From a virus, in IMG/VR virus record IMGVR_UViG_3300035670_000755, positions 1 to 34,797 of that record: a stretch of 34,797 nt of DNA. One strand, 5' to 3'. The translations under genes were made by a program, and so were the position numbers. The notes beneath the pieces were generated by a model, which searched no databases, was not told where the DNA came from, and worked only from the letters and a program-made list of their open reading frames with translations. This document shows, one piece after another, positions 1 through 34,797 of this stretch (the stretch's first letter is position 1; every line of letters starts with the position of its first letter).

Positions 1-1368
1 CTGCCATTCGTTCGGCTGATCGACCGTGATGATTCCGGGCACGGCAACCGTGCGGTCACCGTTCAGAACATTGACTTCGTATGTGCCTGCCACATTGGTC
101 TTGACCCATGCGTACAGGATCATGTCCCTGGCCTTGAGCGTGCCCCACGCCAGCGGGATAAAATCGCTCGCCTCGCAGAAGGTGACCAGCCGCACAAAAT
201 CAGACCCGATGCTGGCCTGCGCTGTCGTGACCTCCACCCGCAGCGCGTACTGGAAGCCGGGCAGGTCCGTGATGGCCACCTGCTGCGCCTTTACCCGCAC
301 CGTGCCCTGAACCCACAGCTTGTGGCCATCGGTGATCCACTTCTGCTGCCCCGGCGATGCCGCGCCAATGCCGGTCTGTTCGACGGTGCCGACTTCCTGC
401 GAAATGCGCTGGTTGCCGTTGATGTTCAGCAGGCAGGAGCGCAACGCCTGCACTTCCGCCGCCATGAACGAGCGCCGCAGTTCCCCCGCGTCCGACGCTG
501 CGAGGCGTGCAAGGTCATCGAACGTCCGGTCGGGCTGCTGGGCCAGCGCCTGTTCAACCGTGCGCCCGTCAACCATGCCGATCTGGCCAGCGCCGGTCGT
601 GGCGGACAACACGGCGAGCAGACCTGCCGTGGTCGCGTCCTCGAACAGCAGCACTTCGCTGCCCGCGTCGTTACGGTAAATGTAGGAGCGCGCGCCGTCC
701 ACGAACACGAAGGTTTCACCATCCGCCGTGTCGATCAGCGCCTGCGCAATGCCGCCATTGTCCGGCGTATAGATCACACCCGGCACAATGTTCAGCAGGG
801 CTTGTGCGAACAGATCGGCTTCGTCGCGGTAGCCCATCGACTGGTCGCGGTAGGCTGCCGATGCGTCGCCGGCGGCGGCGGCAAGACCGGCCTGCGCCGC
901 CGCCTTCGCACTATAATGTCGGGCGGAATACTGGCCGGGGAACCCAGTAACTTCGCTATTTTCGGATTTTTCCGCCCACTCCTGCGCCAGCGCGACTTTC
1001 GGATCAAGTAACTCAAGCGCCTTGGCTGCCACCACGCCGCCGATCACGTCATGCAAAACGTTGGTCAGCGTCCAGGACCCGGCACCGCTCGCGCCAACCT
1101 TCACGTAAAGATCGTTGTTCGCATCGGTGGCATCGCCATAAACCAGTGCCACACTATCTGCCGCGTGAGCCAGATCGGCGTCGAGGTTGGCCCGTGTGTC
1201 CTTCACCACGTCCACAGAGCCGAGCGAGAGCGTGCCCAGCGCCGCCTCGATCAGCGCGCCGATCGGCCGGATGTCCTCTTTCTGCGGTTCGTGCAATCCG
1301 CTCGATGCCACGCCCTCGGTCACGAACTCGCGCCAGGTGTTCAGGAATGCTTCGCTGATCGTACCCAT
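1..1368 (-). CDS. Tail fibre / receptor-binding appendage (3' end cut by window)
   Basis: 456 codons are open from an ATG at 1368 to the window edge with no stop, so the C-terminus is missing. The N-terminus (MGTISEAFLNTWREFV, then a segment with SSGLHEPQKEDIRPIGALIE) is the short attachment region seen on many alphaproteobacterial phage fibres. Around residues 125-180 there is a WAEKSENSEVTGFPGQYSARH stretch followed by an Ala-rich helix, also common in such fibres. The rest is beta-rich and probably forms the distal shaft or receptor-binding part. It lies 13 bp after the hub gene, as expected for the last tail gene. An AAAGGG element upstream serves as ribosome site. The fibre role comes from position and N-terminal style; the receptor is unknown. 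Confidence 0.75.
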   Translation of the reverse strand, partial: MGTISEAFLNTWREFVTEGVASSGLHEPQKEDIRPIGALIEAALGTLSLGSVDVVKDTRANLDADLAHAADSVALVYGDATDANNDLYVKVGASGAGSWTLTNVLHDVIGGVVAAKALELLDPKVALAQEWAEKSENSEVTGFPGQYSARHYSAKAAAQAGLAAAAGDASAAYRDQSMGYRDEADLFAQALLNIVPGVIYTPDNGGIAQALIDTADGETFVFVDGARSYIYRNDAGSEVLLFEDATTAGLLAVLSATTGAGQIGMVDGRTVEQALAQQPDRTFDDLARLAASDAGELRRSFMAAEVQALRSCLLNINGNQRISQEVGTVEQTGIGAASPGQQKWITDGHKLWVQGTVRVKAQQVAITDLPGFQYALRVEVTTAQASIGSDFVRLVTFCEASDFIPLAWGTLKARDMILYAWVKTNVAGTYEVNVLNGDRTVAVPGIITVDQPNEWQ

Positions 1369-1381
1369 AAGAGGCCCTTTC

Positions 1382-3448
1382 TCAGGTGACGGTCGCGGCC
1401 ACCGGCCCGGTCAGCGCCGAAGCGCCTCCCGATCCGTCGAAGGCGCGCGCCCAGTAATAATAGGTTCCGGCCGCAAGGCCGCTGTCGGTTCGGCTCACCA
1501 GCGCGCCCGGCGCTGCGGTGATATCGCTGCCCACCTGCACCGCCCCGCTGAAACTGGCGGTCGTGGTGCGGTAAAGCCGGGCATAGGCCAGGCTTGCGCT
1601 TGTCGGCATGGCGAAGCTGGCATCGGCCTGCCCTGCCGCGCCGGTCGCGGAAAGCGCGGTCGGCGCGCCCAGCGTCGCGGTGGCGGTGGGTGTGATCGTC
1701 GCGCTCGCGCTCCACGCGCTGGCGCGATAACCGATGGTCAGCGCGCGGATCTGCACGTCATAGGCTGTCCCGCTGTTGACAGCGGCGGATCGGGCCGTTT
1801 CGGCAGCATTGTCCACCGCCATCAGCACCCAGGTGCCGCCCGCGCTGGGGCGGTAGCGCACTTCATAGGCCAGATCGGCGCGGCCCGCGTCCCAGCTCGC
1901 CTCGATCGCCACGCCATTGCCTTCCGCCAGCACGATCTGCACCGCGCTCAACGCCAGGCCGGTCGGCACCGGCACCACGATTGTCGGCGTCACGCTGCCC
2001 GGTGCCAGCGGCGGCGCCCCTTCCTCGCTTGCCGCGTCGAAGTCCCAGTCGGCCGCTTCCACTTCGATCAGGCCGACGCTCACCGTTATCCGGTCGCGGC
2101 CGATTGCCAGCTTCACCCCGTCATCGATGGCAAAGACCGCATCGATATCCAGCTCGGCCGATCGCACCCGCACAAACCGCTGCCCGAACAGGTTCAGGCC
2201 GAACAGGTTCAGCACCAGTTGCAACCGCCACCGCTCACCCAGCCGCGCCGCCAGCAGCTTGCCCACGCGCGCGGCCTGGTTGTGGTGCGGCGCCCAGAAC
2301 AGTTCCACCGCCTGCGGATCGGTATTGGGGTCCGCGTCCACGCCGGGCACCTGCACCAGCGCGCTTTCCTGCGCGCGATAGGCGATGGCCGCTTCGGTAT
2401 AGAGCATCTTGAGCGCGCTCACCCGCTGCTGCGCCTTCGGCCCCAGCGATACCGCTGCGGACAGGATGTGATCGTCGGTCAGCGTGATCGTCGGCTCTTC
2501 GTAACGGCCCACACGCAGGTTGAAGGTGAAGTCCGGTCCCTGCCAGGCGAACCCGTCAACCGCCTGCAGCATGTCCGCCAGCACGCGGCGGCGCTCGTCG
2601 ACCGAAAGCCGGTAGCTGCCCCACAGCCGCCATTGCGCGATCGTCTCGCCGCTCACCGTCGTGCGCGTCAGATCGGCAATAGCGGCTTCTTGCGCAATAT
2701 TGGTCCAGTTGATCTTGTCGTAGCCCAGGCCATAGCCGTCGTCGTGCGCCACATAGTCGGCGATCACCAGCGGTCCGTTGTCGCTCCACGTCCACGTGCT
2801 GCGGTCGGAAAGCCGTACCGGGCCGCTGCCCCCATTGGTCGAATCCAGGCGCGGATCATAAACCTTCACCGCCTTGCGCACCTGGCTGTAGGACGGTTCG
2901 CGGCCGTTGTAGACTTCGCTGAAATGCTCCTGCTTCACCGGCGCGCAGATCAGCGCGGCATGCGCGCAACCGCGCTGGCGGTGGTCGCTTGTCCATTGTG
3001 GAAAGATCGCCCCCAGCTCGCTGATCGCGGGCTGGTCATCGCTGCCGGACCGGGTCAGCACACGCACCGCCCCGCGATAGCTCGCCTGCGTCACCACCCC
3101 GGCGCCGTCCAGCGTCACTGGCTGGTCGTTGATGCGGTGCTGCAGGATGACATCTTCTTCCCCAGTGCCAAGCGTGATCACCATCCCCAGCGTGCCGTTC
3201 GCGCTTTCCTCGAACGAAAGCACGCCGCTGGTGTGGATGATGCCGTAACCGCGGCGGCGCGATTCCACCGATCCGCGCACCAGTATCTGGCCATCGTCGG
3301 GTTTGGGCCGCCCGCCGGAAAAGATCGCCTTGACCAGCGCATTGGCCGCTGCGGTAAACGCCACGGTCACCACGGCGGTGATGACTTTCGCCAGCAACGC
3401 CTTGGCGCCCACGAACTTGATGATCGCTGCGGCTATCGCGCCAGGCAT
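1382..3448 (-). CDS. Tail hub / host-specificity protein (gpJ-like, with FnIII-like domains)
   Basis: 688 aa from ATG 3448, which overlaps the end of the peptidase gene by 16 bp; the reading frame is open further upstream but that stretch lies over the peptidase gene. Residues 1-45 are hydrophobic and Ala-rich (MPGAIAAAIIKFVGAKALLA...). The middle, with motifs such as SGVLSFEESANGT and the VDERRRVLADMLQAV segment, resembles tail-tip hub proteins of lambda J and gene-transfer-agent type. About the last 180 residues form two fibronectin-III-like repeats (YEVRYRPSAGGTW; TYYYWARAFDGSGG). It should cap the tail tip below the distal tail proteins and hold the fibre. Gene order distal tail, DUF2163-like, peptidase, hub is the classic GTA-like order. 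Subdomain limits are by eye. Confidence 0.85.
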   Translation of the reverse strand: MPGAIAAAIIKFVGAKALLAKVITAVVTVAFTAAANALVKAIFSGGRPKPDDGQILVRGSVESRRRGYGIIHTSGVLSFEESANGTLGMVITLGTGEEDVILQHRINDQPVTLDGAGVVTQASYRGAVRVLTRSGSDDQPAISELGAIFPQWTSDHRQRGCAHAALICAPVKQEHFSEVYNGREPSYSQVRKAVKVYDPRLDSTNGGSGPVRLSDRSTWTWSDNGPLVIADYVAHDDGYGLGYDKINWTNIAQEAAIADLTRTTVSGETIAQWRLWGSYRLSVDERRRVLADMLQAVDGFAWQGPDFTFNLRVGRYEEPTITLTDDHILSAAVSLGPKAQQRVSALKMLYTEAAIAYRAQESALVQVPGVDADPNTDPQAVELFWAPHHNQAARVGKLLAARLGERWRLQLVLNLFGLNLFGQRFVRVRSAELDIDAVFAIDDGVKLAIGRDRITVSVGLIEVEAADWDFDAASEEGAPPLAPGSVTPTIVVPVPTGLALSAVQIVLAEGNGVAIEASWDAGRADLAYEVRYRPSAGGTWVLMAVDNAAETARSAAVNSGTAYDVQIRALTIGYRASAWSASATITPTATATLGAPTALSATGAAGQADASFAMPTSASLAYARLYRTTTASFSGAVQVGSDITAAPGALVSRTDSGLAAGTYYYWARAFDGSGGASALTGPVAATVT

Positions 3449-3936
3449 GGCCGCCTCCGTTTGTCTCCGGTCGAGCGGCGCCGTTCGCCCGCGCGCGGCA
3501 CGCTCCAGGCGATTTCCGGGTGCAGCGGCACGATCACCACGCCGCCGCCATGCATCGCCCGCGCAGCCCACTTCGCGCCCAGGCACAGGCACATCGTCGG
3601 CCCCGTTCCCGGAATGTCGATAAGGCCGACATCGCCACGATCCGGCCAGCCGGTGGGCGTGCAACCCAACCCCTCCAGCACGCCTGCGGCGTATGCCGCC
3701 AGCCCGCCATGCCGCTCCAGAATGCGCAGCGCACCCGCGCCGGTGGAATAGCGCGGCCACTCCGGCATGGGGCGCGCCGCCACCCGCGCGGCATAGCGCA
3801 CGATCGAAAGCAGGCAGTCGCTGCGGCCCCAGGCAAAGGCCGTCTGCGCCCACAGCCGCAATTCGCGCGAAACCGCGTCGGATGCGATACTGCGCGCGCC
3901 GGGCGCGGGTTCATGCACCGTCAATAGTCCGGCCAT
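3433..3936 (-). CDS. NlpC/P60-like (C40) tail-tip peptidase
   Basis: 167 aa from ATG 3936 (MAGLLTVHEP), overlapping the preceding gene by 16 bp. The segment FAWGRSDCLLS places a candidate catalytic Cys at residue 41, and His129 (AARAMHGGGVV) is a candidate second residue. This matches the small C40-type cell-wall peptidases encoded between the DUF2163 and hub genes in GTA-like tails. The likely role is local cutting of host peptidoglycan during DNA entry. Catalytic assignment is from motif spacing only; a cysteine-dependent activity is inferred. Confidence 0.75.
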   Translation of the reverse strand: MAGLLTVHEPAPGARSIASDAVSRELRLWAQTAFAWGRSDCLLSIVRYAARVAARPMPEWPRYSTGAGALRILERHGGLAAYAAGVLEGLGCTPTGWPDRGDVGLIDIPGTGPTMCLCLGAKWAARAMHGGGVVIVPLHPEIAWSVPRAGERRRSTGDKRRRPCLAR

Positions 3937-4520
3937 GTCACCACCTTGTTGATCAGTGTGCCGACGAACTCGAAGCCCTTGTCGCCGGGGAAACGGCGCT
4001 GCTGGTCGGCATCGGTGTACATTGCGTACCGTGGCCGGGATCGCAGGCTGAAAAGGCTCTCGGCCTTGATCGTCACCGCCTTTTCGCCGCTCTCCCGATT
4101 GGTCAGGAACTCCGGGCGCAGGCACCGCCCGGCGGCAATTGGATAGGGCAGGTCCAGCGGCCGCTGGTTATCGGGATCGTCCGGGTCGTCCACGCCGAAG
4201 AACTGCACCAGGACATAGACGATGCGGCCTTTCACCTCGTCGCTGTACTCGGCGCGCGCCAGGCGCAGGATGGCGCTGTCAACCCCGGAAAGGGTAAAGC
4301 TCATTTCTGGCGCATCGCCGTTGACCGCCTGCTCCACACCGCTGATCGCGCCGATCTGGCCCAGCCCGTCCCACAGTGCACCGTCGTTCGTGCGCAGCCG
4401 CCCGTTGCCGCCGATCCACAGCCGCACCGGCGCGCTGGTGAAGTCGAACAGCACCAGAAAGCACGCCTGCACTTTCTTGCCCGCCAGATCGGCGGCGATG
4501 GTTTCGGGAAACAGGCTCAT
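3921..4520 (-). CDS. Tail-tip protein, DUF2163-like
   Basis: 199 aa (MSLFPETIAADLAGKKVQAC...). The segment FTSAPVRLWIGGNGRL and the later YTDADQQRRFPGDKGFEFV are typical of the hub-associated proteins found just before the C40 peptidase in GTA-like and siphophage tails. It overlaps the upstream distal-tail gene by 4 bp and the peptidase by 16 bp, so it is translated in a coupled cluster. It should form part of the tail-tip complex. Family assignment is by sequence style and gene order. Confidence 0.75.
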   Translation of the reverse strand: MSLFPETIAADLAGKKVQACFLVLFDFTSAPVRLWIGGNGRLRTNDGALWDGLGQIGAISGVEQAVNGDAPEMSFTLSGVDSAILRLARAEYSDEVKGRIVYVLVQFFGVDDPDDPDNQRPLDLPYPIAAGRCLRPEFLTNRESGEKAVTIKAESLFSLRSRPRYAMYTDADQQRRFPGDKGFEFVGTLINKVVTWPDY

Positions 4521-5191
4521 GGGTAAAGGCCCGCCGCAAAGTCTTCGATAAAGGTTACGCTCGGCGCCCCGTGGCGCAGGTTCTGCAGCTTCAGCGCCAT
4601 GCCGTCGTCGCTGGCCAGCCGCGCAATCATCGTCGGCTTGAGCTTCAGCTCCACCAGGTCGTAATCTTCGCGCAACGTGGGCGAACAGCGGATTGTCGCC
4701 ACGCTGCCGCTCCAGCTCACCCCGCTGGCGATATACGGATGCTCGCCCAGCCCGAAATAAAGCCCAGCTTCCAGCAGCCGCCCGTAACTGCCGAAATCGG
4801 CCGTGATCGTGCGCTGCCCCTGCACGCCGCTGACCAGCACGCCCGAAAGATCATCGGTCAGGTAGCCGGTGCCATCGGAAAAATACGTGCCATCCGAATG
4901 CGGCACCACGCCTGTGCCGATCGCGGCATCGCTGGCGCGATACCACAGGTCGAACAGCGGCAGCCGCACGGTATTCGCCCGGCCTTCCAGCAAGGCTTCC
5001 ATTGCGCGCCAGGCCAGCACGTCCGGGCCTTCGATCTGGTCGAAGTCCAGCGTCACCGAAAACGGCGCACGGATCGTCGGCACAACCTGGACAAAATCGG
5101 TCAGGCTCGTCGTCAGGCTCTGCGTGCGGCGCGGTGGCTGGATCGTCATCGCGCGCGGCACCAGCGTGGCGGGCCAGTCGAAGACCGTCAC
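4517..5191 (-). CDS. Distal tail protein (DUF2460-position protein)
   Basis: 224 aa. The start is GTG at 5191, inside a GTGA overlap with the tape-measure stop. The protein is beta-rich with VTLDFDQIEGPDVLAWRAME and a repeated Tyr/Gly segment. It holds the place after the tape measure where GTA-like tails encode the distal tail/DUF2460 protein. I do not see the standard DUF2460 signature clearly, so only the structural position is firm. It probably bridges tail tube and hub. Confidence 0.65.
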   Translation of the reverse strand: MTVFDWPATLVPRAMTIQPPRRTQSLTTSLTDFVQVVPTIRAPFSVTLDFDQIEGPDVLAWRAMEALLEGRANTVRLPLFDLWYRASDAAIGTGVVPHSDGTYFSDGTGYLTDDLSGVLVSGVQGQRTITADFGSYGRLLEAGLYFGLGEHPYIASGVSWSGSVATIRCSPTLREDYDLVELKLKPTMIARLASDDGMALKLQNLRHGAPSVTFIEDFAAGLYP

Positions 5192-7608
5192 GATCCCCGC
5201 CTTTCCAGTTGTTCCTGTACCCGGTCGCTTACGAATTCGTCATACCCGGCAAGGCCGCTGCGCGTCGTTTCGCTGGCGATCGCCTGCATCTGCTGCAGCA
5301 GGTCTTCGGTCATGACCGCCCCGCGCATGTCGAACTGCAGTATCCGCGCCGCACCGCGCCCGCCACTGCCGCCCACGCTGCTGTGCGGCAGGACCACCGC
5401 GCCGCCGGTTCCGGCAAAGACCGGCTCTGGTCCGTTCTCGCCCGCTATGCCCCAGGCCCCGGCCGGGATCGTGCCGCCATTCGCAAACAGACCGGCAAAC
5501 TGCGGGTCGCCCAGCGTTTGCGTCACGCTCGATGCCAGCCGCGCCTGCGGTGCCGCGCCGCCCAGCAAAGTCCCGAACACCGCGCCGAACAGCCCGCCGC
5601 CGCGCGATCGCGCGCCGCGCAGCGCCTCGGCCATCGGCGCAATGAAAAGATCCTCGATGAACATGGCGATCAACCCGCGCAGCAACGGGTCGCGCACGCC
5701 AAGCCGGGCGGCGATCGTGTCGGTCAGCGACTGGTGCACATAGTCCAGTTCCTCGACCATCAGCTCTTCAACCCGCTCGCCGCTTTCCAGCTTGTTGCGG
5801 CGCAACTGGTCGGCATAGCGGTCAAGCGGTCCCGCGCTGGCCAGGCGCTGGCCTTCGCGTTCGGCGGCCTGGCGGCTGTCCAGCAGGGCGCGCGCCTGTG
5901 CGGCATCGGCGATCTGCCCCGTGGCGATCTGCTGCTCCAGCAGGTTGCGCTCGATCTGCTGCTGCAGCTCCAGCGCACCGGCTTCCAGAATGGCGCGGTC
6001 GCGCGCCGTGTCCGCCACCCGCGCCCATGCGTCCAGCACTTGCACTTGCCGCGCGGCCATATCGCTGGCCATGCGCCGTTCGGCTTCGCTCTGGTCGCGG
6101 GCGATGCGCTCTTTCAGCAACCCGCCACTGGCCAGGATGCTGCCATCGGCAGACCGCTTGCCATAAAGCGTGTCCAGCATGTCCAGCAGATGCTGTTTCT
6201 GCGCTGCGCTGTAATCCTTGCTGGCGCGGATTTCCGCCTCGCGCTGCACCCGCTGGTCGGCCAGCATCTGGTACTGGATATCGGCGCGCTCCTGCGCGGA
6301 TGTCGCCAACGCCATCCGGGCCTGCAGCTCTTCCTGGTTGAGCGCGGCGATATCGCGCAGATAGGCCTGCTCTATATCGGCCTGTGCCTTGCTGCTGCGG
6401 CTCTTGCGCCCGCGCGCAGCCTTGCCATCTTCGCGCAGCGAAGGGTCCAGGGCGCCATCGGCAAGCGATTTCTCGATCGCGGCGGCGACTTTCTGCTTTT
6501 CCGGGTACGAAACCCCGTCGGCCACCGCCTTGAGAAACTCGTCCTTACTCACCGCAAGGCCAGTGAAATCAAGGCCCTCGGCCCGGCGGGCAGCATCAAC
6601 GGGGGAAAGTTTTCCGGCGCGGAAATCCGATACAAGCTGCCGAACCTGCGATTCGCGAGCCATTGAACCGCCGACGGGAATACCCAGCGCACCCATGGCC
6701 TTTTCGCCCATGGAAAGCCCGATACGCCCGGTAGCGAAACTGCCCATCGCCTTGTCGGCATTCGCCTTCTCGGCAGCCGCCTGCGCCCGCAGATTGATTG
6801 CCATCAACTGGGCATTCAAGCGCAGCATCTCGTTCTGGCTCTTGATCTTGCCGGTGGTCAGATCAAACATCTGACCCATGACGCCCTGGGCATCCGCCAG
6901 GCCGCTGGATGCCATCTCGACATCCTCCATGGCCTTCTTGGCGTCAAACAGCAGGCCGACAAACGGCCCCAGCACCTGCACCGCAACGATCAGGGCAATG
7001 CCCCATGGCCCGGTCAGAAACCGGGCAAACTTCGATCCTTCGCCTGCCGTCAACTGGATGGCCTGTGCCACCTGGCCAACCTGACTGGCGAATATCTGCT
7101 GCGGCCGCATGCCCAGCGCATACATCGTCGAAATATCGCCCAGCTGGAAACCGAGCTGCTGCAAGCCCGCCCGTTGCGCCCCGGTCGCCACGTTGGCCTG
7201 GCTGGTCGCCGCGATCGTCCGCTTCAGCTCGGCCTGCGCCTGGCGGTGCTCCTCTTCCACGCCCTGCAACGCCGCCCGCGTCAGCAACAGCGTGCGCTGG
7301 TATTCCTCCTGGCTGATCTTGCCCGCCTTAAGCGCCGCATCGGCCAGGCTGGTTTCGGTCTTTGCCTGCACTTGCGCCGCAGCCAGCGCGTCGATCGATG
7401 CTGCCGCGCGCTGCCACACGGCGGCGCTTTCGCCGCCGGTCCGCCCCGCCACGGCCATCTTCTCGGCCATCTCCAGGGCGCTGCCTGCTGTCATGTCCAG
7501 CGTCGCGCCCAGTTGCCTTGCGCGGCCTTCGGCCTTTTCCACGCCCGCCTCGAACCCACGGTCTGCGGTGCGGATTTCCAGCAGGGCTTCGCCCAGTTTT
7601 TCAGCCAT
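5188..7608 (-). CDS. Tape measure protein
   Basis: 806 aa from ATG 7608, the longest tail gene in the window. The N-terminus is Ala/Gln-rich and helical (coiled-coil-prone up to about residue 180). A hydrophobic block around residues 198-222 (FLTGPWGIALIVAVQVLGPF) could cross a membrane. A long charged helical middle follows, and the C-terminus carries the GLFANGGTIPAGAWGIAGENGPE signature of lambda gpH-like tape measures. It sets tail length and is ejected with the DNA. It follows the two tail assembly chaperones and overlaps the distal-tail gene, as in other siphophages. The tail length it would specify is of ordinary siphophage size. Confidence 0.92.
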   Translation of the reverse strand: MAEKLGEALLEIRTADRGFEAGVEKAEGRARQLGATLDMTAGSALEMAEKMAVAGRTGGESAAVWQRAAASIDALAAAQVQAKTETSLADAALKAGKISQEEYQRTLLLTRAALQGVEEEHRQAQAELKRTIAATSQANVATGAQRAGLQQLGFQLGDISTMYALGMRPQQIFASQVGQVAQAIQLTAGEGSKFARFLTGPWGIALIVAVQVLGPFVGLLFDAKKAMEDVEMASSGLADAQGVMGQMFDLTTGKIKSQNEMLRLNAQLMAINLRAQAAAEKANADKAMGSFATGRIGLSMGEKAMGALGIPVGGSMARESQVRQLVSDFRAGKLSPVDAARRAEGLDFTGLAVSKDEFLKAVADGVSYPEKQKVAAAIEKSLADGALDPSLREDGKAARGRKSRSSKAQADIEQAYLRDIAALNQEELQARMALATSAQERADIQYQMLADQRVQREAEIRASKDYSAAQKQHLLDMLDTLYGKRSADGSILASGGLLKERIARDQSEAERRMASDMAARQVQVLDAWARVADTARDRAILEAGALELQQQIERNLLEQQIATGQIADAAQARALLDSRQAAEREGQRLASAGPLDRYADQLRRNKLESGERVEELMVEELDYVHQSLTDTIAARLGVRDPLLRGLIAMFIEDLFIAPMAEALRGARSRGGGLFGAVFGTLLGGAAPQARLASSVTQTLGDPQFAGLFANGGTIPAGAWGIAGENGPEPVFAGTGGAVVLPHSSVGGSGGRGAARILQFDMRGAVMTEDLLQQMQAIASETTRSGLAGYDEFVSDRVQEQLERRGS

Positions 7609-7616
7609 GGCGCTTC

Positions 7617-7895
7617 TCAGCCATCCGTCAGACCCTCCTCGGAAGGTGCTGAGCCGTCACATGGACCGGCGGACGAACCGCTTGACGCCGCCACCGTCAC
7701 CAGCCCGATGCCCATCGCGCCCAGCATGGCGGGCTGGGGCCTGCGCGCCCGCTGGCGCCCGCCGCCCGTTGCGGCGGCATGCAGCCGGTCCAGCAGCGTG
7801 CGCTGCACGTCCTTTTCATACGCGCCCGCCGCCAGCGCGCCCGCCCGCACCGCGTCCAGTTGCTCTTCGGCCTGCAGGCGCGGCAACATCGTCAT
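7617..7895 (-). CDS. Tail assembly chaperone, downstream frame (gpGT-type extension)
   Basis: From ATG 7895 this gives 92 aa (MTMLPRLQAEEQLDAVRAG...). The start overlaps the stop of the upstream chaperone frame (ATGA). The same frame stays open upstream and encodes a convincing Trp-rich segment, DWGETIPRLVRFYGG then APNWWLEQAPGALVRAF, directly in front of this ATG (about 7893-8000). That segment lies in the -1 frame relative to the upstream gene. The likely product is therefore a -1 frameshift fusion of the upstream protein, as with lambda gpG-T. It would recruit the tape measure to tube subunits. The exact slip site is not clear. Confidence 0.7.
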   Translation of the reverse strand: MTMLPRLQAEEQLDAVRAGALAAGAYEKDVQRTLLDRLHAAATGGGRQRARRPQPAMLGAMGIGLVTVAASSGSSAGPCDGSAPSEEGLTDG

Positions 7896-8488
7896 GAAAG
7901 CCCGAACCAGCGCGCCAGGCGCTTGCTCCAGCCACCAGTTCGGCGCCCCGCCATAGAACCGGACAAGCCGGGGGATGGTCTCGCCCCAGTCCGCTGGCCT
8001 GCCGCCAGCGCGTCGATCGCGTCCGTCCCGATCCCCGCCGCCCTGGCGATCGCTCCTGCCACGCCGAGACGATTGCGCAGCAGAAGCCCGGTAAAAACAT
8101 CGCAGATCGCCTGGCGGTGCGCGCCGCTCAATGCGCTGAATATTTCCGGCGCAACGCCCACCGCCACGCGGCGCGCCACCGTGTCGATCAGCGCGGCCAG
8201 CTCGGCCTCGGCATCATCGCCTTCGGCTTCGGCCAGCGCCTGGATGCGCCGCCCCCACTGCCCGAAGCGGTGGCTGTCGATGATCGAAAGTTCGTCGGGA
8301 GAAAGGATCTCCACCACGTGGCGCTTGCCCTCGTGCGTGATGGCGATCGTCGGCCGGACAATCAGCGTGTCCAGATCCAGCAGCGGCCCGTCCGCTGCAC
8401 TGTCCGGTACCCGGTCCGCTGCCAGACCGGCGCTCGCTCCTGTGGCATCCCGGTCGGCGCTGCTGCTGTGTGGTGAAGGCGTATCCAT
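7892..8488 (-). CDS. Tail assembly chaperone (gpG-like)
   Basis: 198 aa from ATG 8488 (MDTPSPHSSSADRDATG...). The core is ITHEGKRHVVEILSPDELSIIDSHRFGQW, followed by a helical region with SGAHRQAICDVFTGLLL. Size and position between the tube and tape-measure genes fit the upstream chaperone. The last ~35 residues (QRTGARPSPGLSGSM...) look like read-through of non-native frame and are low-complexity, while the -1 frame over the same bases is protein-like, supporting a frameshift near 8000-8040. A 20-bp palindrome (8523-8542) and a terminator-like hairpin lie just upstream of the start, suggesting its own transcription start. Confidence 0.7.
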   Translation of the reverse strand: MDTPSPHSSSADRDATGASAGLAADRVPDSAADGPLLDLDTLIVRPTIAITHEGKRHVVEILSPDELSIIDSHRFGQWGRRIQALAEAEGDDAEAELAALIDTVARRVAVGVAPEIFSALSGAHRQAICDVFTGLLLRNRLGVAGAIARAAGIGTDAIDALAAGQRTGARPSPGLSGSMAGRRTGGWSKRLARWFGLS

Positions 8489-8522
8489 GCCCGGCGATAT
8501 GCACAGCCCGGCGGCATGGCCG

Positions 8523-8542
8523 CGCCCCGGACAGGTGTCCGG
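8523..8542. repeat. 20-bp palindrome, copy 1 of 3 (CCCCGGACA-GG-TGTCCGGGG)
   Basis: Perfect 9-bp arms around a 2-bp centre, 34 bp upstream of the chaperone start. Identical elements occur at 14949-14968 and 22607-22626. See the finding on a possible late-gene operator. Apart from the element and hairpin, the 188-bp gap 8489-8676 holds nothing else I recognise. Confidence 0.85.
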
Positions 8543-8562
8543 GGTATCGTGTCGTCATGGCG

Positions 8563-8601
8563 GGAAAAGGACCGGAAAGCGCGCCTTCGGCCTTCCGGTC
8601 C
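8563..8601 (-). terminator. Rho-independent terminator-like hairpin after the tail tube gene
   Basis: Arms GGACCGGAA (8567-8575) and TTCCGGTCC (8593-8601) form a 9-bp stem. Read on the minus strand the stem is followed by TTTT. It lies 76 bp past the tube stop codon and before the palindrome and chaperone start, so it could end or attenuate the head-to-tube transcript. Confidence 0.5.
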
Positions 8602-8676
8602 CTTACGCCAATCGGCCCTGCGGTGCAACGCCGTTGCCCCGGTGCTGTGGCCATGGCCAGGCCATGGCCCGGACGT

Positions 8677-9273
8677 TCACAGCGCCGCCTGGTGCTGCGC
8701 CACGATCGACCCGAACCGCACAGCCTCGCTCGCAGCAGCCAGATCTTCCAGCGCCTCGAAGGTCAGCTCGATGCCCGCAGGCTGCCCCTTGCGGAACACC
8801 ACCGACGGGCTTGCCGCCTGATAGCAGCGCGGCACCTGGTATTGTGCGGAAAATGCCGGATTGTACGGCGAAATCCCGCGCGCCAGCAGGGCATAGGTGG
8901 TTACCGACTTGCCCCGGCTCAGCCCCATGGTCTTCGTACCGATCGTGCCCGATCCTGCGGCAACCGTGGTCAGCGCATTGTTGTTCACCGCCAGGCGGTA
9001 CTGCTCCAGGCTCACGTCCAGCAGCGTCAGGCGGAACATCAGGTCTTCTTCGGGGCGGAACACCTTGACTGCGCCCACCGAACCGCCGGTGCGCACCTTG
9101 TTCAGCGTCTGGTTGTGCGTCACCGTCACGCCTTCCTCGTTCTGGCTGCGGTCCCCGCTCGTCCCCACCAGCACCCAGGGCGATGCTGGCGCGGCGTTCA
9201 CTGCCGGAAACGCGGTGCCCACCGGCGCCAGCCACAGGCTCAGCGGTTGACCGATGATTTCATAGGGTTCCAT
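8677..9273 (-). CDS. Major tail tube protein
   Basis: 198 aa. The start at ATG 9273 (MEPYEIIGQPLSLWLAPVG) is chosen because AGGAGG lies a few bases upstream; the in-frame ATG at 9294 would put that site inside the gene. Motifs such as SPWVLVGTSGDRSQNEEGVTV and QPAGIELTFEALED are typical of siphophage/GTA tube subunits. It sits between the tail terminator and the chaperones, the standard order. Expected to be the most abundant tail protein. Confidence 0.85.
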   Translation of the reverse strand: MEPYEIIGQPLSLWLAPVGTAFPAVNAAPASPWVLVGTSGDRSQNEEGVTVTHNQTLNKVRTGGSVGAVKVFRPEEDLMFRLTLLDVSLEQYRLAVNNNALTTVAAGSGTIGTKTMGLSRGKSVTTYALLARGISPYNPAFSAQYQVPRCYQAASPSVVFRKGQPAGIELTFEALEDLAAASEAVRFGSIVAQHQAAL

Positions 9274-9322
9274 CTCTACCTCCTCTTGCTGCACCCGCAG
9301 GTGCCTGATTGCCGCCAGTCGT

Positions 9323-9757
9323 TCAGGCGGAAACTTTCACCAGCGCGCTGCAAACCTGGAACGATCGCCAAGCGCGCGGCCAGTCGGTCACCGGTTCGCG
9401 CCCCGATGCGTATCCCCCGGCACTCTGCACCCAGTGCACCAGCGTTCCCGCCGCCACCTGGCTGCGCGCCCGGCGCAGCTTCAGCCCGCACAGATCGGCC
9501 AGCGCCGCCGCCTCGGCCGGGGTGCGCCCGAAGGCGTAAAGGTCCACGCGCTGCGTGTCGTATTCGGCAAAGCCCTGGCCATTGATCGCCACGCCGCCCG
9601 ATGCCTTGACCACGAACGCCGCGCGCGGCATCGCGGCGGTTTCGGCGGCGGGCAGCTCACCGCCGAAACCGCGTGTGCCCACCAGCGCCGCAATGGCGGC
9701 GTCGGCCAGCAGGATGGCCAGTACCGCGCCAACCGGATCGGCCGGAACGTCACTCAC
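9323..9757 (-). CDS. Tail terminator / completion protein (DUF3168-like)
   Basis: 144 aa. The start is taken as GTG 9757 (VSDVPADPVGAVLAILLAD) because GGGAGG lies 5 bases upstream; it overlaps the gp10-like gene by 8 bp. A longer frame from ATG 9853 would add an implausible Ala-rich leader over that gene. The segment FVVKASGGVAINGQGFAEYDTQRVDLYAFG fits DUF3168 tail completion proteins, which cap the head-proximal end of the tube. Confidence 0.75.
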   Translation of the reverse strand: MSDVPADPVGAVLAILLADAAIAALVGTRGFGGELPAAETAAMPRAAFVVKASGGVAINGQGFAEYDTQRVDLYAFGRTPAEAAALADLCGLKLRRARSQVAAGTLVHWVQSAGGYASGREPVTDWPRAWRSFQVCSALVKVSA

Positions 9758-10370
9758 TGCCGCCTCCCGATCCGCTCGCAGCGCCGCTGCCGCCAGCATC
9801 GCCACCGCCAGTATCGCTGCCGCCACTACGGCCACCAGAGCCACCGGGGCCAAGCTTGTCCCACGCCTTGGCGATATTCGCCGCCAGTTGCGGATACGTC
9901 ACATCGGCGGCAGGCCGCAGATACGGCCTTGCCGGGATCGTCACGCTCAGCCGCAGCAGGTAGTGCACTTCGCCGCTGTTTTCGTCGACCAGCATGGGCT
10001 GGCCTTTGAGGCTCTGCACAAAGGCAAGGCCGGTCAGGTTGCGCGGGCTGCCCGCGTTGCGCGCCAGCGGCGTCATCGGGATCGCCAGGTACTTCGTGTT
10101 CTTCGGCTCGATAACGCCGCCCAGTTCCTGAATCAGCGCATACTCCACGTCCTGCACGCCCCACGTGCCGCTCACGCCCTTCGCGTCGGGCGCGGCAAAT
10201 TGCACCACGTTGATCCCGCGCGTCAGGTTGCCGGTATCGTCCTTCCAGGCGTGGTTGCGGCGGGCATGGTTCACTGCCGCGCCCATGGTCCGGTTGACCC
10301 CTTCGATCTGCGCCGCCCGCATCCGCGCGGTTATGGCCTTGCCGTGCCAGACAAGCGATTTCTCGGCCAT
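9750..10370 (-). CDS. HK97 gp10-like neck / tail component
   Basis: 206 aa from ATG 10370. N-terminus MAEKSLVWHGKAITARM, then DDTGNLTRGINV and VEYALIQELGGVI; the last matches the conserved YA-x-x-x-E-x-G element of HK97 gp10-type proteins. The final ~35 residues are an unusual Gly/Ser-rich tail (GGSGGRSGGSDTGGGDAGG), probably flexible. It lies between head-tail stopper and terminator genes, as expected for this neck family. Confidence 0.75.
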   Translation of the reverse strand: MAEKSLVWHGKAITARMRAAQIEGVNRTMGAAVNHARRNHAWKDDTGNLTRGINVVQFAAPDAKGVSGTWGVQDVEYALIQELGGVIEPKNTKYLAIPMTPLARNAGSPRNLTGLAFVQSLKGQPMLVDENSGEVHYLLRLSVTIPARPYLRPAADVTYPQLAANIAKAWDKLGPGGSGGRSGGSDTGGGDAGGSGAASGSGGGSE

Positions 10371-10371
10371 A

Positions 10372-10719
10372 TCAGCCCACCCTCCGCAACGTGGCTTGAA
10401 AGTGCGTGTGCTTGAACTGCACCGGCCCTTCCACCACCAGCGGCCCGGCGATCAGCACCGCACCTTTGCGGTCCTTCACCGATGCCAGCCGGTCCCCCGG
10501 TTGCACGTCGGTGCCCAGCGCAAACAGCGCGCGGGTCACTTCGATCTGTGCCTGCTTCTGCCCGTCGATTACCTGCGTGATGGTATCGGACCAGACAAAG
10601 CACGCCACCGGATCGCCCAGCGCGGCAAACGCACCGGGTTCAGGCCCGTTCCATCCGTCGGCCCCGGTCGCCGTCGCGCGTTCGATCTGCGCCCGCATGG
10701 TCAGCCGGCCCGCGATCAC
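10372..10719 (-). CDS. Head-tail stopper / adaptor-like protein
   Basis: 115 aa from GTG 10719, in a GTGA overlap with the preceding gene. It is small and beta-rich, with MRAQIERATATG at the start and VQPGDRLASVKDRKG later, resembling head completion (stopper) proteins of SPP1 gp16 / HK97 type. One base separates it from the gp10-like gene. The family call rests on size, order and the N-terminal RAQIER-type motif. Confidence 0.6.
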   Translation of the reverse strand: MIAGRLTMRAQIERATATGADGWNGPEPGAFAALGDPVACFVWSDTITQVIDGQKQAQIEVTRALFALGTDVQPGDRLASVKDRKGAVLIAGPLVVEGPVQFKHTHFQATLRRVG

Positions 10720-11036
10720 AGATCACCGCCGATAACGTCACTGGCTACCTTGAGCGCCAGCCCGCCGATCACCTGGGAAAAATCCGCTTCGCTCATGGCC
10801 GGGCCAAGCACGGCTTCGCCCTGACAGGCCATGCACCGTGCGCCGCTATCCGAACGCAGGTAGGTGCGGCGCACGTGGCCCTGCGCACAGAACCAGTGCG
10901 GATCGTCGAACCAGGCATCCGGCAGGAACATGAACATCGCGTGCCCGCGCGCCTCGGCCGCCCGCGCCAGGTCCTCGCGCCACGCGATCAGCGCGATCAG
11001 CATCGGATCGGCAGCAGGGGTATCGGCGATGCTCAC
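10716..11036 (-). CDS. Small zinc-ribbon-like phage protein
   Basis: 106 aa from GTG 11036, chosen because AAGGAAG lies just upstream. Central segment: WREDLARAAEARGHAMFMF. A Cys/His set (WFCAQGH and ARCMACQG) could bind one zinc ion. It sits among connector genes, between a one-pass membrane protein and the stopper. I cannot name a function; a structural or assembly role is possible. Confidence 0.6.
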   Translation of the reverse strand: MSIADTPAADPMLIALIAWREDLARAAEARGHAMFMFLPDAWFDDPHWFCAQGHVRRTYLRSDSGARCMACQGEAVLGPAMSEADFSQVIGGLALKVASDVIGGDL

Positions 11037-11037
11037 G

Positions 11038-11190
11038 CTACTTCCTTGATGGGGGTGGTGGTGGAATTGTCGACGCTGGCGGCAGATCGGACTGGCGGGG
11101 ACGGTAGCTCCCGCGTCGTGATGCAGTGAACGGCGCCACCAGCACTCCAACGGCCAGGAGCACGCCCAACAGGATAAGATCGCAGTTCAT
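11038..11190 (-). CDS. Small one-pass membrane protein (50 aa)
   Basis: 50 aa (MNCDLILLGVLLAVGVLVAP...), too short for most gene callers. ATG 11190 overlaps the preceding stop (ATGA) and its TAG ends 1 base before the next GTG start, so it fits the operon exactly. Residues 4-21 form one hydrophobic helix; the tail is Pro/Arg-rich, ending in a run of five prolines. Function unknown. Confidence 0.6.
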   Translation of the reverse strand: MNCDLILLGVLLAVGVLVAPFTASRRGSYRPRQSDLPPASTIPPPPPSRK

Positions 11191-11455
11191 GCTCCATCAT
11201 CCCCGTCGCTATCGGCAATCGTGTCCCGCACCTGTGCTTCGGACCGATCGCGGGCCTGCCCGACCATATGCTTCACCATCTCCACGGCTTGTGAATAGGT
11301 AAGCAGGTTCGTACCGACCGGCTCGAAATGGAACTCATGGGGCGTTCCTGCGCACGAAACCCGGTTGAACGAGATGCCACAATCCGGGGCGAAATCGTGG
11401 GCAGTTTCCATGTCAGAAAGCGTTCGGCCATTGCCTTGATCTGTGCTTCCGTCAT
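11187..11455 (-). pseudogene. Conserved phage gene apparently split by a 1-bp frameshift
   Basis: The frame from ATG 11455 reads MTEAQIKAMAERFLTWKLP and then loses protein character. The -1 frame (from about 11411) reads HDFAPDCGISFNRVSC, then HFEPVGTNLLTYSQAVEMVKHMV, to a stop at 11187. Joined after WKLP, the two give one protein of about 89 aa. It resembles a short conserved alphaproteobacterial phage protein with the pattern ERFL-x-W-x-LP...PD-x-GI-x-F...EPxGTN. One extra C in the CTGCCCACG codons (11391-11399) would restore the frame. No Shine-Dalgarno precedes the ATG at 11411. This could be a real mutation, a sequence error or recoding. Confidence 0.55.
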
Positions 11456-11698
11456 CACGGCATTCTCCATTGGCGCAAGCGGATCGTGTGAACCGTTCGG
11501 TTCGAAAAACAGCCCATCCGGGCCGCAGGTTGCGCGCCCGGTCAACGTCCTGCGCCGGGATCGTTCCAGCGCCGCAGAAACATGCAGGCGGCTGCGCCAG
11601 GTGTTGAACGCGCCATCAAAGTGCCGCCCGATCGGGCGCACGCACGATCCGTTGTCGATGTGCGCGCAGGCGGCGCAGGCGGGCGGGGTGCCGGTCAT
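11273..11698 (-). CDS. Small Cys-rich protein, reading in frame into the next gene
   Basis: From ATG 11698 (ATGA overlap with the preceding stop) the frame gives about 80 residues of a Cys-rich protein: MTGTPPACAACAHIDNGSCV, then ALERSRRRTLTGRATCGPDG and LFFEP. Four or five Cys (ACAAC, GSC, ATC) could form a zinc site. After FFEP no stop occurs, and the frame runs on through MENAVMTEAQIKAMAERF, the start of the next gene, to a stop at 11273 (141 aa in total). Proteins of this kind normally end soon after the FxEP motif, so the native stop may have been lost. Confidence 0.5.
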   Translation of the reverse strand: MTGTPPACAACAHIDNGSCVRPIGRHFDGAFNTWRSRLHVSAALERSRRRTLTGRATCGPDGLFFEPNGSHDPLAPMENAVMTEAQIKAMAERFLTWKLPTISPRIVASRSTGFRAQERPMSSISSRSVRTCLPIHKPWRW

Positions 11699-11904
11699 GG
11701 CACGCTGTCCAGCAGGTCGCGCGCCAGCGTCCACACCGCCGCCGCCACTGCCGCCGCCAGCAGCACCGGCCAGATCAGCGCGATGACGGTGCCCAGCGCC
11801 ACGATCAGCACGCGCGCCGCCGGGGTTTCGCGGCGGATGTCGATCAGCAGCCACACGCCGGTCGCGGCAATGCCCAGGGCATAGATCGCCAACACCCAGC
11901 TCAT
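11695..11904 (-). CDS. Small two-helix membrane protein
   Basis: 69 aa (MSWVLAIYALGIAATGVWLL...). Two hydrophobic helices at about residues 2-22 and 31-60 flank a short DIRRETPAAR loop. It overlaps both neighbours by 4 bp (ATGA). It lies among connector genes, away from the main lysis cluster. It could be an extra holin-like or superinfection protein, but I cannot tell which. Confidence 0.65.
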   Translation of the reverse strand: MSWVLAIYALGIAATGVWLLIDIRRETPAARVLIVALGTVIALIWPVLLAAAVAAAVWTLARDLLDSVP

Positions 11905-12467
11905 GCCATCACCATCCCGCGCCGCTGCGCCAGCCCTTCGAAGATCTTTTCGCGGTCCGCGCTCATGTCGCCCGAAAGCGTGAAGCTGTAATCGCCCGCG
12001 CGTTCGGATCGCAGGCCACCGCGATAGGAAAGCTGCAGCTGGATCAACTGGATCGTCGCTTCGTCGCGCGCCGCCTGCTCGCCCTTCGGCGTGAACGTCA
12101 CCGAAACCAGCGGCGCCCAGAAGTTGCGGCCATGGGTGCCGCTCGACAGGCGCTGCAGGCTGCGCCCGCCATGCAGCACCCGGTAATCGTCCGCCGCCAG
12201 CACCACTTGCGCCGCTGCATCGCCGCTGTCGCCGGGATCGATCTCCACGATCTCCACAGCTTGCGTTTCGTCCAGCGGCCGCACCAGGCGCAGCGTCAGG
12301 CGATAGGCCGTGGCCGGATCGGCCGGATTGCCCAAAAGCACGGTCTGCGGCCCCGCCGCGCCGAACCGCATGTCCATCTCGTCGGCAATGCCGTCGATCA
12401 TGGCCTGCAGTTCGGCATCGGAAAGGTCGCTGCCTGTTCGCTCTTTCACCCGGTCGATCAGCGCCAT
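11901..12467 (-). CDS. Head-tail connector protein (gp6-like adaptor)
   Basis: 188 aa (MALIDRVKERTGSDLSDAEL...). The helical N-terminus with LSDAELQAMIDGIADEMD is typical of gp6/gp15-type adaptors that bind the portal ring. The C-terminal part is beta-rich and extends the usual ~100-aa family length. It follows the capsid and decoration genes, as in HK97-like neck modules. Confidence 0.65.
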   Translation of the reverse strand: MALIDRVKERTGSDLSDAELQAMIDGIADEMDMRFGAAGPQTVLLGNPADPATAYRLTLRLVRPLDETQAVEIVEIDPGDSGDAAAQVVLAADDYRVLHGGRSLQRLSSGTHGRNFWAPLVSVTFTPKGEQAARDEATIQLIQLQLSYRGGLRSERAGDYSFTLSGDMSADREKIFEGLAQRRGMVMA

Positions 12468-12470
12468 GGC

Positions 12471-12866
12471 TTACTGCCCCTGACCTTCGCCAGCGCCGCC
12501 AGCACCCGCGCCTTCGCCCTTGTCAGAGCCGGGCTGCTTTTCCTTGTTCTGGCCGGGGGTAGCTTCCTTGGTGGTAGCAGGCCCCTTTTCAGCCTTGGCC
12601 TGCGCTTTGGCAGCACGCTGCGCTGCCTTTTCCTTCGGCCCTGGCGGCGGTGCCACATGCGGCACTCTGTCATCGGTCTCGCCCGGATCGGCAGGTTCGA
12701 AGTCTGGCAGCGCGCCATTCTCCAGCCCGAACAGCTCGTGCGCATCTTCGGGGATTTCATCACCTGGCGCTGCATAGAGGAACGCGCCCTCGGTATCGCC
12801 TTCGGCCACCAGCTTCGTCTTGTCGGCGTTCAGGAACAGCCGCTGCCTTGCAATCACATTGCCCAT
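12471..12866 (-). CDS. Head-region protein with low-complexity C-terminus
   Basis: 131 aa from ATG 12866 (MGNVIARQRLFLNADKTKLV), with AAGG upstream. Residues 1-60 look folded (EGDTEGAFLYAAPGDEIPED); residues 75-131 are Lys/Ala/Pro/Gly-rich (KEKAAQRAAKAQAKAEKG) and likely disordered. Similar short proteins with a folded head and charged tail occur next to capsid genes in alphaproteobacterial phages. Function not recognised. Confidence 0.6.
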   Translation of the reverse strand: MGNVIARQRLFLNADKTKLVAEGDTEGAFLYAAPGDEIPEDAHELFGLENGALPDFEPADPGETDDRVPHVAPPPGPKEKAAQRAAKAQAKAEKGPATTKEATPGQNKEKQPGSDKGEGAGAGGAGEGQGQ

Positions 12867-12882
12867 GTCAGGGTGCCTTCCG

Positions 12883-13431
12883 TCAAAGCGTTTCATAAAG
12901 ATCGACGATCACCGCCGTCCCGTTCAGCGCGGAATTGAGCGTCACCGTGTTGCTTTCCAGCGCGCTGGCAGAAAACGCCACGCTCGGCGCGGTGCCTTCG
13001 CGCACTCCGCCCAGGAACGCCGCCACCACGCTGTTGCGCGATAGCTTGACCGGCAGGCCCAGCTTGGCCCCGGTCCCTACCCGCACGCGCTCGGTGGCGG
13101 CGCTGGCATAGGCAGGCAGCGTGATCTGGGTGACCGTCCTGAACGCCTTGTTGCCCGCAACCGTGCTGGCCCCGTTCAGCGCGATGGTTTCGGTAATTGC
13201 CTCGCCCCCGGCATTCGTGCCCACGATCACCACATTCCCCGTCACGTTGGCATCGTTGCCCTTCACGGTCAGGTTGCGCGGCACATCGGGCTGCGCGGCA
13301 AAGCTGGTGACCACTGTCGTGGCGCCGCTGGCCATGGCCGTGTCGGCCAGGACGCGGGTATCCGTGCCCAGCAGCGCCGTACCCAGCGCCGCCGACATGA
13401 TCCGCGAAAGCGAACCTGCAATCTTGCCCAT
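12883..13431 (-). CDS. Probable capsid decoration / head fibre-like protein
   Basis: 182 aa. Start at ATG 13431 (MGKIAGSLSRIMSAALG), preceded by AGGAGA. A long frame upstream adds a spurious leader. The body is Thr/Val/Asn/Ala-rich and beta-type (VTGNVVIVGTNAGGEAITET), typical of exposed trimeric or Ig-like capsid decoration proteins. It lies directly after the major capsid gene, 113 bp downstream. The decoration role is inferred from position and composition. Confidence 0.55.
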   Translation of the reverse strand: MGKIAGSLSRIMSAALGTALLGTDTRVLADTAMASGATTVVTSFAAQPDVPRNLTVKGNDANVTGNVVIVGTNAGGEAITETIALNGASTVAGNKAFRTVTQITLPAYASAATERVRVGTGAKLGLPVKLSRNSVVAAFLGGVREGTAPSVAFSASALESNTVTLNSALNGTAVIVDLYETL

Positions 13432-13490
13432 TGGAAATCTCCTGAATTGACCCGGCATGGACCGGCATGCGCGGGCCTCATCTGGCCTCT

Positions 13491-13520
13491 GCTGGCGCTG
13501 CCCCGGTCGGCAGCGCCAGC
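13491..13520 (-). terminator. 12-bp perfect hairpin after the capsid gene
   Basis: Arms GCTGGCGCTGCC (13491-13502) and GGCAGCGCCAGC (13509-13520) around a 6-base loop, 24 bp past the capsid stop. No U-run follows. It may stabilise the capsid mRNA 3' end or cause partial termination so that the capsid is expressed above downstream genes. Confidence 0.5.
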
Positions 13521-13544
13521 GTCCTGGCCGCTCTCGCGCGGGTA

Positions 13545-14879
13545 TTAGAGATTAGTGACCGAACAGAACGCGGCCGGGCGCATCCACACCATCGCGGCGC
13601 GGGCATCGGCGCGCACCGTGCGCTTGCCTTCGGTGAACTGCGTGCCGACATAGCCGACCGCAACTTCCACGCCGCGCCGCTCGAACAGGCTGCACCAGGC
13701 GGGCTGGAACGAACCGGTATAACCGGTCCCGGCGCTGTCGGCGTCGTTCTGCACGACTGGCAGGCCCCACAGGCGTTCCGGGCCGCTTTCGGCGGGCGAA
13801 CCCCAGATGTAGATGCCGTCCGCCGTGCGCAACAGGCGCACTGACTGCCAGTCGGTCGGGTGCATCACGTGGTGCGTCGGGATCGCACGTCCGACAGTGC
13901 GGATCTTGGTCATCGCCTTGTAGAAGGCGTCGGGAACCGGATCGGCGCCCTTGGCCTGGGTCTGGATGCCGCTCACGTTCTTCAGGCCGCGCAGGTTGGG
14001 CGAAGAACCATCCCCGATCAGCACCTGGCGATCCAGCCGCTGGCGCACGCCAAAGGTCAGACGGCTGTTGATGTAGCCCTGCATCATGGCCACGTCTTCC
14101 AGCTGCTCGTCCGTCACCGGCACGCTGTCGGTGATCTTGGCAACCGACGAAGTGCGCTCGGTGAACGCGAAGGTGCTTTCGGCATAAGCCGCGCCTTCCG
14201 CCGCTTCCGCCGCAGCGTGCGTGCGGGTGGTTTCTTCCATGTACTTGATTGCCGCCTGGGTGGTCGGGAACATCGGGATGATGTCCAGCAGCTGGATTGG
14301 CCGGGTCACCCCTTCGGTAAAGCCCGGCAGGCGCACGCTCTCCGGCGCATACCCCGCGCTGGTGGTCATCAGCGTCTTGGCGCGCAGCGTGGCAAACTGT
14401 TCGCCCTTCACCAGCATGTCCGACAGCAGCAGGTCCGGGAAGGAAAGATCGATGCCGCCCGGCGATCCGCGCTGGGCATATTCGGCATAACCCTTGGCCC
14501 CGGCGATCAGCTCGCCCAGCGACTTCACACGCTCGTTTTCGGTGCGGTAATTGCCCTTGCCGCCAAACGCGCCGCCGCCCGGCAACGGGAACCCGCGCAC
14601 GCCCTGCTCGCGCGCTGCATGCTCCTGCGCGGCCTTTTCGGCCTGCTCCAGCAGGTCGGCCTTTTCGCCCAGCTCATTGAGTTCGGCGTTCGCCTGGCGA
14701 ACCTTTTCCGCCACGGCCACCGAACCCTTCACGTCGGCGCCCAGGCAGGTCACGCGGTTGAAATCGTACTGCTTGCTGCCATCGTCGCTCACCACGATCG
14801 CCTCGGCAAACACCTTGCCAAGCTCGTCCTGCTTCGCAGCCATCTTTTCGCGCAGCTGCATCAAATTGAGATCCGCCAT
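13545..14879 (-). CDS. Major capsid protein, HK97 fold
   Basis: 444 aa. Start ATG 14879 (MADLNLMQLREKMAAKQDEL) with AGGAG 8 bases upstream. Residues 1-100 are a coiled-coil delta/scaffold domain ending in a Gly-rich linker (FPLPGGGAFGGKGNYRTE), the expected protease target. The mature body has HK97-family features: ERVKSLGELIAGAKGYAEY, the E-loop/P-domain segments, and HHVMHPTDWQSVRLLRTADG near the C-terminus. The protease and portal genes precede it. It is separated from the protease by 347 bp that contain one of the repeated palindromes. Confidence 0.93.
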   Translation of the reverse strand: MADLNLMQLREKMAAKQDELGKVFAEAIVVSDDGSKQYDFNRVTCLGADVKGSVAVAEKVRQANAELNELGEKADLLEQAEKAAQEHAAREQGVRGFPLPGGGAFGGKGNYRTENERVKSLGELIAGAKGYAEYAQRGSPGGIDLSFPDLLLSDMLVKGEQFATLRAKTLMTTSAGYAPESVRLPGFTEGVTRPIQLLDIIPMFPTTQAAIKYMEETTRTHAAAEAAEGAAYAESTFAFTERTSSVAKITDSVPVTDEQLEDVAMMQGYINSRLTFGVRQRLDRQVLIGDGSSPNLRGLKNVSGIQTQAKGADPVPDAFYKAMTKIRTVGRAIPTHHVMHPTDWQSVRLLRTADGIYIWGSPAESGPERLWGLPVVQNDADSAGTGYTGSFQPAWCSLFERRGVEVAVGYVGTQFTEGKRTVRADARAAMVWMRPAAFCSVTNL

Positions 14880-14948
14880 GCCCGTCACTCCTCAGGTCCA
14901 AAGGCCAAAATTGCCGGGCCATGTGGCAGGAGCGCAGCGCAGCTATCG

Positions 14949-14968
14949 CCCCGGACAGGTGTCCGGGG
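14949..14968. repeat. 20-bp palindrome, copy 2 of 3 (CCCCGGACA-GG-TGTCCGGGG)
   Basis: Identical to the elements at 8523-8542 and 22607-22626, and 69 bp upstream of the capsid start. The surrounding gap (14880-15226) has no convincing gene. It holds this element, a weak minus-strand -35/-10 pair (TTGTCA at 15059-15064, TTAGAC at 15036-15041, 17-bp spacing) and the hairpin at 15177-15206. Confidence 0.85.
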
Positions 14969-15176
14969 CCGGTGATGGGCGGCGGGGTGGTGAAAGACGA
15001 TCGGTGCGGCGGGGTGCGGCGCGTCCGGGCTACCGGTCTAACCGATCAGCACCGCAGATGACAACCGTTGCTGCGTGCGCGGGAAAATGTCCGCCGCACA
15101 TGCCGCCGCAATCGCCCCACAGGGCGGTTTAAGAAGGGATAAGAACGCAGGCGGCGGGTTTTTGCCGGGGGAAGGG

Positions 15177-15206
15177 CCGTCAGGCGCGCGTGCGGCGTCC
15201 TGACGG
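15177..15206 (-). terminator. Hairpin after the protease gene
   Basis: Arms CCGTCAGG (15177-15184) and CCTGACGG (15199-15206) with a 14-base GC-rich loop, 20 bp past the protease stop. No good U-run follows on the minus strand, so only weak support for termination. Confidence 0.35.
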
Positions 15207-15226
15207 CAAAATGAAGCAAGCCCTTT

Positions 15227-15937
15227 TCAGGGTTTCAGATGCTTGCGCGAAAGCTGGTGCATGTACCCGGCCAGCGCCTGTTCGGCCGCCAGCGCATCCG
15301 CCTGGTCGGGCGTGCCAGCAGCCTTGCGCAGGACCGTGCCGATCGCGCCGTGGATTTCGGCCAGTTGCTTAAGGCCGGTGGCGGAAAGCGCAGCCGGGTC
15401 ATCCCCGATCGCCACGGCCATTTCGGTCAGGTTGCCGATCAGCGGCGCGAACGCCGCCGCCTTCAGCGTGGCCGATTTCATCGAAAGCGTGCCCGTGCCC
15501 ACTCCGGCGCCGCGCAGCACCGGCGATATTTCATCCACGTCCAGCTTCTTCAGTACCTGCACATGCTCGCCGTCGCGCTGCTCGTAAACGCCGTCCAGCA
15601 CGCGATAGCCATACGACCATTCCTGCACCGGCAGCCCCTTGGACAGATCGAACTTCAGCGTGGAATGCCATTCGCGCCCGGTCTGCGTTTCAAGGTTCAG
15701 GTGCAGATCGGCCATGCACCAGTCCCCTTCCTCGTACAGCCACGCCTTGCCGAACGGCATGGCGCGGCGGTCGTGCGCGGGGATCATGTTCACCCACTGC
15801 CCGCCACCCGGCTTCCAGGCAAAGGCGCCGGGCGCATAGGTGTCGCCATCGCTGTCCACGGCCGAAAGCTGGGCAATGCGGGCGCGGCCGGTTCCGGCCT
15901 CGTCCATCTTCTCGATCTGCAGGCCCTTGATCTTCAT
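15227..15937 (-). CDS. Prohead maturation protease (S78 family, HK97 type)
   Basis: 236 aa from ATG 15937 with GAGGAG upstream. Motifs in order: DSDGDTYAPGAF (28-39), MIPAHDRRAMPFGKAW with the candidate catalytic His55, LPVQEWSYGYRV with the candidate Ser108, and DVDEISPVLRGAG (133-144), which carries the acidic residue. These are hallmark elements of HK97-type prohead proteases. It should cleave the capsid delta domain during maturation. It lies 4 bp after the portal gene. Confidence 0.92.
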   Translation of the reverse strand: MKIKGLQIEKMDEAGTGRARIAQLSAVDSDGDTYAPGAFAWKPGGGQWVNMIPAHDRRAMPFGKAWLYEEGDWCMADLHLNLETQTGREWHSTLKFDLSKGLPVQEWSYGYRVLDGVYEQRDGEHVQVLKKLDVDEISPVLRGAGVGTGTLSMKSATLKAAAFAPLIGNLTEMAVAIGDDPAALSATGLKQLAEIHGAIGTVLRKAAGTPDQADALAAEQALAGYMHQLSRKHLKP

Positions 15938-15941
15938 CGTC

Positions 15942-18089
15942 TCACTCCTCGAAATGCGGCGCGAAGCTCAGCGTCCCGTTGGGATGCTCCTCGTCGGCCA
16001 TGATCAGTGCCGCCTCGATCGAAACGATCGAACCGTTGCGCGCCATATGCTCTTCCAGCGATCGGCCCGGCCCCAGCAGCCCGTCATAGACCACCAGCGA
16101 TTCCACCCCGGCCGCGCGCGCGCGCTCGATCGTCGCCACGTTCTGGGCATAGGCGGTTTCGGTGCGTGCGATCCGGCGCGACCGGTCCAGCGGCGTCGCG
16201 CTTGGCCCGGCTTCGACAAAATCCGATATCCGCTGCGCCAGCCGGATCGCGCCTTCGCCCGCCGCACGGCCTTCGGCCAGCGCCTCGAACAGCGCATCGC
16301 GCGCCTGCCCCTCCAGATCGACCAGGCCAGCCCTCCGCCCGCCCGCAGCCAGGATCGAACGCGCCACCACGTCGGGCAGCGATGCGCCCAGTCCCGCACG
16401 TTCGGCGGCGGCATCGCTGGCACTGGCCACGTCCAGGTAATGCGCGGCATACAGCGCGCGCAGGTCGCCGTTCCAGCGTTCGATGCCCAGCTTGTCCAGG
16501 ATCATCGCCGCCAGCAGTTCGTCGGACTTTCGGCCTATGGCCTTGCCGGTCAGCGTCGGGTCCTTTTCCAGCAGGGCGAGCGCCTCGTCGCGCGCCAGCG
16601 TGCCCAGCGCCGCAAAGAAGGGCATAAGGCGCTTCTCAGCTGCAGCTTGCAGCCCGCTTGCCTGGCGCTGCAACTCCAGCGCATAGGCGTAGCCGCGCCG
16701 GTAGGCGTCCTGGCTCGCGCGCCGTCCGCTGCCCGCGCCATGATCGTGCGCCGGTCCCTTCAGCCGTTTCGGCGGCAGCGCCCCGTCCAGCCCCGGCACG
16801 GGTGGATTGCCTGGCCCGGAAAGGCGCGCGCCCGCTTCGGCCACCGGCACTTCCAGCACCGCGATCTTGCGCAGATAGAAGTCGGCCTTCGAAAGCGGCT
16901 CCTCGCCCACCACGCGCAGGGCCTGGTGGTGGCTGATCAGCCCGCCCTCGAACTGCTTGATCGCGCGGTCGCTGCGCTTGTCCTCGTCTTCCTGCAGCGC
17001 GATCACGTCGCCGGTGTCCCACACCACGCGTGCGCCGTTGAGGTCACCCCATGCGCCCGCCAGCGATCGCTGCACTTCGTCGGCCAGCATGCGGGCCATC
17101 GGCAGAACGCCGTTGTTCCAGGCCAGCTTGCGCAGTTCCTCCATCGTCGCGCCAACCTTGGTGGATTGCAGCCCTGCGCCAAAGCCGACGACTGCTGCCG
17201 GAATGCCCAGGCACGCGCACACCCGCTCTTCGGCCACGTCGCGGCCTTCGCTCATGTTCATCTGCTGCGGGTTGAAGCCATAGGCTTGCACGTCGGTCGG
17301 GGCGCCCATCACCAGCGGCCCGCCACGGTTGTCCCCGCCGAACGTTTCGGTGAACCACGCCTTGGTTGCCTCCACGTCTTCGGGCGCTGGCATCGCGCCG
17401 CCTTTCGGGCTGATGACCACGCCAGGCACGCCCATGTTGCGCAGGAGCGAGGCGACGAAGTTGCTGCTTTCCAGATCGATGAAGATCTCGCGGATCACGC
17501 CGTCCAGCGGCGAAAGGCCCATGCGCAGGTTGCGCGGATTGATGCCATGGCGGAAATGCACCACGTCTTCCGGCGGAATGTGGAATGTCTCGCCAGCGCC
17601 GCCGCCGGGCCGGTAGTGATAGTGCCGGATGAACTCGCTGCCATCCTGCGGCCAGCACGGCTCCATGCACCAGGTCGGCACAAACCAGAGCTGGGCAGGG
17701 CGGCCCAGCGGGTTGCGCACGATCAGCCAATAGGCATTGCCGGTGATCGCAAACGAAAGGACCGTGGCCATCCACAGCGCGATATCGCCATAGAAAGGGT
17801 TCGGTGTCTGGATCAGCGCCAGCATCGGATGGTTCGGCACATCGCTGTCGTTGCCCCGCGCATCCTTGCGCCGCACGCTCAGCACCGCCTCTGGCAGCGC
17901 ACGGGCAATCCACATCGCAGGCGCGGTCACGACAGAGGAATCGAGGCAGTCGCCCACTTCCTTGCGATAATCGAACCGGGTGCGCCGCAGCAGGCCGGAA
18001 AACATCGACTGCCGTCCGATATGGCGCATCCCGCCCGCAGGCGGCGCCCCCTTCGTGGAAATCGCCCGCAGGCGCGCAAGCCAGTTCAT
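15942..18089 (-). CDS. Portal protein fused to a Mu gpF-like head morphogenesis domain
   Basis: 715 aa from ATG 18089 (ATGA overlap with the terminase). Residues ~40-420 are an HK97-type portal: FAITGNAYWLIVRNPLGRPAQLW, LGIPAAVVGFGAGLQ and QFEGGLISHHQALRVVGEEPL. A Pro/Gly linker and a helical middle follow. The C-terminal ~150 residues have RIARTETAYAQN (640-651) and end with EEHPNGTLSF, the pattern of Mu gpF / SPP1 gp7 minor head proteins. The F-type domain lacks the usual HPNC cysteine (HPNG). Portal and F proteins are normally separate, so this is a fusion. It forms the DNA entry ring, with the F part probably inside the head. Confidence 0.88.
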   Translation of the reverse strand: MNWLARLRAISTKGAPPAGGMRHIGRQSMFSGLLRRTRFDYRKEVGDCLDSSVVTAPAMWIARALPEAVLSVRRKDARGNDSDVPNHPMLALIQTPNPFYGDIALWMATVLSFAITGNAYWLIVRNPLGRPAQLWFVPTWCMEPCWPQDGSEFIRHYHYRPGGGAGETFHIPPEDVVHFRHGINPRNLRMGLSPLDGVIREIFIDLESSNFVASLLRNMGVPGVVISPKGGAMPAPEDVEATKAWFTETFGGDNRGGPLVMGAPTDVQAYGFNPQQMNMSEGRDVAEERVCACLGIPAAVVGFGAGLQSTKVGATMEELRKLAWNNGVLPMARMLADEVQRSLAGAWGDLNGARVVWDTGDVIALQEDEDKRSDRAIKQFEGGLISHHQALRVVGEEPLSKADFYLRKIAVLEVPVAEAGARLSGPGNPPVPGLDGALPPKRLKGPAHDHGAGSGRRASQDAYRRGYAYALELQRQASGLQAAAEKRLMPFFAALGTLARDEALALLEKDPTLTGKAIGRKSDELLAAMILDKLGIERWNGDLRALYAAHYLDVASASDAAAERAGLGASLPDVVARSILAAGGRRAGLVDLEGQARDALFEALAEGRAAGEGAIRLAQRISDFVEAGPSATPLDRSRRIARTETAYAQNVATIERARAAGVESLVVYDGLLGPGRSLEEHMARNGSIVSIEAALIMADEEHPNGTLSFAPHFEE

Positions 18090-19486
18090 GCCGGAATCCA
18101 GTCATCGTCAAGAGTGCGGACAGCGCCAGGACGCCTGGGTTCGTTCTGCGGCCGCCACTGCGCGCTATTGCCGCTGGCTGCCGCATGGATCGCCAGCGCC
18201 AGCGCCCAGAACCGGTCGGAGTGCCCGTCTTTCGTGCGCTCGGCGGTAAAGCGGATGTTGCCCGCTGCGGTCGTCGTCTTGGTCACCGCGCGCAGATCGG
18301 CGCGGATGGCCTTGTCGTACGGGATGCGAAGGGCGCGATCTTCCATCTTCGCCCGCAGCGGATAGGCCAGCTCTTCCTTTACCCGGCCGGAAAAGTTCAC
18401 GCCTTCCACGCGGTATGTGCCGAACGCCTTCTGCGCATCGTCGGTCCAGCCAATGCCAAGACCCGTGCTATCGATGCACACCCGCTGACAACGCTGAAAC
18501 CATGGCCACAGGATCTTCTCCTGGTCGCCCTTGGTCATCGCCTTCATCGTTTCAATATGGCGGGTATACAGCACGTCGCCCAGCAGCTCGACCACCCACA
18601 GCACGGTCAGGTCCTGCTTGCGGCCGATATCGACCCCGGCATACAGCGTGCCGCCTTCGATTCGTGTCCAGTCCGTTCCGGCCGGGTACTCCGCCGATGC
18701 GATCAGGTCATATTCCAGGAATGCAGCGTCATCGTCGGCAGGCTGGCACATGTACTCCTGCAGGAAGCTTTCCTCGTCCGCGCAGCCGGATTTGACGAAG
18801 TCGTAGTAATCCGCCTCGGTCATGTCCTGCTGCTCGGCATCGGCGGGCAGGGACTGCTGGAGCTTGTACAGGAACCCCTGATCCAGCGCGTCCTGCAGCG
18901 TCACGGTGTGCAGGCTGATCTTCTTCGGGTTGCCCTGTTCCCTGATCTCGCGGACCAGCCCGTTGAAGAAGTTGTGGCTGCCGCGGTGGGTGCTGATCAG
19001 TTCCATATTGCCGCCCCAGGTGATCCCCGGATAGGCAATGGCCCACAGCTTGCGCGGATCGGGGTGCAGGGCAAACTCGTCCAGGATGCGCCCGCCGCGT
19101 TTGCCCGCCTGGGCATCGGGATTGGAACTCATCGAATTGATGCGCTTGCCCGTGGCAAAGCTCAGCACATAGGCAGTCTGCCGCGTGCGCTCGTCGACGA
19201 TGCGCTCGCCCAGGTCCTGCGCTGCAAGATCCAGCACGCCGGTAAAAAGCTTGCAGTCTTCCAGGAACAGCCGTGCCTGGATGTCATCGCGGCTACTCAC
19301 CCACTGATCGTGCCGCGCGCCTTCCTTGCCGGTGCGCGCCACGGCAGCATAGGCGGTGGACCACGAGATACCGATCTGGCGGCTCTTCTCCATCAGCTTC
19401 AGCCGCGAATCGTCGCCGATCCACTTGCCCTGGTAAGGCAGGAAGATCGCGCCCGGATTGGCGGGGATGTTGCGAGCCGCTCCCAT
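18086..19486 (-). CDS. Terminase large subunit, Mu gp28-like
   Basis: 466 aa from ATG 19486 (TGATG overlap with the small subunit). An atypical Walker A, EKSRQIGISWS (33-43), is followed by GGRILDEFAL, with Walker B Asp-Glu at 136-137. C-terminal nuclease acidic residues appear in YAGVDIGRKQDL (Asp286) and VCIDSTGLGIGW (Asp339), and a late HSDRFWALALAIHA segment completes the domain. It packages phage DNA, presumably headful from inserted copies as in Mu. It sits right after the gp27-like gene, as in Mu-like phages. Confidence 0.92.
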   Translation of the reverse strand: MGAARNIPANPGAIFLPYQGKWIGDDSRLKLMEKSRQIGISWSTAYAAVARTGKEGARHDQWVSSRDDIQARLFLEDCKLFTGVLDLAAQDLGERIVDERTRQTAYVLSFATGKRINSMSSNPDAQAGKRGGRILDEFALHPDPRKLWAIAYPGITWGGNMELISTHRGSHNFFNGLVREIREQGNPKKISLHTVTLQDALDQGFLYKLQQSLPADAEQQDMTEADYYDFVKSGCADEESFLQEYMCQPADDDAAFLEYDLIASAEYPAGTDWTRIEGGTLYAGVDIGRKQDLTVLWVVELLGDVLYTRHIETMKAMTKGDQEKILWPWFQRCQRVCIDSTGLGIGWTDDAQKAFGTYRVEGVNFSGRVKEELAYPLRAKMEDRALRIPYDKAIRADLRAVTKTTTAAGNIRFTAERTKDGHSDRFWALALAIHAAASGNSAQWRPQNEPRRPGAVRTLDDDWIPA

Positions 19487-20091
19487 CAGCCGACGCCAAG
19501 CGCACGGTTGATCTCGGCCAGCGTCTCGGCCGAAACGCCCGCCTTCTTCACCTTCTCGGAAACCTCTTCGGCGGCCCTGGCCATCTTCTCGGCCACCCGC
19601 GCCTCCAGCTGGCGGCGGTATTCGTCCGATCCCTTCTGCGCGCTCACCGCCGATTGCAGCGCGCGGCTCAGCTCCATGATGCCCTTGGTCGAAACCTCGC
19701 CGCCTTCCAGCAGCTGGAACATCGCCGTCTTCAGCATTTCGGCCACGGCCACCGTCACCTGATCCGGCCCATCGGTCCCCAGCGAAGTCACCAGTTCGCC
19801 CGACATGCGCTGCACTTCGTCGAGCTTTCTAAACTGGATCGCCTTGCGCACGGCATAGCGCGACCACGCGCCTTTCGAGATCGGCGGCAGGCCCTTGTCG
19901 GCCAGTCGCTCGTTGAACTCGGCCAGGATCACCGTCTGCGGCAGCTTGCGTTCGCGCAGCTGGTCCAGCGCCCAGATCACATCCGGCTCGGCTTCGTCGG
20001 GCAACTGGTCGATCGACGATAGCCGGCCCCGGCCTTCCCGGCGGCCCTGCGCGGCATCGTCCGCGTTGCGGGGATCTTCGGCGCCCGTCAC
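19486..20091 (-). CDS. Terminase small subunit, Mu gp27-like (DUF3486)
   Basis: 201 aa from GTG 20091. Residues 20-100 (GRGRLSSIDQLPDE, then ILAEFNERLADKGLPPISKG and RYAVRKA) are the DUF3486 core, followed by a helical C-terminus. It should recognise phage DNA for packaging together with the overlapping large subunit. A clear paralogue of residues 20-101 is fused to a Bro-N domain in the early region (32423-33223). Confidence 0.88.
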   Translation of the reverse strand: MTGAEDPRNADDAAQGRREGRGRLSSIDQLPDEAEPDVIWALDQLRERKLPQTVILAEFNERLADKGLPPISKGAWSRYAVRKAIQFRKLDEVQRMSGELVTSLGTDGPDQVTVAVAEMLKTAMFQLLEGGEVSTKGIMELSRALQSAVSAQKGSDEYRRQLEARVAEKMARAAEEVSEKVKKAGVSAETLAEINRALGVG

Positions 20092-20092
20092 G

Positions 20093-20383
20093 TCACAGGG
20101 CCTCGGCGGGCGGGGTGATCCCTTCGATCACCACCCGCTCGTCCAGGAAATCACGCCCCAGCGGCAGGATTTTCGCCACCAGCACGGTTCCCGCCGGTTG
20201 CAGCTCGATCGTGCCCAGCGCCTCCAGCTTGCGCAGTTGGGTGGCAATCCAGTCGCGGTCGCGCTTGATGCCATAAACATCCAGCGTGCGGCGGATGAGC
20301 AGCTCGTTCAGCCGCCCGTCGACCTGACGCTTCAGTTCGCGCAGGATGTGCAACCGCGCATCGGGTGCAATGAAGTCGCTCAT
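20093..20383 (-). CDS. Winged-HTH phage protein (VpaChn25_0724-like)
   Basis: 96 aa from ATG 20383 with GGAG upstream. FIAPDARLHILRELKRQVDGRLNE, the RDRDWIATQLRKLEALGTIEL recognition region and a wing match the small winged-helix family found just before gp27 in Mu-like phages. The role is unknown; DNA binding in packaging or late control is plausible. Confidence 0.75.
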   Translation of the reverse strand: MSDFIAPDARLHILRELKRQVDGRLNELLIRRTLDVYGIKRDRDWIATQLRKLEALGTIELQPAGTVLVAKILPLGRDFLDERVVIEGITPPAEAL

Positions 20384-20393
20384 ATGCCGCTCC

Positions 20394-20735
20394 TCACTTT
20401 CCCAGCCCCTTCTCGATCAGCAACCGTTCGATGCGGTCGATCGACCGGGCAGACCTCTCCATCAGATCGCGCTGGGCGCCCGTGCGCTCCTCGATCAGCA
20501 TCTCGATCCGCTGCAGGTCTTTTGCCGTGGCGGCATCGCGCATCAGATCCGCCACTTCGTTTTCAAGATGCCCGACCCGCTGCGACAGTGTGGAAACATT
20601 GCCCGAAAGACGGCTTACTTTCTTGCCCAGCGTGCCGGTGCCTTCCGGGTTCGCGGCCCCGCCGCGCCACACCACCGTTCCGATCGACGCCACGATGAAG
20701 ATTATGATGGCCCATTCCAGCCAACTGCCGGTCAT
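20394..20735 (-). CDS. DUF2730-like membrane coiled-coil protein (Mu gp25-like)
   Basis: 113 aa. One N-terminal membrane helix (WLEWAIIIFIVASIGTVVW, 5-23), then a charged coiled coil (RLSGNVSTLSQRVGHLENEV). Such proteins lie between lysis and terminase genes in Mu-like phages. Overlaps the holin gene by 4 bp (ATGA). The function of the family is not settled. Confidence 0.75.
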   Translation of the reverse strand: MTGSWLEWAIIIFIVASIGTVVWRGGAANPEGTGTLGKKVSRLSGNVSTLSQRVGHLENEVADLMRDAATAKDLQRIEMLIEERTGAQRDLMERSARSIDRIERLLIEKGLGK

Positions 20736-21241
20736 TGTTCGTTCCCCGTATTGCTGGAAGGTGCCTTGCTGGCGCTATTACCGTTTCCGGTTTCGCTGCC
20801 GGTCTGACTGCCTGGGCCGGTTCCGGGCGCATGGCCGTGCGCCGCCGCGCCGATCAGCCGCCGGATCGCGCCTTCGATCTCGCGCCCGGCAAACTCGATC
20901 AGCGAATAGCCGGAAAATCCCAGCCCGATGGAAACCACGAAGGCCAGCAGCGGGCCGGGCCGCGATTGCGCCACCCATACCACCGCCACGATCAGCATGA
21001 TCGCGGTTACCACCGCAAAACGCGGCCAGCCCACCTGCATCTCGCGCCTTGGGGCCAGTGGCCGTGCCAGCAGCACACCCGCCACCGCCAGCGCGCCCTG
21101 CAATGCAGGCACGGACAGCGCATCGATCTGGATCATCAGCCCGCCGCCGCCGCGCGGCTCGCCCAGCGCCGCTGCCGCAAGCGAAAACGCCCACGGGCCA
21201 TAGAACGCCGCCAGGTGCTTGAGGGATACCGGCTCGATCAT
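20732..21241 (-). CDS. Probable holin (multi-pass membrane protein)
   Basis: 169 aa with three or four membrane helices: about 9-26, 48-62 (LQGALAVAGVLLARPL), 75-90 (FAVVTAIMLIVAVVWV) and 96-114. The C-terminus is a Gly/Ser/Asn-rich tail (GTGPGSQTGSETGNGNSAS). It lies inside the lysis cluster between spanins and DUF2730, overlapping both by 4 bp. A holin role is inferred from topology and place; it is longer than most holins. Confidence 0.65.
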   Translation of the reverse strand: MIEPVSLKHLAAFYGPWAFSLAAAALGEPRGGGGLMIQIDALSVPALQGALAVAGVLLARPLAPRREMQVGWPRFAVVTAIMLIVAVVWVAQSRPGPLLAFVVSIGLGFSGYSLIEFAGREIEGAIRRLIGAAAHGHAPGTGPGSQTGSETGNGNSASKAPSSNTGNEQ

Positions 21242-21873
21242 GGCACCGCCGACGTTTGCGGGGACAGGTCCAGCGCGGCTGCGGCTTCTGCGGCATCGAT
21301 CAGTTTGTCCAGCTGGTGCGCCTGCTCGCTGGCAATCAACCGCTCGGTGATTGTCATCGCCCCTGCGCAGCCTGTTCCAGCGGCGCCAGAAAATCCTTGA
21401 TCGCTGGCCGCTTCAGCAGTTCCGGCGCTGGCCGGAACGGAGCCGGGCAGACCAGCCGCAGCGGTGCTGCGGGTATCGGTTCGGGCGGTGCTTTCCCGCA
21501 ACTGACCAGCAAGAAGCTCGGCACGGCGGCGCAGGCCAGCCAGATCGGATTGCAGCGCACTCACGTTCTCCCGGTTGATCGCATCGTGCGCAGCAGCCAC
21601 GCGCACCAGATTGCCCTTTTGGCGGATTGCCGCCTGCCGCGCCGCCGCACGCACATTGTCCACTGTACGCTGGCACGCCTTGCCCTTGGCCGTCAGGCTG
21701 CTGATTTCAGCGCGAAGCGCAGGAATGGTTTTCCAGCGGTCATGGGCCGTTGCGAACAACAGCAGCGCGATCATGGCGTGGCGGATATCCGAAAATACCC
21801 ATGACAACGCCTTATGCACAGGCTTCCACAGCCCGCCTGCCAGCTTCAGGAAAAGGGCAATAGCGAGGTTCAT
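21238..21873 (-). CDS. i-spanin (Rz-like)
   Basis: 211 aa. An N-terminal hydrophobic anchor (HAMIALLLFATAHD, ~32-45) is followed by a long helical coiled-coil region (RAEISSLTAKGKACQRTVDN to about residue 135) and an Ala-rich tail. This is the layout of inner-membrane spanins. Its partner, a lipoprotein, is encoded inside this gene in another frame (21354-21560). The pair disrupts the outer membrane at lysis. Confidence 0.75.
   Translation of the reverse strand: MNLAIALFLKLAGGLWKPVHKALSWVFSDIRHAMIALLLFATAHDRWKTIPALRAEISSLTAKGKACQRTVDNVRAAARQAAIRQKGNLVRVAAAHDAINRENVSALQSDLAGLRRRAELLAGQLRESTARTDTRSTAAAGLPGSVPASAGTAEAASDQGFSGAAGTGCAGAMTITERLIASEQAHQLDKLIDAAEAAAALDLSPQTSAVP
21354..21560 (-). CDS. 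o-spanin lipoprotein (Rz1-like), embedded in the i-spanin gene
   Basis: 68 aa from GTG 21560, with its own GGGAG 7 bases upstream. The signal peptide MRCNPIWLACAAVPSFLLVSC has a lipobox LVSC with Cys21 as the lipidation site. The mature part is Pro-rich (GKAPPEPIPAAPLRLVCPAP), typical of Rz1. The gene lies entirely within the i-spanin gene in another frame, a known Rz/Rz1 arrangement, so both strands of evidence agree. Confidence 0.8.
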   Translation of the reverse strand: MRCNPIWLACAAVPSFLLVSCGKAPPEPIPAAPLRLVCPAPFRPAPELLKRPAIKDFLAPLEQAAQGR

Positions 21874-22571
21874 GCGAAGCCCTTCCCAAGCCGATCTGCC
21901 CGGTTCAGCCAGCCCCGCAGGAACCGCTGTTGCGAAGGGCTGTTGCGCGCGATGGCGCGGTATCGTTCGCGCACGGCATCACGATACGCGGTGGTCAGCG
22001 CGGGCAGGCCAAGGCCGGGCCAGTGCATCACCTCCAGCATGGCATTGCGCGTGGCATTGCCGATGATGCCGTCAACCTTCAGCAGGCCGATCCGCGCCTG
22101 GCTGGCGGGCATCAGCAGAATGCAGGTGTTGATCGCGCGCTGCAGCAGCTTGCGCGCGGCCACCAGCCCGCCATTCACCGCCTGGTCGAACAGCATTTCG
22201 CCAATGGGAACAGGGAATGTTTCGGCCTGCAACCGCAGCCAGAAGCAGCGGTGATACAGGAATATCGCATCGCCCACGGTCAGCTTGCGGATATCCGCAC
22301 CGTCGATATCGCCATCCATGTCAATATCGAAATCGGCCAGTCCGTCGCCGTCCGCGTCGAATGCGCCCTCCGCTTTCAGAAAGCGCAGCGATATGCCGAA
22401 CTTGGTCTCGCCGCCCCGGTCGACCGGGTCGTTTACATGCCCGCCTTCGACGCCCAGGACATGCAGCACCGCCTTGCGGTAACGCAGGCTGTAAGCCTGC
22501 ACCACGATCTCGACCGGCGTGTTTTCGGGCCTTGCTGGCGTGTTTTCGGGAAGGTTCGCGGCGCTGTCCAT
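21870..22571 (-). CDS. Endolysin, glycoside hydrolase 108 (muramidase) with EF-hand-like insert
   Basis: 233 aa from ATG 22571. LHVLGVEGGHVNDPVDRGGE (36-55), with candidate catalytic Glu42, followed by TKFGIS, is the GH108 signature. Unusually, residues 72-93 (DADGDGLADFDIDMDGDIDG) form tandem DxDxDG calcium-loop-like motifs where family members have a short loop. A peptidoglycan-binding-like GLLKVDGIIGNATRNAML follows near residue 170. No classic signal peptide is seen, so holin release is likely. Longer starts at 22604 and 22631 are open but would run through the repeated palindrome. No start has a strong ribosome site, so the N-terminus is uncertain. Confidence 0.8.
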   Translation of the reverse strand: MDSAANLPENTPARPENTPVEIVVQAYSLRYRKAVLHVLGVEGGHVNDPVDRGGETKFGISLRFLKAEGAFDADGDGLADFDIDMDGDIDGADIRKLTVGDAIFLYHRCFWLRLQAETFPVPIGEMLFDQAVNGGLVAARKLLQRAINTCILLMPASQARIGLLKVDGIIGNATRNAMLEVMHWPGLGLPALTTAYRDAVRERYRAIARNSPSQQRFLRGWLNRADRLGKGFA

Positions 22572-22606
22572 GGGCCGCTTGTGGCCGTTGCAGCGCCTGT
22601 GCATCG

Positions 22607-22626
22607 CCCCGGACACCTGTCCGGGG
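22607..22626. repeat. 20-bp palindrome, copy 3 of 3 (CCCCGGACA-CC-TGTCCGGGG)
   Basis: The same palindrome as at 8523 and 14949 (read in the opposite sense at its 2-bp centre), in the gap between the Mor/C-like activator and the endolysin, 35 bp upstream of the chosen endolysin start. Confidence 0.85.
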
Positions 22627-22641
22627 TACATTGCCGGGGTG

Positions 22642-23028
22642 TCAGAACAGGCTCATCTGCCGGTTGTCGCGTATTTTGGCGCGGTGGCGCCGGATCGTGC
22701 GCATGCTGTAGCGTGTGGCCATCGCTATGTCACGTTCGGACCGGCCCTCGGCAATCAGCCGGTCCAGTTCGGCGCGTGCCTGCGCCTCGTGGCCCGTCGG
22801 CCCCAGCGGTATCTCCAGCCGGTATCCCTTGATCCCGCAGGTCAGGAAATCGGCCAGTTCGTTGGCTTCGCGGTGCCCGATGGCCTGCGCCAGCCAGTGG
22901 TCTTGCGCCACAACCGGCGGGATATAGACTTGCGTGCCACCGCGCAGCGCCGCGATCGTCAGGGCCGCATCCTCGCCGACAATGTCGGCGATCTGCGCCA
23001 GCACCGGGGGAAGCGAAGCGGCGGGCAT
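22642..23028 (-). CDS. Mor/C family transcriptional activator
   Basis: 128 aa from ATG 23028. LPPVLAQIADIVGEDAALTIAALRGGTQVYIP at the N-terminus is the dimerisation half of Mu Mor/C proteins. The C-terminus carries a helix-turn-helix (SERDIAMATRYSMRTIRRHRAK, ~97-118). In Mu, Mor turns on middle and C turns on late transcription. Here a single family member lies immediately before the lysis genes, the place of Mu C, and next to palindrome copy 3. It is the best candidate for the late-gene switch. Confidence 0.85.
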   Translation of the reverse strand: MPAASLPPVLAQIADIVGEDAALTIAALRGGTQVYIPPVVAQDHWLAQAIGHREANELADFLTCGIKGYRLEIPLGPTGHEAQARAELDRLIAEGRSERDIAMATRYSMRTIRRHRAKIRDNRQMSLF

Positions 23029-23030
23029 GA

Positions 23031-23372
23031 TCAGCCTGCGTCCTGTCCGGCGCGGCCCAGCGCCTGCGTCCTGCGCCCGTCGCCGTCTTCAGGGTTCAGC
23101 ACAGTGGTGATGATATCGTTGCGCACCACGTACAGGTGCCCGTCCATCTTGATCACATAGTCCATGTCGCCAAGCGCGCGCGCAGAACTCGCCGCGCGCG
23201 CCAGGCCCACCTGTATGCTCATGCGCACACTTTCCACGTCCATCCCGCCGACCCGCTCCAGAAAGCGGATCAGCGCATGGTCGGAAACCGGCACCATTCC
23301 GGCCTGCCGCGCCATGACCGATTTCGGCGCGCTATGGCCCGTGCGCGGTGCCTTGCTGCGATGCCTGCCCAT
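23031..23372 (-). CDS. Conserved small phage protein, function unknown
   Basis: 113 aa from ATG 23372. Core VSDHALIRFLERVGGMDVES, then a YVIKMDGHLYVVRNDIITTVLNPE segment. This pattern recurs in small phage/prophage proteins of alphaproteobacteria, but I know no function. The first ~28 basic residues could be a leader before a later start (MVPVSDHAL). It is 2 bp from the Mor/C gene. Confidence 0.65.
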   Translation of the reverse strand: MGRHRSKAPRTGHSAPKSVMARQAGMVPVSDHALIRFLERVGGMDVESVRMSIQVGLARAASSARALGDMDYVIKMDGHLYVVRNDIITTVLNPEDGDGRRTQALGRAGQDAG

Positions 23373-23373
23373 G

Positions 23374-23508
23374 TCAGAATGCCCCCCAGCAATAGCCGAT
23401 CACGCCCGATACGATCGCGGTGATGATCAGGTCGCGGATGATCACGCCGATGGCACGCCACCGCGCGGCGATGCGCCAGTCGTCGTCGTTAAGAGGCCGA
23501 TGCGGCAT
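23374..23508 (-). CDS. Small membrane protein (44 aa)
   Basis: 44 aa (MPHRPLNDDDWRIAARWRAI then GVIIRDLIITAIVSGVIGYC). GGGAGG sits 5 bases upstream of ATG 23508, an excellent ribosome site. A charged N-terminus is followed by one membrane helix (~21-43). The stop lies 1 bp from the next start. Function unknown. Confidence 0.65.
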   Translation of the reverse strand: MPHRPLNDDDWRIAARWRAIGVIIRDLIITAIVSGVIGYCWGAF

Positions 23509-23716
23509 GTTCGCCTCCCGTCATCGCGTCGAAGTCGGCGAATACGGCCTCGATCTCGGCGCGCTTCTCGATGATGCACTTGGCCAGACCGGACGTGATT
23601 CCGCTTTCCGCGCCAATCCGGCCAAGGATCACCGAAAGGTCTGCCAGCACAGCGGCTTCGGCGGTGGAGTGCAGCTTGCCCTGGTTATCGGCAAATGCCG
23701 TTGCAACTTTAGCCAC
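23489..23716 (-). CDS. Small helical protein of unknown function
   Basis: 75 aa from GTG 23716 (VAKVATAFADNQGKLHST...), chosen because GGAGG lies 6 bases upstream; ATG 23728 is also possible (79 aa). Mostly helical, with LADLSVILGRIGAESGIT and IIEKRAEIEAVFADFDA. It overlaps the GemA gene end by 8 bp. Not recognised. Confidence 0.6.
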   Translation of the reverse strand: MAKVATAFADNQGKLHSTAEAAVLADLSVILGRIGAESGITSGLAKCIIEKRAEIEAVFADFDAMTGGEHAASAS

Positions 23717-24473
23717 GGTCGCCTCCATCCGTCTTGCCGTCGCAGCTGCCCCACGCTGCGGGCGTGCCAAAGGCTGTGCCGTGCGTGCGCAGCTTGAAGC
23801 CCAGCGCCTTGGCCAGTCGCTCGTAATCGCTGGCCGTCCACGGGTCCGCCATCGCGTTTTCGATCCCGCACAGCTTCCACGCGGCATCGTGCAGGTGCCA
23901 GTCGGCAGGCGCGATACCGGCTTCCTTCAGCTTGATCAGGATCGCCGCGCACAGCGATGCCTGCAACTCGATCGGGTTGAACTGCCTGCCCGTCGCGCGG
24001 TTGTGCTGCAGCCAGCCATGGCGGCTCGCCATGCTTTTCAGCGCCTCGATCAACCGGAAGGCATCCGATTGCCGCGCCCACTGCAGCTTGTCGCATCCCA
24101 GCTGGCGACGGGCGAAGGCTTCCAGCGCCTCCTCGGCCGGGTTGTTAACGGCGTTCAGGTGATAGAGCGATATCCACAGCGCCCGTGCCTTGCGCGCCAT
24201 CGGATGGCTTGCCGCCTTCTTGCCGGGCAGTGCCTTGAACCCCTTGGCCTTCATCACGTCCAGCACGCGGGCGATCTGTGCCTCGCTGCAATCCTTCAGG
24301 CTCATTGCCCCGGTCTGGTCGAACAGGATCTGGCGATAATCATCCTCGTCCATGTTCAGTTGCTGGCGTGCGATCTGCACCTTGGCGATCATCGACCGGC
24401 GGTGCTGGCTGCTCTTGTCGAACTGCGCGGGTACGGCCCGCGCCACGGCCTTTGTGGCATCAGAAGCTGGCAT
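23709..24473 (-). CDS. gemA: GemA / Mu gp16-like protein (DUF1018)
   Basis: 254 aa. Start ATG 24473 (MPASDATKAVARAVPAQF) with AGGAGGG 7 bases upstream; a longer frame lacks this. RRSMIAKVQIARQQLNMDED, then DYRQILFDQTG and CSEAQIARVLDVMKAKGF, are the gp16/GemA family core. In Mu, GemA affects host DNA supercoiling and gene expression and is not essential. Here it overlaps a DnaA-domain-like gene, so the pair may act on host replication together. Confidence 0.85.
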   Translation of the reverse strand: MPASDATKAVARAVPAQFDKSSQHRRSMIAKVQIARQQLNMDEDDYRQILFDQTGAMSLKDCSEAQIARVLDVMKAKGFKALPGKKAASHPMARKARALWISLYHLNAVNNPAEEALEAFARRQLGCDKLQWARQSDAFRLIEALKSMASRHGWLQHNRATGRQFNPIELQASLCAAILIKLKEAGIAPADWHLHDAAWKLCGIENAMADPWTASDYERLAKALGFKLRTHGTAFGTPAAWGSCDGKTDGGDRG

Positions 24474-24903
24474 GATCGTTCCCTCCTGTTTCCCTGTCTG
24501 TCCCGGCGGACGCATGCTGGAAGTGGAAGCGCATGGCTTCGGCCACACGCCGAAACCGCCGGTCCTGCAGGCGCAGCGCAATGACTTTCTTGTGCAGGTG
24601 CATCACGCTGGTGCGATCGCGCTCGATCGCGCGGCCGATCTGGCAATAGTTCATCGGCTGTGCGGTGATCGAACGCAGCAGCCAGACCACCAGGGCGCGC
24701 GCTGCCACCAGGTCGTCGCCGCGGCGGTGCGAATGGAAGGCCACTTCATCGATCCGGTAAAAGTGGCAGACAAACGCGATCACCCGCGCCGGTGAAACCC
24801 ACACTGGTTTGGGGCTGTGGGGCCGATCAGCCACCGCATGCAGCGCGGGCAACCGGGCACGGCGCTCGTCGCCGTCCCGCCAGAAGGGTGCCCCGCCGAT
24901 CAT
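24460..24903 (-). CDS. DnaA domain IV-like DNA-binding protein
   Basis: 147 aa from ATG 24903 (ATGA overlap). Residues ~60-125 (DDLVAARALVVWLLRSITAQ, then YCQIGRAIERDRTSVMHLHKKV) match DnaA domain IV. The helix-turn-helix and the RDRTSVMHL stretch resemble the DnaA signature GRDRTTVLHA. No AAA ATPase part is present. The domain normally binds DnaA boxes, so the protein may bind host oriC-type sites or phage sites. N-terminal 1-58 has no clear family. Confidence 0.75.
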   Translation of the reverse strand: MIGGAPFWRDGDERRARLPALHAVADRPHSPKPVWVSPARVIAFVCHFYRIDEVAFHSHRRGDDLVAARALVVWLLRSITAQPMNYCQIGRAIERDRTSVMHLHKKVIALRLQDRRFRRVAEAMRFHFQHASAGTDRETGGNDHASF

Positions 24904-25274
24904 GGGTAAATCCCCAGTACCAGTGGCAGGCAGAGCGCCAACACAGCTGCTGTCATGCCAACGACCGGCCAGTCTTCCGGCTCGATCAGACGCACCGCAG
25001 GCTTCTCACCAGCCTCAAATGGCCGGATCACGGGTTTATCATCGCACCAGCGGTCCACCACGCCTGCGACCTGGTTAACCTTGGCAAGAAGGGTCTGAGG
25101 ATCGGTGAGCAAGTCGCTCCACAACACCGTTTCGGTGAACGTGGTATTGCCCTGCAGCGCTTGCACGTTGCCGATCACGGTCACACCCGCGCGGCAAAGG
25201 CTGATCTGGACACGGTTGAATCTGTCACCGGCGTCTGCCGCCACATCGGCGGCCTCTTTGAAGACCGCGATCAT
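24900..25274 (-). CDS. Early membrane-anchored protein, unknown
   Basis: 124 aa from ATG 25274 (ATGA overlap with B). The N-terminal two-thirds is soluble (FKEAADVAADAGDRFNRVQI; VDRWCDDKPVIRPFEAGEKP). The C-terminus is one membrane helix (WPVVGMTAAVLALCLPLVLG), giving a tail-anchored layout. It lies between B and the DnaA-like gene and could concern superinfection or host membrane, but no family is recognised. Confidence 0.65.
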   Translation of the reverse strand: MIAVFKEAADVAADAGDRFNRVQISLCRAGVTVIGNVQALQGNTTFTETVLWSDLLTDPQTLLAKVNQVAGVVDRWCDDKPVIRPFEAGEKPAVRLIEPEDWPVVGMTAAVLALCLPLVLGIYP

Positions 25275-26233
25275 GCTGCCAGCGCCCGTTGCGAAAGCTG
25301 CGACCAGGCATCCTGCAGATGCTCTTTTGCCAGCGGGCGCTGATCGGTGGCGGCGATCATCCACGCCAGTTCCAGCGCCATCGTGCCGCCGCGCAATCCG
25401 CCCGGCATCCCCACGATCCGGCGCACCAGGCCAAGAGTGGCCTCGTCTTCCACCTTCCACGCCTTGGCCAGCGCGTCGGCATCGGCTTGCAGCGGCAGCG
25501 GGCGGATCATCCGCATCGAAACACGGCTGTAAAGCTGGGCGAACGCCGCGCTGCGGGTGCCGCCTTCGAGCTGCTGCATGACTTTCACATTGCCCAGCAG
25601 GGCAATGCCCACGCCCGTGGCATCGTGCCAGCTGCGGATTTCCTCGATCGCCTTTTCCGAAAGGTGCTGCGCCTCGTCGATCACGATCAACGCCTTGCTC
25701 ATGTTCTTCACGCGCTCACGGATCCGGCGGGAAAGCTTTTGCGGCGTTCCCACCGCATCGCGCTCGCCCAAGGCTTCCAGCACTTCGATCTGCATGTTGT
25801 TCACGCCAGCGGTCGAAGGTGACATCGTGGCAAGGAACACATGGGTATAACAGTCACGGTACATCTTGGCCGTCATCGTCTTGCCCATGCCCGCACCCGT
25901 GGCGATCACCACGATCCGGCCACGCTGCGCCCAGGTCAGCAGGCTCGTGATCTGTTCGCTGGTGGCGGTCGGGAAGTAATCCGGCAGGTCCGGCGCTTCG
26001 ACCTCGATCTTGGCCTGGTTGGACAGCAACTGGCGATAGCGATAGACCTTCTCGGCAAGGCGGCGCTCGTCACCGGCATAGCCTTTGGGGCTGCCGAACT
26101 GGCTCAGCGTGCCTTGCGGGATATCGATGCGCTTGGCCAGTTCCGACCAGCTCAACTGGGTGCTGGCGCGATGGTCGATCAGCCACTTGCGCTGTTCTTC
26201 GATATCGATGGTCGCGGTAGTAGGATCATTCAT
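25271..26233 (-). CDS. Transposition ATPase, MuB-like
   Basis: 320 aa. Start ATG 26233 (MNDPTTATIDIEEQRK) with AGGAG 8 bases upstream. An N-terminal HTH (WSELAKRIDIPQGTLSQFGS, ~29-48) precedes an AAA+ core: Walker A GAGMGKT (113-119) and Walker B ALIVIDEAQH (181-190). The C-terminus is helical. Like MuB it should bind target DNA, activate the transposase and give target immunity. It follows the transposase gene after a 72-bp gap with a hairpin. Confidence 0.92.
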   Translation of the reverse strand: MNDPTTATIDIEEQRKWLIDHRASTQLSWSELAKRIDIPQGTLSQFGSPKGYAGDERRLAEKVYRYRQLLSNQAKIEVEAPDLPDYFPTATSEQITSLLTWAQRGRIVVIATGAGMGKTMTAKMYRDCYTHVFLATMSPSTAGVNNMQIEVLEALGERDAVGTPQKLSRRIRERVKNMSKALIVIDEAQHLSEKAIEEIRSWHDATGVGIALLGNVKVMQQLEGGTRSAAFAQLYSRVSMRMIRPLPLQADADALAKAWKVEDEATLGLVRRIVGMPGGLRGGTMALELAWMIAATDQRPLAKEHLQDAWSQLSQRALAA

Positions 26234-26264
26234 GTAGAGCACTCCTGTCTCTCGTTGGGGGACA

Positions 26265-26302
26265 GGTGCGCGGGGAAGTTTCTCAAGGCCGCCCCGCGCA
26301 CC
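26265..26302 (-). terminator. Hairpin between transposase A and B genes
   Basis: Arms GGTGCGCGGGG (26265-26275) and CCCCGCGCACC (26292-26302), an 11-bp perfect stem with a 16-base loop, fill most of the A-B gap. There is no U-run. It could tune A:B protein ratio by attenuation or mRNA processing. Confidence 0.45.
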
Positions 26303-26305
26303 ACC

Positions 26306-28276
26306 TTAATCGTCGCGCTTCACAAGCTTGAGCGCGGCGAAAACCTTGTCTTCGTTCTGGCTGGGCTGGCGGGCCGCATCGGACACCAGCTTCAGCGCCG
26401 CCGCCGTCTGGCCCCGGTGGCGAACCGGACGGTACACTTTCGGTTCGGGCGTTTCGGCTTCCGGGGCATCCACCTGCAAAGCGGCCACTTGCGCGGCGCT
26501 AAGAAGGTTCTCGGCGGTCACCCCGTCACGGATGCGGCGGCGGTATTCGGCCACCATCCGCGCCGTTGCCTTGGCCGCACCGGCATCAAGGAACATCACG
26601 TCGCCGAACAGTTGCGCGCTGCACAGATAGGCACCGGCCTGGTCGTAGAGATGGATATCGCGCAGCAGGTTGTCCGGGTCGAACCGCACGGTAACCTTCT
26701 GCCCGTGCAACCGGCCGCATTCGGGCGACCAGTACCGGTTGCCGAACAGCGTGATCTCGCCGGTATTGCGGTTGATCGTCTTCTGCTCACCGGCCAGCAA
26801 CGCCATCCGCATCGCTTCGGGCGATGCCTTGCCAATCGGCGCACTGGCAAGGGAATCGGCAAAGACCGCATCGAAGCTGCGCCCCCTGGCCGTTTCGGTG
26901 CGCCGCCCCAGCTTTGCGTTGTGATCGGCAATGCCCTTGTCCACCTGGGCGACAAAAGCATCCCACGCGACGGCGCGGCTGCCATAGTTTTCCGGCTTGG
27001 CCATCGGATTGTTGCCAACATAGGCCCCGGCAAACGCGGGGTGCCGGGCAATCCGGTCGCACATGTCACGGAACGCGCGCTCGATTGGCTTGGACTGCCC
27101 ACGATACGGCGTGGCCCAGTGAATGTGGATGCCCAGCCCGGTCAGCAGGCCGACTGGTTCTTCCGGCTTGATCTTGAAACGGAACCGGCTGCCCGCGCCC
27201 CCGGTGATCCATTTGCTGGCAAACGCGCGCCCGTTATCCAGCACGCATTCCTTCGGTATGCCCCAGTTCTGGAACAGATCAGCAAAGCACAGCCGCGTCT
27301 GCACCGCGCTTTCTTCGCCGCCGATGCGCCAGGCCAGTATCTTGCGGCTGTAGATGTCCTGGATTGTCACCATGATCGGGCGGATCACGCGGCCATCGCC
27401 GGTCTTGACGAAAACATCGAACTTGTGCCCGTCGATGTTGACCACTTCCATGGCGTGCAGGTGCGCCACGGTGCGGCGCTGGGCCGGGATCGACCGGCGC
27501 AGCGCCTCTTCGCCCTTCCGGCGCAGCAACAGGATTCGCGGGTCGACCTCGCGCTCCAGCTTGCGCCGGATCGAACGTTCCGATGGCATCGCCAGCCCGC
27601 GCGCCGTGGCGATTTCCCGCGTCCGGTCGTAACAGCTTGTCAGCGTGGGTTGTTCCGGCCGCAGATAATCGGACAGGAAGATGCGCCAGATTTCCTCGGC
27701 GATATCGGCCTCGCGTCCGCCGCCCTTGCGGCGCGGCGCCAGCGCCACCAGGCGGTTGTGCCGCGCAACGCCTTTCACCAGCGTCCGCCAGTTCCAGATC
27801 GTGGCCGTGCTCACGGCATGGCTCATAGACGCGGCATTGACCGCCATGGTCGATGATACGCCCGACTGTTCCAGCAGTTCGATTTCGGCCAGAATGGCAA
27901 CGCGGCGTTGGGCTTCGGCCTTGGACTTGTCGCTTTGCAGATCATACCAGCGCCAGCCTTCGGCGGTCGGGTCTTCAGCCTCTACCAGCGTGATTTCGCC
28001 CAGCTTACGGCCCAGATCGACACGGGCTTGCCCCGGCAGAACCGAAACATGGAACTCCATGCCGCCGCCCCGTGCCTCGCGCTGGCGCGCCAGTGGGTTG
28101 CCTGCCTTGTCGCACTGAATGATCCAGCGGTTGTCGCGGGCGTGGCGGTTCATCGCCCGCTTGTCGTGCGGCAGGCCGGGCAGGCGCAGTTCCGCCAGTT
28201 CGGCGGCGGTGAACCATTCGCGCGCAGGCGTGCTGCCTTCGCCGGGTACGGGATCTTGTTGCGCGCGCGGCTTCAC
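26306..28276 (-). CDS. Transposase A, MuA-like DDE recombinase
   Basis: 656 aa, close to MuA length, from ATG 28276 (ATGA overlap). N-terminal Mu-type winged HTH (EWFTAAELAELRLPGL, ~20-60), then the end-binding region. The catalytic DDE triad is Asp282 (NIDGHKFDVF), Asp347 (VLDNGRAF) and Glu399 (GQSKPIERAF), with MuA-like spacing. The C-terminus is the B-interaction region (EPKVYRPVRHRGQT). It joins phage ends to target DNA for integration and replicative transposition. Confidence 0.95.
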   Translation of the reverse strand: MKPRAQQDPVPGEGSTPAREWFTAAELAELRLPGLPHDKRAMNRHARDNRWIIQCDKAGNPLARQREARGGGMEFHVSVLPGQARVDLGRKLGEITLVEAEDPTAEGWRWYDLQSDKSKAEAQRRVAILAEIELLEQSGVSSTMAVNAASMSHAVSTATIWNWRTLVKGVARHNRLVALAPRRKGGGREADIAEEIWRIFLSDYLRPEQPTLTSCYDRTREIATARGLAMPSERSIRRKLEREVDPRILLLRRKGEEALRRSIPAQRRTVAHLHAMEVVNIDGHKFDVFVKTGDGRVIRPIMVTIQDIYSRKILAWRIGGEESAVQTRLCFADLFQNWGIPKECVLDNGRAFASKWITGGAGSRFRFKIKPEEPVGLLTGLGIHIHWATPYRGQSKPIERAFRDMCDRIARHPAFAGAYVGNNPMAKPENYGSRAVAWDAFVAQVDKGIADHNAKLGRRTETARGRSFDAVFADSLASAPIGKASPEAMRMALLAGEQKTINRNTGEITLFGNRYWSPECGRLHGQKVTVRFDPDNLLRDIHLYDQAGAYLCSAQLFGDVMFLDAGAAKATARMVAEYRRRIRDGVTAENLLSAAQVAALQVDAPEAETPEPKVYRPVRHRGQTAAALKLVSDAARQPSQNEDKVFAALKLVKRDD

Positions 28277-28731
28277 TGGAAACGGCCCTCCCGGATCAGC
28301 GGCGCATCAGCCGCCAGCTTTGTTTTCTCTTCGCGCAACCGCGCAATCTCGCGGTCGATCTGCCCCAGGCGGGCCGTCTTCACTTCGGCCCCGATCAGCC
28401 CGGCCATGCCGATCTCGCGCAGCAGCGGGTCCATCAGGTCGTGGCGCTTGGTCACCAGCACCAGCGCATAGAAGCGCGACATCGGCACGCGGTGATCGGT
28501 GCGGGCCGGACTGGCATAGGCATCCAGCATGGCCCGGCTAACATCCTCGTCCAGCAGGATGCTCATTTCGGCGGCGATGATCTCGCGCGGGCGGGAATCG
28601 CTGTTCAGGATCGAACCGACCGTGCGGCAGATCATCGCCTCCAGCCCGGCCAGCCCGGCGGCACCGGTGCGGGCAACAGGCTCCGCAAAGGTGAAGCCAA
28701 GCTGATCGGGATGGATGCGCGCCTTAGGCAT
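28273..28731 (-). CDS. Early helical protein upstream of the transposase, unknown
   Basis: 152 aa. Start ATG 28731 (MPKARIHPDQLGFTFAEPV) overlaps the preceding gene end by 8 bp; the frame extends further but over that gene. Helical, with LAGLEAMICRTVGSILNSDS and a C-terminal coiled coil (LGQIDREIARLREEKTKLA). A protein of this kind often sits just before A in transposable phages, but I cannot assign a function. Confidence 0.6.
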   Translation of the reverse strand: MPKARIHPDQLGFTFAEPVARTGAAGLAGLEAMICRTVGSILNSDSRPREIIAAEMSILLDEDVSRAMLDAYASPARTDHRVPMSRFYALVLVTKRHDLMDPLLREIGMAGLIGAEVKTARLGQIDREIARLREEKTKLAADAPLIREGRFQ

Positions 28732-28960
28732 CGGCGCTCTCGATGCGGATGTTGGGAAGCGGCTGCACAAGCAGCTTCCCGCGTTCCGTCGCAGATTTCG
28801 CACCGCCCCAGAAATACTCGCCGCCATCGACGCAATAGGCGTCGCACTGGACTTCATTCCGACTATTGATGGTGCAGTATTCGCTCTTGAAGCCGATGAT
28901 TTCTCCGAAGAGGAACAGGCCCGGCGGGCATTGATTGAGAGTGACCAGATTCGCGCTCAC
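28724..28960 (-). CDS. Early small Cys-containing protein, unknown
   Basis: 78 aa from GTG 28960 (GTGA overlap) with GGGGGAGC upstream. Contains GEIIGFKSEYCTINSRNEVQ and CDAYCVDGGEYFWGGAKS. The Cys pair CDAYC and the Tyr/Gly-rich core suggest a small beta fold. Not recognised. Confidence 0.6.
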   Translation of the reverse strand: MSANLVTLNQCPPGLFLFGEIIGFKSEYCTINSRNEVQCDAYCVDGGEYFWGGAKSATERGKLLVQPLPNIRIESADA

Positions 28961-29160
28961 AGCTGCTCCCCCAGAAAGTCAGGATTGTCATTGCCCCGCG
29001 CCAGGCGCGGATCTTCCGACCGGCGCGGCACGTTCACCAGTTGCAGCCGCAGCACCGGCACCACAGCCACGCCCATCAGGCTTTCATGCGTTTCAGACCC
29101 TTCCAGAAGGGCCTTCACGGTCCTCTCATTCAGGCAAAACGGTGCGGGACGCAGGTTCAC
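28957..29160 (-). CDS. Early small protein, unknown
   Basis: 67 aa from GTG 29160 in a GTGA overlap with the preceding gene; its own stop overlaps the next start the same way. Contains FCLNERTVKALLEGSETHES. Position in an unbroken overlapping chain supports translation; nothing indicates function. Confidence 0.55.
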   Translation of the reverse strand: MNLRPAPFCLNERTVKALLEGSETHESLMGVAVVPVLRLQLVNVPRRSEDPRLARGNDNPDFLGEQL

Positions 29161-29390
29161 GCCATGTCTCCCTGCTGATACCAGAGCGTCGGCTGCGGTT
29201 GTGCTTCAACCTCGCGCGTCACCGCCGCGCGGCTGCCGCAGTCCATCATCGCCTGGCGCGCCCGCAACCGGCGGTCGCTGTCCTGCCAGCGCAGCCGCGC
29301 CGCCGCATCGCGCGGGCTGCACCCCATCGCCACCCCGGCCTCGAAGGCCAGCCGCGCGGCGCGGAATCGCTCTGCAAGAGATTGGGCCAT
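29157..29390 (-). CDS. Early small helical protein, unknown
   Basis: 77 aa from ATG 29390 (TGATG overlap) with AAGGAG upstream. Arg/Ala-rich helices (MAQSLAERFRAARLAFEAG; AAARLRWQDSDRRLRARQAM) may form a small HTH or RNA/DNA-binding bundle. Not recognised; DNA binding is only a guess from composition. Confidence 0.6.
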   Translation of the reverse strand: MAQSLAERFRAARLAFEAGVAMGCSPRDAAARLRWQDSDRRLRARQAMMDCGSRAAVTREVEAQPQPTLWYQQGDMA

Positions 29391-29725
29391 CACGAATGCT
29401 CCTTCCCAACGCCCAAAGGGCGGAAATCGCAGGAACTGAAACGCACGGAACGGACACCGACCAGCGGCACCGCGTAAAGCGGCGCGCCGTCGATTGAAGG
29501 AATTGAAACCGGATGCAGCACGTCCAGCGCCCGCTCCCGGCCGCGCAGGCGGCGCAGCGCGGCACGTTCCTCCAGGCAGCACAGCAGCCGGTGGATGTTT
29601 TGTGTGCTGGAAACGCCAAGGCCGCGCCCGCATTCGCGCAAGCTGGGCGAAACCCCGCCATGCGCGATCTGATAGCCACGGATGAACCGCAAAAGCTCCG
29701 TCTGCCGGGGCGTCAGCGTGATCAT
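29390..29725 (-). CDS. LexA-type DNA-binding domain protein without peptidase domain
   Basis: 111 aa from ATG 29725. MITLTPRQTELLRFIRGYQI, then GVSPSLRECGRGLGVSSTQN and IHRLLCCLEERAALRRL, align with the LexA N-terminal winged HTH (LTARQQEVFDLIR...PPTRAEIAQRLG...). The last ~40 residues are short and lack a Ser-Lys S24 protease dyad. It could bind SOS boxes or phage sites without being cleavable. Confidence 0.75.
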   Translation of the reverse strand: MITLTPRQTELLRFIRGYQIAHGGVSPSLRECGRGLGVSSTQNIHRLLCCLEERAALRRLRGRERALDVLHPVSIPSIDGAPLYAVPLVGVRSVRFSSCDFRPLGVGKEHS

Positions 29726-29940
29726 GCCCGCGCCTCCTGCAGGATCGCCCGCAGCAGGACGGCCGATCCGCGCTGCATCGCATCGCGGTGGCGCTTTGCG
29801 GCATCGCCCACGTGATATTCTCGGACAACCGTCTGCACCCGTCCGGCGCTAAGCCCGGTCGTGCTGGCGATCGCGCGGATCGGCTTGCCGCCGTCCCACA
29901 ACGCCATGATGGCCTGTTCCTGGGGGCGAAGCTGCGCCAT
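29722..29940 (-). CDS. Small HTH protein
   Basis: 72 aa from ATG 29940 (TGATG overlap; a GTG at 29943 is also possible). LRPQEQAIMALWDGGKPIRA and IASTTGLSAGRVQTVVREYH form a sigma/Trp-repressor-like helix-turn-helix (~20-45). It lies between a methyltransferase-like and a LexA-like gene, in a regulatory cluster. Target unknown. Confidence 0.65.
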   Translation of the reverse strand: MAQLRPQEQAIMALWDGGKPIRAIASTTGLSAGRVQTVVREYHVGDAAKRHRDAMQRGSAVLLRAILQEARA

Positions 29941-30650
29941 CACGCAGCCCCCGCTTCGACCATGCCCAGCGGCGGCAGCCAGATCGTGCGCGTTTCACCT
30001 GGGCGTGTCGGCTTGCGCACGTCCCACACGACCGCGCAGTAATCCACCATGCCCCCGCGATAGGCGCGCCCGCCCATCGCCGCGATCATGTCGCCCGGAG
30101 GCATCGAAGGCCGCTCGCAGAAGTGCAGGACGAACTGCGGTGGATGGTCGATCCGCACCAGCCGCGAACGCCTCTTGCCCATCGCCAGCCACTTCGCGGG
30201 CAGGATCATCACCACCCGGTCCGTCGCCAGTTGCAGCGCGCGGCGCACGAACGCCTCGCTCACGATCATCTGCCGCCCGTCCAGCCAGTATTTGCGATAG
30301 GAGAACGGCGGGTTGCACCAGATCGAACGGCGCGGAAACAGCCGCGCCTGGATCGGCTCGTCCTCGATAAAGCACATGCTTTCGAACGCGATCAGTTCGG
30401 GATGCTCGAAGTCTTCCCAGGCAACGCGATTGACGATGTCCGAAAGCAGGTACTGCCCACGGAATCCCGCGCTTTGCAGCCAGGTGGCGCTATGGCCAAA
30501 GCCCGCAGCCGGGTCCCATATCGCCGCGCCGCTCTCGGCCTCTTCCAGACCGATTGCCTTGGCAATCTGCTCCCACTCCCAGCCCTCTTCGACATACCAG
30601 TCGTAAGGATGGCGCTTGGCAGCCCGCCCGGTGGAAATCTCACCGCGCAT
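29940..30650 (-). CDS. DNA N6-adenine methyltransferase-like protein
   Basis: 236 aa from ATG 30650 (TGATG overlap). AAIWDPAAGFGHS (SAM-binding motif I, ~46-52) and SIWCNPPFSYRKYW (catalytic NPPF, 113-116) are the class I N6-adenine methylase hallmarks, in normal order. A later VVMILPAKWLAMGK fits motif VI. Such phage enzymes protect DNA from host restriction or affect regulation. No partner endonuclease is in the window. Confidence 0.75.
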   Translation of the reverse strand: MRGEISTGRAAKRHPYDWYVEEGWEWEQIAKAIGLEEAESGAAIWDPAAGFGHSATWLQSAGFRGQYLLSDIVNRVAWEDFEHPELIAFESMCFIEDEPIQARLFPRRSIWCNPPFSYRKYWLDGRQMIVSEAFVRRALQLATDRVVMILPAKWLAMGKRRSRLVRIDHPPQFVLHFCERPSMPPGDMIAAMGGRAYRGGMVDYCAVVWDVRKPTRPGETRTIWLPPLGMVEAGAA

Positions 30651-31834
30651 CAAGCTTCATCCTCGTCCATGGCAAGGTTCGGCGCGGTGAACGGATAGTC
30701 GATTGGCAGATCCCAGCGGGCCAGATACTTTACCATCGAAAGACCGTGCGCCTCGCGGATGTGTGGCATCAGCCGCTCCATCTTCTCACCACAGTCGAGG
30801 CAGACGAGATGGTCGAGTTTCACCGATTGCCGGATCGTCACGGCCGGCTTCAGCGGAACCGACGATTCCGGTGTTTCACCCAGCTCGGCGTTCAGCACGT
30901 CCCGCAGTTGACGCTTCACCTCGTCGCTCTTCAGCACCGCCACGATCTCGGTCACATGCCGCTTCTGCTGCGGCGCGGTCAGACGGCCAAGGTTCCCGCA
31001 GATCGCGTTGACCGCCTTCTCTTCGCCGTTCGGCTTGCGGCCTTCCTTCCCCGGCACGCCCGCCGCGATCACCGCATCGTCCGCGCTCATTTCCGTGTCG
31101 GCCAGCAGCGCCTCTATCGCGGCGCGGCGCATGTCTTCCTCGCGGATCGTGGCGATCATCTTCAACTGGCTGGCATTGCTGCCCACCACCGGATGCGCCG
31201 CCAGCGCCTCGATCAGATCGGGAAACGGCTCGATCAGCAGCCGGAAAAGCTGCAAGTCGTTGTGGATAGACCGGGCCGACATGTTCAACGCTTCGGCGGC
31301 GGATTGCTCCCAGCCATATGCTTCTGCAATTTTTGCAGAAGCATCGTTTACTTCTTCGGTCAGCGCGTCGTCGGGCCGCATTTCATGGGCTTTCACCCGT
31401 TCCCAGCGCAGCTTTGCGCCAAGGCGCTGGTGCGAGAGATTGCCGTGCTGCCGCGCGATGCGATCCTGCGCCGCCTGCACCAGCGCGGCGGTGAACTTCG
31501 CCCGCTCCAGCGGCTCCAGGCGGCGGCGGTGCAGGTTTTCCGATGCTTCCTGATCCGCCAGGTCTTCCGGCCTGCCGGTCACTTCAACGGCGAAGATCGG
31601 AATGCCCTCCATCCGCGCACCCGCCGTGCGGTGCATGCCCACAACCAGCTTCCACGGCTTTTCCGCACCCTTGCGGCTTTTCACCACGCTGATCGGCGTA
31701 CGCTGCCCGTCCACTTTCATCAGGCGGCCAAGCGCCGCCGCCTTGTCCGGGTAGAAGAACCCGATGCGCCCGGAATCGTCGATATCGTTAGGATCAAGCT
31801 CCAGCATCTGTGCGCCGGAAAGCAGACTGTTCAT
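30650..31834 (-). CDS. ParB-like protein with C-terminal Ros/MucR zinc finger
   Basis: 394 aa. N-terminal ParB/Srx-type domain: WKLVVGMHRTAGARMEG (61-77) and QEASENLHRRRLEPLERA (95-112), the ParB boxes I and II. A helical middle follows, including AALNMSARSIHND-type HTH (EALNMSARSIHNDLQLFR). The last 58 residues (337-394) match Ros/MucR regulators: C345-x2-C348-x9-H358-x4-H363, then YLARWDLPIDYPFTAPNLA. That Cys/His spacing is the one of Agrobacterium Ros. The parent families are a ParB-type DNA binder and a host-type transcription factor, so a phage regulator with two DNA-binding parts is likely. Confidence 0.85.
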   Translation of the reverse strand: MNSLLSGAQMLELDPNDIDDSGRIGFFYPDKAAALGRLMKVDGQRTPISVVKSRKGAEKPWKLVVGMHRTAGARMEGIPIFAVEVTGRPEDLADQEASENLHRRRLEPLERAKFTAALVQAAQDRIARQHGNLSHQRLGAKLRWERVKAHEMRPDDALTEEVNDASAKIAEAYGWEQSAAEALNMSARSIHNDLQLFRLLIEPFPDLIEALAAHPVVGSNASQLKMIATIREEDMRRAAIEALLADTEMSADDAVIAAGVPGKEGRKPNGEEKAVNAICGNLGRLTAPQQKRHVTEIVAVLKSDEVKRQLRDVLNAELGETPESSVPLKPAVTIRQSVKLDHLVCLDCGEKMERLMPHIREAHGLSMVKYLARWDLPIDYPFTAPNLAMDEDEA

Positions 31835-32196
31835 TTGCAGGTCTCACTTAGACAATGCGCGGCACCGGCCGCAGCGGTAGGGTTCCCGAAGTCAGCACGA
31901 TCAGGAGAACCCGAATGGATTTGCCCCTCGCCGACAGGATGGAAGCCTTGGAATTGCTGGCGATCAGCCACCTGCACGCGATGGCCCAGCGTGACAGCCA
32001 GCTCTTCGATAAGACCAGCCAGATGGCCTATGCTCACGCTGATGTTCTCGAAGAGGACGGCAACCGCATCGCGGCGCGCTTGCTTCGAGAGCACATCGCC
32101 ACAATCAAGCTGCGCGCGAACTGAACGCCGATGCGCCGCCATTTTCTGCGCAGTCTCGCGCGCCTTCTCCGGCGTGGGAAAATCGACAGCACCCAT
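31831..32196 (-). CDS. Early protein overlapping an antisense gene
   Basis: 121 aa from ATG 32196 (TGATG overlap with the preceding stop); its stop overlaps the ParB start (ATGA), so both junctions are coupled. N-terminal MGAVDFPTPEKARETAQKMA looks folded and helical; the end (SPDRADFGNPTAAAGAAH) is low-quality. Codon third positions are less GC-rich than in neighbours, and a plus-strand ORF with a strong ribosome site covers the same DNA. Real at the N-terminus; the C-terminal half is uncertain. Confidence 0.55.
   Translation of the reverse strand: MGAVDFPTPEKARETAQKMAAHRRSVRAQLDCGDVLSKQARRDAVAVLFENISVSIGHLAGLIEELAVTLGHRVQVADRQQFQGFHPVGEGQIHSGSPDRADFGNPTAAAGAAHCLSETCK
31915..32124 (+). CDS. 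Possible plus-strand gene antisense to the early operon
   Basis: 69 aa (MDLPLADRMEALELLAISHL...LLREHIATIKLRAN). AGGAG lies 7 bases before ATG 31915. About four-fifths of codons end in G or C, better than the opposite frame. The product is a small acidic-then-basic helical protein. No family recognised. It would be a gene on the non-operon strand, possibly for lysogeny. The SD and codon use are seen; expression is untested. Confidence 0.4.
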   Translation: MDLPLADRMEALELLAISHLHAMAQRDSQLFDKTSQMAYAHADVLEEDGNRIAARLLREHIATIKLRAN

Positions 32197-32423
32197 CACG
32201 CCACCGCCTTTCTGGTGCGGCGCGGCAGCGGTTCGTCCTCGTCCCAAACCAGCGCCATCGCCAGAACCGTCGCGCCATCCGATGCATCATCGGCATCGGC
32301 GTCCACCGCCGCTTGCATCAGCCGCCGCACGTCCGGGAGAACTGAGGGTGCATATTCACCGACCCAGCGGAAATATTGGGCAAGCACACTGGCCGCATCG
32401 AACACATCACAGGGGTTTGACAT
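32196..32423 (-). CDS. Early small protein, unknown
   Basis: 75 aa from ATG 32423 (TGATG overlap) with a GGAGG-type site upstream. MSNPCDVFDAASVLAQYFRW, then an acidic DADADDASDGATVLAMALVW. Mostly helical, strongly acidic middle. No family recognised. Confidence 0.6.
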   Translation of the reverse strand: MSNPCDVFDAASVLAQYFRWVGEYAPSVLPDVRRLMQAAVDADADDASDGATVLAMALVWDEDEPLPRRTRKAVA

Positions 32424-33223
32424 CACGCCCTTCCTCCCTTTTTCGCTTTTCCGTTCAGCACGTCGTGCATCCACTTCAGGCTCAGCGCGGTGCGCCGCAT
32501 GTCCACGGGATCACCGCCATGATTCAGGTTTTCGGTAAGGTTCGCCGCCACCAGCAGCGCGGTGCCGCGCACCATCGCCTCTTCGTCGTCGGCGCTGATC
32601 AGCGCGTTCAGTTCGCCCGCCACTGCCTTGAACTGCGCCATCCGCTTGATCTCGGCGCTTTCGCGCATGGCGAACCGCCCAAACGCACCTTTGCTGATCG
32701 GCCTGCCGCCGCCTGCGGTCACCCGGTTATTCAGTTCGGCCAGAATGTCCGTCTGGCTCATCACCCGCTTCACCAGCTCGGCTTTCACCCACGCCAGGTC
32801 ATCGGGGAATTTATCTTGCAACCGGTCCACCGAAGAAAGCCGCCCGCGTCCGTCGCCGCGTATCGCCTTGGCGCTCTGCGCTGGCGCGGCCTTGCGCGGC
32901 ATCTCGTAAACGCCCTGCTTGCGGATCGCGGTCAGCACTTCACCCGTCACCCACTTGCGGAACTTCACCGCATCCGGGCGGCGCGATTTGAAGATGGCGT
33001 GGTAAAGGCCGCTCTCGGAGATGATGATGACCTTCTGATCACCTCCAAGGGTACTCACAGTATGAGTACCCTTTTCATCCTCATCGAGAACCCTAAGCAT
33101 ATGCGGCGTGTGCTTGTACCCAAGCACCTTGGCCACATCGCCCGCCACAAACCACGGATCGGCGCCGATCTCCACAACCCGCACCAGCGCATCGCCATAA
33201 GCGAACGGAACCAGCGCGCCCAT
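32423..33223 (-). CDS. Bro-N antirepressor-like protein fused to a small-terminase-like (DUF3486) domain
   Basis: 266 aa from ATG 33223 (TAATG overlap with Ner). Residues 1-105 are a Bro-N domain (WFVAGDVAKVLGYKHTPHML; ISESGLYHAIFKSRRPDAVK; FRKWVTGEVLTAIRKQGVYE), common in phage antirepressors. After a linker, residues 125-206 (GRGRLSSVDRLQDKFPDDLA; ILAELNNRV; RPISKGAFGRFAMRE) align without gaps to residues 20-101 of the gp27-like small terminase (19486-20091). By hand I count about 35 of 82 identical positions. The C-terminal 60 residues are helical. First gene after Ner, so expressed very early. Confidence 0.85.
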   Translation of the reverse strand: MGALVPFAYGDALVRVVEIGADPWFVAGDVAKVLGYKHTPHMLRVLDEDEKGTHTVSTLGGDQKVIIISESGLYHAIFKSRRPDAVKFRKWVTGEVLTAIRKQGVYEMPRKAAPAQSAKAIRGDGRGRLSSVDRLQDKFPDDLAWVKAELVKRVMSQTDILAELNNRVTAGGGRPISKGAFGRFAMRESAEIKRMAQFKAVAGELNALISADDEEAMVRGTALLVAANLTENLNHGGDPVDMRRTALSLKWMHDVLNGKAKKGGRA

Positions 33224-33465
33224 TACGCGGCCTCGCTATTCTGCGAGTGCATTGGCTGCTGCACCCTGCTACTATCCGAATTATCGGATGTTTTTGCGAG
33301 AAGGCGCTCGATTGCCTTGGTCACACGCTTGCTCGGCCTTCCGCGCATAACGTCGTGCACCGATTTATTCGGCAAACGGTGCGCTCGCTCGAATGCTGCA
33401 GCCGACCCGTAAACCTTACGGATCGCCGCCAGAACATCCTGTGGATGCAGATTTAAGAGGGTCAT
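33223..33465 (-). CDS. ner: Ner-like early regulator
   Basis: 80 aa from ATG 33465. LHPQDVLAAIRKVYGSAAAF then ERAHRLPNKSVHDVMRGRPS is the Ner/SfsB-type HTH (HTH_35 family). In Mu, Ner represses the repressor and early promoters after induction. Its start lies 3 bp from the plus-strand repressor start, and there is no clear ribosome site. It begins the long early operon. The C-terminal tail (KTSDNSDSSRVQQP) contains an inverted repeat in the DNA. Confidence 0.85.
   Translation of the reverse strand: MTLLNLHPQDVLAAIRKVYGSAAAFERAHRLPNKSVHDVMRGRPSKRVTKAIERLLAKTSDNSDSSRVQQPMHSQNSEAA
33274..33289. promoter_or_regulatory. Inverted repeat ATCCGA...TCGGAT, candidate operator 1
   Basis: ATCCGA (33274-33279) and TCGGAT (33284-33289) with a 4-base spacer, inside the 3' part of ner. 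The same half-site recurs near the repressor start. Confidence 0.5.
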
Positions 33466-33468
33466 TGC

Positions 33469-34182
33469 ATGAAATCCGAATTAAAAGCCGATTTCTCGGA
33501 TAACAAGCGAGGAAGAGGTCGTCAATTAGATTCTTCGGATGATCCTGTGGGAAACCGGATTATTCATGCACTGGCTGGCCGCCAGCGAAAGTGGCTGGCG
33601 GATGCTTCCGGCCTTTCGCAAAGCACCATAAGTGATTGTATAAAGTCGGGAATATCCAAGACCGAGCCAGCTATTGCTATCGCCAACGCTCTTGGCTGTT
33701 CGGTTGATTGGCTTCTGACCGGGGGCGCGCAACTTCGGTCAGCAGCAGTCGCGTCAGTTGAGAACAGCGACTGGATCGATGTGCCCGAGCACGATCTGCG
33801 CGAGATGGATGATGCCCAGCGTGGCCCCGTCGTGTCTGTCACCCCGTTTCGACGGGATTGGTTGAACCGCACGCTTGGCTATTCCACCGGCCTCTGGATT
33901 GCGCGGCTTCCCTCTGATTTGCCACGGTTTTCCTTGGCCGAAGGCGATCCCGTCTTTCTGCTCGACGTGCCAAAGGGTGAAGAAATCGATGGTGCGGTCT
34001 ATATCGTCCGCGTCTGGGGCCATCTCACCGTGGCCCGCCTCGACTCGATGCTCAGCGCCTCGATGTCCTCGATCGACAGCAACCTTGCCGATCGCCGCAT
34101 CGGCTTCCGCGATCTCGGCACGGAAGATGGCAAGGCCGTCCTCGTCGCCCGCGTCCTCGGCGCGCCACTGCGGAAACTATGA
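33469..34182 (+). CDS. Lysogeny repressor (HTH + S24-like)
   Basis: 237 aa, one of the few plus-strand genes. Start ATG 33469 has AAGAGGG 8 bases upstream. Residues 41-85 (KWLADASGLSQSTISDCIKS; IANALGCSVDWLL) form a lambda-type HTH. Residues ~140-230 are an S24/LexA-like fold (LPRFSLAEGDPVFLLD), but the position of the usual Ser nucleophile appears to be Leu151, so self-cleavage is doubtful. It should repress the early promoter facing it. The gene is less GC-rich at its 5' end, where the operators lie. It is next to the phage left end, as Mu c is. Confidence 0.88.
   Translation: MKSELKADFSDNKRGRGRQLDSSDDPVGNRIIHALAGRQRKWLADASGLSQSTISDCIKSGISKTEPAIAIANALGCSVDWLLTGGAQLRSAAVASVENSDWIDVPEHDLREMDDAQRGPVVSVTPFRRDWLNRTLGYSTGLWIARLPSDLPRFSLAEGDPVFLLDVPKGEEIDGAVYIVRVWGHLTVARLDSMLSASMSSIDSNLADRRIGFRDLGTEDGKAVLVARVLGAPLRKL
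33474..33540. promoter_or_regulatory. Cluster of ATCCGA/TCGGAT half-sites, candidate operators 2-3
   Basis: ATCCGA at 33474-33479, TCGGAT at 33496-33501 and again at 33535-33540. They lie within the first codons of the repressor and overlap the predicted early promoter. Confidence 0.5.
33497..33525 (-). promoter_or_regulatory. Predicted early promoter (toward ner)
   Basis: On the minus strand -35 TTGACG (33520-33525) and -10 TATCCG (33497-33502) are 17 bp apart. The predicted start near 33490 leaves a ~25-base leader before ner. A TCGGAT half-site covers the -10. The promoter lies inside the repressor gene. Confidence 0.5.
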
Positions 34183-34198
34183 AGGGGGTCCGCAAAGT

Positions 34199-34260
34199 GG
34201 ACGGCAGGGTCCCCGCAATGTGGGGACCCTGCCGTCCAAGGGGCGCACATTGTGCGCCCC
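34199..34260 (+). terminator. Double hairpin after the repressor gene
   Basis: Hairpin 1: a 16-bp perfect stem, GGACGGCAGGGTCCCC (34199-34214) with 34222-34237. Hairpin 2: GGGGCGCACA (34240-34249) with TGTGCGCCCC (34251-34260), then CTTT. It lies 17 bp past the repressor stop and probably ends its transcript and shields the phage end from transcription in either direction. Confidence 0.65.
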
Positions 34261-34280
34261 CTTTGGCGTGCTAAAAAAAG

Positions 34281-34419
34281 TGCCCCACTTCCACCGTGCC
34301 AGGCACAGCGTTTGATATGCGCCCGATCCGCTTGAGAGGCCCGGTTTTAGGGGATTTTCACGTCCTCCGGCGCGATCGGATTAAGTGGGGCACGGTTTGC
34401 CCCACTTCCGCCCACTTCC
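34281..34419. repeat. TGCCCCACTT repeats near the left end
   Basis: TGCCCCACTT at 34281-34290 and 34398-34407, its complement AAGTGGGGCA at 34383-34392, plus a shorter CCCACTTCC at 34411-34419. The last three form an inverted pair with a 5-base loop and a tandem. They are in the repressor-to-end gap, so could be transposase or repressor sites. Confidence 0.65.
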
Positions 34420-34493
34420 CGAACCCCTCACAGGGTTATCAGAAGGCCGAAATCGCCCGTTTTATGGGCCTTAAGAGGCTAAGAGGCGAAACA
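34327..34493. mobile_element. Proposed phage left end (attL) with transposase-type sites
   Basis: Read outward-in on the minus strand, from 34493 the sequence begins TGTTTCGCCTCTTAGCCTC, a 5'-TG Mu-type terminus. CCTCTTA occurs twice in the terminal 20 bp; CCTCTCA recurs at about 34332-34338. ATAAAACGGGC (~34457-34467) and CTAAAACCGGGC (~34338-34350) resemble each other. The end is 311 bp past the repressor stop. The boundary is a prediction. Confidence 0.5.
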
Positions 34494-34660
34494 GCCCGAC
34501 TCCAGATTGTCCTGGCAGCGCACTGTCTAAATGCCACGTCCGCCTAGACACTGATCATCCCCATGCCCCAACACCCGCGCGCGCCTAAACGTAAGCTTTC
34601 CTGCCATTTTTCACGGATAAACCCACCTGTCCCCGCAATTCCCCGCAATTCCAGAACCTC
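34494..34660. other. Probable host intergenic DNA
   Basis: If the end call is right, host DNA starts at 34494 (candidate 5-bp target GCCCG). It holds an inverted pair TGTCTA/TAGACA (~34524-34550) and a tandem 10-bp repeat CCCCGCAATT (34631-34650). No gene is seen in it. Confidence 0.45.
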
Positions 34661-34744
34661 ATGTCAGCCCACATCGATGATGTCGTGCTTGTGGACATCT
34701 ATTCCGGCGAAGTTGTCGACGTGATCCAAAACTTCTTCTGGTAA
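34661..34744 (+). CDS. 27-aa small ORF in flanking host DNA
   Basis: ATG to TAA encodes MSAHIDDVVLVDIYSGEVVD then VIQNFFW. It is acidic with an aromatic end. About 18 of 26 codons end in G or C. Ribosome site is weak. A perfect 8-bp hairpin (34759-34780) follows 14 bp after the stop. It resembles a small regulatory or precursor peptide but I do not recognise it. Confidence 0.35.
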   Translation: MSAHIDDVVLVDIYSGEVVDVIQNFFW

Positions 34745-34758
34745 GTGCGTGAAGCGGT

Positions 34759-34780
34759 GGCTGGCGTTGACGCGCCAGCC
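34759..34780 (+). terminator. Hairpin after the 27-aa ORF
   Basis: GGCTGGCG (34759-34766) pairs with CGCCAGCC (34773-34780) across a 6-base loop. No U-run follows within the window, so termination is only suggested. Confidence 0.35.
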
Positions 34781-34797
34781 GCCTGCAAAACGTCAAA

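Follow-up and report, generated by a model that had tools for sequence, protein, structure and literature searches.

Three dyads ahead of the late gene blocks of a Mu-like phage as candidate operators of its Mor/C-type activator

Which factor reads a short palindrome that recurs exactly three times in a phage genome, each time in front of a late gene? The question is raised by a stretch of 34,797 nucleotides (IMG/VR record IMGVR_UViG_3300035670_000755), the whole of which is hereafter called the window. It belongs to a transposable, Mu-like phage whose tail genes are siphophage-like, and every recognised gene lies on the minus strand. These genes encode transposases A and B, a Mor/C-type activator, an endolysin, the small and large terminase, a portal, a protease, the capsid and head–tail proteins, as well as a major tail protein, a distal tail protein, a fibre, and genes at the tail-chaperone and tape-measure positions. 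Comparative analysis makes it very probable that the three dyads serve as operators for the single Mor/C-type activator of the phage, which would bind them and switch on the lysis, head and tail genes.

The dyads, the activator gene and the relatives

The pattern CCCCGGACANNTGTCCGGGG occurs three times in the window, against a mean of 0.00 in 100 shuffles, and no further copy was added with three mismatches allowed. The 20-bp dyad reads CCCCGGACA-NN-TGTCCGGGG. Since an invariant CG follows the arms in the gene direction, the repeated unit is really 22 bp long, CCCCGGACA-NN-TGTCCGGGGCG. The core in all three sites is CCGGA-N6-TCCGG, namely two 5-bp repeats with a 6-bp spacer, and Rfam gave no match. 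The first-pass annotation had described three identical 20-bp palindromes. Their number stands and copies 1 and 2 are identical, but copy 3 shares only the 18 arm bases and has a different centre (CC versus GG on the plus strand), and copy 1 lies at 8525-8544 instead of 8523-8542.

As had been claimed, each dyad falls in a gap between annotated genes, ahead of a minus-strand late block; because all late genes are on this strand, upstream means toward higher coordinates. In gene orientation, the lysis, head and tail blocks each begin with one of the dyads. Dyad 3 (22607-22626, minus strand), the proposed operator of the lysis block, is located 15 nt after the mor stop codon and 35 bp before the ATG (22571) of the endolysin gene (21870-22571, minus strand; Glyco_hydro_108 and PG_binding_3), the first gene of this block. 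Dyad 2 (14949-14968, minus strand), the proposed operator of the head block, precedes by 69 bp the ATG (14879) of its first gene, which encodes the major capsid protein (13545-14879, minus strand). Dyad 1 (8525-8544, minus strand), the proposed operator of the tail block, lies 36 bp, not 34 bp as first counted, before the ATG (8488) of the tail-chaperone-position gene (7892-8488, minus strand). This gene of 198 aa is the first of the tail block, sits between the major tail and tape-measure genes and has no PHROG match. The other two gaps agree with the earlier values.

The Mor/C-family gene reported directly before copy 3 is indeed found there (22642-23028, minus strand, 128 aa; phrog_836, E=2.4e-20). 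It encodes the only Mor/C-type protein detected in the window and the proposed dyad binder. Mu Mor and Mu C also match phrog_836, and hhalign of the window activator to Mu Mor/C gave 70.7% over 72 C-terminal columns. Its score against Pfam Mor is 24.0 bits with a cut-off of 24.9, so that membership of this family is borderline by score, though the PHROG is common with Mu Mor and C. In the AlphaFold2 model (mean pLDDT 86), the C-terminus forms a helix-turn-helix with helices at residues 78-91, 96-103 and 107-122, and helix-turn-helix profile matches were also found in relatives. A Foldseek search of this model against the PDB yielded no significant match; the Mu Mor structure 1RR7, though present in the PDB, is absent among the matches listed. 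For Mu Mor and C, the entries 9L0Y, 9L0X and 9VW8 are also deposited.

To compare the sites across phages, we fetched 70 related loci from IMG/VR with the capsid as query; a broad alignment used as query for related loci gave no conserved stretch. The closest relatives possess dyads at the same three places, that is, after mor and before the endolysin gene, before the capsid gene and before the tail-chaperone gene. Their sequences agree within a phage and differ between phages: three copies of CCCCGGAACGCGTTCCGGGG in L084, of CCGCGCGCCCGCGCGG in L078 and of CACCCGCGCCGCCGCGCGGGTG in L089, and dyads of the CCACGGACAGGTGTCCGGGG type in L068. Given the conserved places, the match within each genome and the divergence between phages, the dyads therefore bear the imprint of a trans-acting DNA-binding protein. 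A partner dyad lies 7-9 kb downstream of the mor-adjacent dyad in 29 of 42 loci; since these loci are related to one another, a nominal p value exaggerates the effect. Scored as a bare 16-mer match (at 14/16), recurrence of the dyad downstream of mor separates poorly from background, with 28/42 loci versus 159/840 random regions.

Promoter layout and predicted leaderless starts

An alignment was made of 30 sites, taken from 14 loci of the window phage's group. All 30 share the same downstream half with the CG (CCGGGG-CG), but their upstream half is variable, and a -10-like element (CATA, CACA or ATTA) lies 24-27 nt beyond the dyad. Cross-site identity within a phage is 0.61, 0.61 and 0.91 at offsets 24, 25 and 27, compared with mostly 0.15-0.4 around them; the element itself is weak and its position jitters by 1 nt or more. 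By this site alignment, the minus-strand elements of the window are CATATC for the tail promoter (8496-8501), CACATG for the head promoter (14920-14925) and CACAAG for the lysis promoter (22578-22583), the last being 24-29 nt after the dyad at a position conserved in relatives. No sigma-70 consensus or promoter-like site was found in 5000-24900. The upstream half can be broken: the lysis and tail-chaperone sites of L067 retain 3/5 and 2/5 core pairs, with stem energies of -7.7 and -3.8 kcal/mol versus -16.1 kcal/mol in the window. The combination of an invariant downstream half, a breakable upstream half and a fixed -10-like element therefore argues for a directional promoter and not a hairpin. 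From sequence, the arrangement looks like a promoter with a direction, in which the dyad would stand in for the -35 upstream of a weak -10. With the conserved A at offset 25 set to -11, we infer a dyad centre at about -45.5.

These results bear directly on the reading of the palindromes as RNA hairpins, namely intrinsic terminators that separate the gene blocks. The perfect 9-bp stem fits such a role, and copy 3 follows a stop codon by only 15 nt. The same 20-mer is present in many bacterial genomes, one per fetched stretch and mostly followed by a T run, and these bacterial copies are probably terminator stems; one copy in the phage POA1180 also has a T-rich tail. In the window, however, no T run follows the stems, and in relatives the downstream half is retained while the stem is broken, as in the two L067 sites, on which grounds we rejected this reading. 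It would also fail to explain why the dyads agree within but diverge between phages, why the -10-like element keeps its place and why the sites are linked to Mor residue 114 (see below), and we regard it as very improbable.

The directional promoter reading has a further consequence for translation. The endolysin ATG is located 35-37 nt after the dyad in seven phages examined, and the tail-chaperone ATG at 37 nt in five of them. In the phages examined, both ATGs follow the beginning of the -10-like element by 10-13 nt, and no Shine-Dalgarno-like sequence is present in the 20 nt ahead of them. The transcript would start at the start codon if the -10 is correctly placed; in the window, the endolysin ATG coincides with the predicted +1 and the tail-chaperone ATG is 1 nt from it. 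The endolysin and tail-chaperone mRNAs are probably leaderless, with the fixed distance as the stronger sign; the missing Shine-Dalgarno alone is a weak one, since some other window genes also have no such motif. In L075, L084 and L086, a plausible ribosome site precedes the tail-chaperone start, which is located further downstream, and the capsid gene of the window has a longer leader with the Shine-Dalgarno sequence GAGGAG at 14888-14893. If the endolysin mRNA is leaderless as predicted, lysis would depend on leaderless initiation in the host.

Co-occurrence and covariation of Mor with the dyad

An IMG/VR scan with the motif alone retrieved 63 stretches, and a control scan with a scrambled palindrome of the same composition retrieved 23. 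Searching whole contigs with a Mor profile identified Mor in 22/50 motif contigs versus 0/23 controls (Fisher 5.5e-5); the same profile was applied to both sets, but this count is not fully independent because some of the Mor proteins used to build the profile came from motif contigs. On stretches that carry both, the mor stop is often followed by the dyad at 3-53 nt, and the Mor proteins on motif contigs range down to 29% identity with that of the window. In about half of the motif contigs Mor was not detected, some being fragments and some another phage type with dyad arrays. A scan for a third dyad class, CCCGGTCANNTGACCGGG, found Mor in 2/27 contigs, namely the source phage L067 and one weak match. 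As this class is rare and Mor nearly absent from it, the scan serves as a second negative control and not as a test of R110.

Residues 109-124 form the last, recognition helix of Mor in the AlphaFold2 model (codons at 22657-22704, minus strand), which includes R110, T111, R113 and R114. Comparing these helices with the dyads suggested a pairing of the type ..RGVRK.. with GGAAC..GTTCC and of ..R[T/S/A]xRR.. with GGACA..TGTCC. This rule was tested by a protein-blind IMG/VR scan for CCCGGAACNNGTTCCGGG. Mor is encoded on 12/35 of the contigs, and in most of these the dyad lies 8-54 nt behind the gene. Among 38 phages, Arg occupies position 114 in 25/25 with GGACA..TGTCC and in 0/13 with GGAAC..GTTCC (Fisher 1.8e-10), and this is the only Mor column that fully separates the dyad classes; in the 13 GGAAC phages the residue is Lys in nine and Met, Leu, Gln or Tyr in the others. 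Residue 111 is Thr in 19/25 GGACA phages versus Gly in 9/13 GGAAC phages, while R110 is invariant and R113 nearly so. Five of the 13 GGAAC cases suggested the rule and the other eight are out of sample; none of these eight has Arg at 114, and the exact RGVRK occurs in only two. In several phages, the class-defining dyad is at another late promoter of the contig and not behind mor.

Furthermore, we built a Mor tree from which the recognition helix was excluded. The best tree requires at least 11 changes of dyad class, six of them forced by well-supported branches, and the classes cluster no more than shuffled labels do. Along supported branches, residue 114 tracks the class in 6/6 independent pairs (sign test p=0.031).

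Could the dyads instead be operators of another phage regulator, a repressor or stoperator-like factor that keeps the prophage's late blocks shut off? Repressors, too, typically have dyads near promoters, and some phages without a detected Mor carry clustered GGACANNTGTCC copies. Against this, the site covaries with Mor and not merely with the phage (residue 114 in 38/38, with the Mor phylogeny uninformative), exactly one site is found per late block and none elsewhere, and the downstream half keeps a fixed geometry to the -10-like element. Such a regulator thus seems highly unlikely. The stoperator-like or host-factor site that the first-pass annotation had offered as its alternative is disfavoured. 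The suggested search for scattered copies, carried out in one bacterium with a related mor (Pseudooceanicola spongiae, 4.4 Mb), gave exactly two copies. A host transcription factor has the remotest chance of all: the motif is present in many bacterial genomes, yet these copies are mostly T-tailed hairpins with a Mor-like gene in only two of the stretches examined, the two in P. spongiae lie 7.8 kb apart with one directly behind a mor gene, and a host-factor site would not change along with Mor from one phage to the next.

Proposed mechanism and comparison with known systems

The late-activator operator proposed from the beginning is supported because four independent comparative tests agree: the places in relatives, the co-occurrence of motif and mor, the fixed -10 with the asymmetry of the site, and the covariation of residue 114. 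In the putative model, a Mor dimer would bind each dyad in place of the -35, with its CCGGA-N6-TCCGG core some 44-46 bp upstream of the start. Bound Mor would then let the host RNA polymerase start at the weak CATA/CACA -10-like element 24-29 nt past the dyad. In this way, one early-made protein could turn on the lysis, head and tail genes together.

A broader proposal, towards which we lean only slightly, is that the Mor/C activators of transposable phages use a simple and repeatedly re-tuned operator code. Residue 114 would set the inner bases (Arg for GGACA..TGTCC; Lys or others for GGAAC..GTTCC) and two neighbouring arginines would hold the shared CCGGA half. In the group of the window phage, moreover, the lysis and tail operons would have their +1 fused to the start codon, and key late mRNAs would be leaderless. 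If the code is true, related phages would be transcriptionally insulated from one another. To our knowledge, Mor/C-type phage activators are a widespread but little-studied family, the specificity of which has so far been studied mainly in Mu. With a readable operator, late promoters could be called from sequence alone in many Mu-like phages of GC-rich bacteria, and with the classes split perfectly by a single recognition-helix residue, Mor/C specificity becomes a question directly testable with natural proteins.

A limited literature search found no description of these dyad sites. The Sinorhizobium phages StopSmel and Aussie share the gene order of the window, a capsid 64-67% identical and a Mor regulator before the lysozyme gene, but their Mor is of the VSTVRRW type and their dyads are imperfect and of other sequence. 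In Ochrobactrum phage POA1180, gp51 is likewise a phrog_836 late activator before the endolysin gene, and the phage's own dyad, CCTGACANTGTCAGG, occurs exactly three times in the genome: before the protease gene, before the tail sheath gene, and between the late activator and endolysin genes. It differs from the window phage in the dyad (CCTGA-N5-TCAGG), the recognition helix and its contractile tail; the searched part of the phage's description makes no mention of the dyad sites (PMC5492332).

The system appears to work like the C-dependent late promoters of Mu, with a single activator gene detected and a GC-rich operator. In Mu, the activator gene C stands just ahead of the lysis block, the C-dependent promoters Plys, PI, PP and Pmom have a dyad upstream of poor -10 and -35 elements (PMC4287176, PMC4461284), and promoters stand ahead of the lysis, head and tail blocks (PMC4461284). 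Similarly, the window activator is encoded just before the lysis block, with one dyad promoter for each of the three blocks. In contrast to Mu, which uses Mor and then C, the window phage has one detected Mor/C-type protein and a near-perfect dyad, no mom promoter was seen in the window, and the lysis and tail mRNAs are predicted to be leaderless. The dyad centre, which we infer to be near -45.5 in the window, is at -43.5 in Mu (PMC4287176). At the Mu promoter Pm, Mor binds a 16-bp site that replaces the -35 and consists of 5-bp inverted repeats around a G/C-rich 6-bp spacer (PMC4390567), and the window dyads share this 5-N6-5 layout. Mu Mor, however, acts on one middle promoter that drives C, whereas the Mor of the window phage appears to act directly on the late blocks.

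The dyad sequence in bacterial genomes

A T-tailed hairpin carrying the same 20-mer as the window's dyads, the proposed operators of the Mor/C-type late activator (Mor), is present in many bacterial genomes, often those of Oscillospiraceae (loci L160-L239). Thus, the 20-mer by itself probably serves widely as a terminator stem as well.

Other palindromes and inverted repeats of the window

Between dyad 1 (8525-8544) and the major tail gene, there is another perfect palindrome, GGCCATGGCCAGGCCATGGCC (8649-8669), which occurs only once, with no repeat. Long inverted repeats, ATGCTTCTGCAATTTTTGCAGAAGCAT among them, are located in the early and end region at 31318-31344, 33047-33073, 34240-34260 and 34383-34407, and are candidate repressor sites, terminators or transposase-end features.

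Dyads on other viral contigs

On a separate set of nine viral contigs (L006, L012, L015, L019, L030, L038, L041, L053 and L055), GGACANNTGTCC forms clusters of up to six copies within ~115 bp. A search of these contigs for Mor found none, and the clustered copies are probably operators for an unrelated regulator. In the more distant phages L341, L342, L343, L345 and L347, GCCCG-N6-CGGGC dyads are located directly 3' of a Mor-like gene, the encoded helix of which is of a different, ETGVEKL type, and a similar dyad appears again ~8 kb downstream. These GCCCG-N6-CGGGC dyads represent an additional operator class.
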